From contig CP141148.1 of NCBI GenBank assembly GCA_035235625.1, forward strand, positions 28,831,057 through 28,895,056: DNA of 64,000 nucleotides, in the 5' to 3' direction. Position numbers and translations under genes: made by a program. The notes below the pieces were generated by a model. It made no database searches. It was given only the letters and a program-made list of their open reading frames with translations, and was not told the origin of the DNA. Shown here in pieces: positions 1 to 64,000 of this stretch. Position 1 is the first letter of the stretch, and each line of letters starts with the position of its first letter. This stretch comes from Saururus chinensis (Eukaryota > Streptophyta > Magnoliopsida > Piperales > Saururaceae).

Positions 1-372
1 TTCTCCTAGCCCCCGTTTTGAAAATTATATATTCTATTATTTTTTAACAATTATCTCTTATATTGATTTAAGCCTCGAGAAATGTGCCATATAAGTAGGG
101 CTCACTTTAAAAGTTTAAAATTACCTACCCATGTGTATCTTATTTGATAAAGCTCGAATTTAGAAGCATAATGGTACCAAGAATGCACATATTCGAGTTC
201 AGGAAAAAAAGTTATATTAGTTTAAAGTTTTAAAATTGGGTTTGACGTGACATTTAAATTTATTATAAAAAATTTCATTACCAAACGTAATTCACATTTG
301 GTGGTAAATTTTTAGAATTAATTATAAAAAATTTTAATTATGTTTCTAAAAATTTAACATCCAAACAGTCCC
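1..372 (-). mobile_element. Tourist-like MITE, cut by the window edge
   Basis: This AT-rich segment is the reverse complement of the element at 4,969-5,484: the A/T-rich blocks around 60-200 and 5,185-5,310 match base by base over long runs. The visible terminus reads outward as GGGACTGTTTGG, a common Tourist/PIF-Harbinger terminus, and is followed by TAA, the expected 3-bp target duplication. The other end lies outside the window. No coding sequence is present. Confidence 0.6.
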
Positions 373-2100
373 TAATGTGAGCATTTTGGTTATTTTAGGT
401 TATTCAATATTTGGCCATCATACTTTTGGTTGTATGTAGAATTTAAATACGAGTACTTTCTCTATTCTATTTACTAATAGAGTTTTCTAGTTTTTTTAGT
501 ATGCACCCCATACAATTGGATGGTGCATGTCGCCCAAGGTGAAGGTGGGTTTAAATCACTTGCTCCATCCCTCATATAATACACTATTCACTACTCCCAC
601 GACACTTGGGCATATTTTTTTCCTTACTATTATGCCACTTTTGTGTAACATATGCTATTTTTTTTTTCAAAAAAGTTTGTATGAGACCAAGCTCATGCAC
701 AACATTATAAGTCATTGTATAGATATTTTTTAGTAAACAGGGCAAAAACCAATATGCATATTTAATAATACTAGCAATAATATACATGTATTATGCATGT
801 AAATATATATTAGATAAGATAAGATTAAATAAAATAAAGTAAACTAGAAAAAAAATGTATTGAATCAAACTCTCCTTTGTATGTTATAGTTATAATACAT
901 TGCTTTGAGGATCACAATATTAATTAATTATACATAGAAGCCTTATACTAACCCATATACACTCATAATTGGTAAGTGTGAATTCAAATTTCAAATGTTA
1001 AATATTAAGTCATAGGTTGAGAAAGATAATTGTGTCAAAAGACTTCGTCATGTGAAGCACGTTATTCATAGTCAAGATCAACTTGCGGCAAGTCTTAATT
1101 TTTAGAGCCCTTTAGGGGTTTTCTAAAGGTGTTAAAAATATTTAAATTAAAATATGTATAATATATGTAAATATATAAAAAATATTATTAAGAAGTGTAT
1201 AAATACACATAGAGCCTACAAAAAGGTAGAGAAAGCATAGTTATGTGAAATCTTATTTGATATAGCTTGTCGGGAATTTTTTAACAATACTATGAATGTG
1301 TAAATTTGAGTTTGAAAGTACAAATATAATATTATAAATTTTTATATTATAATATAATATTCGGTGTGGAATTTGATTCTAACAGACAATGATACTGCTC
1401 ACATACGATGACAAGTGAGCCAGACTCATCGACATGGGACTTTTTTTTTGTTTAGTTCATTCATCTTTTTTTTGTAGAGAAAATGGAGAAGAAGGAAACT
1501 AAGTAGGACACAAGTGAAGGAAAAAAACTCAAGATATATTCTGTTTTAGAATATGTATCAAATCAAGAGGAGTATGGAGAAACCAATATCTAGGAGCAAT
1601 ATCTATAGCGTAATTGGTCATGAAAGTCTGCAGCTTGATTTTGTTCTCTGTATATATGGGAGATGGAGATTGTGGTGAATTTGAAGAGAAGATTGTGGAT
1701 AAATATTGTAGCAATTGGGTACCAAGGAGGCAAGCATATCCTTATGCTAGAGTGGCAGAATAAAAAGCTGAGTTTTTTCCATATTACCTGGCCAAAGAAG
1801 CCAATATTCTATATTTCCTAATTTTTAAGTACAAATGTCATATTGCCTTTAGAATGAAATTGTTCTTAGGATTTAAAAAAACTCAATCCCTATACATATC
1901 CTCATAATTGAACACAGGAACAATGTGGATCAATTCCTATTGAAAGGATTGATCGGCGGTAAGTCAAAATTAACTGACAGGAGGTGACTGGTGGCTCATC
2001 ACTAATGAGTCACCGGAGATAGTAAAAGCTCATTTCTTCCATAAGGGAAGTTGTTCATAGTGAAAAATGCTTCATTTCAATAGATCTAATCACCATTTAA
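373..2100. other. AT-rich intergenic stretch, no gene seen
   Basis: No reading frame here has coding character and no RNA gene is visible. Runs of A and T dominate. Between about 1,440 and 1,800 base composition is slightly more balanced, which may be old transposon remains leading into the MULE fragment that follows. Confidence 0.5.
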
Positions 2101-2435
2101 CCACCACAATAGAGAGGATTGGTATTTGCATACATTATAATGGAGAGGTAGGCAATGATAGCGTGTATGTAGGTAGAAAGGTGCGGTTGATGAACATCGA
2201 TCCATCTAAGAGGTTCGACGAGCCGCTGGTTTAAATCAAAGAAAGACTTGTTGCCAATGGTAATATGACTTTGAAGTATTTGATATCATCTTCACAAACA
2301 TCCATTCTATATGAATCAAAAGACGATGAAGACCTGCAATTTGTATTTTTCATTCGTAAGAAGGCAAATAAAGAGGTGTTATCATTATATGCGGAGATAA
2401 AAGAGCCCGACAATGGTGACAAATCACCATAAGTG
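2100..2435 (+). pseudogene. Decayed N-terminal part of a MULE (MuDR-type) transposase
   Basis: Conceptual plus-strand translation gives a stretch with HYNGEVGNDSVYVG near its start and SSSQTSILYESKDDEDLQFV further on, broken by at least one in-frame stop after FDEPLV. Plant MULE polyproteins begin with a domain of this layout: a strand ending in a Y-N-G-E motif, then a block about self-similar target sequence, then an acidic D-D-E-D element before a hydrophobic strand. No catalytic DDE domain or zinc knuckle follows, so this is a relic. The assignment rests on remembered motif layout only and could be wrong in detail. Confidence 0.35.
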
Positions 2436-2712
2436 AAAAGGAACTAAAGTGTAAATAGAGATAAATCACCGGTGGGATTGACTCACTCCAGCTTGAACTT
2501 CGGCTTGCATACGGGAGTCAATGATACACAATTCACTTGTTAAACAATCAAGTAATAATGAATTTTAGATTATATGATAGTGTACTTTATCTTGTACTTG
2601 AACACATGATATCTAACTTATCGTGTTCAGCATAAAAAATATTGTGTTCAACAAAAACATGATATTTATAATATCACAAAACTGATGATGCAAAATACAA
2701 AAGTGATATACC

Positions 2713-3761
2713 TGTAACAACCCGTTTTTCGGTTATGCCTAACCCGAGGGGTTAGGGGTAATTCTATAATTTTTAGATAAGTGTTAGGGGTTTATGGGAT
2801 AAAATCCTCGTATGTTGGTAGAGCTCAAACTAATAAGCATAATAAATCAAAGAACACATGAAATGGAGGTTGGAAGCAAAAGTTACGATCTCAAGAAACA
2901 TGTTATATGGGCAGGACCCACTTGAAAGGATAACCTACTCATGTTGGTCTAATTTTGAAGGTCTCGTCAATATAAGTTCATCAGTACAAAGAACGTGTGA
3001 TTCCGACTTCGGGGTAGGAAGTTATCTCGTTTTGAAGTTGGGATATTATTGGATTAAAATAATATGAGAAATGTATAAAAATAATAATAAGGACAAATTA
3101 GCTGGCATCAGTGATGGCGCCAGCGTCTGGCATAAGCCACGCCGCCCGTCATGCAGTGTAGGGGCCAGCGGGCCGTGTGTTGGCCCGCCTATCTACGAGA
3201 TGAGGCCCACATGATGTGGGCTAGCTCCCGCGCAACACATGGCATGACCGCATGTAGCGTGCATGTCATGCCCCGACACCCACCAACCCCAAGCTGAACC
3301 TAGTCTAAGGGGATGAAGAAGAGCAGCACGACAAAGTAACGTACAATTGTTGAAAACTTAACCCCTAAATCAGGCAATTCATAATGGGGTAGCACACATT
3401 ATGCTTTGTAGAAGAGCAAATGAGAGAATAAAGGACTACAAATGAAGTATTAGTCAATGCAAAACCCACACACTTAATTCAGCATAACCCTCAAATGGCT
3501 CAAGTAATAGAGTCTAAGCCCATATAGGGTAACAAAAGTCTAAGCCGATCTATGTAAGTAGAGTATGAAGCATAATCAAGTAAACATAAGTCTCAAGACA
3601 TCAAGCTATATAAACAATCATAAAGCTCAAAATCTCTAAATGAAGGCTACAAGAATACTATCAAATGACAGAATTAGTGAAGGCCTTAGAAGAGAAGAAG
3701 AAGTGAATTTAGAGATTTTGAGCTTTATGATTGTTTATATATCAATAATAGGTCGTGACCA
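2713..3761 (+). repeat. LTR-like segment (TGTAACAACCC ... GGTCGTGACC)
   Basis: The left end resembles the start of the long LTRs at 33,711 and 57,802, and the right end resembles the GTCGTGACA terminus at 37,372. A GC-rich island at about 3,100-3,300 matches the position of GC-rich islands inside those LTRs. No matching 5-bp target duplication is found, so the true limits are uncertain. The perfect inverted repeat at 3,607-3,741 lies near its right end. Confidence 0.4.
3607..3741. repeat. Perfect 35-bp inverted repeat with 65-nt spacer
   Basis: The left arm is 3,607-3,641 and the right arm 3,707-3,741. They are exact reverse complements over 35 bp, while the 65-nt spacer shows no pairing next to the arms. 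Transcribed from either strand this folds into a stem without mismatches. Such perfection in otherwise decayed AT-rich DNA implies a recent origin or selection on pairing. Confidence 0.9.
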
Positions 3762-4968
3762 AAATTAAAGAGTCGTGTTGATTTACATTATGTAACTAAC
3801 ATTCAAATACAGGCTAAGTTAAGTTAATATTTTGTATTATCAGTTATACGATAAGATGCCTTCTCATATACAATAACACAACATTTCAATGTTGTCTATC
3901 GCATATCATATTTTTTATAACACGATATGTATTCCAACCATACACAATAAGATGACTTCTTAATGTCGTATATCGTATTATCGATAACACAAAATAGTCT
4001 ATATCATAATATTGCTAACTCGACTATGTACTATGTGTACAAGTACTACCTATCACGTGCTCTATAACACGATATATGAACAATCATGTATACAAATATA
4101 TGATTTCTTACTAGAATTTGAATAATAGGTCATTACCATGAAAGTCGACGACTGGTTGATTTCGATGATCCTCGCTAGATTAACCCCTCAATGGGCCACT
4201 AATCTTTGCCAAAAATTACTTCTTTATCGAGGGTGCGTGAGTATACATTCAGGTTGAACCTCTCTTCATGTTTGAAACTCACTTCGCGACAAAAACTTTA
4301 AAAATTGCTAGTCAGACAAGTCAAAAATTGGACCTCCCACTGCTTTTTTGCTTCTCACTAGTCGATATTTGGAAATCGCCACTTGGATGGTTCGGAAATT
4401 AGACCTCCCATTGTGTTTTTGCTTGTCATTGGTCGGACTTTAGAAATCGCCGATCGGATGGGTCATTTTTGGGTAAATATGATAGTTTGATGGGTTTACA
4501 TGATATAAAACCTTAAACCCTAAGACATGGATATTTCAATCTAATTTTTTTTATAATATCATGTAAGTTTAGGTTCTATGGTATTTTTACTTAAAAACTA
4601 GGAAATATAGAATATTGACTTCTTTGGCTAGGTAATATGAAAAAACTCTAAAAGGGAAATGAACATCCCAGCCAGCAATGAATTGCCCATAAGTCACAAA
4701 TCGCCGCTTCTGCTGAATAAAGTCTAGTGCCTTGTCAAAATGCTCCATCAAAGTTAAGAAAGACTATATCATTTTGAGTAGGCGTCCATCGAAGAAAGAC
4801 CGAAACACGATTAGTAAAACAATGAGGATTTTTTGGAGGAATGGGAAATATACATTTACTTCATAAAGTTCCAAAAAGTAGCTTCAATTTGGTTGGTGGG
4901 ATTAGCCTTTTATTGTTGAATACTACTTTATTCCTTGATTTTCATATAATTAACATAGAACCATGTAA
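3762..4968. other. AT-rich intergenic stretch with a 70-bp tandem duplication
   Basis: No gene is seen. Two adjacent copies of a segment of about 70 bp occupy 4,323-4,393 and 4,394-4,463; both begin with AAATT(G/A)GACCTCCCA and both contain a GAAATCGCC motif. They have diverged at several positions, so the duplication is not recent. Confidence 0.6.
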
Positions 4969-5484
4969 GGGTTATTTAGGTGTATAATTTTTTTTTAAAT
5001 AGAAGTAATTTTTTTTAAAATTAATTCTAATAATTCACTGTCAAATGAGAATAACGGTTGATAATAAAAAAATTTAGAATAAATTCAAAAGTCATGTCAA
5101 ATTCATTTTAAAAATTTTAAATTAAAATAACCCTCTTTTTCTTGAACTTAGATATGCATATTTTTATATTGTTGCGCTCTTAAATTCGAGCCCTATCAAA
5201 CAACCCACATAGGTAAATAATTTTAAACTTTTAAAATAAACCCTACTTATATGATATATTTCTTTATATTCAAATCGATATAAGGAGTAATAATTAAAAA
5301 ATAATAATTTCTTTTATTAAAATGGTGGGCTAACCTCTCTGGCTTGAAATGGTCTACAATTAACTTTTAGACAAATTTTTTTATTTTGCCCACTATCTAC
5401 ACTCAAATACGATTTTAATTATTCTAAATAAAATTAAGATAAAATCGCTAAAATTTTACACAAATTTTATACTTAAATAACCCC
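4969..5484 (+). mobile_element. Tourist-like MITE with TAA target duplication
   Basis: The ends are GGGTTATTTAGG on the left and, read inward from the right, GGGGTTATTTAAG, so the termini are imperfect inverted repeats. TAA lies directly outside each end, as expected for PIF/Harbinger-derived MITEs. Related copies lie at 1-372 (inverted) and about 17,690-18,190. The element has no coding capacity and would depend on a transposase from elsewhere. Confidence 0.65.
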
Positions 5485-7416
5485 TAAACATTTAAGAGTT
5501 TAGTGTCAAAAAATATTTTATTTATTTATAATCAGTCAAATGTACTTATATATTTAAAAATAAAATAAAATAGAAGAAAATGGGTAAAGGGGCATATGAT
5601 GGGTCAATCAACCTGGAGAGGCTTCACAAATTTCTCGGCGGAGCTCCCGCTGAAGGACATAAATGACTGGTACGTGTACACAATTATTCCCCCTCCCCCC
5701 GAGAGAAGAGACTAAAATTCATGTACATATAAGACAATTCAACACATTTGGCTTCTGAATTTATTTCACTAGCTCCTAAAATCAACACTCACTTATTTGA
5801 GTTATTTCACGAGCCCGCAAATTTAAATCTTAAGGCATTTATATTCCCTTCTGAGCCCCCGTCTTTCTACACTTTAATAAACTTTAAAACATTATTTTTA
5901 TAGATTTTTACTTTAATAATATTTTTAAATAAAAAATGATTTATAATTACAACGACAATAGAGACAACAACAAGCCCCACTCTTTTTTTCTTACTTTCTT
6001 TTTAGTTTTAAATTTTATTGTAACTAAAAATTATTCAGTAAAACTGTTCTACATGCCACATAATAAATATATTTTTAAAATATTTGACATATTTAAAAAT
6101 AAATAAATTAATATAAAAATTTGAATTTACGTATATAAATGAATATATGCACAACCGCATAAGTATAACAGTTTCACTAAATACCTTCTCTTGTGGCAGC
6201 CTAGAGCCATGCTAAGTATTTTTTCCTTCCCAGTTCCCAGATCTTGTCGCAGCCTGTAGCCATGTTACGTATTAAGCTATAATTGCGTCACAAGAGCATG
6301 AAACCAGAGCCAGCATCCATATCTATCCCGTCCAACATTCACGACGAGAGCTAAAAATAGCCTAGCCTTGGATCTTGCAATCCTCGAGCTGGCTCTAACA
6401 AAAAGAGGAAGTAAAAGTAAAAGATGCTGGAGGTTACGAGTAGCAAAATGTAGGTGCGTACTAGCACTTGCACAAAGCCAGAGAGTATCCTTTGGGCTTT
6501 GGCTTTCCCCCCTCCGCCGTGTTCTGCTTTTCTCGGGTATTGATATGAACGTGTAAGTGAATGAGGGTGGTGCCATGACTAAAGTAGGACAAGCCAACCA
6601 CTTTTGTTTTTTGTCCGTTGGGCTTCCTTTATCAATCTGTCCTCCTCTTTGTGTCACATAAGCACGTCCCTAACCTAATGCAATTATCTTCCAAGCTCAT
6701 CATTATGCAAAGAAAAGCACTTTTGCCTTACGTTTAGCCCAGTATAGTCACGCAAGATTGAGGACCCGCGATGGCAACTCATGTGACAATTGCGCGGTGT
6801 ACCTGGGAGGAAGGCGCATTAAATTTGTACGGTAGGGGAGGTGAGCCAAAAGTGGTCCCCCTTTTGTCTTTCTAGAGAAGGACCGCATTCCCGAGGTCAG
6901 TTTGTTTAAGTGAAAAATACTTAAAAATCAACGTCAAAACGCTACTTCATTGATTCCCTCTTTTGTCTTTTAACTTTCTCAACGTCAAAATACCATTACT
7001 CTTGTTTAGTTAATTATATCACTTAATAAAAATAATGAATAAATTAATTATAAGATAATTTTTTTTCAAACTGTTCTTTTTCGCTTTACTTAACAAAATG
7101 ACAAAAAAATTAATCCATAGTCGACACGTACACTGGAGGGTACAAACTTTGGTTCATTCGATTTCCAAGAAAGAAGAGAGCATAAAAAGGTCGGCAATAA
7201 GTTAATGGGAGGCGAAGGAAGAGCCTTTTCTGGCTCCGTTTTGCGTTGACAGAGTCGCTCTCTTCTTGAATGCAATGAGCCGGTTTATAGCCACGTACCT
7301 AGAGGGGCTCATTTTGAACTAATTACTAGTTGGCACATAAAAAAATCTTCCCACGTTGGCTACATTTTGGAAATACTAATTAGGAGTTGTGAAAGACATA
7401 TCACTCACATCTTAAT
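5485..7416. other. Intergenic region downstream of the first UGT
   Basis: I see no conserved protein. The open frames near 6,277-6,657 on both strands overlap each other and have no recognisable motif. The last 200 bases are the likely 3' untranslated and terminator zone of the minus-strand UGT that ends at 7,417. Confidence 0.5.
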
Positions 7417-8856
7417 CTAAATGGAGAAGACAGCTTGAACAAAATCATCCGCAGCTCGGATAGAGGAACCCATGAATTCTCCATCCTCTGTAATTGCTGC
7501 CAACATCATCTCCTTCACTCTCTGAGCTTTCTTCCTCATCTCCTCCCCCTTCTCTGTCCCGCCCATCACCATCTCAATCACACTCCTAACATGCTCTCTT
7601 TCGATATCCGAGCAATTTCCCCAAGCGAACTCCACACAAACGCCCAGATCCTCTGCCAGCATCTTGGAGTTGGCATACTGCTCAGCAAACAGAGGCCACC
7701 CAATCATGGGTACCCCATGCATCAAGCTCTCCAGAGTAGAGTTCCACCCACAGTGGCTCAAAAATGCCCCTGTGGACCTGTGGGCTAAGATCTCCAGCTG
7801 GGGAGCCCATTTCCTCACCAGCATCCCCTGCTTTGTCTCGGCCACCCGCGCCTCAAACCCGTCCGGCAGCCATTCGGCTCTAAACTCCTCATTTGCATCA
7901 AAGCCCATTGGAGGCCGGATCGCCCATATGAAGGGCTGGCCGCTAGCCTCCAACCCCACGGCCAGCTCCATCGTCTGTGAGGCTGAGATGGTGTTCATAG
8001 ACCCAAAGGCTATATAGAGAACTGAAGATGGTGGATGGAGATTGAGCCATTGGATAAATGGATGCATAGCAATAGATCCAGTTGGTTGGAGTTTGGCTCC
8101 TGCAGCTGAAATGGGTCCAATGGCCCAGACCGGCCGGCCAGTTTTCCGGCTAAAGTATCCAATTCCAGTTTGCTCCAACTCCTGGACTGTATTGAACAAA
8201 AATCCATCAGCCCTTAGGCATCCAACCATCTGCTTTTGCATGAAGCACGTCCATGGATCGCCATCCTTGGCACTTCCGAGGTGGCTGGGCAACTGTGACT
8301 TCCTAAGCAATCCTGCCTCAGGGAACTCTGGTACAGCGAACTCGTCCAAGTCTGTCTTCTGGTGAGGGAGGTTCAACCAGAGGGAGAACTCCATGGCCAT
8401 GCCATAGGCACCGGAAGTCATGAACACTGAGCTAAACGCACCCAACTTCTTCCCCACCTCCACTGCCCATCCAAGCAGAAGATCCACAACGATGCATACA
8501 GAGCCCGGGCCGTGGGTAGCACAGAGGTCGGAAACGAAGCTCTCGAAGGCCGGGCGGAGGGACTCGCCGGCCTCGAGGAAATTGAGCCAGAGGTGGGGAG
8601 GCAGGTCAGCCGGGCTGACGATCCCTGGTGGGAGTCCATTCTTGGAGCCATCAAAGGGGAGCTCCAAGAACTGGATATTACGGTATTCGGAAGAGGTCCG
8701 AGTTAGAGATTTGAGGTTGCCGTTGCTCGGATGGGCACGCACGAGAGTGATGCAGCAGCTGCTTCGTTTCTGGATCATTTTGGCGAGTGCCATGAAGGGG
8801 GTGAAGTGACCTTGCCCCATGAATGGGAAGAGGACCACCTGTTTCACTTCTGCCAT
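7417..8856 (-). CDS. UGT92A: UGT92A-like UDP-glycosyltransferase (copy A)
   Basis: This is a family 1 plant glycosyltransferase of 479 residues that would transfer a sugar from a UDP-sugar to a small lipophilic acceptor in the cytosol. The N-terminal acceptor domain has FPFMGQGH with the catalytic His at 17 and a candidate activating Asp at 125 in CIVVDLLLGW. The 44-residue PSPG box spans 350-393, from WAPQ through HCGWNS to FAEQ; its last residue is Gln, usual for UDP-glucose users. Blocks such as WLNLPH, FPEAG and DGFLFNTVQE match my memory of the UGT92A subfamily. The gene is intronless and full length. I start it at MAEVK rather than at an in-frame Met 16 codons upstream, because copy B starts at MAEVK and a TATA-like box lies only 46 bases upstream, inside the longer reading. 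The acceptor substrate cannot be inferred. Confidence 0.93.
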   Translation of the reverse strand: MAEVKQVVLFPFMGQGHFTPFMALAKMIQKRSSCCITLVRAHPSNGNLKSLTRTSSEYRNIQFLELPFDGSKNGLPPGIVSPADLPPHLWLNFLEAGESLRPAFESFVSDLCATHGPGSVCIVVDLLLGWAVEVGKKLGAFSSVFMTSGAYGMAMEFSLWLNLPHQKTDLDEFAVPEFPEAGLLRKSQLPSHLGSAKDGDPWTCFMQKQMVGCLRADGFLFNTVQELEQTGIGYFSRKTGRPVWAIGPISAAGAKLQPTGSIAMHPFIQWLNLHPPSSVLYIAFGSMNTISASQTMELAVGLEASGQPFIWAIRPPMGFDANEEFRAEWLPDGFEARVAETKQGMLVRKWAPQLEILAHRSTGAFLSHCGWNSTLESLMHGVPMIGWPLFAEQYANSKMLAEDLGVCVEFAWGNCSDIEREHVRSVIEMVMGGTEKGEEMRKKAQRVKEMMLAAITEDGEFMGSSIRAADDFVQAVFSI

Positions 8857-8862
8857 TCTCAA

Positions 8863-9250
8863 GTGAAAGGATGCCGCGGTTAAAGGGACTTGGTTATTGA
8901 TCAATATAAAGAAGGTGGCTAGAATTTGTTCATCATCTGATTGATATTTGACAGGCAGTCTGTTAATGGACTTATTTTCAACGTCAAGTAGCCAAAGCCC
9001 TGCAGATTACATCGTCATCTAGCAGCCATCTCTGTTGACTAGTTTGTGAAGTGAAAGGATGCCCCGGTTGAAGGGACCTGGTTATTGATCACCGGAAAGA
9101 AGGTGACTAGAATTTGTCATCATCTGATTGATATTTTGACAGGTGATATTTGATTGCCAGGCAGTCCTTATGGACTTATCATCAGCATCTAAATAGCCGA
9201 AGGCCACTTTTCGATGCAAAACACACCGTCATCTAAGTCTCTCTGTTAAC
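8863..9250. repeat. Tandem duplication of about 190 bp in the UGT copy A promoter
   Basis: Unit 1 is 8,863-9,050 and unit 2 is 9,051-9,250. Both start with GTGAAAGGATGCC and share GTTATTGATCA, GACTAGAATTTGT-type and CATCATCTGATTGATATT blocks in the same order. Unit 1 touches the start codon. Unit 2 contains a further short internal repeat of the TTTGACAGG/TGATATT part. Copy B has no such duplication. Confidence 0.85.
8902..8911 (-). promoter_or_regulatory. TATA-like box of UGT copy A
   Basis: Read on the minus strand the site is CTTTATATTG, 46-55 bases upstream of the ATG. This is close to the spacing of the TATA-like box in copy B. It implies a very short 5' leader. The equivalent place in the distal duplicate (9,051-9,250) has lost the TATA sequence. 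Confidence 0.5.
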
Positions 9251-9949
9251 TACTTAAGGAGGAAGCCAAATTGTGTTTGTTAACCGGTGCCGAGCGCAGC
9301 CTTCGTTCCTTCAATCATACTTCCTCCGTCGTTTATTAAATAATATTTTTTCCGTTTTATATTAATAATTATATTCAACCGTTCCCATGTTCCCTTTTTC
9401 ACATGAAAATATTTTTTCAACGTACGCGGCTATTTATATTTTAGTGTCTTTAAGAAATCCGAATTTTTTTATTAATTTTTTTTATTTTTTATATTTAAAA
9501 TATATAAAAAAATTTACCTTATTTTTGTACCTTTATAAATTATAATGATGAAAAACCTTATTCAAAGATTTATTATCGAATAAAGTAAATTGTTCTATTT
9601 TTAAGACAGAATTTGCCCTTTTTAATGGTGCTTAATATTCTTTGGCATTTTCCTCCCAAGGTAAGACGATTAACTACATATTGTAGAAGTACCTTTAACA
9701 CAGTATATGCAGTGAACCACAATATTTATGCTCTCACATAAAGAAAATCGAACGGAAATCTAAAATTGGATTAGTACAGAAATTATTTTTCAATGATTTT
9801 ATAGGAAATCCAGTGGAAGATACCATTTCCCATTCAAACGAATGCGTCCATATGTTAACAGACACATTATTTAGTAAAAAGAAAACCAGATATATTTTGG
9901 TTAATAGAAAACCAAACCAAATAAATTTGTTATAAAAATATTATCTTGT
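9251..9949. other. AT-rich intergenic stretch with a possible Stowaway-like end
   Basis: No gene is seen. Around 9,326 the sequence TACTTCCTCCGTCG resembles the start of Stowaway MITEs (TA target, CTCCCTCCGTC terminus), but a convincing partner terminus near 9,600 is not visible, so I do not call a complete element. Confidence 0.4.
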
Positions 9950-10365
9950 TGACCTAACCTGACCAGACGACCTCACGTCCGAACCGAGCCAAGCTTACCA
10001 GATGGCCGGTGGCAGTGGCACGCGTGTGGGCTTGCACACCTAAATAAGTGGGTTCAACATGTCTCTCCCTCACAAAAGTAGGTTAGCCCAAGGGCCTAAC
10101 TTAAAATACCAAACTTGTGCCTTCTATACTAATATCATCACCTTCTTCTAGGTGATGTGAGACTATTCACTCATTCAACTAATTCAAATGTGTGATTCTC
10201 ATTCAATACAAAGTGGGCTTGGGCTCTCTTTACCATATAGGTTTGACCCATTTAAGTAATATGGGCTTGACCCACATAAATTTTATAGGCCTTAGCCCAT
10301 ATAAATATTATACTCACCTTAATGATATAGGCTTAACCCATTTAATATAATACCCACTTCTAACA
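9950..10365 (-). mobile_element. 3' LTR remnant of a Copia-type retrotransposon
   Basis: Read on the minus strand the segment starts with TGTTAGAAGTGGG and is preceded by the purine-rich AATGGAGAAAT, the usual Copia polypurine tract and LTR start. Inside are several copies of an ATAGGCTTGACCCATTTAA-like motif and an AT-rich TATA-type stretch. The distal (left) end is unclear, and no pol sequence lies to the right. Confidence 0.45.
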
Positions 10366-10904
10366 ATTTCTCCATTCTTTTGTTACGAAAGTTTGGTTAC
10401 TAGCACTAGCATTGACCAACATTAGCACCATCGACAGCCAAGCATGTCGCAACTAGCGTGTCATAGCGACCAAGTGGGCAACAATTGGATCTAGCAACAG
10501 CAAGCCAAGTCAAGCTTGCCCCGTCAAATTTGGCAAGCCAATCCATATTCGACCATGCACCAAATCTTAAACATATTAGGTTGTGTGCCTGATCTGGCCT
10601 ATGCATGCTAGATTGCCCCGTATGCCTGGATTTGGCAGTTGCAAGCTAGATCCAGATCAGGCCTCTATGACTAAATCCGTCGGAGGCATCTTCGGAGTTG
10701 AAGTTGTCACTAGAAGAAAAGAAGTGGAATTTAATGTAGTGGGGGAAGTATGAACAAAAGAAGAGGGAAAATACAAGGAAATGAAGTAAAAAATAAAAAA
10801 TTTCTTTTTAGTGGGGGAAGTATGAACAAAAGAAGAGGGAAAATACAAGGAAATGAAAGAAAATACAAAAAAACCTGGGGTTATGAGTAGAATTATTTTT
10901 TTCC
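10366..10904. other. Intergenic stretch with a perfect 48-bp direct duplication
   Basis: The segments 10,738-10,785 and 10,810-10,857 are identical over 48 bp and lie 72 bp apart start to start. No gene is seen; the open frame here is made by the repeat itself. Confidence 0.75.
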
Positions 10905-11276
10905 CAAAATAAAGAAACACAAACAATTTTCACTTACATTTTACTAGACGGTGAATATCAAAACTCCATTTAACACCTCCTAAGACCTTTTGAAAATGCT
11001 TACGAGTTGCAAAATACAATTGGCTCACAACTCGCCCACCACGGGTAATCTAACTAGAGAAGATAGCTTGAACAAAATAATCCAAAGCTCGGATAGAAGA
11101 ACCCATGAATTCTCCCTACTCTCTAACTGCTGCCACCATCGGCTGAGCTTTCTTTCTCATCTCCTCTCCCTTTTTTGTCCTGCCCATCACCATCTCAATT
11201 ACCCTCCTCACATAGTCACGCGCCCTCTTTCATCAACCGAGCAATTTCCCCAAGCAAGCTTCATGCACAAATACAA
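10905..11276 (-). pseudogene. Truncated UGT92A-like relic (3' end only)
   Basis: The stretch 11,050-11,276 aligns on the minus strand with the last 75 or so codons of both intact UGTs, including the stop codon position, and 10,905-11,049 aligns with the 3' flank of copy B at about 13,445-13,592. There is a 4-bp insertion relative to copy B near 11,215. Homology stops abruptly around 11,276 in AT-rich DNA, so the PSPG box, the acceptor domain and the promoter are all missing. Its place between the two intact copies shows that the array once had at least three members. Confidence 0.85.
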
Positions 11277-11648
11277 AAATACCATATTATTTGTGTTTGT
11301 TTAAAAAATGCATAGAATACTCATATTTTGTCATATTTCCCTATTAATAGTTTTTTCTTCTTATTTTATAATCTTTTGGCTCTTATTAACTAATGAGATC
11401 TCTAATAATAATTTTTAGCCACAAGCCTTATCTAAATTTATGATAATACAATTTTTATTTTCTAATTAATGTATTATTTTTAAGAAAAAAACATCTTATT
11501 TTTAGTATTTTGGGTTACATTTTGTAGATATTTTTTATTTTTATTCTCTCTCCTTATTTTTTACATGTTTTTCTATATTTTTAACTTTTACCATTTTTAT
11601 CAATATATCTCTCTTAACAACCGTATTATTACTATACTTAATACTTTC
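11277..11648. other. AT-rich spacer between UGT relic and MULE
   Basis: Long T and A runs, no open frame of interest. This is where the body of the truncated UGT would have been, so it may mark a deletion or an insertion of AT-rich DNA. Confidence 0.5.
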
Positions 11649-12185
11649 GAATGCAGCTACTTCCCCCCCAAAATTCACTCAGGGCCCCCCGAATAAGAAA
11701 TATGTAGGTAATTCTTTTATTACTTAGCACCCCCCACACTATTCTTATGAGGCACCCCAACCAATAAAGAAAATAAAAAAACCATTTCATATCCTCTTCA
11801 TTGTGCTCGATGGGCATGAAGTTCTCACTGGCAGCAAAAAGGTTATGAGCATCCCTCCCATCTTCCTCCCTGCCTATAATGGTCGTCCCTCCCAATTGCT
11901 TCTCTCCATGCGTGAAAAGTAGGCTGATTACATGAGTTTCTCTTCTCTCCCACATCCTTGATTAAAGAATTGTCTTCATGCACTTAAAAATCGTTGCTTC
12001 CCATCCAACTCAAAAAAATCCTTCCTTTGGCTGCTTAGCAAGTCATCTTCGTTGATTTTTTGGGCCTTCAATGATTAGAATTTGGGTTCACAGTGCGCCA
12101 TAGCTAATTGAACTTTCACGTGCACGAAGGTATCAAAGCGTCGTTTTGCTTTATGTGATTTGGGGTACCCACCGCTAGGAAATCT

Positions 12186-12637
12186 CCAGAAGGTTTCAAC
12201 ACCCTCGAAAATCTTCTGGAAGTTGGCTAGCGGGGGGTACCCCCCGCCACATTCAATGCATATGTACGGGGACTGTATGTCCCCATCAAATTCTTCCTAC
12301 TTTGGCAGTGATTGATCCTTGCCAGAACTTGTCTAGAAGGTTTCAATGGATGCGAAAATCTTCTGGAAGTTGTCTGGCAGGGGGTACCCCTTGCCACATC
12401 AAATAAATTCATACGGGGACTGTATGTCCCCGTCAACTTCTTACTACTTTGGCAGTGATTGATCCTCATCAGAACTCGTCCAGAAGGTTTCTACACCCTC
12501 GAAAATCTTCTGGAAGTTGTCTGGCAGGGGGTACCCCCTACCACATAAAATAAATTCATACGGGGACCGTATGTCCCTGTCAACTTCTTACTACTTTAGC
12601 AGTGATTGATCCCCGCCAGAACTTGTCCAGAAGGTTC
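12186..12637. repeat. 147-bp tandem repeat, three full units
   Basis: The anchor CC/CTAGAAGG occurs at 12,186, 12,333, 12,480 and 12,627, spaced by exactly 147 bp each time. Each unit carries CTTCTGGAAGTT, a KpnI-type GGGGGTACCCC palindrome and a second hairpin-like CGGGGAC...GTATGTCCCCG. A partial unit with GGGGTACCC precedes the array at about 12,160. Units differ by scattered substitutions but no indels. The array is inside the MULE. Confidence 0.9.
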
Positions 12638-12859
12638 AAACCATAAAAAAATTTGTAAACTGCATCCTGCAAACTCGTGAAGCTCATTACCCTTCATACC
12701 CCACCCTTCTTCCCTTCATATAGACAAAAAAAACCACCACAAAAAAATATCAAAAGAAGAAAATTATTGCTAGTTTATGATTCAACTAAAAAATTATATT
12801 ATTTTTCACAAACAACAACACTTTTGCTGACTCAAAGTCGTTAACCTATCAAAGGTGTA

Positions 12860-13060
12860 ATACGTGAGGGGAGGGGAGGGGAGGAGATAAGACAGGAGGG
12901 GAGGGGAGGAGATAAGACGGAAAGGCAGGGGAAGGGGACTTCACCGGAAGAGAGGGAGTGAAAATGAAAATAAAAATACAGGAGGAGATAGGACTTCACC
13001 GGAAGAGAAGGGATGGAAATAGAGAAAAAAAGACGAGAGGGAAAAATAGAACAATGGGAG
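12860..13060 (+). repeat. G-rich/purine-rich minisatellite
   Basis: Runs of GGGGA occur in succession at about 12,867-12,883 and again at about 12,897-12,910, with two copies of an AGGAGATAAGAC motif and two copies of GGACTTCACCGGAAGAGA. Closely spaced runs of four G give G-quadruplex potential on the plus strand. No coding signal. Confidence 0.7.
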
Positions 13061-13206
13061 GTGGGGGGCATAGTCTGAGTGGCAGGGTTAGGGGCGTACT
13101 AAGTAAAAATAAATACTATAAGTAAAAATAAATGCTTTAGTGTGGGTAAGGTGTAGAGAGGCCCCGAGTGAATTTTGGGGGAGAAATAGCCCCGTCCAAT
13201 ACTTTT

Positions 13207-13592
13207 TCGCTCGTACAAAAGCTAATGATGCCTGACGTAACCTGGATCTAGCGCCCTAGTCCCGGCTATAGTGGAGAAAACGTATCGATCACAAAAGAAA
13301 TATAGAAAGTAAAAGATGTTGAGGTTGAATAAAGGATTTGTCTTTTATGACCAAGGTGGCTGATAATGGGAGGTTATCGCATGTTGTGAGAGAAACTTAG
13401 GAAACATATCTTCTGGTCATACAATCCTGTCAAGAAAACATTTTTCCAAAATAAGGGAACACAAGCAATTTCCACTTACATTTCACTAAAGGGTGAATCT
13501 TAAAACTCCATTTAACACCTCCTAAGACCTTTCGGAAATGCTTTGGAGTTGCAGAATACATTTCGCTCACATCTCACCCACCACGGGTAATC
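13207..13592. other. 3' flank of UGT copy B
   Basis: No gene. From about 13,445 the sequence matches 10,905-11,049 beside the UGT relic, so this flank was duplicated together with the gene. It should contain the 3' untranslated region and polyadenylation signals of copy B. Confidence 0.6.
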
Positions 13593-15032
13593 TTATTTGG
13601 AGAAGACGGCTTGAACAAAATCATCCACAGCTCGGATAGAGGTACCCATAAATTCTCCATCCTCTGTAACTGCTGCCACAATCATCTCCTTCACTCTCTG
13701 AGCTTTCTTCCTCATCTCCTCCCCCTTCTCTGTCCCACCCATCACCATCTCAATTACTCTCCTCGCATGCCCTCTTTCAACATCAGAGCAATTTCCCCAA
13801 GCAAGCTCCACACAAACACCCAGCTCATCTGCCAGCATCTTGGAGTTGGCATACTGCTCAGCAAACAGAGGCCACCCAATCATGGGTACCCCATGCATCA
13901 AGCTCTCCAGAGTAGAGTTCCACCCACAGTGGCTCAAAAATGCCCCTGTGGACCTGTGGGCCAAGATTTCCAGCTGGGGAGCCCATTTCCTCACCAACAT
14001 CCCCTGCTTCCTCTCGGCCACCCGCGCCTCAAATCCCTCCGGCAGCCATTCGGCTCTAAACTCCTCATTTGCATCAAAGCCCAGTGGAGGCCGGATCACC
14101 CATATAAAGGGCTGGCCATTTGCCTCCAGCCCCAGAGCCAGCTCCATCATCTGTGAGGCTGAGATTGTGTGCATGGACCCAAAGGCTATATAGAGAACTG
14201 ATGATGGTGGGTGGAGGTTGAGCCATTGGATGCACGGATGCATAGCTATAGATCCAATTGGTTGGATTTTGGCTCCTAAAGCTGAAACGGGTCCAATGGC
14301 CCATACCGGCTGGCCAGTTTTCAGGCTGAAGTATCCGATTCCAGTTTGCTCCACCTCCTGTACTGTATTGAACAAGAACCCATCAGCCCTTAGGCATCCA
14401 ACCATCTGCTTCTGCATGAAGCACATCCAAGGGTCTCCATCCTTGAGACTTCTGAGGTGGCTGGGCAACTGTGATTTCCTAACCAATCCTGCCTCTGGGA
14501 ACTCTGGCACGGCGAACACTTCCAAGTCTGTCTTCTGGTGAGGGAGGTTCAACCAGAGGGAGAACTCCATGGCCATGCCATAGGCGCCGCAGGTCATGAA
14601 CACCGAGCTAAAAGCACCCAACTTCTTCCCCACCTCCACTGCCCATCCAAGCAGAAGGTCCACAACGATGCAGACGGAGCCCGGGCCCTGAATGGCACAG
14701 AGGTCGGCAACGAAGCTCTCGAAGGCAGGGCGGAGGGACTCGGCAGCCTCGAGGAGGGCGAGCCAAAGGTGTGGAGGCAGTTCAGCCGGACTGAAGCTCC
14801 CTGGTGGGAGTCCATTCTTGGAGCCATCAAAGGGTAGCTCAAAGAACTCAATATCATTGGTTTTAGAAGAGGTCTGAGTTGAAGATTTGAGGTTGGCGTT
14901 GTTCAGATGGGTATGGACAAGAGTGACGCAGCAGCTGCTTCGTTTCTGGATCAGTTTGGCGAGTGCCATGAAGGGGGTGATGTGACCATGGGCCATGAAT
15001 GGGAAGAGGACTACTTGTTTCACTTCTGCCAT
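13593..15032 (-). CDS. UGT92A: UGT92A-like UDP-glycosyltransferase (copy B)
   Basis: This is a 479-residue intronless family 1 glycosyltransferase, collinear with copy A without gaps and clearly its tandem duplicate. Catalytic His 17 lies in FPFMAHGH and the candidate activating Asp is 125. The PSPG box spans 350-393 and is identical to that of copy A. Differences concentrate in the N-terminal acceptor half (for example residues 40-60 and 78-95), where substrate choice is made in this family, so the two may prefer different acceptors. A TATA-like box lies 40-47 bases upstream of the ATG and the promoter lacks the duplication seen in copy A, so expression may differ. No frameshift or lost key residue is visible. 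The acceptor is unknown; UDP-glucose is likely from the terminal Gln of the box. Confidence 0.93.
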   Translation of the reverse strand: MAEVKQVVLFPFMAHGHITPFMALAKLIQKRSSCCVTLVHTHLNNANLKSSTQTSSKTNDIEFFELPFDGSKNGLPPGSFSPAELPPHLWLALLEAAESLRPAFESFVADLCAIQGPGSVCIVVDLLLGWAVEVGKKLGAFSSVFMTCGAYGMAMEFSLWLNLPHQKTDLEVFAVPEFPEAGLVRKSQLPSHLRSLKDGDPWMCFMQKQMVGCLRADGFLFNTVQEVEQTGIGYFSLKTGQPVWAIGPVSALGAKIQPIGSIAMHPCIQWLNLHPPSSVLYIAFGSMHTISASQMMELALGLEANGQPFIWVIRPPLGFDANEEFRAEWLPEGFEARVAERKQGMLVRKWAPQLEILAHRSTGAFLSHCGWNSTLESLMHGVPMIGWPLFAEQYANSKMLADELGVCVELAWGNCSDVERGHARRVIEMVMGGTEKGEEMRKKAQRVKEMIVAAVTEDGEFMGTSIRAVDDFVQAVFSK

Positions 15033-15071
15033 TGTGAGGCGAAAGGATGCTGGTGTTGAAGGGAATTGGTG

Positions 15072-15079
15072 TTAAATAG
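15072..15079 (-). promoter_or_regulatory. TATA-like box of UGT copy B
   Basis: On the minus strand the site reads CTATTTAA, 40-47 bases upstream of the ATG at 15,032. The spacing agrees with copy A and implies a very short leader. Confidence 0.45.
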
Positions 15080-15324
15080 GGAGAGTGAAGGCAAAAGGGG
15101 TGAGATGAAGTAGGTGAGTGGATGAGAATCTGTCATTATGTTGTCATTATTTTAATTCAAACTTCAAAACCCCTACCCACCATAAATTTAAATTTCACAT
15201 ACCGCCATCTTGCCGCCCTCCTTTTCATCTACCGAACGAGAAGGTACATCCATAGGTCCATAGATTCTGCCCATCTCTATCAGATGACCTACGACCTGCC
15301 ACTTTTGAGTACAGAGATTTGGGC

Positions 15325-15353
15325 TCTTTCTCTCTCTCTCTCTCTCCTTATTT
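15325..15353 (+). repeat. TC microsatellite in a probable 5' leader
   Basis: A run of about ten TC units lies some 120 bases upstream of the first ATG of the AGP pseudogene. Pyrimidine tracts of this kind are common in plant 5' untranslated regions. Confidence 0.6.
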
Positions 15354-15469
15354 TTTTGCCTCTTCGATTCGATTCTGGGCTAACTCCTTTCTGGGTTTCT
15401 TCCTCCGGTTCTACTCGGGGACGAAACATAGAGAGTCGAAGCGGGAAGGGTAAGTAGTTTTTCTGGGTA

Positions 15470-16349
15470 ATGGCGGTGTCTCCTGTTCTTGTTGTAGTGC
15501 AGTGTTGGTCGTGGCCCTCGTCTTTGCTAGCACCTTGCCTGCGATTCTGGTGTAGGACTCCGCTCTGGCGCCTCTAGTGCCTGCAAATGATGATGAGTTT
15601 ACTGTTGTTGCCTTTAAATATAGATTTTCAGCTTGTTTCTTACTTTGATTTATTGCTAGCAGATTATCACTTTATCATGCTTTTCTAGGTGTCCCGCATT
15701 ATTTAATATTTGAACGTGGTAATGTTTCTACTTCTAACATTGTTCATATATGAATGACTCACTTACATATGAATGATTCTTTTCTTGCATGATTTTGATT
15801 CTTTTATTTATGTGTTAACCTTCTTGTTTATAATTGAATTTTATTTTGTTGGCTATCACTTTTTTGCTGATTCTTGTTGGTATTTGGTTTCCCTGGCCCA
15901 ATTGCCTACTGGAGTAGACAATATATGCATTATATTGTCTACTTTTTAATGTCTTTGAGACTAGATATATATCTTCATTCCTATTGATAATCTAAAAAGC
16001 TTTGATTTTTGGCAATGGAGGAAAAAAGATCGTGTTTTTCCAGTGTGTGTTTTGCTTGTGAAAATTTGTTTGATTACCGCAAGATGAACAATCTTCAGAA
16101 GCTTCTTATTGTCATTCTTGTTTCAAATTCCAATAACATTGTTTTTATCTAAAACTTTCTTTTTGTGTAAATTGTTAAGGGGCCGCAATTGAACAAGGAA
16201 TCGCCTATGTGCTAATGTTGGCGGCCTTGGTTCTCACATATCTGATCCACCCCATGGACGCCACCTCCCCTACAAGCTCTTTTGGTGTGTCCAAATATGA
16301 GAAAAAATTAGTTTGTCGCACTGGATGTTCAAGTGGATTCACTGTCTAG
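15470..16349 (+). pseudogene. Broken AGP16/20-type arabinogalactan peptide gene
   Basis: Two exons of a small cell-wall proteoglycan precursor can be recognised. Exon 1 (from ATG 15,470 to about 15,597) encodes a hydrophobic leader, VLVVALVFASTLPAILV, but the ATG and the leader are in different frames, and the expected start of the mature peptide is a TAG at 15,553 followed by DSALAPLVPAND. Exon 2 starts at about 16,180 after an acceptor and reads AAIEQGIAYVLMLAALVLTY then LIHPMDA, which is the GPI-anchoring hydrophobic tail of the AGP16/20/22/41 group. That family ends soon after LDAS; here the frame runs on to 16,349. The exon 1 donor is also changed from GTGAG to ATGAG. The intact family protein is made in the secretory pathway, hydroxylated at Ala-Pro sites and anchored to the plasma membrane; this copy cannot make it. 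Confidence 0.75.
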
Positions 16350-16534
16350 TCATATATGTGACTCCTAGTTGCTTTGCTCATCGACTTTTATTATTTGATT
16401 GTCATCTCTTATACTCATGTTTCTCTTCAAATTTTGAAAATTAGTCTGTTGTATAAGCTTCTTGAAAGATTTCCCAAGTGCAAACACCTTTTACTGATCA
16501 TTAACAAAAGTTATTGACATCCTATGCAATTGTC

Positions 16535-17085
16535 ATCTTCATCTCTACCTTAAAAAGCTGAATTTTGTAATTAATTCATGCACTGAGAAGCATGTCTAGT
16601 GGTGTTTGATTGCATCTGGTATTGTAAACACTCAGTGCTCTCGCATTCTATATGATAAAAAAGTAAAATCTAGCTACATATGTTGGAAGTCCAAGAATTT
16701 TAACAAAATATGACTCATTCTTTTTGCAGCTATAGGATGGCAGCCAAAATTTGGAGCAAATTCATAGCCAAGTAAGGCAGGTCAGGCAGGAAAATGAGAT
16801 CATGAGAAGATACATGACTCATATCCGCCACAGTCAGAATGCATACTCACAATCCTCAAGGAGATTAAGAGGCAACTTTAAGGGGCTTGGGAGGTCTCCC
16901 CTTGCTACATGGGACTTTTTAGTGCACCTCCTCTCAGAAGGAGGTAGGGAATTGAGATGTTGTAGCCTCCTTTTTCTCAACTAGGTCACATGCTGCCTTA
17001 ATATTTTCTTAGATAGCGAGGCCAATCATGACAGCTTCAGTGACGACCTTTGAATATGTAATTCTAACCTCTTCAATCTCATGTT
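16535..17085. repeat. Dispersed repeat unit, copy 1
   Basis: This stretch matches 18,556-19,090 throughout, in the same orientation, 2.0 kb apart. It contains a consensus-like splice acceptor (TTCTTTTTGCAG-type) near 16,730 followed by an open plus-strand segment, and on the minus strand a partial frame reading ENIKAACDLVEKKEATTSQF. I recognise no family. It has more disruptions than copy 2. Confidence 0.7.
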
Positions 17086-17179
17086 TTCTAAATATTTAAT
17101 TTAAAATTTTGTTTTAAAATATGGATGTAAATCAAAAGAAACAACGAAATTCAAAACATATTAAAATATTTTTTTATAA

Positions 17180-17640
17180 ACTAATCCATCATACAACCAA
17201 ATTGACATTCTCAGACATGATCTAAAATAAAAATATAAAAATAAAACCTACTATGGTCATGGTCTTTAAAAACAAATACATCTAAGGCCTCTCTAAGTAC
17301 AATTTCTTCAATAGCCTAAGTTCTAAATCATACATATATATACAAGTCAAAAAGAAAATACTCTCACATTACTCAATACATGAGATTGTGGCACAAAAAT
17401 AACATAACCTCACTATGAATCTATTGTACACCAAGGTCGAGGAAGAATGGTCCACAACGAGGAATAGAGTCCAATCCAAAATGCTCTTAGCCTATCTGCA
17501 AAAGCCTATGGGCCAAGGGGCTAAAAAATAAAATAAAAATAGTATTTTTATAAATAGTAGGAAAATGAATTAATGAAGTTTGTAAGTTCATACATAAATG
17601 CGTTCATGCAATTATACATAAAACTAGAAACATATGAAAT
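17180..17640 (-). repeat. Fragment of long LTR family B (distal end)
   Basis: The segment aligns with 45,370-45,780 at the left end of the long LTR B1: shared blocks include GAGATTGTGGCACAAAA, GCAAAAGCCT and CATACATAAATGCGTTCAT. It is cut on the right by the MITE copy that follows. Confidence 0.6.
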
Positions 17641-17689
17641 ATAAATAATGTCTCACACATAAATCATTGCACTAACTGAACTTACATTT

Positions 17690-17835
17690 ATTCTTATGAC
17701 ATACTCTTACACTTAAAATTTTTAAAATTAATTCTTATAATTTAGCACCTCATGAGAATTATGGTTGATAATAAATTTTTTTAAAATAAATTCATATGTT
17801 AGGTTGAATTCATTTTTAAAATTTTAAATCAATAT

Positions 17836-17872
<37 letters not shown>

Positions 17873-18190
17873 AGATATGCATATTTTTTATATTATTGCA
17901 GTCCTTATTTCAAGTCCTATTAAACAAGATCTCATATATGTAAATAATTTAAAACTTTTAAAGTATGCACTACCGACACATTTTTATTTTCAAATCGATA
18001 TAAAAGATAATGATGAAAAAATAATGTTTTTTTAAAACTATAAGCTGGGAGCCGAAATTGACATAATTACCTTGTGAGGTGATTTTAGTTTGAAACGGTC
18101 TAAAATTAACTTTTAAATAAAATTATTAATTTTTCTTATTATTTGTATTTGAATAATTATCAATTATTCAATAATGACAAAAGAGTTATA
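17690..18190 (+). mobile_element. Degenerate Tourist-like MITE copy
   Basis: It shares long AT-rich blocks with 4,969-5,484 in the same order, for example around GGTTGATAATAAA, CAGATATGCATATTTTT, CAAATCGATATAA and GAAACGGTCTAAAATTAAC. Its termini are too decayed to define a target duplication. A run of about 15 TC units (17,839-17,868) has expanded inside it where the other copy has CCTCTTTTTCTTG. Confidence 0.55.
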
Positions 18191-18299
18191 ATATAGGCTT
18201 CAGTAGAGGCATCTACAGACTAGTGTACAGGTGTAAAGAAAATCCTAGAAGAATAAGGGAATATGCTACGAGAATAGTACAAGAAAGATCTAGATACAA

Positions 18300-18508
18300 A
18301 ACATTCTTTTAATATGCCCCTGCAAACTTATGGCGGGTGAAGAGCCATTAGTTTGGAAGTGAGACTCTGAAATGGTGCAATGGAGAGGGGCTTGGTGAAA
18401 ATGTCAGCAAGCTAATCCTTGGATGGAACATAATGAACTTGCATATGACTAGCCAAAACTTACTCCTAAATGTAGTGATGATCAATCTCGAATGTTTGGT
18501 ACGAGCGT
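18300..18508 (-). pseudogene. Copia pol fragment: RNase H C-terminus
   Basis: The minus-strand translation gives VHYVPSKD, a stop, then LADIFTKPLSIAPFQSLTSK followed by LMALHPP. This is the conserved tail of Copia polyproteins, where LADxFTKPL is diagnostic. Preceding residues FEIDHHYI correspond to the usual HIEIDYHFVRE segment. At least two in-frame stops show decay. The right edge meets a CACTA terminus at about 18,509. Confidence 0.75.
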
Positions 18509-18554
18509 GGAAGACGCTTAAAAGCATCGCTAATAGTCCTTTTTTTTTGTAGTG
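18509..18554 (-). mobile_element. CACTA transposon terminus
   Basis: On the minus strand this begins CACTACAAAAAAAAAGGAC and continues TATTAGCGATGC, the terminal inverted repeat and first subterminal motif of plant CACTA elements. Only about 46 bases are present, so it is an isolated end joined to Copia sequence. Confidence 0.65.
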
Positions 18555-18555
18555 T

Positions 18556-19213
18556 CATCATCATCTTCACCTTAAAAGCTGAATTTTTTCATTAATTTAT
18601 GCACTGAGAAGCATGTCCAATGGTGTTTGATTGCATCTAGTATTATAAACACTTAGTGCTTACACATTCTATGTGATGGGAAAGTAAAATCTAGTTGCAT
18701 ATATTGGAAGTCCATGAATTTTAACAAAATATAATTCTCATTCTTCTTGCAGCCAGATGATGACAACCAAAATTCGCAGCCAATTCATAGACAAGTGATG
18801 CAGGTCATGCAGAAGCATGAGCAGATACATGACCCATATCCGCCAGTCAGAATGCAAACCCACATCGACAAGGAGATTACAACGCAACTTTTGGGGGCTT
18901 GGAAGGTCTTCCCCTTGCTATGGGACTTCTGAGTACATTGCCTTTTAAAAGGAGGTACTTCAAGAGGGGATTGAGATGTTGTATCCTCCTCTTTCTTAGC
19001 TAGGTCACATGCTGCCTTAATTTCTTCTTAGACAACGAGACCAGTCATGACAGCTTCAGTGGATGCCTCTGAATATGTAATTTCAACCTCTTTAATCTTA
19101 TGCTTCTTGATGAGGCGCTCACCCTCCCTCAGTGTTGGGACATAAAAGATCGACCACTGTCGGATTCGAAATATTTCATCACAAAACCTCTCAAGCCCTC
19201 CCATAGATGGCAC
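18556..19213. repeat. Dispersed repeat unit, copy 2, with a minus-strand open frame
   Basis: Copy 2 of the unit at 16,535-17,085. After a splice-acceptor-like CTTCTTGCAG at about 18,752 the plus strand is open for about 60 codons. On the minus strand 19,028-19,213 is open (WSIFYVPTLREGERLIKKHK, then IKEVEITYSEASTEAVMTGL) and continues after one stop as EEIKAACDLAKKEEDTTSQS. The minus-strand reading is the better preserved in both copies, so the source was probably a coding exon on that strand. I do not recognise the protein. Confidence 0.55.
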
Positions 19214-19309
19214 TAGATTGAAATATCAGTACTGTAAAATAAAATATATACAATTGTAGGTTAGTCAAATAAACCCCTTATATGTTCTGCCACATGTGAT
19301 GGCATTACT

Positions 19310-19530
19310 ATGCATATTGCGATGGTATAGCAATTCATATTGTGATGCATATTACGATAGTATTACTACATTGCTATGGAATTGTGCCGCATATTGTGAT
19401 GCTTATGGCGATGTTTTGTATATTGTCCTCGCAACATCTACTAACTCATTGCATAAAACCATCGCAAAATGAATCACAATAGCATCGCCATGCCACATGC
19501 ATCACAATTGTACAAAACATAGCAACATGC
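19310..19530. repeat. Fold-back segment rich in GCGATG/CATCGC
   Basis: The left half repeats TATTGCGATG-like motifs and the right half repeats their complements (CATCGC, CATCACAA, TACAAAACAT), so the segment could fold on itself imperfectly around 19,430. It overlaps the distal end of the decayed DUF1985 frame. Confidence 0.4.
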
Positions 19531-20061
19531 ATCACAACTAACAGTAAACCATTATCGTTGTAAATATACATCATCATATTATTCCCAACGTACAAATATA
19601 CCATTGAAACACTATTGCATAAGAAACAAGATAATCTTTGAGGCCATACATATAAGACTACCGCACAATTGAACATTTTGAATCTCTTCTTGTAAATTGT
19701 GTAAGTTACATTCCTCACGTTGCTACTTAGTTGATTGTACACCAACTTGACCCAAAGTACATTCTGGAATGCTATCAATTTTGGGTTATCTCATAACCCA
19801 AAACTTGTTCTCCGTAGCATCCTCAATCCTTAGCAATAGGAACATCACAAGTACATACAGTAAAGCCAGTTTGACCTTATCCTCTGCCATTATCTTCTTA
19901 AAGGCCATGACATTCCAGATCTCCACATCGTGGACAACTTGAACTTTAGGAAACAACCTCATAAACTTATTTGTGTTAGTTTTAGGGACAACATCCTCCC
20001 CTTTAGAAAATAGTGAAAACCTCAATATGAGATTAACATCGACTGGCCATAGGGTGGCCAA
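19446..20061 (-). pseudogene. Frameshifted DUF1985-domain protein of a plant transposon
   Basis: Two minus-strand frames join across one frameshift near 19,780. The first (20,061-19,786) contains EDKVKLALLYVLVMFLL and the second (19,778-19,446) contains FQNVLWVKLVYNQLSSNVRN, then YKKRFKMFNCAVVLYVWPQR. Together they follow the layout of DUF1985, an N-terminal domain of proteins with a Ulp1-type protease that ride on plant MULE/CACTA elements: a KLALLYFL helix, an FNxxPWG-like block (here FQNVLWVK), then an aromatic QVWAYE-like block (here LYVWPQR). No protease domain follows. The family role in the element is not established. Confidence 0.5.
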
Positions 20062-20164
20062 CTTACCACAAAAAGGTCATGTTACACCAAACTGTTTGAC
20101 CAAGGGTATGCTAGCAATCAGTTGGTGGCATATCATAGTTTTTGGCAGTTCTATCAAGTGCTCA

Positions 20165-20489
20165 AAAACACTGTCTTTTTAAGTTGGTCCCTCACTTCCC
20201 CAGTCAAGAATGTATCCAAGTCTTTTAACATGGATAGTGCATCTGCAATCTACCTTTCCAATAGGTTCAAAAGGCATAAATTCAACTCTTATCATTTCAT
20301 TTTCATGATAAAATGTCTCCAAGTCACAACCCAAGCAAGCTTTGATTATCGTTTTAACTTTCTATATGCTTTTTAAAAATTTTGGGACGTGACAATTTGT
20401 TTTGCATTTAAGAAAGAAAATAATTTTTTTTCATGATTTATCACGTGTGTCCTTTATTTAAAAGGGTTGTGAAAATCTAGGTCGTGACA
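20165..20489 (+). repeat. LTR family A 3'-end remnants, two in a row
   Basis: TTAAAAATTTTGGGACGTGACA ends at 20,394 in the form of the long LTR terminus at 37,372, and a second terminus GGTCGTGACA ends at 20,489 after TTTGTTTTGCATTTAAGAAA, which matches 37,290-37,310. These are two truncated 3' ends of family A LTRs. Confidence 0.5.
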
Positions 20490-20490
20490 A

Positions 20491-21234
20491 ACCAGCCACC
20501 CCAACTCCCCCGCCCCTGCCACCTGGCTTTGCCACCTCCTCGACTCCTCCTTCGTCCAACTACCCCCACCGCCCCGGTTGCTCCCTTCCTCCTCCCCCTC
20601 CTCCACCTCTTTATTGTTTTCCATTGTCCCCTTGCTCTGGTCCTGCTCGTCGCCCCACCTCTCTATTGTTTTCCACTGTCCCCTTGCTCCTGTCCTACTC
20701 GTCACCTGGCTCCTCCTTCATCCGACAAGGGGGGAGGTGGGATATTTTTTTTATTATTATTAGTGACGCTTGTTAAAGCGTCACTAATAAATTTTTTTCC
20801 TTTTAGCTACGTAGAAACGTTAATATTTTTTTAAATTTTATATTAGCAATGGTTATTATAGCGTCACTAATAATACATTATTAGCGACACGTGTTTAAAA
20901 GCTTTGACATTTACAAAAAGTCATTAATAATATTCTTTTAAAATATTTTATAGTATTAGCAACGCTTTGTAATACATGTTGCTAATAATCTATTATTAGC
21001 GACATTTTTTAAAGCGTAGCAAAAAAAATAAGTATTAGCGACAAAAAAATAAAGCATTGTTAATAATAGAACTATTAGTGATGCTTTTTCATGTGTGTTG
21101 CTAATGAGCAGTTATAACAGGACTATTATTAGCACTTTTAGCGAAGCCTTTTAAGCTTCGCTAATAATCATTAGCGACATTTTTATAACTATTAATGACT
21201 CTTAAAGCATTGGTAATAGTCTTTTTTTTTAGTG
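20491..21234 (-). mobile_element. CACTA-like element end with subterminal repeats
   Basis: The right end reads on the minus strand as CACTAAAAAAAAAAGAC, then TATTACC. Inward (20,755-21,220) are about ten copies, in both orientations, of a motif like TTAGCGACGCTTT/AAAGCGTCGCTAA, the subterminal array that binds CACTA transposase. At 20,491-20,740 is a pyrimidine-rich segment with a 50-60 bp direct duplication (TATTGTTTTCCA(T/C)TGTCCCC). The opposite terminus was not found and there is no transposase. Confidence 0.6.
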
Positions 21235-23639
21235 TAGACCATAATTTTCTAGGAAAATGATCATGACATCCTTAATGAAGTGGAGGAAGTATCTTCATGC
21301 AATATACCACATGTACACCTCGCAGTCATGGCCATCCACTTGCTTGAAGGGTCCACAACCTCCATTATCTCGAACCTTCACAGAGCTGCGACACCACTCC
21401 ATCCCTACTTGTGTAAAATGAATAGAAGGTGAAATTTGAGAGACGCCACCATGTGGGATCAGCATCCTTGACGATATAAGGTCCATAAATAAAATCTTAC
21501 ACTATATATTGAAGGTCAAGGATGATGAGGATCCAGTGGTTGTTATTGGCTTTGATGAAAAAAGGGTGTACCCCGTAGTCGGTGAACTTCCTATCATTCA
21601 CCATTAACAATTTCTCAATATATTTGGGTACTCTTCTCCATGTCTTTGCAACTCCAATGGGCTTGGCTCAGGACCACCCTTCTTGCGTGAACCCTAGTGA
21701 TGCACAAGACCCGCACACTCTGCCTCGAAGATGCGCTACAGCACAAGGCAGAATCTTTTTCAGTAAGTTTGGTAATTTCATAATTTGGTAGTTTGGTAGA
21801 ATAGTAATGATAAGGAAAGTAAATGAAAAAGAAAACTAAATTTCAGTTCAACTAATAATCAGTAAGTTTGGTAATTTGGGAGTATGGTAGTTTGGGAGTG
21901 GTGCCATTTGGAGTTTAGTGGTTTGTAAGTTAAGTATAATGCAATGAAAGGAAACTAACCAAGAAGTATACTGTAGACATCATACCACATCCCCCCACCA
22001 CGTCGTTGCAACTATGACACCCTTAACAAAGTTAGGGGTTATGAGGGTTGCCATTATCTCACGACATTAATGCCTCCTGTATAAGTTTCTTGTAACACCT
22101 CCAAGAAAATTTGTATGTAGACTTGGCCTGAAGAAGACCCAGATGTTTGTTATTTTCCCTTGGCCATCTTCCTGTCCACATAACAAATAACATTTCAGAA
22201 AATCAAATCAACTTTCCATTTTCCATAAAGTAGTTCCGTATTTGGTAGTTCTGTGCTTTTGTATTTTGGGAGTCTGGCAGTTAAAACTGGGCAACTCTAG
22301 CATTCTAGCAATGAAAAATTTGGAGTTTTTCAACCATTCTTTAATTCGTCGTTGTTAGAGTCGTTTCCGGGGTGTACATAAGAAGAAGCAGATTGGTACC
22401 CAAGAATCCAAGGTGGGATTTGGCTACGCCTTGGAGTTGTAGATCATGAACATGCAGAACGGTTAAGGCCATAGCTACAACAGGTCATCTCCTTCATTGC
22501 CGAGCTGATCACTTCGCCATGACAAGGTCTTCAGGACTTGCTGAATGTCCGTAGTGGAGATGTTTGCATGTACCATTGTCTACTTTGGCAATTTCAGCAA
22601 AGCTACTCACATTTCATGTATTACCTGCATAGATTACAGGTCTACTCTGGTAAATTCCTTGGCACTAGCTAGGTATTGCATTGTTTTATGTTGATTCCAT
22701 GGGTCACTGAGATTACTACAGATAGGATCAAACATAGGAGCCTCCATGGACATCATTAGTTCTTTGTTAAAAGAATCAATTGTATATACCTCCTTAGAAT
22801 AGAATAAAAGGAAAAAAATTAACATAAGTTCAGGGTCACGGGCGTCAATGTAAGTCAAGACATCTCGAATAGTTTGGATTCAGCAGGGGTGAGCATATGA
22901 TCCAAGCCTGCATCCCCTTAGTAATGTGAGTTGTAAAAAATTCTATGACTTGAGATGCACAAGCTCACATTGATGCATGTAAACCCAAGCTCATACTAAT
23001 AAGATTTATATTAAAAAATTATTTTAATTTTAATTTACATAATTTTTAAAAAAGTACTAATTAATAACAGTCACCAGGACAATGGCATAGGGATGGGTGG
23101 GGCCCTCCACAAGGGCATGCGTCATGTGGCACGCGCATTACAAATATTAATTAATTTTATTTTTTATTTATTTGCTACTAAGTACCTTAGCCATATGAAA
23201 GAACTAGATAGTTGGGGCTTTGCCATTAAGCTTAAAACTTTGGAGGGCTAGAGGCTTAGAGCATCGAACCAACCCTACCTAACCCGCAAAATGGCATATG
23301 CTCGGCTTGAAATTTTTAGTCTCATTGTAAACTGGGTCAGGCCAGGGTTCAAGTGGAAAAAGCCAGTAAGTCTGGCCCAAAGTGTAAGAATCAACTGTGT
23401 TTTTTTGGAGAAAGTTCCACATTACTAGAAAAATACAAGGGTTAACCCGGTTGGGGTGGGATTCAGGCCAGCTTACATGAACCGAATGTGACCCGTTCAG
23501 GTACAAAATCTCAAACCCGACTCTAGACCAAGGGTTAGGTCAAGTTAAGTTTTTCAAAGGTTCTAACCTGAGTACCACCCCTATCTGACGTTTCCAAGAG
23601 GGCAGGACATAAAAATTTCCCCAAAGGAAGCTAGCAGGA
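21235..23639. other. Intergenic region, no recognisable gene
   Basis: Composition is more balanced than in the flanks, but the open frames (for example 21,295-21,486, 21,582-21,791 and 22,634-22,858) show no motif I recognise. Around 21,760-21,900 and 22,220-22,290 short phrases such as GTAAGTTTGGTAATTT recur. Old transposon debris is likely. Confidence 0.4.
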
Positions 23640-23870
23640 ATGTATGAAATTTCTACCAAACTATCGCAAAGACAAGCAAGGAGGTGGCAGGTGAGAGATG
23701 TGTTCTTTTGGCAAATTGAAACTCTTGAATCCCAAGGACAGGAAGTGCAAAACTCTTAAGGACCCAAATTTTTTTTTGAAAAAGTGAAGGTAGAAAGATG
23801 AGCAACAGCAAGGTCATCTTTGTACTTATGTTGCTCAAGGGCCCTCTAGCTTTATATAAAGCTCATGATA
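23640..23870. repeat. Third, partial copy of the 25.6/54.1-kb repeat
   Basis: The blocks TTTTGGCAAATTGAAACTCTT and AGGAAGTGCAAAACTCTTAA match 54,085-54,150 and less well 25,640-25,690. A TATA-like CTTTATATAAAGC palindrome lies at about 23,851. Confidence 0.4.
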
Positions 23871-24840
23871 TCAATAAGGGTTCTATAGGTTATAACGCGG
23901 AAAACCATAGTGTTTATATAGAAAAATGCTAAACTTTTCGGAATATAACACGGGAGTTTTGAAAATGCAGGCCACATGGATCAGCGGTTCCATAACAGGT
24001 TGCCAAGTGCCAATCGGACAATGTTAATTAGTTGGACTGGTCTAGCTTTTTTATTGTTTATTTGTATGACTTTCCGAGTGACTGTTTAATGGACTGATTG
24101 TTTGACGGACTGCATGCAAGTGACCAATTGTCCGTTTAATTGATTTGACTAACGGTTTGAATAGCTTGTTCATTTCTCAGACATCTGCCCGTATCTGGCT
24201 ACGGGCAATGGAAGTAGGAGTAGGTTTATAGCATTATCCTATAAGGATTAAGGACTGATCAACTCCCTTTGAGGACTTAGGAGACCACCACAAGCAAAAA
24301 CTGGCTGGCCCAAACTTGAGTGTATTAAGGGCCATTTTCATTTATTGTGTCATTTGTTCTCAATTTAAAGTGCAATTAGCCTAAGCTAACAGTTCAAATG
24401 CATAATTAACAACCAAAATACTCTCTCCATCTTAAATTACTAGTTCTATTTGGGTAAAAAATTTGTTTTATATTAATAGCTTTATTTTTTTAAATTTAAG
24501 TGGTTAGACACTTAAAAAAGAGTATCATTATCTTATTTTTCTTTTTCTTAAATATGGATTTTACCATTCAATAAAAACCCTTATTATTAAAATAGGATGA
24601 AGGGACATCGCGTTTGAAAGTGAAAATTTGAAACTAGTGGCCTTAACATTCATAAAATTGTGGTTATCTCTAAGGTTTATCTTTTTGATAAAGAGGTTAT
24701 CTCGTAAGTGATGTTATTGTTTGTCTTTAATTCCTTTTTAAGGACATGAGAAGAGAAAGAAGGAACCCATTGATATAATGTTGTCAGGGACCTTATTAAG
24801 GTTATGTCTGTTTTACACTAATATGAATCTAATCAAGGTC
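23871..24840. other. AT-rich intergenic stretch with a Stowaway-like MITE
   Basis: No gene. The segment 24,419-24,606 starts TACTCTCTCCATCTTAAATT and ends TTAAAATAGGATGAAGGGA, imperfect inverted termini in the style of Stowaway elements. The TA target duplication is not preserved on the right. Confidence 0.4.
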
Positions 24841-24845
24841 CATCA

Positions 24846-25735
24846 TAATTATTGACACCCCAAATTTTAAGTCCAATCTAATATGTGCGACCCCTTTATC
24901 TTACCTTATTCAATTTAGAGTTCATATAGAATTGAAATTTCACTATCAGCTGTGGATAGATCATACATGTCATATAGCTCTCAAAAGACATGAACCCTAA
25001 TTTTTTTCTACCCAGCTCCTTGGGTCATGAAATCCTGTGATGTCATGAGGCCACTTCTTGTAACTTATTTAATACTGATGGAAAGGAAGCTCTTGCTCTT
25101 GCAACCATTAATATGAAAAAGTTGTTGCACTTAACTTCATAAACACAAATAATATTGGCAAACCATAGCCAATCCATACATAGTAGCATGAGCTTTAACT
25201 GCAAAACTTATATCAGTTGGATAGAAGATTCAGCAGGAAAATAGAGTTTCAAGGGTTAACAAATTATAAATAAAAAAACAACATAGAGGAAAAGGTATAT
25301 TATAGTTTGATCTAGGAAAGAAACGGTGGTAACTCTTCAATTTTTTGTTTGCCCATACAGAAATTGATAAGAAAATTAAGAAAAGATATCATCACCAAAA
25401 TGGAGTTCTCTTCCAATTCCGATTGGTAAATAGAGTATCCACCGTCCAAACACAAACATACAAGCTGAAATTTTGGAAAGCGCTTGGTATTTGGGCAGGC
25501 ATGGCCCATATGTTTGACTTTGCGACGAGGGCAGGAGAGGGAGAGGGAAATGCTGCTAACGAAACTGGCAGGAAACTTTGAAATTGACACCACTCCTTTT
25601 CGGAATATTGAACAGCGCGACAATGACGGGAAAAAAGAGCCTCTATTGGCAAAGTGAAGCTCATTTCGACTCATAGCTCTTCTTTTGCAAAGCTTGCATG
25701 CCCTTTCAAGCAAAGATTAACATTCATGTGCTAAT
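24846..25735. repeat. Segmental duplication, copy 1 (upstream of the membrane-protein gene)
   Basis: This stretch matches 53,438-54,300 in order and orientation with indels; shared blocks include TTTCACTATCAGCTGTGGAT, GATCATACATGTCA, CTGATGGAAAGGA, CAGGAGAGGGAAATGC and ACTTTGAAATTG. Here it runs up to the promoter of the gene at 26,124; at the other locus no such gene follows. Confidence 0.8.
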
Positions 25736-25862
25736 GAAGGACTATTCAAAACAACTCTTTTCGCAAAATGAAGTTCGAAAGCTGACTATGCCACAAGATG
25801 TCCTTTTTGGCAAGGAGGGCTTGGTGACGCCTGTTTCTGTCGCGTTGAAGTCTTGTCCCCAG

Positions 25863-25870
25863 TATATATA
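25863..25870 (+). promoter_or_regulatory. TATA box of the small membrane-protein gene
   Basis: TATATATA, followed by AGGAC, 254 bases upstream of the ATG at 26,124. Transcription would begin near 25,895. A possible leader intron runs from a GTATGA donor near 26,007 to a GTGCAG acceptor near 26,114. Confidence 0.55.
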
Positions 25871-26123
25871 GGACTATCTATACCTTGTAATCCATCCATT
25901 TCTGCGTCAAATCTTCTGTCTCTACCTTGTCTTCATTACCAGTCCCAAAGACAGGGTTTTTGCCTTGTTTCCTTTCCACGCTTTCTCTGTTTTCTGTTCC
26001 ATCCTGGTATGAGGACTACTGCCATTCTTGCTACTTTTATGGGGTCTCCTTGCAGCCTAATGGCATTTCGTTTTGTCTTGCTATACTGAACTGCTGTCAT
26101 GCTTCCTTGTGCAGGAAATACAG

Positions 26124-26949
26124 ATGGATTCACTCGAGATGCTTATTGTTCTGGTTACCAGTTTTATACTTGGTAGACAGCATCACGCTGAGGCTGTTGA
26201 GGTAAATAAACCCAATCCAATATTTTTTCATGATCTTTTATCTAGCTGAGCGAAACTCAAATAACTTACTGAAAATTGAATATGAAATCTGTGTGGCAAT
26301 CCAAAAGAACCAAGAAGGGGAGCAGGAGAACAATCACGACATTGAAGCCGGATTGCCGGAAGGTGGCATGGGCGACGACGACAGTGTAACAGATGAGCAA
26401 GGCCCGTCCACCCTACAACTTGCCCAGCATGAAGAAACGACGCACATCGAATCCCATTTTGCAAACTTGGAAACAGAGGTATGTTGAAATTAGTAGATGA
26501 AGTTCTGTACCGTAAATTTGTCAGCATAAATGGTTTTTTCTGTTACTTTGTCATGGAAGGGGCAAGAAGCAGAACAAATTGCTGAAGTGGCACGGCAAGA
26601 AATATGGTCTGAGGTGCATGCTAAAGTTGTGAAGTTTGGATCAAAGATTGGGATTTGGGCAACAGGAATCTCTGTCCCTGGAACTATTGCCATATTAGCC
26701 ACTGCTGATCGTGATCAAAGAACAAGCCTTCGTCATTCAATTCTCCTGCTGGCTTCTACATTGGCAATGCTCACTTCTTTCATCTCGGGTGGAATCCTCC
26801 TGATTTTCCCACTGTTTCACGTTGAAATCTTCCCCCCAAGTGATCCTAAATCAACCAGGAAAATCAAAACTACAATTGGCGTTGCAATAGGGTCCATGGC
26901 TCTATGCGTGAGCTTTGTGACTGCCCTCGTCCTCCTAAGGGCTAATTAG
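26124..26949 (+). CDS. Small three-exon membrane protein, family not recognised
   Basis: I model exons 26,124-26,201, 26,308-26,478 and 26,560-26,949, all joining in phase 0, for 212 residues. Donors are GAG|GTAAAT and GAG|GTATGT. The better-looking TCTAG acceptor at 26,245 would leave a 44-base intron and the wrong frame, so I use AAAAG at 26,307, the weakest point of the model. The protein has a hydrophobic N-terminus (LIVLVTSFIL, residues 7-16), an acidic Gln/Glu-rich middle (27-100), then three hydrophobic segments at about 112-131, 143-168 and 187-208, the last just before the C-terminus. No enzymatic motif is visible. It could be a plant-specific organelle or endomembrane protein; I assign no function. 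The clean frame in exon 3 and a good TATA box argue for a real gene. Confidence 0.6.
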
Positions 26950-27950
26950 TATTGTCAAATAATGTAATCTTCATGAATTATGATCTTTACCACAAAAAAA
27001 TTATGTTGTATTCTGTAGGCATATTACCTGACACTGGCTAAGATGAGATTAGTTAAGCCAGTGTGATCTTTATGAAGTAATATGTTGTAATTTTTAAAAG
27101 TTAATAAGTTGTATGGTTGTGTAATCTTATGCAATATTGTTATAAACATCGGGCATGAAAACAACAAAATGCGATGAGCAGGGTTGTATGACAAAGAGTT
27201 GTCTTTGTCCGGGCCACTGTTGACCCCGCTGGCCTACAAGGCCTTCAATGGTGGAAGTGTTGGAAAAGAATGGAGGGAGAAGAAAGGGACGGAAGAAGGA
27301 ACTAAACTAATAACTAAATTGCCATTCTCATAAGCTGTTCTCAATTGTTTGTATATAGAGGAGAAAGCAAATAATATGTGATTTGGTCAAATATCAGCCC
27401 TAATCATATTTTAAAAACATAACATATAAAAAATTAATATAAGAAAAAGACTTAGTCTTCTAATGGGTCACACCTCTGGGGATAGCTAGTCATAACATTC
27501 CACCAAATCTTCTGAATGGCCTTGCCTTCTAGGCTGTTGAATAATGCGCACTTCTTTGAGGTTGAGCGTTGAGACGTTGGGTAACACTATCAAGTCTTAA
27601 AGTCCCATTCCACTCTATGCAAAATCACATCCAAAAAAGAGGCAAAAATATGGAATGCTGGTGATACTATTGGGCATCCATCTTGGCGTTGGGTTGTTGT
27701 CGGGACACCTTCCTGATCATGAAGGACACCTCTTTTTCGTTTCCTTCCTCTTCTCAGCTTGAATGTGCTTCAGCTCTTCTTTAGCACTGCTTCGTCTTCT
27801 TCGATGCCGATCTAAGCTAATCATTCCAACTCTCCCTTTATTTTTTCAATTTCTGATTTGAGAAACTCACCGATATTTTCACCATCACGTTGGTGGGATA
27901 TCAATAGTGTCTATGTATTAGCGAACATTTCATCAACACATTGATGCATA
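26950..27950. other. 3' flank and intergenic stretch
   Basis: The first 150 bases should hold the 3' untranslated region of the membrane-protein gene; AT-rich signals are plentiful. After that no gene is seen. Confidence 0.45.
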
Positions 27951-29490
27951 TTGATGATATATTAACAATGAAAAATTTCCTCGCTAGCCAGCATGTCCTT
28001 GATACATTGTAAAAGCCTCACTAAGTGCGTTGCTAATAGTCCTGTTGTAGCTATTTATTTTCAATACATATGAAAATGTATTGCTAATAGTATTAATATT
28101 AGTAATGTTTTTTTTTACATTGCTTATACTAAATAATTAGCAACACTTTATATTTGCGCCGCTAATATTAAATTAAGCGATACTTATTAAAAAATATCTC
28201 TAATATAAAAAAATTAAAAAGGAAAATCTTATTAGCGGCATTTGTTTGTGTGTCACTAATAAGAAATTTTTTTTAAAAACTTGTTGGTTTGAAAAGCGTC
28301 GCTAACAAGAAAATAAATTAAAATAATAAAAACCTTATTACTGACTCTTTTAAAAATGTATTTAATAAGAAAATAAATTAAAAAAATAAAACCTTATTAG
28401 AGATGCTTTGAAAAGCATCACTAATAAGGAAAATATAAAAAATAATAAAAATTATTATTAGCGATGTTTAACAAAAAGTATTAAAAAAGAAAGAAATCCA
28501 GCTGAGCACCCCTCCTCTTATAGGAGCAAGGGATGGGGGAGCTAGACTCCAGCACCTGGAGTTGCCTCCTCCTGCAGTGGCAGTGGAGACGGGAGGGGTG
28601 GGAGAGAGAAAGGGAAACAAAGGAAGTGAGGGAAGGGGATGGGGATGGGGGACTGGGGAGAGAGGACAGGAGTGGGAGGGAGGAGGGGTTGGGGAGTTGG
28701 AATCTTGCAAGGGAGCTAGACTCTTGCACATAGAGCCCCCTCCTTCAGCAGCGGCAATGGAGAGGGGGTGGAGAGAAAGGGAAAATAGAGCATGAGAAGG
28801 AAGAGAGGGGGTAACCGGGGAGAGAGGGGGTAACCGGTGAAGAGGGGTTAGGGCGCTGAAATCCAGCTGGAGGAGCCGAACTCTAGCTCAACGGAGTCCC
28901 CCCTCCTCTGGTCAAGAGGAGGGGAGAGGGAGCAGGGGAGAGGATGGGGGGAGAGAATTGGAGAAGAGAAAGGAGGGGCATGATGGACAAGATGTGATAG
29001 CAGCGAGCAGGGAAGGAGAAACAACGGAGGGAGGATCATGGGGGGCAGAAGGAAGGGGGGGGGTGATTTTAAGTGTAGCCGAGCAAAAATTGTCACCTCG
29101 TCACGCACAACAAACTTTGCAGGCAAATTTGCCTAAGTCAAAAGTTATTTGCGACACTTTCTAAGCGTTGCAAATGCTACTTTTAGCAACCTTTAGATAT
29201 AAATGTCGCTAGTATGGACATTATTAGCAATGTTTGTTTCCAAATGTCTCAAATAATCAAAGAAGAGAAGAGAGAGAAGATATGAAAGAGAGAGAGCGGG
29301 GAGAGAGAGAAATAGAGAAGAGAAAGAAAAAAAAGAAGAGAGAGAGGAGGGAGTGAGAAAAGAGAGTTTTTTTTTTAAAATAGACTATTTGTGACACTTT
29401 TCAAGGGTGTCGCAAATAGTATAGTTTATTAATAGAAAGTATTCTTAAATTATTTGCGACACTCACTAGAAGCGTCACAATTGGTGTAAA
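27950..29490. mobile_element. CACTA-like non-autonomous element remains
   Basis: Arrays of TTAGCGACGCTT-like motifs in both orientations occupy 27,990-28,480, and a related TTTGCGACACTT set occupies 29,140-29,480. Between them (28,500-29,060) is a purine-rich, GC-rich segment containing three imperfect copies of a unit around GAGCTAGACTC...CTCC(T/C)...TGGAGAGG. This layout, subterminal arrays around a foreign-looking core, fits a CACTA derivative. Clear CACTA termini are not visible and no transposase is encoded. Confidence 0.45.
29260..29365 (+). repeat. GA-rich simple repeat
   Basis: A run of GAGA units with short interruptions. Low-complexity sequence, no coding signal. Confidence 0.7.
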
Positions 29491-29699
29491 ATTGTAAGAT
29501 CTCTAATTTATTTCTTTTTAATTTTAATTTATTCCCTTTTAATTGTGTGAAATGATTTGTTTGTTAGTTTAGTTTGATTTTCTCGGGGTAATGGGTTAGT
29601 TTAATTATAAATTTCTTAAGGTTTGATTTTATTTTAATTTAGAGTATTAGTGTACCTAATTTCTACCTATTTAAGGACATTTTCTTTCTAATTGCAATT

Positions 29700-32600
29700 A
29701 TACATAATCAATTATATCAAATCATATTTCATCTTGCATGTTCAAGCATAACTATGTCATACACACCATATGTAACATAAGTATCATTGTTCCTATACAA
29801 CCTGTGTCAATAAGCATTATCATCGATACACATATAATCACTATTAGGTGAATGTTTTACAATTGATAAAATAAGCAAACTTGCTCGCCCGGGACAATCC
29901 CTTGTGGGGAAGGTTTGAATTCTTAAAAAGAAAAATTAGAGCAGTTTTAATAAATTTCCTAATTGGGAAAATACTCCTTTCTAACCCAGGACAATCCTTT
30001 GCGGGGAAGGTCCAAATTCTTAGATAGGAAAACTAGAGCAGCCTCTAGTAATCTGGTGCACACAAATATGTCATCCTGTATTCTCAGGGTCCAAATAACA
30101 CATCAATTTCTCACATAGCAAATTTGCTCTTCTCGACCTAAGGAGTCATCCCATCCTCAAAGGGATGTAAAACGAAAACCCGTCCTTTCGAACATAAAAC
30201 CGATTTGATAAGCCTCCAAGCAACTAATCTAACAATCAATGACATCTAATTTCATCCAATTAATTCATCACAACTAAATATGAGAAATTATCGCTTATAA
30301 AGCATTTTTATGATGCATGCGACATGATATATATGTGAGCAAGGTTTGATAATTGCAAGCATGAATAAGCATACACTAATCAATCCATATGTGCGTGCAA
30401 CATGGTCCATTTGTGATAAATAAAATTATATAATCATACACAAGAATATACATACATAGTAGTGTTCATACTTAAACTAAAACATGTGGAACATGAATAA
30501 CCTATAATCAATGTGACATGTGCAAGTATCCATTATTTATCATGGTCATAACCTATTGGAATCATGAAGTAAATGTGAAGAAATCATTAAAATACAAATT
30601 TAAGATAATTATAACATCATGCTAAACCTAGACAAGTATAATCATCATTATGCTTAAGCTAAATTGTAATTCAAAAATGTTCACATGTAATTAAGGTGAC
30701 ATTTGTAGGTAATCATAACGCATCATAGTCATGGAGAATTAGAATCATGAGAAAAGAACAAAAAATGGCTGAAAATCCACAAAATAGCCTAAAACAACAT
30801 TATGCCATCTGGTAGTTCGAATGCCTTGGTAAGCCGTTTGAATGTTGGGCCGTTCAAATGGCAAGAGAACCCATTTGAAAGGCTGGTTGTTCATACTACT
30901 TTGGCCCTTTCGATCGGTTGAAATAGTCCACTTTTCTGGTTAGTCTTTAACCTCTCGAATTTCAAACCAAAAACATTCTAAAATTCCATATAAATTCAAA
31001 AATTATTATAAAATATCATATAATCAAAATCTAAGCTTAGAGTATGATGGATCTAATCGTTTTCATGCATAATCATATAAAAATAACCATAAATCACATG
31101 CCTTTAACAAATCACCATTAAACATCAAAATGAAATATGAACTCAATTATACTTATAATTATGCATTCTAATGAAGAAAAAACACTCAAGGTAAAAAATT
31201 TCTTACCTCTAACAAGCCTTTTAATCCTTTGAATGAGCCTCAACCTCAAGAAATCCTACCCAAAAATTAGGGTTTTAGTTAAACCTATTTTAAAATAGCT
31301 AATAGACTCAAATCAACTTGAAAGAAGGTAGATCTAGGCCATCCTTAAGTTAAAAAATAAATAAACCTAATTAGGGTTCTAAATCAAAATTAAAATAAGA
31401 GTTTGATAGAAGAAAGTCAAGAATAAAGATAGGAAAAATGAAGATAGAGGTGATTATGACCAAAATCAAAAGATCAGGGGTGATTAAAAAAACACACATT
31501 AATCAAAATTTTTCCTTTGCGAAATAGGGGTAGAGTAATTCCTCCCTTCTAACATAGCCCTTCACCATTTGGCAGATGAATAGGGTTTTCCCTTATATAG
31601 TAAGGGTTTTAGGCTGAGAATAAGAACTGTTGGGCTGTAAAATTGTCAAAAAGCCCTAAATGGCTAATTAAGGTTATTTTTGACTTAAAATAAATTTAAT
31701 CATACCCAAACCCACTTAAATAATTTACTAGAATGTTTAAGGTTAAAATAGGTTGCACACTTGCCCAAATGGACATGGGGCCCTTAAACAAGAAAAAAAT
31801 TAGGAGAAAATACTATTAAATCAGTAAAAATTAGGTAAATCAAGCTTAAGACTAAAACTCATAAAATGAAATTAAACCTTATTAAATTTATAATTAACTA
31901 ACCCATAACTCCAAAATCAAATCAAACAACCAAACAAGCAAAACCACACAAATTCATATAATTAATTAAACAAATAGGGTTTGATCGATTGCTAAAATAA
32001 TTGTTTGCCACTTTTAAGTAACCAAACGATTGCCCTGTTAATGTGATAGATCATTTCAGTAAAAATTGTCATTTATGCTTATTTTTAAGTCTAATTTTGA
32101 TAGTTCCATAATGTTTCCTACATATAACTAGCAGAGAATGTTGATGTCATGCTATGAATGCTTGTACCCATGTTATATGAGTTATAGCTTAAGTAAAGGT
32201 ATGAATATGCATGTTTAAACTTAGCATGATGTTCTACCTGATTGAAATCCATATTTCGGTTATCTCTTCTTCTTGACTTCATGATTCTAGTAGCTTATGA
32301 ACATAAGAGGATACGAATGCTTACACATGTCAATTTAATTATAAATGAGCTATGTTATACATGTTTTAGCTCAATTAAAAACATGTCCATGAATGTTCCT
32401 TTTACCCATGCTTATATGATTTTTATTTGACCCAAATGGACCATGCTTCATGCATTTGAGACTGATTAGGATATGTTTTCCTATACTTGCATCTATCAAA
32501 CATTGCTCATGTATGTATTATGTTGCATACATCATAAAAATGACTTATTGAGCCATGATTAATTATGTTTTATCAAGATTAGTAGATTGGATGTCCTTGT

Positions 32601-33350
32601 TTTTTTAATTAACCACATCGATAGATTAATCAAATCTGTTTTATGTCGCTTGAGGCCAGGTCCTTAGTTCATATGGGATGGTTTTATGGCTCTTTGAGGG
32701 CGTGTTTCCTCCCCCCGGGTTGAGAATAGCGGATTTGCTATAATGAGATAATTTACGTGATTTACTAGACTTGACAATTTAAGCTAGTATGTCCGTATGC
32801 ACCGACTTACCTAGGGCAATTTCCTAGTTAGAGATTTACCCAAATTGTTCCTATCTTCCTTTCAAGGAATTCGGACTTTCTTTGGATTTCTGGGTGAGCA
32901 GGGTTGCTCCAATCTTCCTTTTTAGGAATTTGAACTACCTTTTTAGGTTTTTCAGGGTGAGCAAATTGCCCTAACTTCGGCCAGGTTGGGCATGTTGTTT
33001 TCCATATTATGAGATATTCACATAGTTTTATGCACGTGTGTAGTCTATGATGCTCATTGATATATATTGTTTAGGGACAATGAAGCCTATAATTACACAG
33101 GATGTACGTAATGGAATGATTAATTTAGTCATGCAGGAGGCATGAGACTTTATATATTAAGTATGCAGGGTGAATGTGGATGATGCTATTTGATTCATGC
33201 AGGATATGAGTGGTGAATGTATAATTAGATTTGGATGAATGAAAAGGTTGTGCGCATATGATTACGTGTGTGATTGAGCCTCTGATGCACATTTGGTATG
33301 AATGTGATAATGAATTATTATTGAACCCATGATGCACAAGTTTTGCATAG
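29700..33350. repeat. Old large inverted repeat
   Basis: The left arm at about 29,700-30,760 and the right arm at about 32,060-33,350 are imperfect reverse complements. Matching landmarks are AGCAAATTTGCT with a right-arm AGCAAATCCGCT, TTTTTATGATGCATGC with TTTTTATGATGTATGC, and AATCATGAAGT in both. The 1.3-kb centre (30,760-32,060) is unpaired AT-rich DNA. No coding sequence is found in the arms; they may be head-to-head copies of a long repeat. Confidence 0.6.
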
Positions 33351-33710
33351 GTTTTTATGAACTATGTTGGAGACTGATCATATTAAGATGATTTCCATAA
33401 AATGAATGTTCTTAATATTGACATGAGCTTGTTGTGTTGTTTAAAACCTTTAATAAGCTAAACTCACCCCTTTTTGCTTGTGGTTTTATTTTGGGGCTAT
33501 ATACCGTGACATGCATGTTCTCATAATGGTATATTTTCCAAGCATGATGATGAGTAGATGCATGATGAGGAATGGCTAGTACCTTGGGTTGTTTTAAACG
33601 CATGCTATGCTTAATATTAGAACTCAACTACTTTGTATGTACTTATGGGTAGTGTTATTTTTAGACACATTGTAGCCTTGTAGGCTTATAACTATTTCTT
33701 TTTAAGATGA

Positions 33711-36700
33711 TGTAATGTCCGAGAATTTTCTAAATTCTTGAAGCCGTACACGTAGAAATTAAGGTATAGGACCCCTTGATCTTCCCATGGGAATAAATTA
33801 ATCATCAGTTGGAATTGGTAGCTAAAATATATATGGATGGAAAATAGATGGAAATAGCTTCGAAATGCCACCAAGAATGCAAAAATCAGAGTTCGGATGA
33901 GGGAGATACGACTGTTCGAAGTTGACTTTATCGTGCAGGACCCGTTTACCCGAATTGAAAGTGCGAATTGTCCGTTTAAGTCACTATACGGACCCGATCA
34001 ATTAGCATTCCGAAATTGTGTTTTTGGGGCCTAATTTCTCATGGGATTAGGAGCCCATGCCTATAAAAAGGATTAATTAGGGCTTTTTGGGAGAGAGTTT
34101 TTTTGGACGGTGAAGGGAAGGGGAAAGAGTCGCCGATGAAATTTTTCGGCAAAGCTGCGGCGAGTCTTCAACAGTGGTGGATCGACAAAAACTCGGCCTC
34201 ATAGGTAAGATTTCAAGTTGTGATTAATGAAGAATTTGTTAATTAATTGAAATTTGTGTGGATCTCTGCAATTACTGTTCACACGTAATATTGTGAACAG
34301 TAATTAACTTTTCCGTTGCCAGAATAGCCGACGGAAGTGGACTGTACTGTGAGGCTGCAATGGCCTTGGCCGTGGCGGCTCTGGCTCTGGCCGTAGCAAC
34401 CCTTGCTCTGGCCAGGCCTTGTCAGCGGCGGCTTTGGCTTCCGCTGTGCAGCCCGCCGGACCTTCGTCTTTTTTTTAAAAAAGAGAGGATCTTACGGCTC
34501 CGGCAGCCACCAGGCGGCAGCAGAGCCAAGCCAAACAGGATCCCCACCTAGAGGCGATCTGGTGAGGCTAGCCCCCGCCCCGCCGTGGCTTCCATGGGCG
34601 GTGCCACCAGAGGCTAAGTCTTTGGTGGGACGCGTCGGTAGGATTGGAAAGGCCTGGCTGGCCGTCTGCTGCAGCGGGGCTAGGCTTGATGGGATCGCCA
34701 CTTGGTGGCGATCCTGTCGGTCCTGGCCATTGCCCCGCCATGGCGGCCCGGGAGCCACCACCATGGGGTCCTCACCGGACGTGGGGAAGACGAACCGCTG
34801 CGGGTCGTTTGCTCGGGTTCGGGTTGGGTGACCCAAACCGGGTGGTTCAAGACCTGGTCCGGGTCGGTTTAAAAAAATTGAAAAGAGAAATAATGAGGGA
34901 TGTGAACCGGGTCCGGTTCAGGGGGATAAATATGTCAAACAAATCTTAGAAAATTACTAATGGACTAGGAGAGGTGTGGGATTATTTTGACTGAGTTTGA
35001 GGCCCGTGAAAAATCCCAGAGTCCCTAAAATAACCTTTTTACCCCTGGTAGTTAAATCATCGTGTGAGAACCATTTGCCCGACTTCGGGGCCCCGGTTCA
35101 GGGGCCTAGGAGTTGATTTAAAAATTAGAAAATTTCTCAGTGAGAGTCCAATTGGTTACCAAATTATAGGCCAAATATTGTATTGAAGAAAAATCCCAGT
35201 GAGTGGTTAATTGACCCTTTTGCCCTTAGGGTTTATAGGAAATCGTTAAGTCAACCTAGGTCGGTTCAAGGGGTTTACGACCCCGTCACACACCAGGAAA
35301 ATTACACAGAGTCCATGAAGGCCAGTACTACCCTTGAGTTAAATTTTGGACCCATTAGATGTCATTAAGGTCTTAAACCAAATGACATAAATACCCCTTG
35401 CAGTGGACCCGCCCACATTTGTGTGAATGGAAGCGCGAGTCAGTTTGAGAGTGAAGCCTCTTGAGAGGATTATGACTTAAATAAATAAAAGAGTAGTGAG
35501 ATGACCAAATGAACCAAGGGAGGGTAGCATACCCTAAGTGGTAGAATTACCCTAATGCCCTTAGGGGGTAGTATATTTTCTTTCTGATGAAACAGATGAC
35601 CTAGTGAATCAAGAGTTAAGGTACCCTATAAGTGACTTCAAAAGGAAGGGGTGTGACTGGTAGGTGACACGAAGACCTTGACAGGTCACATTGTCACGGG
35701 AAACCAATGAAAAACCATAATTCTCAGGGTTTAGGGCAGTATATTGCACATGTCTGTAACACGACGCAGAAATCCACTAGGGCATTATATAAGTCACTCA
35801 TGGAATATGTTAATTTACATATTGGGCTTGAATTCTCTGAGCCTAGCCCTGCAAATGAATGCAATGGGCCTTCGTTTATTATTTATACGTTTGTATGATT
35901 GCATGTTATTTACGCTGATGTATGCTTTTGATATTGATGCATTGATTTATATCAGTAACTTAAGATTAATGAAGATTAATCAAGAAACATGGGTTGCTAT
36001 TGGTTTGGAGGGAGAACATCTAATCAAGATAATAACTAAAATACCCTCTTTAGGGTTGGGACCAGTTCATGGAGTGAACAAGGCCCTAACATAGAATTTT
36101 ACCTTGGTTAATGAACCGAGGATGGTTTTGGGATGTTCTTCGAGTCATAGCTCAGTGGATGAGCTATTTAGTGAGCTAATTCACAAGGTGTAGAGGACCC
36201 ACATGGTTGAGTGGTTACTTGACTGGATGAAAATAATCTAGTATAAGTTTCAGATGTTTAGGGGAGTCAATGGTCATAAGGACCTGAGGCTTCTATGGAT
36301 GTATTAGTAACGTCTTATGAGACATTTTCTCCCAGAGTTGGGATGCTGGAGATTGTAATATGCTTCTTCATCGCCACGATGGTTTGGGTATTGTCCAAAG
36401 GGTCTTTACCGCGGGTCTCCCGCAGGTCTTCCCAAGACTATATAATGCTTACGAAAAGCGGAGTCACATGAGCATCATGGAAGGCTTGTGTTTCTTGTCA
36501 ATCTGTGTCCATAACCACAGTTGGGATCCATTCCTCCAGACTCATGGCTGGCTATTGAGAGCCCTGGGGGTTTGGGTCAAGCTGTTGGTAAGCAATCTAC
36601 TCCAAGGTTGGAGTACTTTGTTTGGGGATTTCTCGAGGGGCGAGTCATCTCCGAGTTACAGATTTGATAGTGTTAATTATCGAACAAGGGATGTGAGATA

Positions 36701-37372
36701 ATTAATAACAATGTTTGATATTGCTTGTTAATTAAACAAGTGGAACGGTTAAAGGACTTACTAAAATGTAGGTTAAAAATATCTAAGCATTGCATGTGTG
36801 ATACTATGCTTCTTAGGATAAAATAGTTTCTAGGCAGAACTACGTCTGGATCCGATCTTGTTGGAAACATTGGAGATGTTGTCTGATGAGTACGTAACCA
36901 ACTAATATCGGGTGATGTTGGCCCGATCCAAAAAATATTAATAAAACATTTTGTCCTTTGGAAGCTCTTCTCCTGTAGGCAAAGATGCTCCATTGTGGTT
37001 GTGGTTGTGGTTGTTGTTTGGTTTGCTTTGTTGCAGATTCTCCATGCGACGACAAGTGAGACCAAGGCAGACGTGCACAAAAGGTTTCCGCAATTTTGTA
37101 ACTCCGGTACATAAGTGTACCTTAAGCGTGAGAGTCAACTTATTATTTATTTTTAGACGGACAATGGACTTGTACTTAGATGGATGAGCTGGTCTTTATG
37201 AATTTTCAGACGTTAAATAATATCATATGATTTGATATTCATATTTGTGAACCCCAATTATTATGACCTGGATATTTAATCGAAGGGTTTGTTTTGTATT
37301 TAAAGAAAAAAAATTCTCACTACTTACCGTTCGTGCTATTTAAAAATATTTTTAAAAATTTGGGTCGTGACA
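33711..37372 (+). mobile_element. Solo LTR of a long-LTR retrotransposon (family A, copy 1)
   Basis: The segment begins TGTAATGTCC and ends GGGTCGTGACA, giving canonical TG...CA ends, and is flanked on both sides by GATGA (33,706-33,710 and 37,373-37,377), a perfect 5-bp target duplication. Length is 3,662 bp. It contains a GC-rich island (about 34,360-34,840) whose open frames on both strands I regard as chance, and several short tandem motifs. The same family occurs at 57,802-61,083. With no internal region left, it arose by LTR-LTR recombination. Very long LTRs of this kind are typical of some Gypsy lineages such as Del/Tekay, but the lineage cannot be fixed without pol. Confidence 0.85.
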
Positions 37373-37619
37373 GATGATATGGGTATGTGATTATGTTCAA
37401 AAGACTAGTTAATTTCTTCTATTCCTCTATGTCTTACATTTGCACAAAGGGCATACACTATGTACTTTGAATTTAGACCTTGTTAGGTTGATCTTCCACT
37501 TCCTCATGCCATGTAGCACTTCTCTAGACCGGGTTTGGGTCAAGGGGGTGTTCTGGGGCATGACATAAATGTTGAGACATTTCTAAATTAACGTCGCAAC
37601 AGTAAACACTATTTGCATA

Positions 37620-37850
37620 TAGTTCTCTCTCTCCTCTCTCTCTCTCCTCTCTCTGTCTTCTCTCTTTTTTCTCTTTCTCTCTCCTCTCTCTATCCTCTTT
37701 GTCCATCTCTCTTCTCTCTCTATCATCTCTGTCCATCTCTCTTCTCTCTCTCCTCTATTTTTCTTTTCCCTCTCCTCTTCTCCCCTCTCCCTCTTCTCTC
37801 TCTCTTTCTCTTTCTCTCTTCTCTCTCTTTCTCTCTTCTCTCTTTTCTCT
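37620..37850 (+). repeat. TC-rich simple repeat
   Basis: About 230 bases of CTCTCT units with recurring TATCCTCTTTGTCCATC-like inserts. It directly precedes the left arm of the large inverted repeat; the right arm is bordered by the matching GAGAGA run at 40,649-40,665. Confidence 0.85.
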
Positions 37851-37852
37851 TG

Positions 37853-40640
37853 ATCTGTGCACTAAATTCGCAGTTTCTTTTTGGAGGAGATTGACTCGAC
37901 TCTGATTTGGCAGTGCAATTTTTGTAATGTGATATGTATTGAGAGAATATGCCTTGAATCGTATTGTTCCTATCAGTTTTCTTCCTATTTCCTTTGTTGT
38001 ATTTGGTCTCTAGTTTTTTTCGTTTGCATTGTGATTTATCGGTACAAGTCTTGTGGATTTGTACCTCGAGATGCTGTGTATATAACTTGGCTGTTGATTC
38101 TGATTGGGGGAAATTCAGTTTTATGTTTTTTTATTTACATTTTATTGTACTTCTTAGGATTACTGGCTGAGTTTGCAATACGAGTGTACGACCGAGTAAG
38201 GACCTTGTAATTGCTTTTCCTGGTCCATGTTGTCCTCATCAGTTGTTGCTTGCAGCTATTATGAGGCCCATTCATCCTACGGCACTGCCATTTTGTTCAT
38301 ATGAGCATACAACTAGGTTAATGGAATACACTCTAATTTTCAATGCCTTTTAAATGTCATGCTTCTTTAAATAAATTGTTGTAGTTGGAAACAGGGAGGG
38401 TTGAATGGAAGGAAAGAAGGTAAGTCCCTGCAAAAATAAGGACGACCTTATAATGATTGAGTTCAATTTTCTATTACCCATTTTTAGGTTTTTCCATTTA
38501 AGGAATCATATAATTTACCTTCTAGTATTTCATTTATAGTGATAATTGCATATGTCCACAGAATCTAGTAAAAACAATGCTTTTCTATTTGATTGCACTC
38601 TCTGGTGTTAGATTTATGGTCAGAATGGAATATATATCTACTTAGGCTATGCAATTATTTGGCCTACTTATTGATTTCCTAACTAATTGAAAGCTAAGTA
38701 TGTATTCAAAACCTTTTAATCCAACTGGATACTAAATTTAATAGGACATAAGACTTTTTTTGTTATAAATAGAAGTTAGAAAATTTCACCTTGGTCAATC
38801 TTAAAAATGGGATATTTTTACTTGTTAAAAATCTATTGGCAATTCGGAAGTGGTAGTTGTGTCCAATGTGAATTTTTTGTATCTCGGCTTATCAAAATTT
38901 GGTGGTTGTCATCTCTTTTATTAAAGTTTGCGTGGTGATATTGAAACCTTTTAATTCATATGGAAACTAAATTTAACAGGACATAAGACCTTTTTTTGTT
39001 ATAAATAGAAGTTAGAATGTACAATAACTGTACGAATATACTACAGCAGAGGGATTAACTAGTTAAAATGAGAAATATGAGTGTTGGGAAAAATGGTTCC
39101 AGCCAATGGCCCCATGCCGTCCAGAGGAGGGCCAAACCCATCCAAATTACATAGAACTACATCGTTTTTTCATTCAAGTGTATAATTAACAGGTTATATG
39201 TAGTAAATGCGACTGACCATGAATTTACCACTAGATACGGTAGTTTGAACAAATGCTATTACAGTGGAACAATTTCAATATCACCGTGCAAACTTTAATA
39301 AAAGAGATCACATATATTTGCAATGTCCAACCACCAAATTTTGATTAGCCAAGACACGAAAAATTCACATTGGACACAACTACAACAACTACCACTTTAG
39401 AATTGCCAATAGATTTTTAACAAGTATAAATATCCCAACTTTAAAATTGACAAAGGTGAAAATTTCTAACTTCTATTCATCACAAAAAAAAAGTCTTATG
39501 TCCTTTTAAATTTAGTTTCACTTGAATCAAAAGGTTTCAATATCACCACACAAACATTAATAAAAGAGATGACAACCACCAAATTTTGATAATCCGAGAT
39601 ACAGAAAATTCACATTGGACACAACTACCACTTCAGAATTTCCAATTGATTTTTAACAAGTATAAATATATCATTTTTAAAATTGATGAATGTGAAATTT
39701 TCTAACTTCTATTTATAACAAAAAAAGTCTTATGTCCTATTAAATTTAGTTTCCAATTGGATTAAAAGGTTTCAAATATATACTGAACTTCCAATTAGTT
39801 AGGAAATCAATATGTAAGCCAGATAATAAAATAGCCTAGATAATAAAATAGACTAGGTAGATATATTCCATTTAGACCATAAATCAACAACAGAAAGTAC
39901 AATCAAGAATAAAACGATCTTTTCTACCAGATCCTGTCGACATATGCAATTAACACTATAAATGAAAAACTTGAAGGTAAATTACTTAGTTCTTTAAATG
40001 GAAAAACCTAAAAATAGGTAATAGATAATTTAAATCAATCATTATAAAGTTGTCCTTATTTTTGCCTGGGCTTACCTTCTTTTCTTCCATTCAGCCCTCC
40101 CTTTTTCCAACTACGACAATGTATTTAAAGAAGCATGACATTTAGAAGGCATTAAAAATTATAGTGTATTCCATATATCTAGCCGTAAGCCCTTCGATCA
40201 ATAGGACTCATAGGAGCTGCAAGCAATAATTAATGAGTGGAACATGCGCCAGGAAAAGCAATTACAAGGTTCTTCCTCGGTCATACACTCATATTAAAAA
40301 CTCAGCCAGTAATTTTAAAAGGTGCACTGAAAAACAAACCACATAGCCCTCGATCAGAATCAACTGCCGAAGGCAGCGTCAAGAGAGTAGCCTTGCAGAG
40401 CTCGTAAGCAAGGACAAAACACCAAATCTCGAGATACAGATACACAAGATTTGTACCGACAAAGCGAAAAAAAACTAGAGACCGAATGCAGCAAAGGAAA
40501 TAGGAAGAAAATTGACAGGAACACCATGATTCAAGACATATTCTCTCAATCTATATCACATTAAAAAGATTGCACTGCCAAATCGGAGTCGGCTCAATCT
40601 CCTCCAAAAAGAAACAGGGAATTCAACGCACAAATCAAAA
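37853..40640. repeat. Large inverted repeat with arms of about 1.17 kb
   Basis: The left arm (37,853-39,017) and right arm (39,463-40,640) are reverse complements across their whole length with modest divergence and a few indels. Landmarks in the left arm and their complements in the right arm are GTTTCTTTTTGGAGGAGATTG, GATTTGGCAGTGCAAT, CAATTACAAGG (right), CATGCTTCTTTAAATA and GTCCAATGTGAATTTT. The 445-nt loop contains a further copy of part of the arm (39,260-39,462). The repeated sequence looks like a 5' leader and first intron of a plant gene (TC run, then GTAAG-type sites), not like a known transposon. No long open frame is conserved in both arms. Confidence 0.85.
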
Positions 40641-40669
40641 CATAAACCTAGAGAGAGAGAGAGATTGCT

Positions 40670-41100
40670 TGAAGTAGAATTGCACAGTCATTTGTGTTCT
40701 ATAGTAGGAATAGGAGCGGGAGCAGAGATATGCCAATGAGTTGATCTTTCACACGCGCGTGGTAGCCTCCATTGCCGGAGTCCGTCTGCAGCGGCGTTCG
40801 GTGAGGAAAAAAGGTCCAGCTACAGCGGTATTTGGTGATGAGAAAAGGCAGTATATTCATTTCTTAAATAAAAAACTGGCATCTGCTCTGATGAGCAGGT
40901 TTTATCTGAAGTGAGGTACGAAAATCCTGTGAAATTCATTTAAAGTTCACGTGATTTTAATTTTTAGATAAATTTATACGCTTTCCTTCTTTATTATATT
41001 TTCCTTCTTTTTCCTTTCACCTTCAATCAGTCCTTCCATTTCCTTGTGTTTCTCCTTCTTTTTACTTTCATCTTAGATTTTTATATGTTTATTGCTTTCT
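40670..41100 (-). other. Possible promoter region outside the right arm
   Basis: Read on the minus strand this contains a TTTATTTAAG TATA-like stretch near 40,870 and a CACGCGCGTG element near 40,752, then runs into the GA/TC run and the right arm. It could be the ancestral promoter of the sequence that was inverted and duplicated. No coding sequence. Confidence 0.3.
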
Positions 41101-41149
41101 TTTTTTCTTAGTTCATATTACTCCTCCATGCTTTAAGCCTCTTTCTCCT

Positions 41150-41430
41150 CCGTCTCAATCTCCGTCCGCAACATCTCTTATGCCTCCTCCACCATACCCT
41201 CCTCCTCTACGCCTTCCTCCATCACGCCCTCTTCTCTTTCTTTTTCTTTTTTCTTCTTTAGTCCAAACGACTCTTCTACACTCTAGGCCTTCTTCTCTGT
41301 CCACAGTATCTCCAACGCCTCCTCCACCACGTCCTCTTCCCTTTATTTTTCTTCCTTCATCTAGATTGCTTCTTCTTCCATCCAAATCGCTGCTCCCTTT
41401 CTTCCTCCATCCATATCCTTACTCCATGTT
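41150..41430 (+). repeat. Pyrimidine-rich imperfect repeat
   Basis: CTCCTCC and CTTCTTC units recur with variants of CTCC(A/T)CCACG(C/T)CCTCTTC. The open frames on both strands are low-complexity products (Arg/Gly-rich or Pro/Ser-rich) and are not credible genes. Confidence 0.6.
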
Positions 41431-41437
41431 TCATGTC

Positions 41438-41851
41438 TCATTCTCCTCCGTTTTCCTCTTTATCCACAAAAACTATGGCGTCTCCCTCTAATAAAGATAG
41501 CAAATATTTATTCTCTTTGTATATAACAAAGTAAATATGTTTTGTCTTCTTCCATGCTGACTTCCTCATCTTAGTCATGTAAGCCTGCTTGGACTCCTCA
41601 TTGCTCATGTTGGCAAACTTATTCAACCCCACTATGTAGTCCAACAACACGGGGCACCGCTCGACATTCTTCTCCACCACATACTCCAGGTTCCTCATGA
41701 AGTTCCAGAACTTGGCCTCCTTCTTCCCCTCATGTTGGTACATCTTCCCGTGCCTCTCCGTTAATAGCTCGAATAGCTCTCTGACCTGCAAGAAATACCC
41801 TTCATCGTCTGGGTCATAGCCCAAAATGGAGAAGTCATTCTTTGCTGATCA
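41438..41851 (-). pseudogene. Orphan I29 propeptide fragment of a papain-type cysteine protease
   Basis: The minus-strand frame reads NDFSILGYDPDD, then VRELFELLTERHGKMY, KFWNFMRNLEYVVEKN and GLNKFANMSNEE. This is the plant papain-family layout: the N-terminal FSIxGY segment, then the I29 inhibitor propeptide with its ERFNIN helix and GxNxFxD motif (here the final Asp is Asn). In the intact family the propeptide keeps the enzyme inactive until it is cleaved in the vacuole or ER body. Nothing of the catalytic domain (Gln, Cys, His, Asn) follows; the frame ends at 41,438 after unrelated residues. There is no signal peptide; an in-frame TGA lies just upstream at about 41,853. A degenerate second copy of FSIVGYD precedes it at about 41,880-41,915. 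Confidence 0.75.
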
Positions 41852-41949
41852 GACAAGAGGCCACAACACTATGAGTGACCCAACGTCATTCATATCGTAG
41901 CCCACAATGGAAAAAGTGGCTCCTTGACAATTGGACAATGGGCTATGGC

Positions 41950-42770
41950 TAGAAAGTGCTAGGTGATATTATATGAGGTGCCTCCAATAAAAGGGGGAGG
42001 CTGAGAAAAGAAAGGGGGGCTTGTTTGGGGTTTCTAGTTTGTGCTCAATCATGAGGGCAACGAGTGATATTGCATTGTCAGGTCGGCCACCGACAACACA
42101 GCCGGCGGCCACAACACATTGTGAAGAAAAAGAAAATAAGGTCAGTGGAATTTTACCTCATGGCAGCAAAGCAGGGGCGGGAAGGCCGGGACGGCGGTGG
42201 CAGGAGGTGGTCATGGTCGGACAGGAGTTGTGGCGGCAAGCTGGAGGCCATGCAACCACCAGCGGCAGCGAATTGGGGCGAAATACACAATCAGATGTCT
42301 CTGTTGGGCTGAAATGGAAAAGAGGGGAGTGGGGCAGCAGGCGAGGCTAGGCCAGGGAGGCGGTGGCGGCATCGCCAAGCCAAGGCCGGCCAGGTGGAGA
42401 CCAGCGGCTAGAGGCACCACCACCTCCAGCTTCATTGTTCACTCCACAGGGTCGGGCGTGCCTTAGCGCGCCCGATCCATTTTATTTTTTGTTATTTTTT
42501 TTCTCTTCTCTTCTCTTTCTTCTCGTTTCTGTTCTCTTTCATCTTGTCTTATTTTTGCACCTAATTTTTTTGTGATGTGTTAAGGCCCATGACCTGCAAC
42601 TAAACACCACTCTCGACTCTTACAGTCACGAATATCATAAAGACGGATACACCGAAGTGTCAAATTTCATCATTGAAAATATGAGCAGAAAACTGCAGAA
42701 CATTGCAGAAAATAGCAGAAAAAATACAGAAAAATAGCAAAAATTGGAGAAAAACTAAGGATGTTACTGT
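41950..42770 (-). repeat. Fragment of long LTR family B (proximal end)
   Basis: The right end, AAGGATGTTAC with preceding A-rich AAAATAGCAAAAATTG, matches the proximal ends of B1 (52,933) and B2 (62,153), as does the GGCCCATGACCTGCA block near 42,583. The GC-rich portion (42,090-42,470) is in the same relative place as GC-rich portions of the other copies. Confidence 0.45.
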
Positions 42771-45240
42771 AACTTTCGGCCCCGATGTCCTATTCGAGCG
42801 GTTCAAGGATCGTTATGCTCTCTAACATATCATTATTAAAACTTATTGAGTAAAAATACTTAATTAAACTCAACTCGATAGAAACTCGAATATAAGCATT
42901 ATTAGAGTCATAAAATCACATCCGAATATCAGGGTCATTACAATTTTATACCTTGGACACAGTCAAAAGGCACATTCTACTATTATTTGGATCATCTTCA
43001 ATGCAGCCACCTATCATATATAGAGGGAGAGGAATTCTCACATATTTAGAAATGAATTTCAACATAAGACTACAATCCATAAATGTTGAAGCTAATATCA
43101 GAGATACTTTTCTGCTTATACTTTATCAAAATTCTTCATTAATTTCCTTTCATTATCTCTAGATGAAACTTGCAAGTTTCCCTTTTACTTCTTTTGATAT
43201 TTTAATACAAGGGGGCAACCTCATATTTAGCGATAAAATTATTATTATTATTATATGTCTCCAAAATTCAAAAATAACATGCTAAGTACAAGTTTATCAT
43301 CCATATAAAAATAAATAATTATATAAAGCTAACTCTCACACATGTATTACAGTTATTTACAAAATTGCAAAAGTAAGAAATTAGATTCTACTAGAGTAAT
43401 GTCATCCTCAATTCCCCATTGTCAACCCTAATCTTATTAGACCTAGCTTGAAGAACCTACAACTAATAGCGACAAAAAACCAATAGAATGCCTAAGTTTC
43501 TATAAGAACAAAAAGAGTAATTGTAATATTTGGATTAGGCCAATATCGCAAGTATGTTAGTTTCCTACGTACTTGTTAGATAATATCTCTAATGCTACTA
43601 TTAACAAGATCAAATCTAGACACAGTTCTACTTAGCAATATATTTTATGAAGAATAACATCATATATACAATTCTTTTAAGTATTTTTATTCAATATAAA
43701 CATGAAATTTAGCCAACCGACCCAAAGATAACTTAATTTACTAAAAAACCCATGAATACCCATTTCAAACGTTTTTTCAAGTAAGATTGCTCTTGTAGTA
43801 ACTTGACCAAAGTCTCCAGAGGCCTTGTGATCCCCGCCATGAATATAGAGACATAAATTCTAACTATGGCCAGAGACACAAATGGTAAGAAATACAAGAT
43901 TTTTGTGATGCTGATGCAACTCTGCTTTTTATATGTAATATAGTCCTTTGAATACTAGTAAGGAAACCTGCGATAAAGACCTTTGTAGGTCGAAACCTAA
44001 ACCGCCATAGCTGAGAAGAAAGTATATAATTGAAACAATATCTTCACTATATGGTTGCTCTCGCAATCGCTTGATCTGAGTCATTAGGGCCCATATGAGC
44101 TTGCCACGAAGCTAGAGATGTGGATCCCAACTATGTTAATGGCTACAAATGACAAGAAACATAAGCCTTCTATAATGTTTATGTAAATTTGATTTTTATA
44201 CATACTATGGTCATGTGAAGACAAACCAAAAAACTTGTGATAAAGCCCTCTCTAAGTCAATACCCAAACCATAGTAGTTGTGAAAAAAATGTACAATTGT
44301 CACAATTTACATCTTCCCAGTATTGAAAGGTTCTCAATGCTTATAATTATTGCAACCCATGAGAACCTAAGGTCCTTTATGACCATTGATTCTCAATTAT
44401 TCGAAACCTAGACTAGATAAATTCTCTCCGGTCTAGTATTAGTCAAAATTATTGGGACCTATTTCACATAATGAATTGGACCAATAAACAATTCGTCTAA
44501 TGCTAGGACTCGGAATAACTATTCTTATCAATCTCTCTTAGGCTAGGTGAAAACCTATTACTACCCTAGGTTCATTAACTAAGGTGAGTTGTCAAGTTAA
44601 GGCCCATGATCACTATATAAGCTTATCTGGAACCTTATTGAGAGCATTTTGTCTTTATTTTGATTTGGTGTTTCCCATAAATTTGTAACTACCAAAACCT
44701 TTCCGATTAATTTTCATCAATACCATCCTAAAAATGTCGAATTACTAACACAACAACAATATAAATTTTATACATTAAAGTAAATGAGTCAACACAAATA
44801 ATATGACCTACATGTCCCCTCAGATAGCACAAACAAAGCTCAAGCCCAACTATGACATTTGAGAGCCCATTGTACTGATTGGCAGAGCTAGGGCTTGACA
44901 AAAGATGAATTGCAAGCACATGACATGAAACAATTTCTATGCATCATGCTAAGTACGAATATTCTACCATGACAATCTTATGTACTATGCTATGGATACA
45001 TGTAATAAACTGCCTTAAAACCCTAAGAATAGGGGTTCTCCCCTTTGTTTTGGACTATGTCTAAGACATCGTGATTTCTAAAGGTCTTCTTATCACTTCC
45101 TAATCATATCCCATCCATTTGAAAGTATCTATTATCAACAAAGTGGTATATTAAGTTGTAATGCCAAAGATTTTTCATCACATTTTCTTTAAAATTTAAG
45201 GAAATTTTTTGTAATATAACAGCTATAAATCGGAGAAAAA
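42771..45240. other. AT-rich intergenic stretch with a 264-bp tandem duplication
   Basis: No gene is seen. Two diverged direct copies occupy about 43,789-44,050 and 44,053-44,330; both start TTGCTCT, and both contain ACAAATG(G/A)(T/C)AAGAAA, a TTTTTATA(T/C) stretch and a GATAAAG(A/C)CC block in the same order. Confidence 0.55.
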
Positions 45241-45894
45241 TGACAAAATACAAAACTGTGAAAATAGTTTATAATTTAAAATACTAAACATCAATTTTCC
45301 CATCCAAACTTTTCATCATTCGATCAAACATTGAACTGCCAAACCAAACATCATCAGGTGCTACTCAAAAACAAACGTACGAATAAATTACCATGATCAT
45401 AGATTTTAAATACAAATCTATCCCAGGAGTCCTCGAGTCCAAGTCCCATAAATAGTCCATTGTCTGATCCAAATTAAAAGTCCAGAAGGTATAAACACCT
45501 TAAAACTCATCTCACCCAATACATCAAATTGTGGCACAAAATGATACTCGCAGTAAGTCAAAGATATATCTGTCAAAGGGAAACTATCCACCACAAAAAT
45601 GAGCATCCATCTCCAGGAGCTCTATGTCACAAATATGCAAAAGCCTCTCGAACAACAGGGCTACAAAAATAGGGTAATGACTATTTTCATACTCAATAGA
45701 AAATACCCAGTAGGGGACTTCTAAACAGTGAACTCAGTAAGTCCATACATAGATGCGTTCATACAACTCAAACATGAAGCAGGAAATATATCATAATTAT
45801 GCACATATGCATATAATCATGCATAACACACCATCAAGCCAAATTTACACAAACACCCTTATTCACGGTCTTACAAACTTACTCATACAATTGT

Positions 45895-46170
45895 ACGCTT
45901 ACTCATATCACTTACACATACTTGTACAACCTTACTTGTATAATCTTACACTTACTCATATGACCTTACTCGTATAATCTTACTCATAAACATACGCTTA
46001 CTATCTTGCTCAGAATCATACTCTTACAATCTTGCTCATACTCATACTCTTATAATCATACTCATACTCATAATCTTACTATCGTACTCATACTCATAAT
46101 CTTATAGTCGTGCTCATACTCATAATCGTACGCTTACTCAGAAACACACATACTCACTCATACAGTCATA
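45895..46170 (+). repeat. Degenerate CTCATACTCATAATCTTA tandem repeat
   Basis: About fifteen variants of a short unit built from CTCATA, AATCTTAC and GTACGCTTA follow one another without coding signal. The block is part of LTR B1. Confidence 0.7.
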
Positions 46171-46968
46171 CACATACTATCAACTACTGAATCTCATTAC
46201 AACTAATAAGCTCCAACGTTGAAATGGAAAAGAATGTCACTGGGGCATCACCTTAACCTTTGGGGAGCAACTAGATGCCATTTATTTTTTCAAAGGCAAG
46301 GCATACCAATGCTCATGGGGCACGGGATCAAACAGGTAAGAGTAGGTCTATGATACTACTTACCTGAGCGCGCAAACATAAACACCCACACATAAGGGGT
46401 CATACAATTGCCCGCCATAATGGGTCTTATAGTGCCATAGAATTGCCCACCATTATGGGTCTTATAGTGTCAGTGTCACTCTTGGGCAGAATCATACAGT
46501 GCCACTCTTGGGAAGAATCATACAACACTCTCAAAAGAGCATCAAATGTCTAGGCTTAATTCAGCACATAGACCAAATTGAAAACATGCATTGCTCTCAA
46601 CAAAGCATCAGACTTCTGGTGCTCCATATAGAACACAGACAACATCTGTAGGATAAACACCATGGCAAGACATAAGAAATGCTCAGCAGACTCATTATCG
46701 GCTATCTCAAACAGGGAACTTAATCCTTCGAACCCTCATGTCTCAAACTCACAATGCTAACATTAGCTTTGCTTATAATTCAAGTTCAAATTAAGTAAAT
46801 TATGCAATACAATTATGCCACACAAACTCAGTGCTCGACTGGTCAAATCGAAGTTGAGCCCGATCTGAAACCCTAGTTCGTCAGGGCAGCAAACTTCACT
46901 TAACCCGTCCGTATCATGATCATAACTCACCGTACATCAAATCCTTACATAATCATATAGTCTCTGCC

Positions 46969-47338
46969 TGTTGTGCCCGAGGTGGCACAATGGCCTGGCT
47001 AGCCGGTAACGGGACGGGAGCGGCGTAGGGAGGCTGGGAAAGGGGAGAGGTAGCGGCATGGCCGCCGGACAGGGAGGAGAGGCAGGGGAGAAAAAGAGAC
47101 AGTTAGACAAGAGATAATTCATTCCATAATCTCCATTAGGGCGTAGCTCTTACATTTAAATAGAAGAACTACGTGAGCTCACTAACAGGCACCTAAGGCC
47201 CAATAACATAATTAAAATAAATTACTAATTACCTAATTAACCTAAATTACCTAAATGCCCTTATTACATAAAAATCCTAATTAGCCTAATACGTAGCCCC
47301 AGTGGCACCTCCTGGTAGCCCCTAAGACGTTCACAACA
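46969..47338 (-). repeat. 3' LTR of the nested element
   Basis: Direct repeat of 49,849-50,218. The two LTRs differ at roughly two dozen positions by eye, with no net length difference, so the insertion is not very recent. A TCTATTTAAATG TATA-type motif is present on the minus strand near 47,155. Confidence 0.9.
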
Positions 47339-47633
47339 TTCCACCACGCTTCGCTTGTGCATCACCTCATCCTCAAGATGACCTAAAACTCCAGGCATCA
47401 GGCCCACCAAAGCTCCACTGTGAACAGCCGGTCCGGATCTGTTGATGAGGCACGCCAAATGATGGAGATAGTGTGCAGAAGCCAACACCAACATGATGGA
47501 AGTACAGTTAATGGAACCCAAGGGTAGAGCAAAGGAGCGGCCTTGGCTTGTTGGATGCAGGACAAGCAGACTATTCAGACAGGTCTCCAATAAGTGGGGT
47601 CATCCCAACGACTACAGAGTGCCCCAAGACTAC

Positions 47634-47760
47634 CCACAGAGGGCATCAGACAACAGCAAAGTCAGTCCACAGAGGGCATCAGGCAGCAACAAAGTCGGCC
47701 CACAGAGGGCATCCGACAGCATCATAGTCGGCCCACAGAAAGTAGCAATCAGCAGAGGCA
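47634..47760 (+). repeat. 33-bp tandem repeat (11-residue unit on the plus strand)
   Basis: Units start at 47,634, 47,667 and 47,700 with CCACAGAGGGCATC and a partial fourth follows at 47,733. The plus-strand frame 47,493-47,978 stays open through them and gives PQRASDNSKVS, PQRASGSNKVG and PQRASDSIIVG. The minus strand is also open, so the frame alone is not evidence of a gene. Confidence 0.85.
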
Positions 47761-48109
47761 TAAGCGGCGTAACAGCCTTGGACACAGGTGATGTACTGGA
47801 CCCAAGTGGGCACCTAGATTCTATAGCCCACCGAAGGCACAATCCATGCACAAAGTTGCTTATAGACCTGAGTAGGATAGACTTACAAAAGGCCCACCCA
47901 AATGGAATGCCAAGTTGTGGTAAAGCCCAATGCACACACATACCACATGAAAGTGCAACACTCACATATGTTGTATAAGTGTCTAGGAGTATAAAGAGGG
48001 CATGTCTGTCTTGCATAATTCTTTTTTGGTAGAGACCCGGTGGCAACAGGGATACATGCCCAAATTTTTACCCAGGTAAGAGGAAGGTGGGTCTCAAATT
48101 AGGTATTAT

Positions 48110-49120
48110 TTAATCTAAATCCCAGAAATCCTGGGCAGGTACTGGACTGGAGTCCCCTTTGCTGCTGAACCGCCAAGCGGTGTAGCGGCCAATGAAAAGC
48201 ACGTGGGAAAGAAAATCCTGATTCACCGTTTGAGTGGCATCTCCAAACCGGGAAAACAAATCCCGAAAATCCCGTGTGAGCAGGGAAAACCGCTGGCCCA
48301 GAGATTGCGATGGTGACGGCTCCTCTAGCGTTACACCGGTGGCGACATCCCTGGTGGCGGTGAATGAGCAGAGGAGGACGAGGCCGGTTCTCAGGCGATG
48401 GAGCGCAAGCCGCTCTGGCAACAGGAGCGCGGGCTGCTGTGGCGTTTGAGGCAAAGCATTGTGGAAGGCGAATGAGAGGGCGGAATGGGACAGCGGAGAA
48501 GACTGGAGTTCTGGCGATGGGGCGGCTGCTAGAAAGGCCCCAACTTCGCAGTGCTTACTGCTATTGTAGACTTGATCAAACCATCAGACAGAGGGAACCT
48601 CCAGAAGCTCGTCTGGGATCCCCTGTTTAACGATCTGGAACGCCTGCCACTCCCGGCATGCTTTCTCGATCTCCAAAAGCAGGTCATTGGAGGGGCGGCT
48701 CAGGTTGCTAACAGGAGCGCTGGAGGCCATGGGCGGATTGCTGTGGAGTGGATCATCAAAAAAGAGGGAGGCATGTACCCATCGCTCACCCATGACTGTT
48801 CCGCACTCAAAATCTGCCCAGGAGGGAAGCCAACCTGACCAGATGCCGGCGGGGCTGAGTCCAATCCATGGGATCTCCAACGCCGAGGGAGAGGACGAGT
48901 TTCTTCGGGTGGCAATTTTTCGGGTGAACCGTTCCATGACAGAGGCCGTGTTCCTGATCTGAGCGCGGAGACTAAGTGGCGTCTTCCAATCTAAGCTGGG
49001 GCGCCAGTCCGAAGAAGCAGAGAGTGGAAAAGGCTTGAAGGAGGAAAGGCCTGAAGGCCGAGACAGAGTCGATCGGCCGGAGTGAAAGAAGAAGACCAGG
49101 CTTCTAGCTGCAGATGTTCT
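48110..49120 (-). other. GC-rich captured sequence, source unknown
   Basis: The minus strand is open in long stretches (48,584-49,426 in one frame, 48,110-48,454 in another). Segments such as SRPSNDLLLEIEKACREWQA and FRDLFSRFGDATQTVNQDFL have protein-like composition but match nothing I recognise. The GC content contrasts with the surrounding LTR B1, so this is probably further captured host DNA next to the PPR piece. Confidence 0.4.
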
Positions 49121-49214
49121 GTCAGAAGGTAGAGCACAAAAGGATGCGGCCGGCGTTCTGGCATAAGGTGGAGATCTCCTTGTTGCAATTGGAGATGAGG
49201 CGAATGCGCAACAT

Positions 49215-49502
49215 GGCCAAGAGAACTGCATTGCAAGTGAAGACGGTGGACCGGGGGCTCGAGAAGACGGCCTTGCGGGCAGTAGCGGAGGCATCGTCGA
49301 GGTTGCCTGTGCGGATGAGTAACTGGGTGCTGTTGTGGAGGATGAGGTGGGAGCCAATGAGGTCGGAGGTGGAGTCCAGGAGACGGGGGTCGCGAGGGGG
49401 CCGGGGCGGGGCATTGGGGTCTCCATCGCGGGGAAAATGGAGTGGAGGTTCGATGCGGAGCTGGCGCTTGCGGCGATGGTGCTCGGTGGCGGCCTCTTCG
49501 GT
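49215..49502 (-). pseudogene. Captured fragment of a GRP23-like PPR gene
   Basis: The minus-strand frame contains HHRRKRQLRIEPPLHFPRD, then a Pro/Asp-rich DPNAPPRPPRDPRLLDSTS, then LLIRTGNLDDASATARKAVF and SSPRSTVFTCNAVLLAMLR. The last two blocks are pentatricopeptide-type helices (x-LIRxGxLDxAxxxAR, then TVFTCNAxLxAMLR). The order matches my memory of the N-terminal part of GRP23 (At1g10270), a nuclear PPR protein needed in embryogenesis. After MLR the frame leaves the family and stops at 49,122. No start, transit signal or later PPR motifs are present, so this piece is not a working gene. Confidence 0.7.
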
Positions 49503-49848
49503 GGAGGAGCAAAGGCTGGTCAGGAAGGGGATATGCAAGGCTGGAACATCACGAAGGTTGTATGCCCCTTGTTTTGTTCCTCATGGTCGGCTGTGATGTT
49601 TGCCCATGCAAACACAACAGCCTTCAAATCCTTTATGCCGATTGCTCCAGCACTTCTCCCGTCCGGTGGGTGAGCAGTTGGGCTGGGCGGATCCGGCAAG
49701 AGTGGTGGTGGGCAGAGCCGACGTTGAAAGCACACGGAATTCCTTGCAAGGTGGTCCGGCAGAGGCACTGCCATATGAGGCGGCTTGGGCAGGGCGATCC
49801 AATTAGTTAACAATGGTGGCTCGCGGGGATCAACGGCTCCGATACTAA

Positions 49849-50218
49849 TGTTGTGCTCGAGGTGGCACAACGGCCTGGCTAGCCGATAACGGGACGGGAG
49901 CGGTGCAAGGAGGCCTGGAAAGGGGGGAGGTAACGGCATGGCTACCGGACAGGGAGGAGAGGCAGGGGAGAAGAAGAGACAGTTAGACAAGAGATAATTA
50001 ATTCCATAATCTCCATTAGGGTGTAGCCCTTACATTTAAATAGAAAAACTATGTGGGCTCACTAACAGGCACCTAAGGCCCAATAACATAATTAAAATAA
50101 AATACTAATTACCTAATTAACTTAAATTACCTAAATGCTCTTATTACATAAAAACCCTAATTACCCTAATATGTGGCCCCAGTGGCACCTCCTGGCAGCC
50201 CCTAGGACGTTCACAACA
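49849..50218 (-). repeat. 5' LTR of the nested element
   Basis: Upstream LTR in the element's own orientation. It ends ...GCACAACA on the minus strand, followed directly by T and the primer-binding site. The TATA-type motif near 50,036-50,045 on the minus strand could drive a transcript through the captured PPR piece. Confidence 0.9.
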
Positions 50219-52933
50219 CTGCTATCCACCTTACAGCCAAAACATCTTACTCGGCATCATCAAACTGAACTCCTCATAACAAATCCCAGTTATTATGCTC
50301 TTACTTAATACCTCACTTATTATGCTTATTTTTCACTTCATAATCTGTAAGTTATGCTGGTACAATTATGCACACTCTTACTGTCTGACAATTCCCCCAA
50401 ACATACACTCCAATCCAAACCAATTGATTCCAATCCTTACTCATCAAACTTACCTCCTCTGTCTTCAATCATATGCTTACGCATCCACATCAACATCTAC
50501 GTCCAAATCTCTACCAAACACTCTGTTACCTCTTACTATTCATCGCCCAAACTTCTGCCCACACACATAGTCCACATATGTAGCATACTAACCTATTCGC
50601 TAGCCATCACTAGCGCATACACATTCCACATACATAAAACATGCTTACAACTTACATACATATCATATGTATCTCAACGTGGCATAATTCATTCTCTTAC
50701 ATCACGCAAACAAATCATGATTTAATATCTAAAACATTGAATCATACAATCCTAGCATGCTGTTACTCATTCAAAGCATGCTATCATGAAATTACGAGTT
50801 CAAAGCTCCCCTACCTCATAATTATGACGTTTGATGGCGAGCACACCACGGTGGCAGCACAAGTGGTGGAGTTGGCTGCCAAAAGCATTTCCTAACCAAG
50901 AGAGAGCTATTGTCCCGGGGTTTTAGGAAGTGCCAAAAGTACTCATGGTCAACAGGGGTGTCAAAAGTCAATGCGACAAAATCCGCAATCCACGGAGGCA
51001 CATTGGGGGCATCCGGGAGAAAGGTCATGCCAACGAGTGGCAGGTACAACTGGAATTCGAGGGTGTACTAACTGAAGGTCGATCGGTAGCTGAGAAATAC
51101 TCAGCCGGCCGCAAGACATTAAAATTGGTCGTGGACAACACCCAACGACGTTGATTTCACATTTACAATGGCCCACATAAGGGCGGAGGGCGTGGGGTGA
51201 TACTCAAGAACAAAGGAGAGGTGCCGACGTCTCTGGTGTCAACTCCATTCTGTGGTAGAGCCATCCGATGGTCAGGTGGTGCAAATGCAGCGCCTAAACC
51301 CTAAACCGCATGCACAGCTATATACACACATGGCCTAAAGGGGCTAGGAGAGGGCTGAATGGAGGCAGCCCAAGGCTCGGAAGGGGCAGTAGGGCCATGT
51401 CCATGGGTAGTGGCTAACAAGACGGCCTTTGTCGTTATCGTGCTAAGGTAGGCCAACTAGAGGCCAATCAACGTCTAGCGGGAGTAGGACAGCAAAAGGG
51501 CAACACATGACGCTCTCTATAGTGCAGTCAGACACATAAATGGGTAGAGTGGGAGCCTGGCTCATGCAAAAAGAAGAGGGGCAGTGCTACACTAGGGCGG
51601 CCAACCATCTCTAGGCTGAGACCCGCCAAACTAAGGTGGCCTAGAGGTGTTCGGCGTCCAACAATGCTACAGTAGCCCAAATGGGTGGAAAACCCTAGGG
51701 GCATAGATGAGCAGGGGTTACTAGCGGCTATGGCCGGCTCTAGTGTGGCCCTAGCAGCCAGAAGGAGCTATCTCCGGCCAGATATCATGGCCAATGGTAG
51801 TGGCGACACACTGAACATACAACACAGTGAGCAAAGACCCTATTTTGCAGACCGAATAGAACACTAGAGCGAGATCTACGGATCTAGCTCCGACGAAGCG
51901 GAGGGGACAGAGACTAAACAAGGATCGGAGGGATGGCCCACTGGCATCACTTAGCCGGGGCAAAGCCAGATGAAGGTCAGGTTGGCCAAGTCCAGAGTCT
52001 GGCTCACAGCAGCAATCATAACGTCCAAGATGGACAGAGACCGAAAATAGGGGACGTTTGAACTGAGCAAAGGAGAGATGGAGGGGGAGGAAGAGGAAGA
52101 GGAACCAGGCCAGGTGAGCTGGCCCACTACCTTCGTCGGACCAAGACAGGGCTAGATGGAGGTCCAGTCAGCAATGACTCGCCGCTAGCAACCATTGTTT
52201 CATTAAAACACAACTCAGGCGAAAAATAGGGCATAGGGGGAAAAGAGGACGGGTGGCGGAGGGGAGGCCCACTGGGGCCGGCCCAATGGAGAGCCATAGT
52301 CGGCCGGCCGGCCCTTGTCGGGCCACAGTAGTGGCGCAATCAAAACATAGAGAGAAGGGGGGAAACCAAACCAGGAATGAAGCTCACTTGGGGGCCAACG
52401 GAGCTGGTTGGCGGCCGGCCTTGCCGTCACCGGCCAGTGGCTAGCCAGGCGGAATTCACCAGCCACCACCGATGCCACCCGGTCATGAGGCAAAGAGACT
52501 GAGGTGGAACGGGGAGAAAATGGGGGAGAGACGTGGGGTGTTGGGGAGAGCAATAGGGGCCGGGTACAGCCATCCCTGGCCATTGCTAGGCTGGGGCAGA
52601 GCCGGTAGTGGCGGCCCTGTGGCCCACCGGTGACTGGAGCACAAGAAACTGAAAAGTGGGGTAGTTCTCTTCCAAAAATGTCTCGATCGGGCTCGGCCGA
52701 GCCCAAGCCCATTTTCTTTCTCTTTTTTTCTTTTCTCTCCCTTATCCTCTACACTTCTATTTTCTTTTAATTTTTCGCACTATAAGCACGTGTCCAAGCC
52801 TGCAGCCTAGGACTGAGCCTCACACCCGACTACTGGTACAAATACCAAAGCCAAATACTCTAAAACATCATATTTTTTTGCCAAAAATAATAGAAAAATT
52901 ATAAGAAATCATAGAAAAATCAAGGATATTACA

Positions 52934-53437
52934 AAAATCTCCTACAATTAGGGGGGTTTTTTGCTAAGAAAATGAGTTAGACTACTCCTAAGGTTATTAT
53001 GATAATTCTACCACACAGGAGACAATTTTCTCCTTGGGGTCATAGACCACTTTCCTTTCTTTTCTATGGTTATAGGTCACAAACCTCTCCCAAGGCTTAT
53101 CTGTTTGATTAGCTTGTAATTTCATTCACTCGTATATGAGTCAATGTACTTAGAGGGATATTTATATTATTTTATCCAAGGTTCTTGAGCCTTATCCGGT
53201 CCCAAACTTAGCTCAAGGATACTCTTCGATATCAAGTGATAATGTTTGTGATATTTTACGTCATTAACGTCTCAAATTGTCTTTATTCACACTCTAACCA
53301 TGGGGGGAAAGTGTTATTTAACGTATTACTATAATTGTTTCTCATCATGTGGCTTAGTCCACCTTTAGGTTACACCTTCACCCCTTATAATTTTTAATTT
53401 TACTCGTAGGCCCCTAATTGAGAGCCCAAATTGGGCC
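52934..53437. other. AT-rich intergenic stretch
   Basis: No gene or clear repeat end is seen between LTR B1 and the segmental duplication. Confidence 0.5.
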
Positions 53438-54300
53438 CCAAATTTCAAGTCCAATCTGTTATGTGCGACATCTTTATCTTACCTTGTAAAATTTAGGGCT
53501 TCATACAAAATTCAAATTTCACTATCAGCTGTGGATAGATCATACATGTCACATAGCTCTCAAAAAACCATGAACGTACCTTTTTCTTTTTACCCATCTC
53601 GGTTCATGGAATAGTGATATCATGTGACAACTTCTTATAACACATTTAATTCTGATGGAAAGGATCTTGCTCTTGCAACTATTAATATAAAAAAAAAAAG
53701 TTATCACAATTAACCTATAAGCAACAAATTTTCCATGCATATCATGAGCTTCAACTGAAAAACATATATTAGTTAGATTGAACATTAAGCAGGAAAGATA
53801 GAGTTTCAAGGGATAACAAACTGCCAAAAAAACATTTGGTATTTAGCGCAAAAAGGTGTGGGTGCAGAGTTATATCTTCAACTCAATTTTCGTTCTTACA
53901 GTTTATAAATTGCTTATAGCCAAAAAGGTGTAGGTGCCGATATGTTTGACTATGCTAAGAAGGCAGGAGAGGGAAATGCCGCTGACTAAGCTGCCAGGGA
54001 ACTTTGAAATTGGCACCATTCCTTTTCTTAATATTGAACAGTACAGTGAGGGGAATGTACCCAATTTGCCAAAAAAGAGACTCTTTTGACAATGTGATGC
54101 TCTTGCATTGCAACGATAGGAAGTTGTAAAACCCCTCAAGGATCCCAAACCTTTTCAACTCGAATCTTCTGCAAAGCATGCATGTTCTTTTATGCAAAGT
54201 ACTGGAGATGGTCCACAGCCAGGAACTTTTTGGCAGTTGCAAGCAAACCCCACATGTCCTTTTATGCAAAGATTATCCAAGATGTCTCTGCTAATGAAGG
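53438..54300. repeat. Segmental duplication, copy 2
   Basis: Counterpart of 24,846-25,735. It reproduces the upstream region of the membrane-protein gene but is followed by AT-rich DNA and a MITE instead of the gene, so the coding part was either not duplicated or has been lost. Confidence 0.8.
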
Positions 54301-54797
54301 TGTTATTAAAAACAACACAATACTAATGAAGGACTTAAACCAACCTAGCATGCCATCAAAATCAAAGTATACCAAAAATTAAAAATTGACAGTAATAAAT
54401 AAATTTTATAATAAATTTAAAAATTAAAAATTAACAATAATAAGAAAACCGTAAAATCTTACAAATATGAATATATAATCAAACAAACTTTAACCCTCAC
54501 TTTTCTTCCTACAACTCCTAAGTGGCTTGAACCCCGTAAAGTACTCCCTGACTTGGCAATGAAGTTCCAGTTATAATTTTCACGGATTTGCCAATGATCG
54601 CCACCAAAGACTCACCACAAATGTCCCTTGACCTAATAGCTCAATGATCTATTTCAAAATAATTTGGACTAATTTTTAACTAATAATATAATTATTATCG
54701 ATTAACGGGTGACAAAACCATAAATGACCAAATGAATAATTAAGAGTTAATAGAATGATTATAAAAAAAGTTGTAATGTTTATTAGTAAAATAATTA
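54301..54797. other. AT-rich intergenic stretch
   Basis: A- and T-rich sequence, no gene seen. Confidence 0.5.
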
Positions 54798-54914
54798 GGG
54801 TTTATTTGGATTAGTAGAAAGCGGGAGAAAGGGAAAGTGAAAGAGAAAGAGAAAGGAAATCCAAGAGAAAGAGAAAGAGAAAGTTGAGAATTCTTGGAAA
54901 TTTTTTAGTGTTTG
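54798..54914 (+). mobile_element. 5' end of a Tourist-like MITE, truncated
   Basis: After TTA the sequence GGGTTTATTTGGATTAGTAG and then AAAGCGGGAGAAAGG parallels the left end of the complete MITE at 55,096 (GGGTCTGTTTGGATTGGTGG, then AAAGCGGAGG). It stops where the LTR element starts at 54,915. I could not find its right end beyond 63,104. Confidence 0.55.
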
Positions 54915-55095
54915 TATTATGACCTGCCCAAGGGGTCGGGTCCACCTTTAGTATAATTAGGAGTTATTTATTAGTAATTATATTTACAGTAATTAGGATT
55001 TTATTGGGCTTAGGTTTATGTTAGAGGCCCATTCTACTTAGAAGTTTATTCTATTCCTATTAAGAGTTATAATAGCATTAGGACTAGGAGACTTA

Positions 55096-55830
55096 GGGTC
55101 TGTTTGGATTGGTGGAAAGCGGAGGAAAGGAAAGGAATCTTCTTAAAATCTCCCAGTTTCTACTGTTTGGTGCAACAAAGAAAGAGAAACTAGAGTGAAA
55201 AGTGAGAGAAAATGGATAAAAATTTGGCCCAAAAATTTTCTACCCATCAACCCATGGATTTTGGGAGAAAATCATTATACTAAATACTTATGTCTTACTG
55301 CAACTACCACCACCACTGCCATCGTTGTTGCCACCGTCACCGCTATTGTCGCCACCACCTCCGATGCCACCGCCACCACCACTACTATCTCTGCCACCAC
55401 CTCTACCACTGCCACCACTACCATCGTTGTCGCCACCACCACCACCACCATTGCCGCCACCACCACTCCCGCTGCCACCGCCACCACCGCCACCACCATC
55501 GCCACCACCGTCGTTGCCGCCACCACCACCACCACTGCCGCCGCCACCACCACCACCGCCGCCACCACCACTATTGACACCACCGCTGCTGCCACCACTA
55601 CCGCCGCCGCTACCACCGCCGCCGCCGCCACAACCACTGCCACTCTCACCGCTACTACCATCGTCACTACCACCACCACCACCGCTACCACCATTATCAC
55701 TGTCAATTTTCTTTAACATCATTTGTGTAACCAAACAGTGAAAAATATTTAGGAATCTCCTAGTTTCTCTTTCACCTCAATTCACTTTCTCTTTCCCTTT
55801 TTCCTAGTTTCCACCAATCCAAACAGACCC
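55096..55830 (+). mobile_element. Tourist-like MITE inside the 5' LTR
   Basis: The ends GGGTCTGTTTGGATTGGTGG and CCACCAATCCAAACAGACCC are perfect inverted repeats of 20 bp, with TTA on both sides (55,093-55,095 and 55,831-55,833). The 3' LTR at about 62,930 preserves the empty site (GAGATTTAATTGTC), which confirms the insertion and the target duplication. The subterminal parts are also inverted (CTGTTTGGT and ACCAAACAG). The middle is occupied by the triplet repeat. Confidence 0.95.
55297..55700. repeat. CCA/CCG triplet repeat of about 400 bp
   Basis: Nearly every triplet is CCA, CCG, ACC, GCC or a one-base variant. Four or more frames stay open and encode Thr/Ala-, Pro-, His- or Gly-runs, so none is evidence of a gene. 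The tract forms the whole core of the MITE. Confidence 0.95.
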
Positions 55831-55972
55831 TTAATTTACTATAAATATGTAGAGGCTATGTCTATTTTGATATACAGAGAGAAATCAGAATTTAGTTATT
55901 TTATTTTATTGTTCAATTATTTCTCTTATGTTTTCCCTTTAATTTTGCTTGAGTAGACATCGGTCTACATCA

Positions 55973-56492
55973 TTGGTGTCGGAGCGTTCTATTTTGGAGC
56001 TCCATCCCACCCTCCCAATTATGGACATTGATAGGATTAGAGATGAGCCCAACTGCTATTTCGATGACCTTGTCGGTGTCATAGACTCTCTCACACTCAT
56101 GGTCAAATCGTTAATTCACGTTTGCCCTAGCCTTCAAGTGTTTTTCCTTCACCGCCACCACCAACTCCTTCCGCACAGCCGTCATTCACAACTTCATCTG
56201 TCACTGAGGTTCTTCCATACCTTGCTCCTTTCACAACTTCGACTACTGAAGCACAATTTGCACTAGAAACAAAACAAGCCCGAACCACCATAGATTTACC
56301 GCCGCCACTAATTATTTCTCCACAACCGCCAATCACTTTCCCATCGCCGTCAACCATGTCTACACCAGAAAACCAGCTTTCTAAATTTTCTTCTGCCTAT
56401 GACCATTCGATGGGAGCAAATCAACCTATAAAGATGGCATCTGGAATGCTAACGATTCCAAAAAAGGGCATCTGCCATATGGCCATTTCTGT
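55973..56492 (+). other. Interior of the small LTR element, left part
   Basis: It starts with the primer-binding site. A frame from 56,021 begins MDIDRIRDEPNCYFDDLVGV and is open for about 50 codons of plausible gag-like N-terminus, then shifts into a Thr/Pro-rich frame (SVTEVLPYLAPFTTSTTEAQ). No gag motif is certain. Confidence 0.4.
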
Positions 56493-59400
56493 CATAATCT
56501 GTATGTTAGGCTTGTACAATTATGCTTACTTTTCACTTCATAATTTGTATGTTATGCTTGTACAATTATGCACCACTCTTACTGTCTAACAATCACCCAA
56601 CATATGCTCTGATCCAAACCAATCCCATCCGATCCACTCCAATCCTCGCCTATCAAAATCATATCCTCTGCCTTCCACCATACGCTTACACATCCACATT
56701 CAACTCCATACTAAACCCTTTGTCACCTCTTACAGTCCATCGCCCATCCATATGCTCCACACACACATACACATATCCATTGCATAGGCGTATAGCCATC
56801 ATATATATGTATGTCCATCACACATACATATAGCATACACATACTTTCATATATAGCTTACCAACATACTCGCTAGCCACCACTAGCACATACATACACA
56901 TCCATATACGTAGAAACATACTCGCTAGCCATCACTATCACACACACAATCCACAAACATAGCTTACTAACATACACACTAGTCATCACTAGCACACACA
57001 TACTTCAAACATGCCTACAGCCCACATGCATGTCATATGCATTTCAACATGATATAATCTAACCTCTTACATCATGCAAACGGATAATGATTTAACATCC
57101 AAAGCATTGAATCATACAATCATAGCATGTTGCTACTCATTCAAAGTATGCTATCATGAAATTACGAGTTTAAAGCTCCCCTACCTCGTAATCATGAAAT
57201 TTGATGGTGAGCCCACGACGGTGGTTGTGTCGGTGGCGGAGTTGGCAGCCAAAAGCATTGCCAAGCTGAGAGAGCTATTGTTCCGAGGTTTAGGAAGTGT
57301 CGGAAGTACTCACGACCAAACGAGGTTACACAGATCAATGTAGAAAAAAATGTGATCCACGACAGCACACTAGGGAGGCCAAGAGAAAGGTCGTGCCAAC
57401 ATAAATGGCGGTGCAACCAGAAGTAGAGGGTGTACTCACTGAAGGTGGGCCGGTGGCTGAGAAGTACTCGGCTGGCCGCAAGACGTAGAAATTTGCCATA
57501 AATGCACCCAACAGCGGCGATTTCTCATCAACAAGGGCCCACATAAGAGCAAAAGGCAGGGAGCGATGATCAAGGACGGTGGAGAGGTGGTGGAGGACTC
57601 CAATGTCAACTTCATTGAGTGCTAGAGCCATCCGACGGTCAGGAGAAACAAATGCGGCGCCTAAACCTTGAAATGCACGCGTGGGTACATGCACATGCAG
57701 CCAAAAAGTGCTACTCTAGGGGGAGATGTGTTGACGATGGCGGCCCAAGGCCCACAAAAGTGCAACTAAGCTATGGCCAGGAGGTAGTGGCCAATTGAAA
57801 CTGTAATATCCCAGATTTTTCTAGGTTTCAAAAATTAAATACGTGAAAAATAGGGTGTTTGACCCTTTTATATTCTTAGTAGAATAACGTCTTTAATAGA
57901 TAGAATTTCTAGCTGAAACAAATTTTATTATAAATTAGACAGAAAGAGCTTCAAAATGTCATCAAGAATGCACAAATTGAAGTCCACATGAGGGAGATAC
58001 GGCTGTTCGAAGTTGAACATATCGTATAGGGCCCATTTACATGATTTTAACATGTAATTGGGCTATTTAAGTCATTTTGCAAGCCCGATTAATTTGAATT
58101 CTGAAATTGTTTTTTAGTTGCCTAATTAGGTGGCCCAATTGAGGAGGATTGGCCTAACTTCTAGGGAGATTAGGAACCCTAATCCCCATACTTATAAAAG
58201 GCCTTGTTAGGGCACAATTGAGGGGGTCTTTTGCCTGATAGGAAGAGAGAATGGGGTGACCGGCAAAGCTCCGGCAAGGTTCCGACGGCGATGGATCGAC
58301 AACAAATTAGCGATTAAGGTAGGATCATTACCATTGTCTTCACTTGGAGATTAATAAAAGTTTTATTAATTAGATTTGAATAAAAAATAGATCTCTGTAC
58401 TGTGTAATTTACATAACAGTAATCATTGTTCCGTAATTACGTTAAACACTAAGTTTTATTTCTCAAATATCACTGGTCGGCTGCCAATCGGCAAGTGACC
58501 GGCTAGCCATCGTCTAGTTGCGGCTTCATGCAGACCAGGCTCGGGCACGCATCCACTGCCAAACAAACTGCCAGCTAGTGCACAGAAAAAAAGGGAGACA
58601 AGCACTGGCCAACCTAGGCCGCGATGGCTCCGGTTGCGCCAGCCTAGGCCACACTGGCCCTAGCCGCGAAGGTAGCTCCACTGCACAGTTTAAAAAAAAG
58701 AAAACCAAAAACCAAAAAGGGCCATTTTGGCCGCCGGCCACCAAACAACAATGGGACCAACCCTGTCGGTTTTGCCGTACGCCGGCGGTCTGGAGGCACT
58801 GAGCCGCCCACCCCTCCACCGCGGTAGGGGATGGCGCTCCCAAAGGCCAAAAGGCCTCTGGCCGGTCGGGGGGAAAATGACCTGCATCGCGGGTCATCGC
58901 ACTCCGGACCGGGTCGGGTAACCCGACCCAGTTTGGTCCAGCTCCTTAAAAAAAACTTATACTCTAACTGAATCTAGTCCTGTTCAGTAAGTTAGAGTAG
59001 TTAGAAAATTTTGAAAAAAATTATGAATGACCATGAATGTATTCCGAGGGCTCTGACCAAGTTTTAGATTGAGGAAAAATCTCAGATGCTTTGAAATGAC
59101 CAATTTACCGTTGTGAGTTAAAGCATAGAATAATATTTAATGACTAAACTTAGGGGCTGCAGTTCAGGGGCCTATGAGTGGATTTAAAAATTGAGAAAAA
59201 TCTATTGATATTTTAATATGTATCCTAAATTTGGACCAAGCCACAAGCTAGGTAAAATTTCCAGTAAGTAGATATTTGACTATATTACCCCTACAGTTAA
59301 GGTAAGATGGTTAATTAAACTAGGGGTAGTTCAAGGGGTTTACGACCCCGTTAAACAGTAAGAAAACCACATTGGGTTCATAACGTCAAGGTGTACCCCT

Positions 59401-62153
59401 GGGATTAGTTTTGGACCTATTAGGGTTCAGGGAAGCCCTGAACAAAAAAACAAAAATACTTTTATGAGCGGACTGGTCTGCATTTGCGTGAATGAAATTA
59501 ACAGGCCAATGTGATACTCAAACCTTTTGAGAGGTTAAAGACTTACCTGAGGAGCAAAGAAGAACTTATCCAATGCTGGATAATTGCTTTAATGCCCTTA
59601 GGTGCATCATGACTAGTTTTCATAAGTTAATCAATTAACCTAAGGAGGGTTAGGGCACATGAGCTCAAACAATTCTAATATCATTATTGAATTTGGTTAT
59701 TGATATTATGATATGCTTCGACCTGTGTGGTTCTAATTATTTATGTTGTTGTTTCTATATTTGCTTTTGATGTTATGATGATACCTTATCATTAGCTTAA
59801 GATTATTGAAAGATTAATTGATGGGGTGGATAACTTTGGATTGGGTGAGAAAACCTAATCAAGATAAATACTAAAATACCTCAGAGGGGTCTGAGACTAG
59901 TTCATAGGTGAACAAAGCCTTTGACCTGATGATTTACCTTGGTTGATGAACTGACGATAGTTTCAAATTTAAAACCCAAGTCTAAAAGGGACTAATAGGG
60001 TTTGGGATAGTCATTCGGAATCTTGGCTTATTGATGAGCAAGATCGGGTTTAGAATGGTTTCCTGAGTTTTAGCTCTATTGAGGAGCTGCTGATTTGACT
60101 GTGTAGTTGCACCTCCCCATTGGAGGGAGATCTGTGTGAGCCAGGCTTACTTTTGATCTATTGGGGATCTTTTAGTGTACACATATTTGGATTAGCTCAC
60201 ATGCTGCTTGGTTGGCTTTTCCCACCACTTCTGTTTAGGTGCAGTTGTGGGTCATGCTCTTCCACTCCGGTTAGGTCCTTTGTGGGCTAGGAGGGGTGAT
60301 GGTACTTCCTGGTGGATTCTAGGGGCCTAGTGGATTTTAGGGTGTTTCGTCATGAATTTACCTTTGAGGGTGGTCTATGGTGAATTTATCATTTATCACG
60401 TAGGTTGACATCTGATGAGTCTGTCTGTCAATGGGATTAGACAGGGATATTAATTATCGAACAATAGTTCCAGAGATAATTAATAACATTGTTTGATATT
60501 ACTTGTTTAATTAGAACAAGTAGAACAATTAAAGGACTTGCATAAAATGTAGGTTGCTTTAAAATACTTAAGCATTGCATGTGTGATGTTATGCTTCTTA
60601 GTATAGTATAGTTTTAGGCAGAACTACGTCTGAATCCAATCTTATTGGAAACATTGGAGATGTTATCTGATGAGTACGTAGGCAACTAACATTGGGTGAT
60701 GCTGGTCTGATCCAAAAAACATTGAATTTTATTTTTGTTCATCTAAAACGCTCTTCCAAGGGGTGGAGATGTTTGGTTTTTGTTTGGTCTTGTTTGCTTG
60801 CAGGTTCTTTAGATGGGGATGTTGTGAGATCAGGACGTTGGTGGGCGTTTGAGGACAACATTGCACTAGTTGGATCTAGTTTCTTACTTCTCCAATCTTA
60901 TAAGTAATTATAATTACTGGTGTGAGAGACAACTTTACTTTGTTATTTATTTTCTAACAGATGACAAACTTGTACTTAGAGGGTTAACCTACTATTTATT
61001 AAATTTTGACATATGTAATAATATCATATATTTTGATATTAGTATTTGTGAACCCCAATTATCACGACCTAGATATTTAATCGGATGATTTGATTCGGCA
61101 ATGATATCGTCGATCACCACCCACACCCAAAACCAATGGTGAGGGCGGCTATGCATCTCGCACGTAAAAGAGCGAAGGGTGATTCAAGGTTGAGCAGTGG
61201 CTGAGCAAAGGCTACGATGAAGCAAGGCTAACCCCAAGGCCAATCGGAGGCCAATCGGTGACCCGAGGCATCATAATGGCAAAATGGCTACGAAGGGTCA
61301 ACAGGTAAAACCCAAATCGAGGCATAAGGGCGGAGCAAGACAATAGGGGCGAAGCGGGGTCAGAAACAGCAACCCCCAACCAACACCGGGTCAAGATATG
61401 TTGGACGGAGTCCGTCTAGTGGCTAGACGACAACCACAAACACAACGACGTCTAAAAAAACATCAGACAGTGAGATGAAAATAAGAACAAAAACCGACCA
61501 AAGTACCGGTAGCTCACAGAGGAGCAAAGAAAGCATGACAACAGCTCTAGCCAGTGCCTATGGGTTCCTAGCTGCCAAACGAAGATAAGTTTAGTTGAGG
61601 GCGGCTGAAAATGACATCAAAATCGCACCCCCATGACCCAAAAACGAATTTAAGAAGGGAGACAAATTGAAGAAAAGTCTGGTACCTAGTGGAGGAGCGA
61701 AGAGGACATTGCAATGGTCATAACCGGTACCTATGAACTTGTTGCAATAAGGCGAAGTGGATCCCAGAAAGAACTGGCAGAATCCAATGATGAAGGAGGG
61801 ACAACGCAGCGACCATAAATACACTCAGGTTTTCTCACAAAGTTACTGGACGTCGAGTTTTCTGGACTCCAGTTTTCGAGTTCCAGAACTTATACTCTTT
61901 TTTATTTTTCTATCGATGTCCCTAACACATGTTAACCTATTGTTTATGCATTATACCTCCAAAATTCATGTCGAAAGTGTGCTGCGAGGCCCATGGTCTA
62001 TGACTAAGCCTCATACCCAACTCTACAGGTATAAATATGAGGGTAAATACATAAATATGAATACGCAAAAACATCATATTTTCCTACAAAAAATGACCAG
62101 AAAAATAATAGAGAAATTACAAAAAAAATTATTGAAAAATCAGAGACATTACA
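56493..62153 (-). mobile_element. Long LTR family B copy 2, left part missing
   Basis: The sequence aligns with B1 from about 50,330 rightward (CATAATCTGTA, TACAATTATGCAC, ACTCTTACTGTCT, then CATTGAATCATACAATC and GAAATTACGAGTT). The right end GAGACATTACA gives TGTAATGTC on the minus strand. It is interrupted by LTR A2 at 57,802-61,083. Roughly the distal third of the LTR is absent at the left. Confidence 0.65.
57802..61083 (+). mobile_element. Long LTR family A copy 2, nested in LTR B2
   Basis: The start TGTAATATCC and blocks such as GAGGGAGATACG(G/A)CTGTTCGAA, GGGTCGGGTAACCCGACCC, GGCAGAACTACGTCTG and TTGGAAACATTGGAGATGTT match 33,711-37,372 in order. It ends at about 61,083 (ATCACGACCTAGATATTTAA), roughly 100 bp short of the expected terminus, and no target duplication is seen. 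Flanking B2 sequence resumes on the right. Confidence 0.75.
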
Positions 62154-62748
62154 GTCATCTACCCATAAATTTGTCACCTTTTTGCAGTTGCTTACAACGC
62201 TTTCTATATCCAGCCCCCTTCAATCCAGCCGCCTTCTCGCCGAGTTCCGGCGATCTCGTCAAGCTACAACACCTCAAGAATGACCGGCGCATCATCCATT
62301 TTTTTCAGCCTCTTTCCTCCCTGCTCCATGGAGGACTCTGTTTTCTTTCTATCGAATAGGACTCTGTTGTTCCCTGTTTTACTCCGAACTCCTCCCGACT
62401 GCTCTTTGGAAGTTTCGTGCACAACCACGAATTTCCTCTCGGTTTCGGTCTTCAGTTACAATTCTATTTTTGTTTTGTTGGTTGTCTTCGTGTAGGATTC
62501 CTTCCACGACCCGGTTCCACCATTCATTTTCTATTTCAACTTTTGTTTCCAAGACCCGATCAACTATTTCAACTTTGGTCACCAGACACTGAATTCGGCT
62601 GTAGCCAAGCTTCGGCCTTTGTCCAAATGATTCAACATTTAAGTCAAACATTTGTTGGCCTAAGTGTAGTCGTTCGTGAGTCTTTATCCCTCAATCGCAA
62701 AAGTTGAAGACCACCTCGAAGATGAGGTGGGGCGGAAGCGAGATGAAA
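62154..62748 (+). other. Interior of the small LTR element, right part
   Basis: This continues the interior interrupted at 56,492. Near its end the frame reads KLKTTSKM or, in another frame, VEDHLEDEVGRKRDEI, reminiscent of the HLEDK-type tail of retrotransposon polyproteins before the polypurine tract. Stops interrupt every frame further upstream. It ends at the 3' LTR. Confidence 0.45.
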
Positions 62749-62960
62749 TATTATGACCCGCCCAAGGGGTCGGGTCCTCCTTTAGTATAATTAAGATTTA
62801 TTTATTAATAATTATATTTATAATAATTAAAATTTTATTGAGGGTAGGTTTATGTTAGAGACTTATTCTAGTTAAAAGTTTATTATATTCTAATTAAGAG
62901 TTATAATAGCATTAAAAGTAGGAGATTTAATTGTCTATAAATATGTAGAGATTATGTTTA

Positions 62961-63015
<55 letters not shown>

Positions 63016-63099
63016 AATTTAGTTATTTTATTTTATTATTTTATTATTTCTCTTATATTTTTCCTTTAATTTTTTTTGTGTAGACTTCCATCTACGTCA
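62749..63099 (+). repeat. 3' LTR of the small element, with an AT microsatellite
   Basis: Matches 54,915-55,972 without the MITE. A run of some 21 AT units (62,965-63,008) has expanded where the 5' LTR has TTTTGATATACAGAG. The terminal CTACGTCA is followed by the GTTTG duplication. Confidence 0.9.
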
Positions 63100-64000
63100 G
63101 TTTGGTTCCATAAGATGGATACCAGAAGAATAAATAAATAAATTGTCACAAATAGCAGTCTAGCTTTGTATAAATTTTACAATTGATAAATTACTAGATT
63201 ACAAGAATACAACGGAAGCGTCTTCTTGACTTACAATTTCAGTGTGCTTATTCTTAACTCACAATTTCAGTCTGCTTATCAATTACTCATTGATGAGATA
63301 TGAGGCACTCCCATTATGTAAATCACAGTAATATTCAAATACCTAATTATTATTTGGCATGCTTTCCTGAATTGTATACATCGTTCAAAAATACAACAGA
63401 AGCGTCTCATTCATCTCATTCCTCTCCACCAATCTCAATAACCATTCGTATAATTGTCTTCATTCAAAAAAAGCAACGGAGGCGTCTTCTATAATAATTT
63501 TTGGCTGGAAAGGAGAAAAAAAAACTACCACATATTTCCCCCCTGTTCAAACAAGGGCAGAGAGTCCTCTGATCATCATGGCCACCATGAGGCTTTCCCA
63601 TGACAGTTGAAAATATGCAAGAGAGTCATCCTGTAATAAAAAACGGGCGGAGAATAAAGGCGCCACTCGGGAGCTCTATTCCTCTAGCACCATAATGTAT
63701 CCGCTAGAACTGCTCTACCATGTGGCTATACATACCTCCATTCATATTTAAACACCTAAACGAAAATTTATGCCTCATCTTTCTCATTTAAAAACACATA
63801 TAGATTAGTCAAACTTGTCATTTATTAAGATGACATATCTATCACGTAGCCCGTACAACAGTTCCACTAGATAATTTTTCATCTAGCACACAATCATGTT
63901 TGCCCTTCCTCATCCTTGACCATAAAAAAGTTTGACCTTTGCTTCCAATCCCAGCCCTATGAGCCATTAACGACCAAATCCTCATATAACCAACCAGAGT
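63100..64000 (-). other. Intergenic end of window, possible terminal exon at 63,545-63,633
   Basis: On the minus strand TTTTTTATTACAG, a good splice acceptor, precedes GATGACTCTC at 63,633; the following frame reads DSLAYFQLSWESLMVAMMIR then GLSALV and a stop at about 63,554. It could be the last exon of a gene that begins beyond the right edge. I recognise no family. The rest of the stretch has no gene; the motif AACGGA(A/G)GCGTCTT recurs at 63,211, 63,395 (one change) and 63,475. Confidence 0.3.

Follow-up and report, generated by a model that had tools for sequence, protein, structure and literature searches.

Capture of host gene fragments by LTR elements is one way in which plants mix gene pieces. 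In maize, 425 LTR elements were reported to carry gene fragments (PMC2774510), and captured genes number 672 in rice and 1,343 in sorghum (PMC3726574). The PPR domain (PF01535) is among the top ten captured domains in both rice and sorghum, yet it is under-represented compared to all proteins (PMC3726574). In the publications consulted, elements with several gene pieces are scarce. The parts of the maize survey drawn on here give none among the 425 (PMC2774510), while two of the 30 TRIM elements with gene pieces listed in the consulted part of a TRIM survey hold exons of more than two genes (PMC4717578). The soybean TRIM GmaRetroS15 carries pieces of three genes, all of them exons only (PMC4717578). 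Bs1 of maize likewise contains pieces of three genes (ATPase, xylan endohydrolase and glucanase), and the portion of a 2026 review used here describes its chimeric gene as transcribed and translated and also gives one Arabidopsis TRIM case and Rider in tomato (PMC13317346). Judged by title, no publication devoted to a pentatricopeptide fragment captured by an LTR retrotransposon was found.

The locus described here lies in a 64-kb window of the Saururus chinensis genome, i.e. the whole stretch of 64,000 nucleotides that was analysed. It is very probably a minus-strand non-autonomous LTR retrotransposon that carries coding sequence from two or more unrelated host genes. One piece is the N-terminus of a PPR gene of the GRP23 type, and a second one is probably the N-terminus of a 2-oxoglutarate dioxygenase. 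The element spans positions 46969–50218 on the minus strand and is 3,250 bp in length, with an interior of 2,510 bp. The 3′ LTR (46969–47338) and the 5′ LTR (49849–50218) are both 370 bp long and were found to be identical at 342 of 370 positions in a gapless alignment (self-BLAST E value 2e-154), the differences being 24 transitions and 4 transversions. Both LTRs start with TGTTGTG and are closed by TTCACAACA. The outer ends are flanked by CTGCC (46964–46968) and CTGCT (50219–50223), a target-site duplication with one mismatch in five positions.

A primer binding site, TAGTATCGGAGCC, is located one base inside of the right-hand LTR at 49835–49847 on the minus strand. It agrees at 11 of 13 positions with TGGTATCAGAGCC, which we take to be the initiator-tRNA-Met primer site, and is the sole site with at least 11 of 13 matches on either strand of the window. 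Its position beside the right-hand LTR identifies 49849–50218 as the 5′ LTR and gives the element a minus-strand orientation. The original prediction of 370-bp LTRs with matching ends, a primer site and a near-perfect target duplication is borne out by these values. The tract preceding the 3′ LTR, AAGCGAAGCGTGGTGGAA, is a poor polypurine tract that is broken by pyrimidines. The Kimura distance between the LTRs was calculated to be 0.081. Rates of 1.3e-8 and 6.5e-9 substitutions per site per year are used for LTR dating, and the observed divergence corresponds to an insertion age of 3.1 My with the former and 6.2 My with the latter, i.e. about 3–6 My.

Within the 64-kb window no further copy of the element was found, weak similarity being limited to two matches of 27 and 34 nt. 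When the 400 bp on either side of the element were compared with the remainder of the window, no convincing empty target site emerged. A 32-nt match at 56654–56683 (81%, E value 0.15) spans the insertion joint, is not colinear with the repeat at 56519–57713 described below and is attributed to chance.

On the left of the element, at 45865–46524, diverged tandem repeats with units of 26, 34 and 35 bp were observed. A direct repeat (50319–51346 and 56519–57713, about 75% identity) starts about 100 bp beyond the right end of the element, and its two copies may be aged LTRs that belonged to a larger element. Five colinear repeat stretches with 66–85% identity are shared between 33711–37294 and 57802–61095, and these two regions may both be old copies of a single, larger element. 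An inverted repeat at 37824–39017 and 39464–40664, with arms of about 1.2 kb that are 79% alike and contain further internal repeats, is perhaps a fold-back or MULE-like element (37824–40664). In the minus-strand frame at 41441–41848 Pfam recognises I29, the propeptide inhibitor domain of cathepsins (2.1e-8), and this frame may belong to a gene or pseudogene for a papain-like protease. Two UDP-glycosyltransferase genes (Pfam UDPGT) in the same orientation are located at 7420–9006 and 13596–15071, both on the minus strand, and are 89% identical over about 1.5 kb. Between both genes lie a 147-bp tandem repeat with 3.1 copies (12185–12636) and a stretch at 10899–11274, which is about 82% identical to 13441–13819, a segment that covers the 3′ end of the second glycosyltransferase gene and continues downstream of it. 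Rfam at the gathering threshold gave no match anywhere in the window.

Pfam scans of the interior, performed with E values up to 10 for some segments and up to 1 for the rest and with some segment ends slightly shifted, found no gag/pol or other retroelement family in any of the 45 six-frame segments of at least 28 amino acids. This is in line with the predicted lack of retroviral-type genes. Since LTRs, a target-site duplication and a primer binding site are present and no gag/pol domain was found, the classification as a non-autonomous LTR element is supported. Matches to PRIMA1 (0.085 and 0.28), EsV_1_7_cys (0.11) and Meckelin (0.23) are well under the Pfam cut-offs and are regarded as chance, as is a Mucin-like match (0.0056), which is also well under the cut-off and falls on a 33-bp tandem repeat. 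This repeat has about 3.2–3.7 units (Tandem Repeats Finder, two rows) and is located at 47633–47754, close to where the interior meets the 3′ LTR. A PDB search with the PPR open reading frame, 49125–49214 and three other interior stretches returned nothing meaningful.

The first cargo is an N-terminal fragment of an At1g10270/GRP23-type PPR gene (At1g10270 presumably being GRP23), located on the minus strand within 49200–49544 in a frame without stop codon. The captured piece covers 49200–49508, or reaches 49544 at most, which corresponds to about 103–115 codons. A search of 5.8 billion proteins with residues 22–128 of the frame resulted in 15 proteins at E ≤ 10 among 398 candidates, with E values ranging from 4e-29 to 1e-20. 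The domain PF01535 is listed for all 15 of them. Ten are named pentatricopeptide or At1g10270-like by NCBI and three more by a second source, in addition to one ‘unnamed protein product’ (Vitis) and one protein without a name; the sources of the matches named by NCBI include Nelumbo, Macadamia and Lolium. A search with the PPR open reading frame alone gave no match among 174 candidates because only proteins of similar length were considered, while the longer frame with a region limit succeeded. The original prediction had suggested a GRP23-like capture and a protein comparison of this block as a check; the 15 PF01535 proteins, the best E value of 4e-29 and the tblastn placement on the window agree with it.

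In tblastn comparisons of the 15 relatives with the window, the alignments start at 49508 (11 proteins), 49532 (two) or 49544 (two) and end at 49200 or 49206 (13 proteins) or at 49152 (two). Identity to the At1g10270/GRP23 PPR proteins ranges from 49.6 to 62.9% over 101–127 aligned residues, and the alignment core common to the piece and its relatives comprises EEAAAERRRRKRRLRIEPP ... LHNRVQSLIR ... RPTVFTCNA. The match falls on the N-terminal part in 14 of the 15 relatives, whereas protein P0014 (1,230 residues) has it at residues 636–740. Compared to a full GRP23-type PPR protein, the element holds the N-terminal part alone, without the PPR array. The matched part is mainly an Arg/Pro-rich N-terminal segment followed by a short helix-like stretch. 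A block with PPR helices and an Arg/Pro-rich N-terminal layout had been placed at 49215–49502; the block is present, slightly longer than proposed, and has this layout, but Pfam reports no PPR motif in the captured piece. The cargo was correctly expected to be in the orientation of the element, both being on the minus strand. Of the 43 sites that are invariant in the 15 relatives, six are broken in the PPR piece, compared to 0–3 of 43–46 sites when the relatives are left out one by one. Judging from this difference, the piece appears to have decayed after capture.

A second host-gene piece, which is absent from the original prediction, is probably present at 48599–48712 on the minus strand, where an N-terminal-domain fragment of a 2-oxoglutarate/Fe(II)-dependent dioxygenase is suggested by Pfam and PDB matches. 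The dioxygenase-like sequence, NDLLLEIEKACREWQAFQIVKQGIPDELLEV, is situated near the end of the minus-strand open reading frame 48587–49519 (311 codons) and is read in the same frame. The Pfam family DIOX_N was matched with an E value of 6.2e-4 when the whole frame was used and of 6.8e-5 with 58 residues. In the PDB search, hyoscyamine 6-dioxygenase ranked first (E value 7.4e-4), and the names of ten of the 11 rows with E values up to 1 denote plant enzymes, either 2-oxoglutarate oxygenases or ACC oxidases, including one ‘O-demethylase’ counted in by inference; the remaining row is a designed protein (E value 0.44). The match is short, with 38 residues in Pfam and 46 in PDB. The reversed piece gave a match of 0.18 to an unrelated family.

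The GC content by codon phase provides additional means to examine the interior and makes no use of homology scores. It was tested on ten interior segments with 5,000 permutations each. With segment limits picked after homology was known, p values of 0.0006 for the PPR piece (49200–49544), 0.0004 for 49125–49199, 0.0038 for 49020–49199, which contains the latter, and 0.003 for the dioxygenase piece (48599–48730) were obtained, those of the other six segments ranging from 0.12 to 0.82. In both the PPR and the dioxygenase piece, GC is highest at third codon positions when the homologous frame is read (phase worked out by hand). An earlier sliding scan showed seven intervals with p ≤ 0.012 over the same places as the significant segments and two borderline intervals, 48459–48668 (p 0.044), which shares sequence with the dioxygenase piece, and 48879–49088 (p 0.032).

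The 75-bp stretch at 49125–49199 on the minus strand is coding-like (GC by phase 0.84/0.44/0.28), in frame with the PPR piece and identical to it in its GC-rich phase. No Pfam or PDB match was found for this stretch, and in a comparison with the 15 PPR proteins its score was equalled or exceeded by 75 of 300 shuffles; a second PPR helix at this position is unsupported by Pfam, PDB and the shuffle comparison. The stretch was either captured separately, as a third piece, or stems from the parent of the PPR piece and has diverged. In an extended reading, conceivable and at present rather doubtful, the element would shuffle genes serially: it would carry three host pieces (the PPR N-terminus, a coding piece joined to it in frame at about 49200 and the dioxygenase N-terminus), and its sister copies would bear other combinations.

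Both identified pieces are in the sense orientation of the element, represent N-terminal parts of unrelated genes and contain no stop codon in the matched part. Transcription of such an element would start in the right-hand (5′) LTR, and reverse transcription would be primed by initiator tRNA-Met. The element RNA may have been packaged together with host mRNAs in particles from an autonomous relative. The host pieces would have been in place before insertion, the most likely source being at least two template switches onto host mRNA during reverse transcription. Gag/Pol of the autonomous relative would then have copied and integrated the finished element, which presumably has been subject to drift since its insertion about 3–6 million years ago. 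Read-through from a neighbouring gene is a less likely route of capture, as it fits poorly with two unrelated N-terminal pieces.

Several other explanations were weighed against this origin. Capture of the PPR gene alone, with the dioxygenase match as a chance resemblance, would be in line with the DIOX_N score of 23.9 bits for the 58-residue query, which is below the Pfam cut-off of 27.3, and with a protein database search of the region, which returned nothing with E ≤ 0.01 among 13 candidates. However, Pfam and PDB point to the same family with overlapping residues, DIOX_N was found in none of nine controls (the reversed piece and eight shuffles), and this stretch shows GC periodicity in which third codon positions of that very frame are the GC-rich ones; a chance match is considered unlikely. 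Pack-MULEs and Helitrons can carry pieces of several genes, and it is also quite improbable that a DNA transposon of such a type, nested in the LTR element, brought the host pieces. Long terminal inverted repeats were not seen in the interior, where six ungapped inverted pairs reach 12 nt or more and none exceeds 17 nt. The 17-nt pair at 48156/49499 is 82% complementary, has one side in PPR-matching sequence, and its flanks share four of nine bases by eye. None of 13 CTRRT sites is preceded by a perfect GC-rich hairpin of at least 6 bp, a stringent rule for Helitron-type ends by which shuffles gave 0.08 on average and diverged Pack-MULE or Helitron ends could be missed.

A mismatch in the target-site duplication and a poor polypurine tract would also be compatible with two LTRs of separate insertions that flank host pseudogenes and do not form a single element. 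This is very improbable given that the primer binding site has the expected position and strand, without an equal at that score in 64 kb, and that the duplication is found at both outer ends. In addition, the gene pieces are from unrelated families, are located on one strand and each comprise just the N-terminal part of a gene. A further proposal, compatible with the best explanation, is that the open reading frame 48587–49519 yields a working chimeric protein, as proposed for maize Bs1. A frame of this length was found to be rare in dinucleotide shuffles, with 1 occurrence in 500 when the whole interior was shuffled and 6 in 500 when the GC-rich part was used. GC-rich coding sequence is, however, expected to throw up long shadow frames, the frame reads the PPR piece in a frame other than the homologous one, and the PPR piece within this region has lost conserved residues, so that a working product is hardly to be expected.

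Taken together, we favour a non-autonomous LTR retrotransposon with host gene pieces as the explanation of this locus. A multi-piece element whose limits are firm would be of use in deciding whether repeated switching onto mRNAs underlies capture. Taken alone, the element is a single decayed copy with no sign of function.

Compared to the described systems, the element is most like Bs1 with respect to capture of several genes by a non-autonomous LTR element. Bs1 is about 3.2 kb in length with LTRs of 302 bp. Host gene pieces between LTRs were found here in the case of the PPR piece and are probable in that of the dioxygenase piece. As far as the consulted portion of the review goes, both are LTR elements whose interior holds sequence from more than one unrelated host gene, while the cargo differs and the chimeric gene of Bs1 is described as transcribed and translated (PMC13317346). 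TRIMs such as GmaRetroS15 are likewise small LTR elements with pieces of several genes, but gene-carrying TRIMs range from 1,172 to 1,449 bp in the part of the survey used here, in contrast to 3,250 bp for this element, which is above the TRIM size (PMC4717578). With the gene-capturing LTR elements of maize, rice and sorghum it shares a host gene piece between intact LTRs. The original prediction regarded such gene transduction as rarely seen, a description that suits multi-gene cargo better than capture as such in view of the 425 maize elements given in the consulted part of that survey (PMC2774510). Based on these partly consulted sources, the element seems to belong to a known gene-capturing kind of LTR element, in its rarer multi-gene form.
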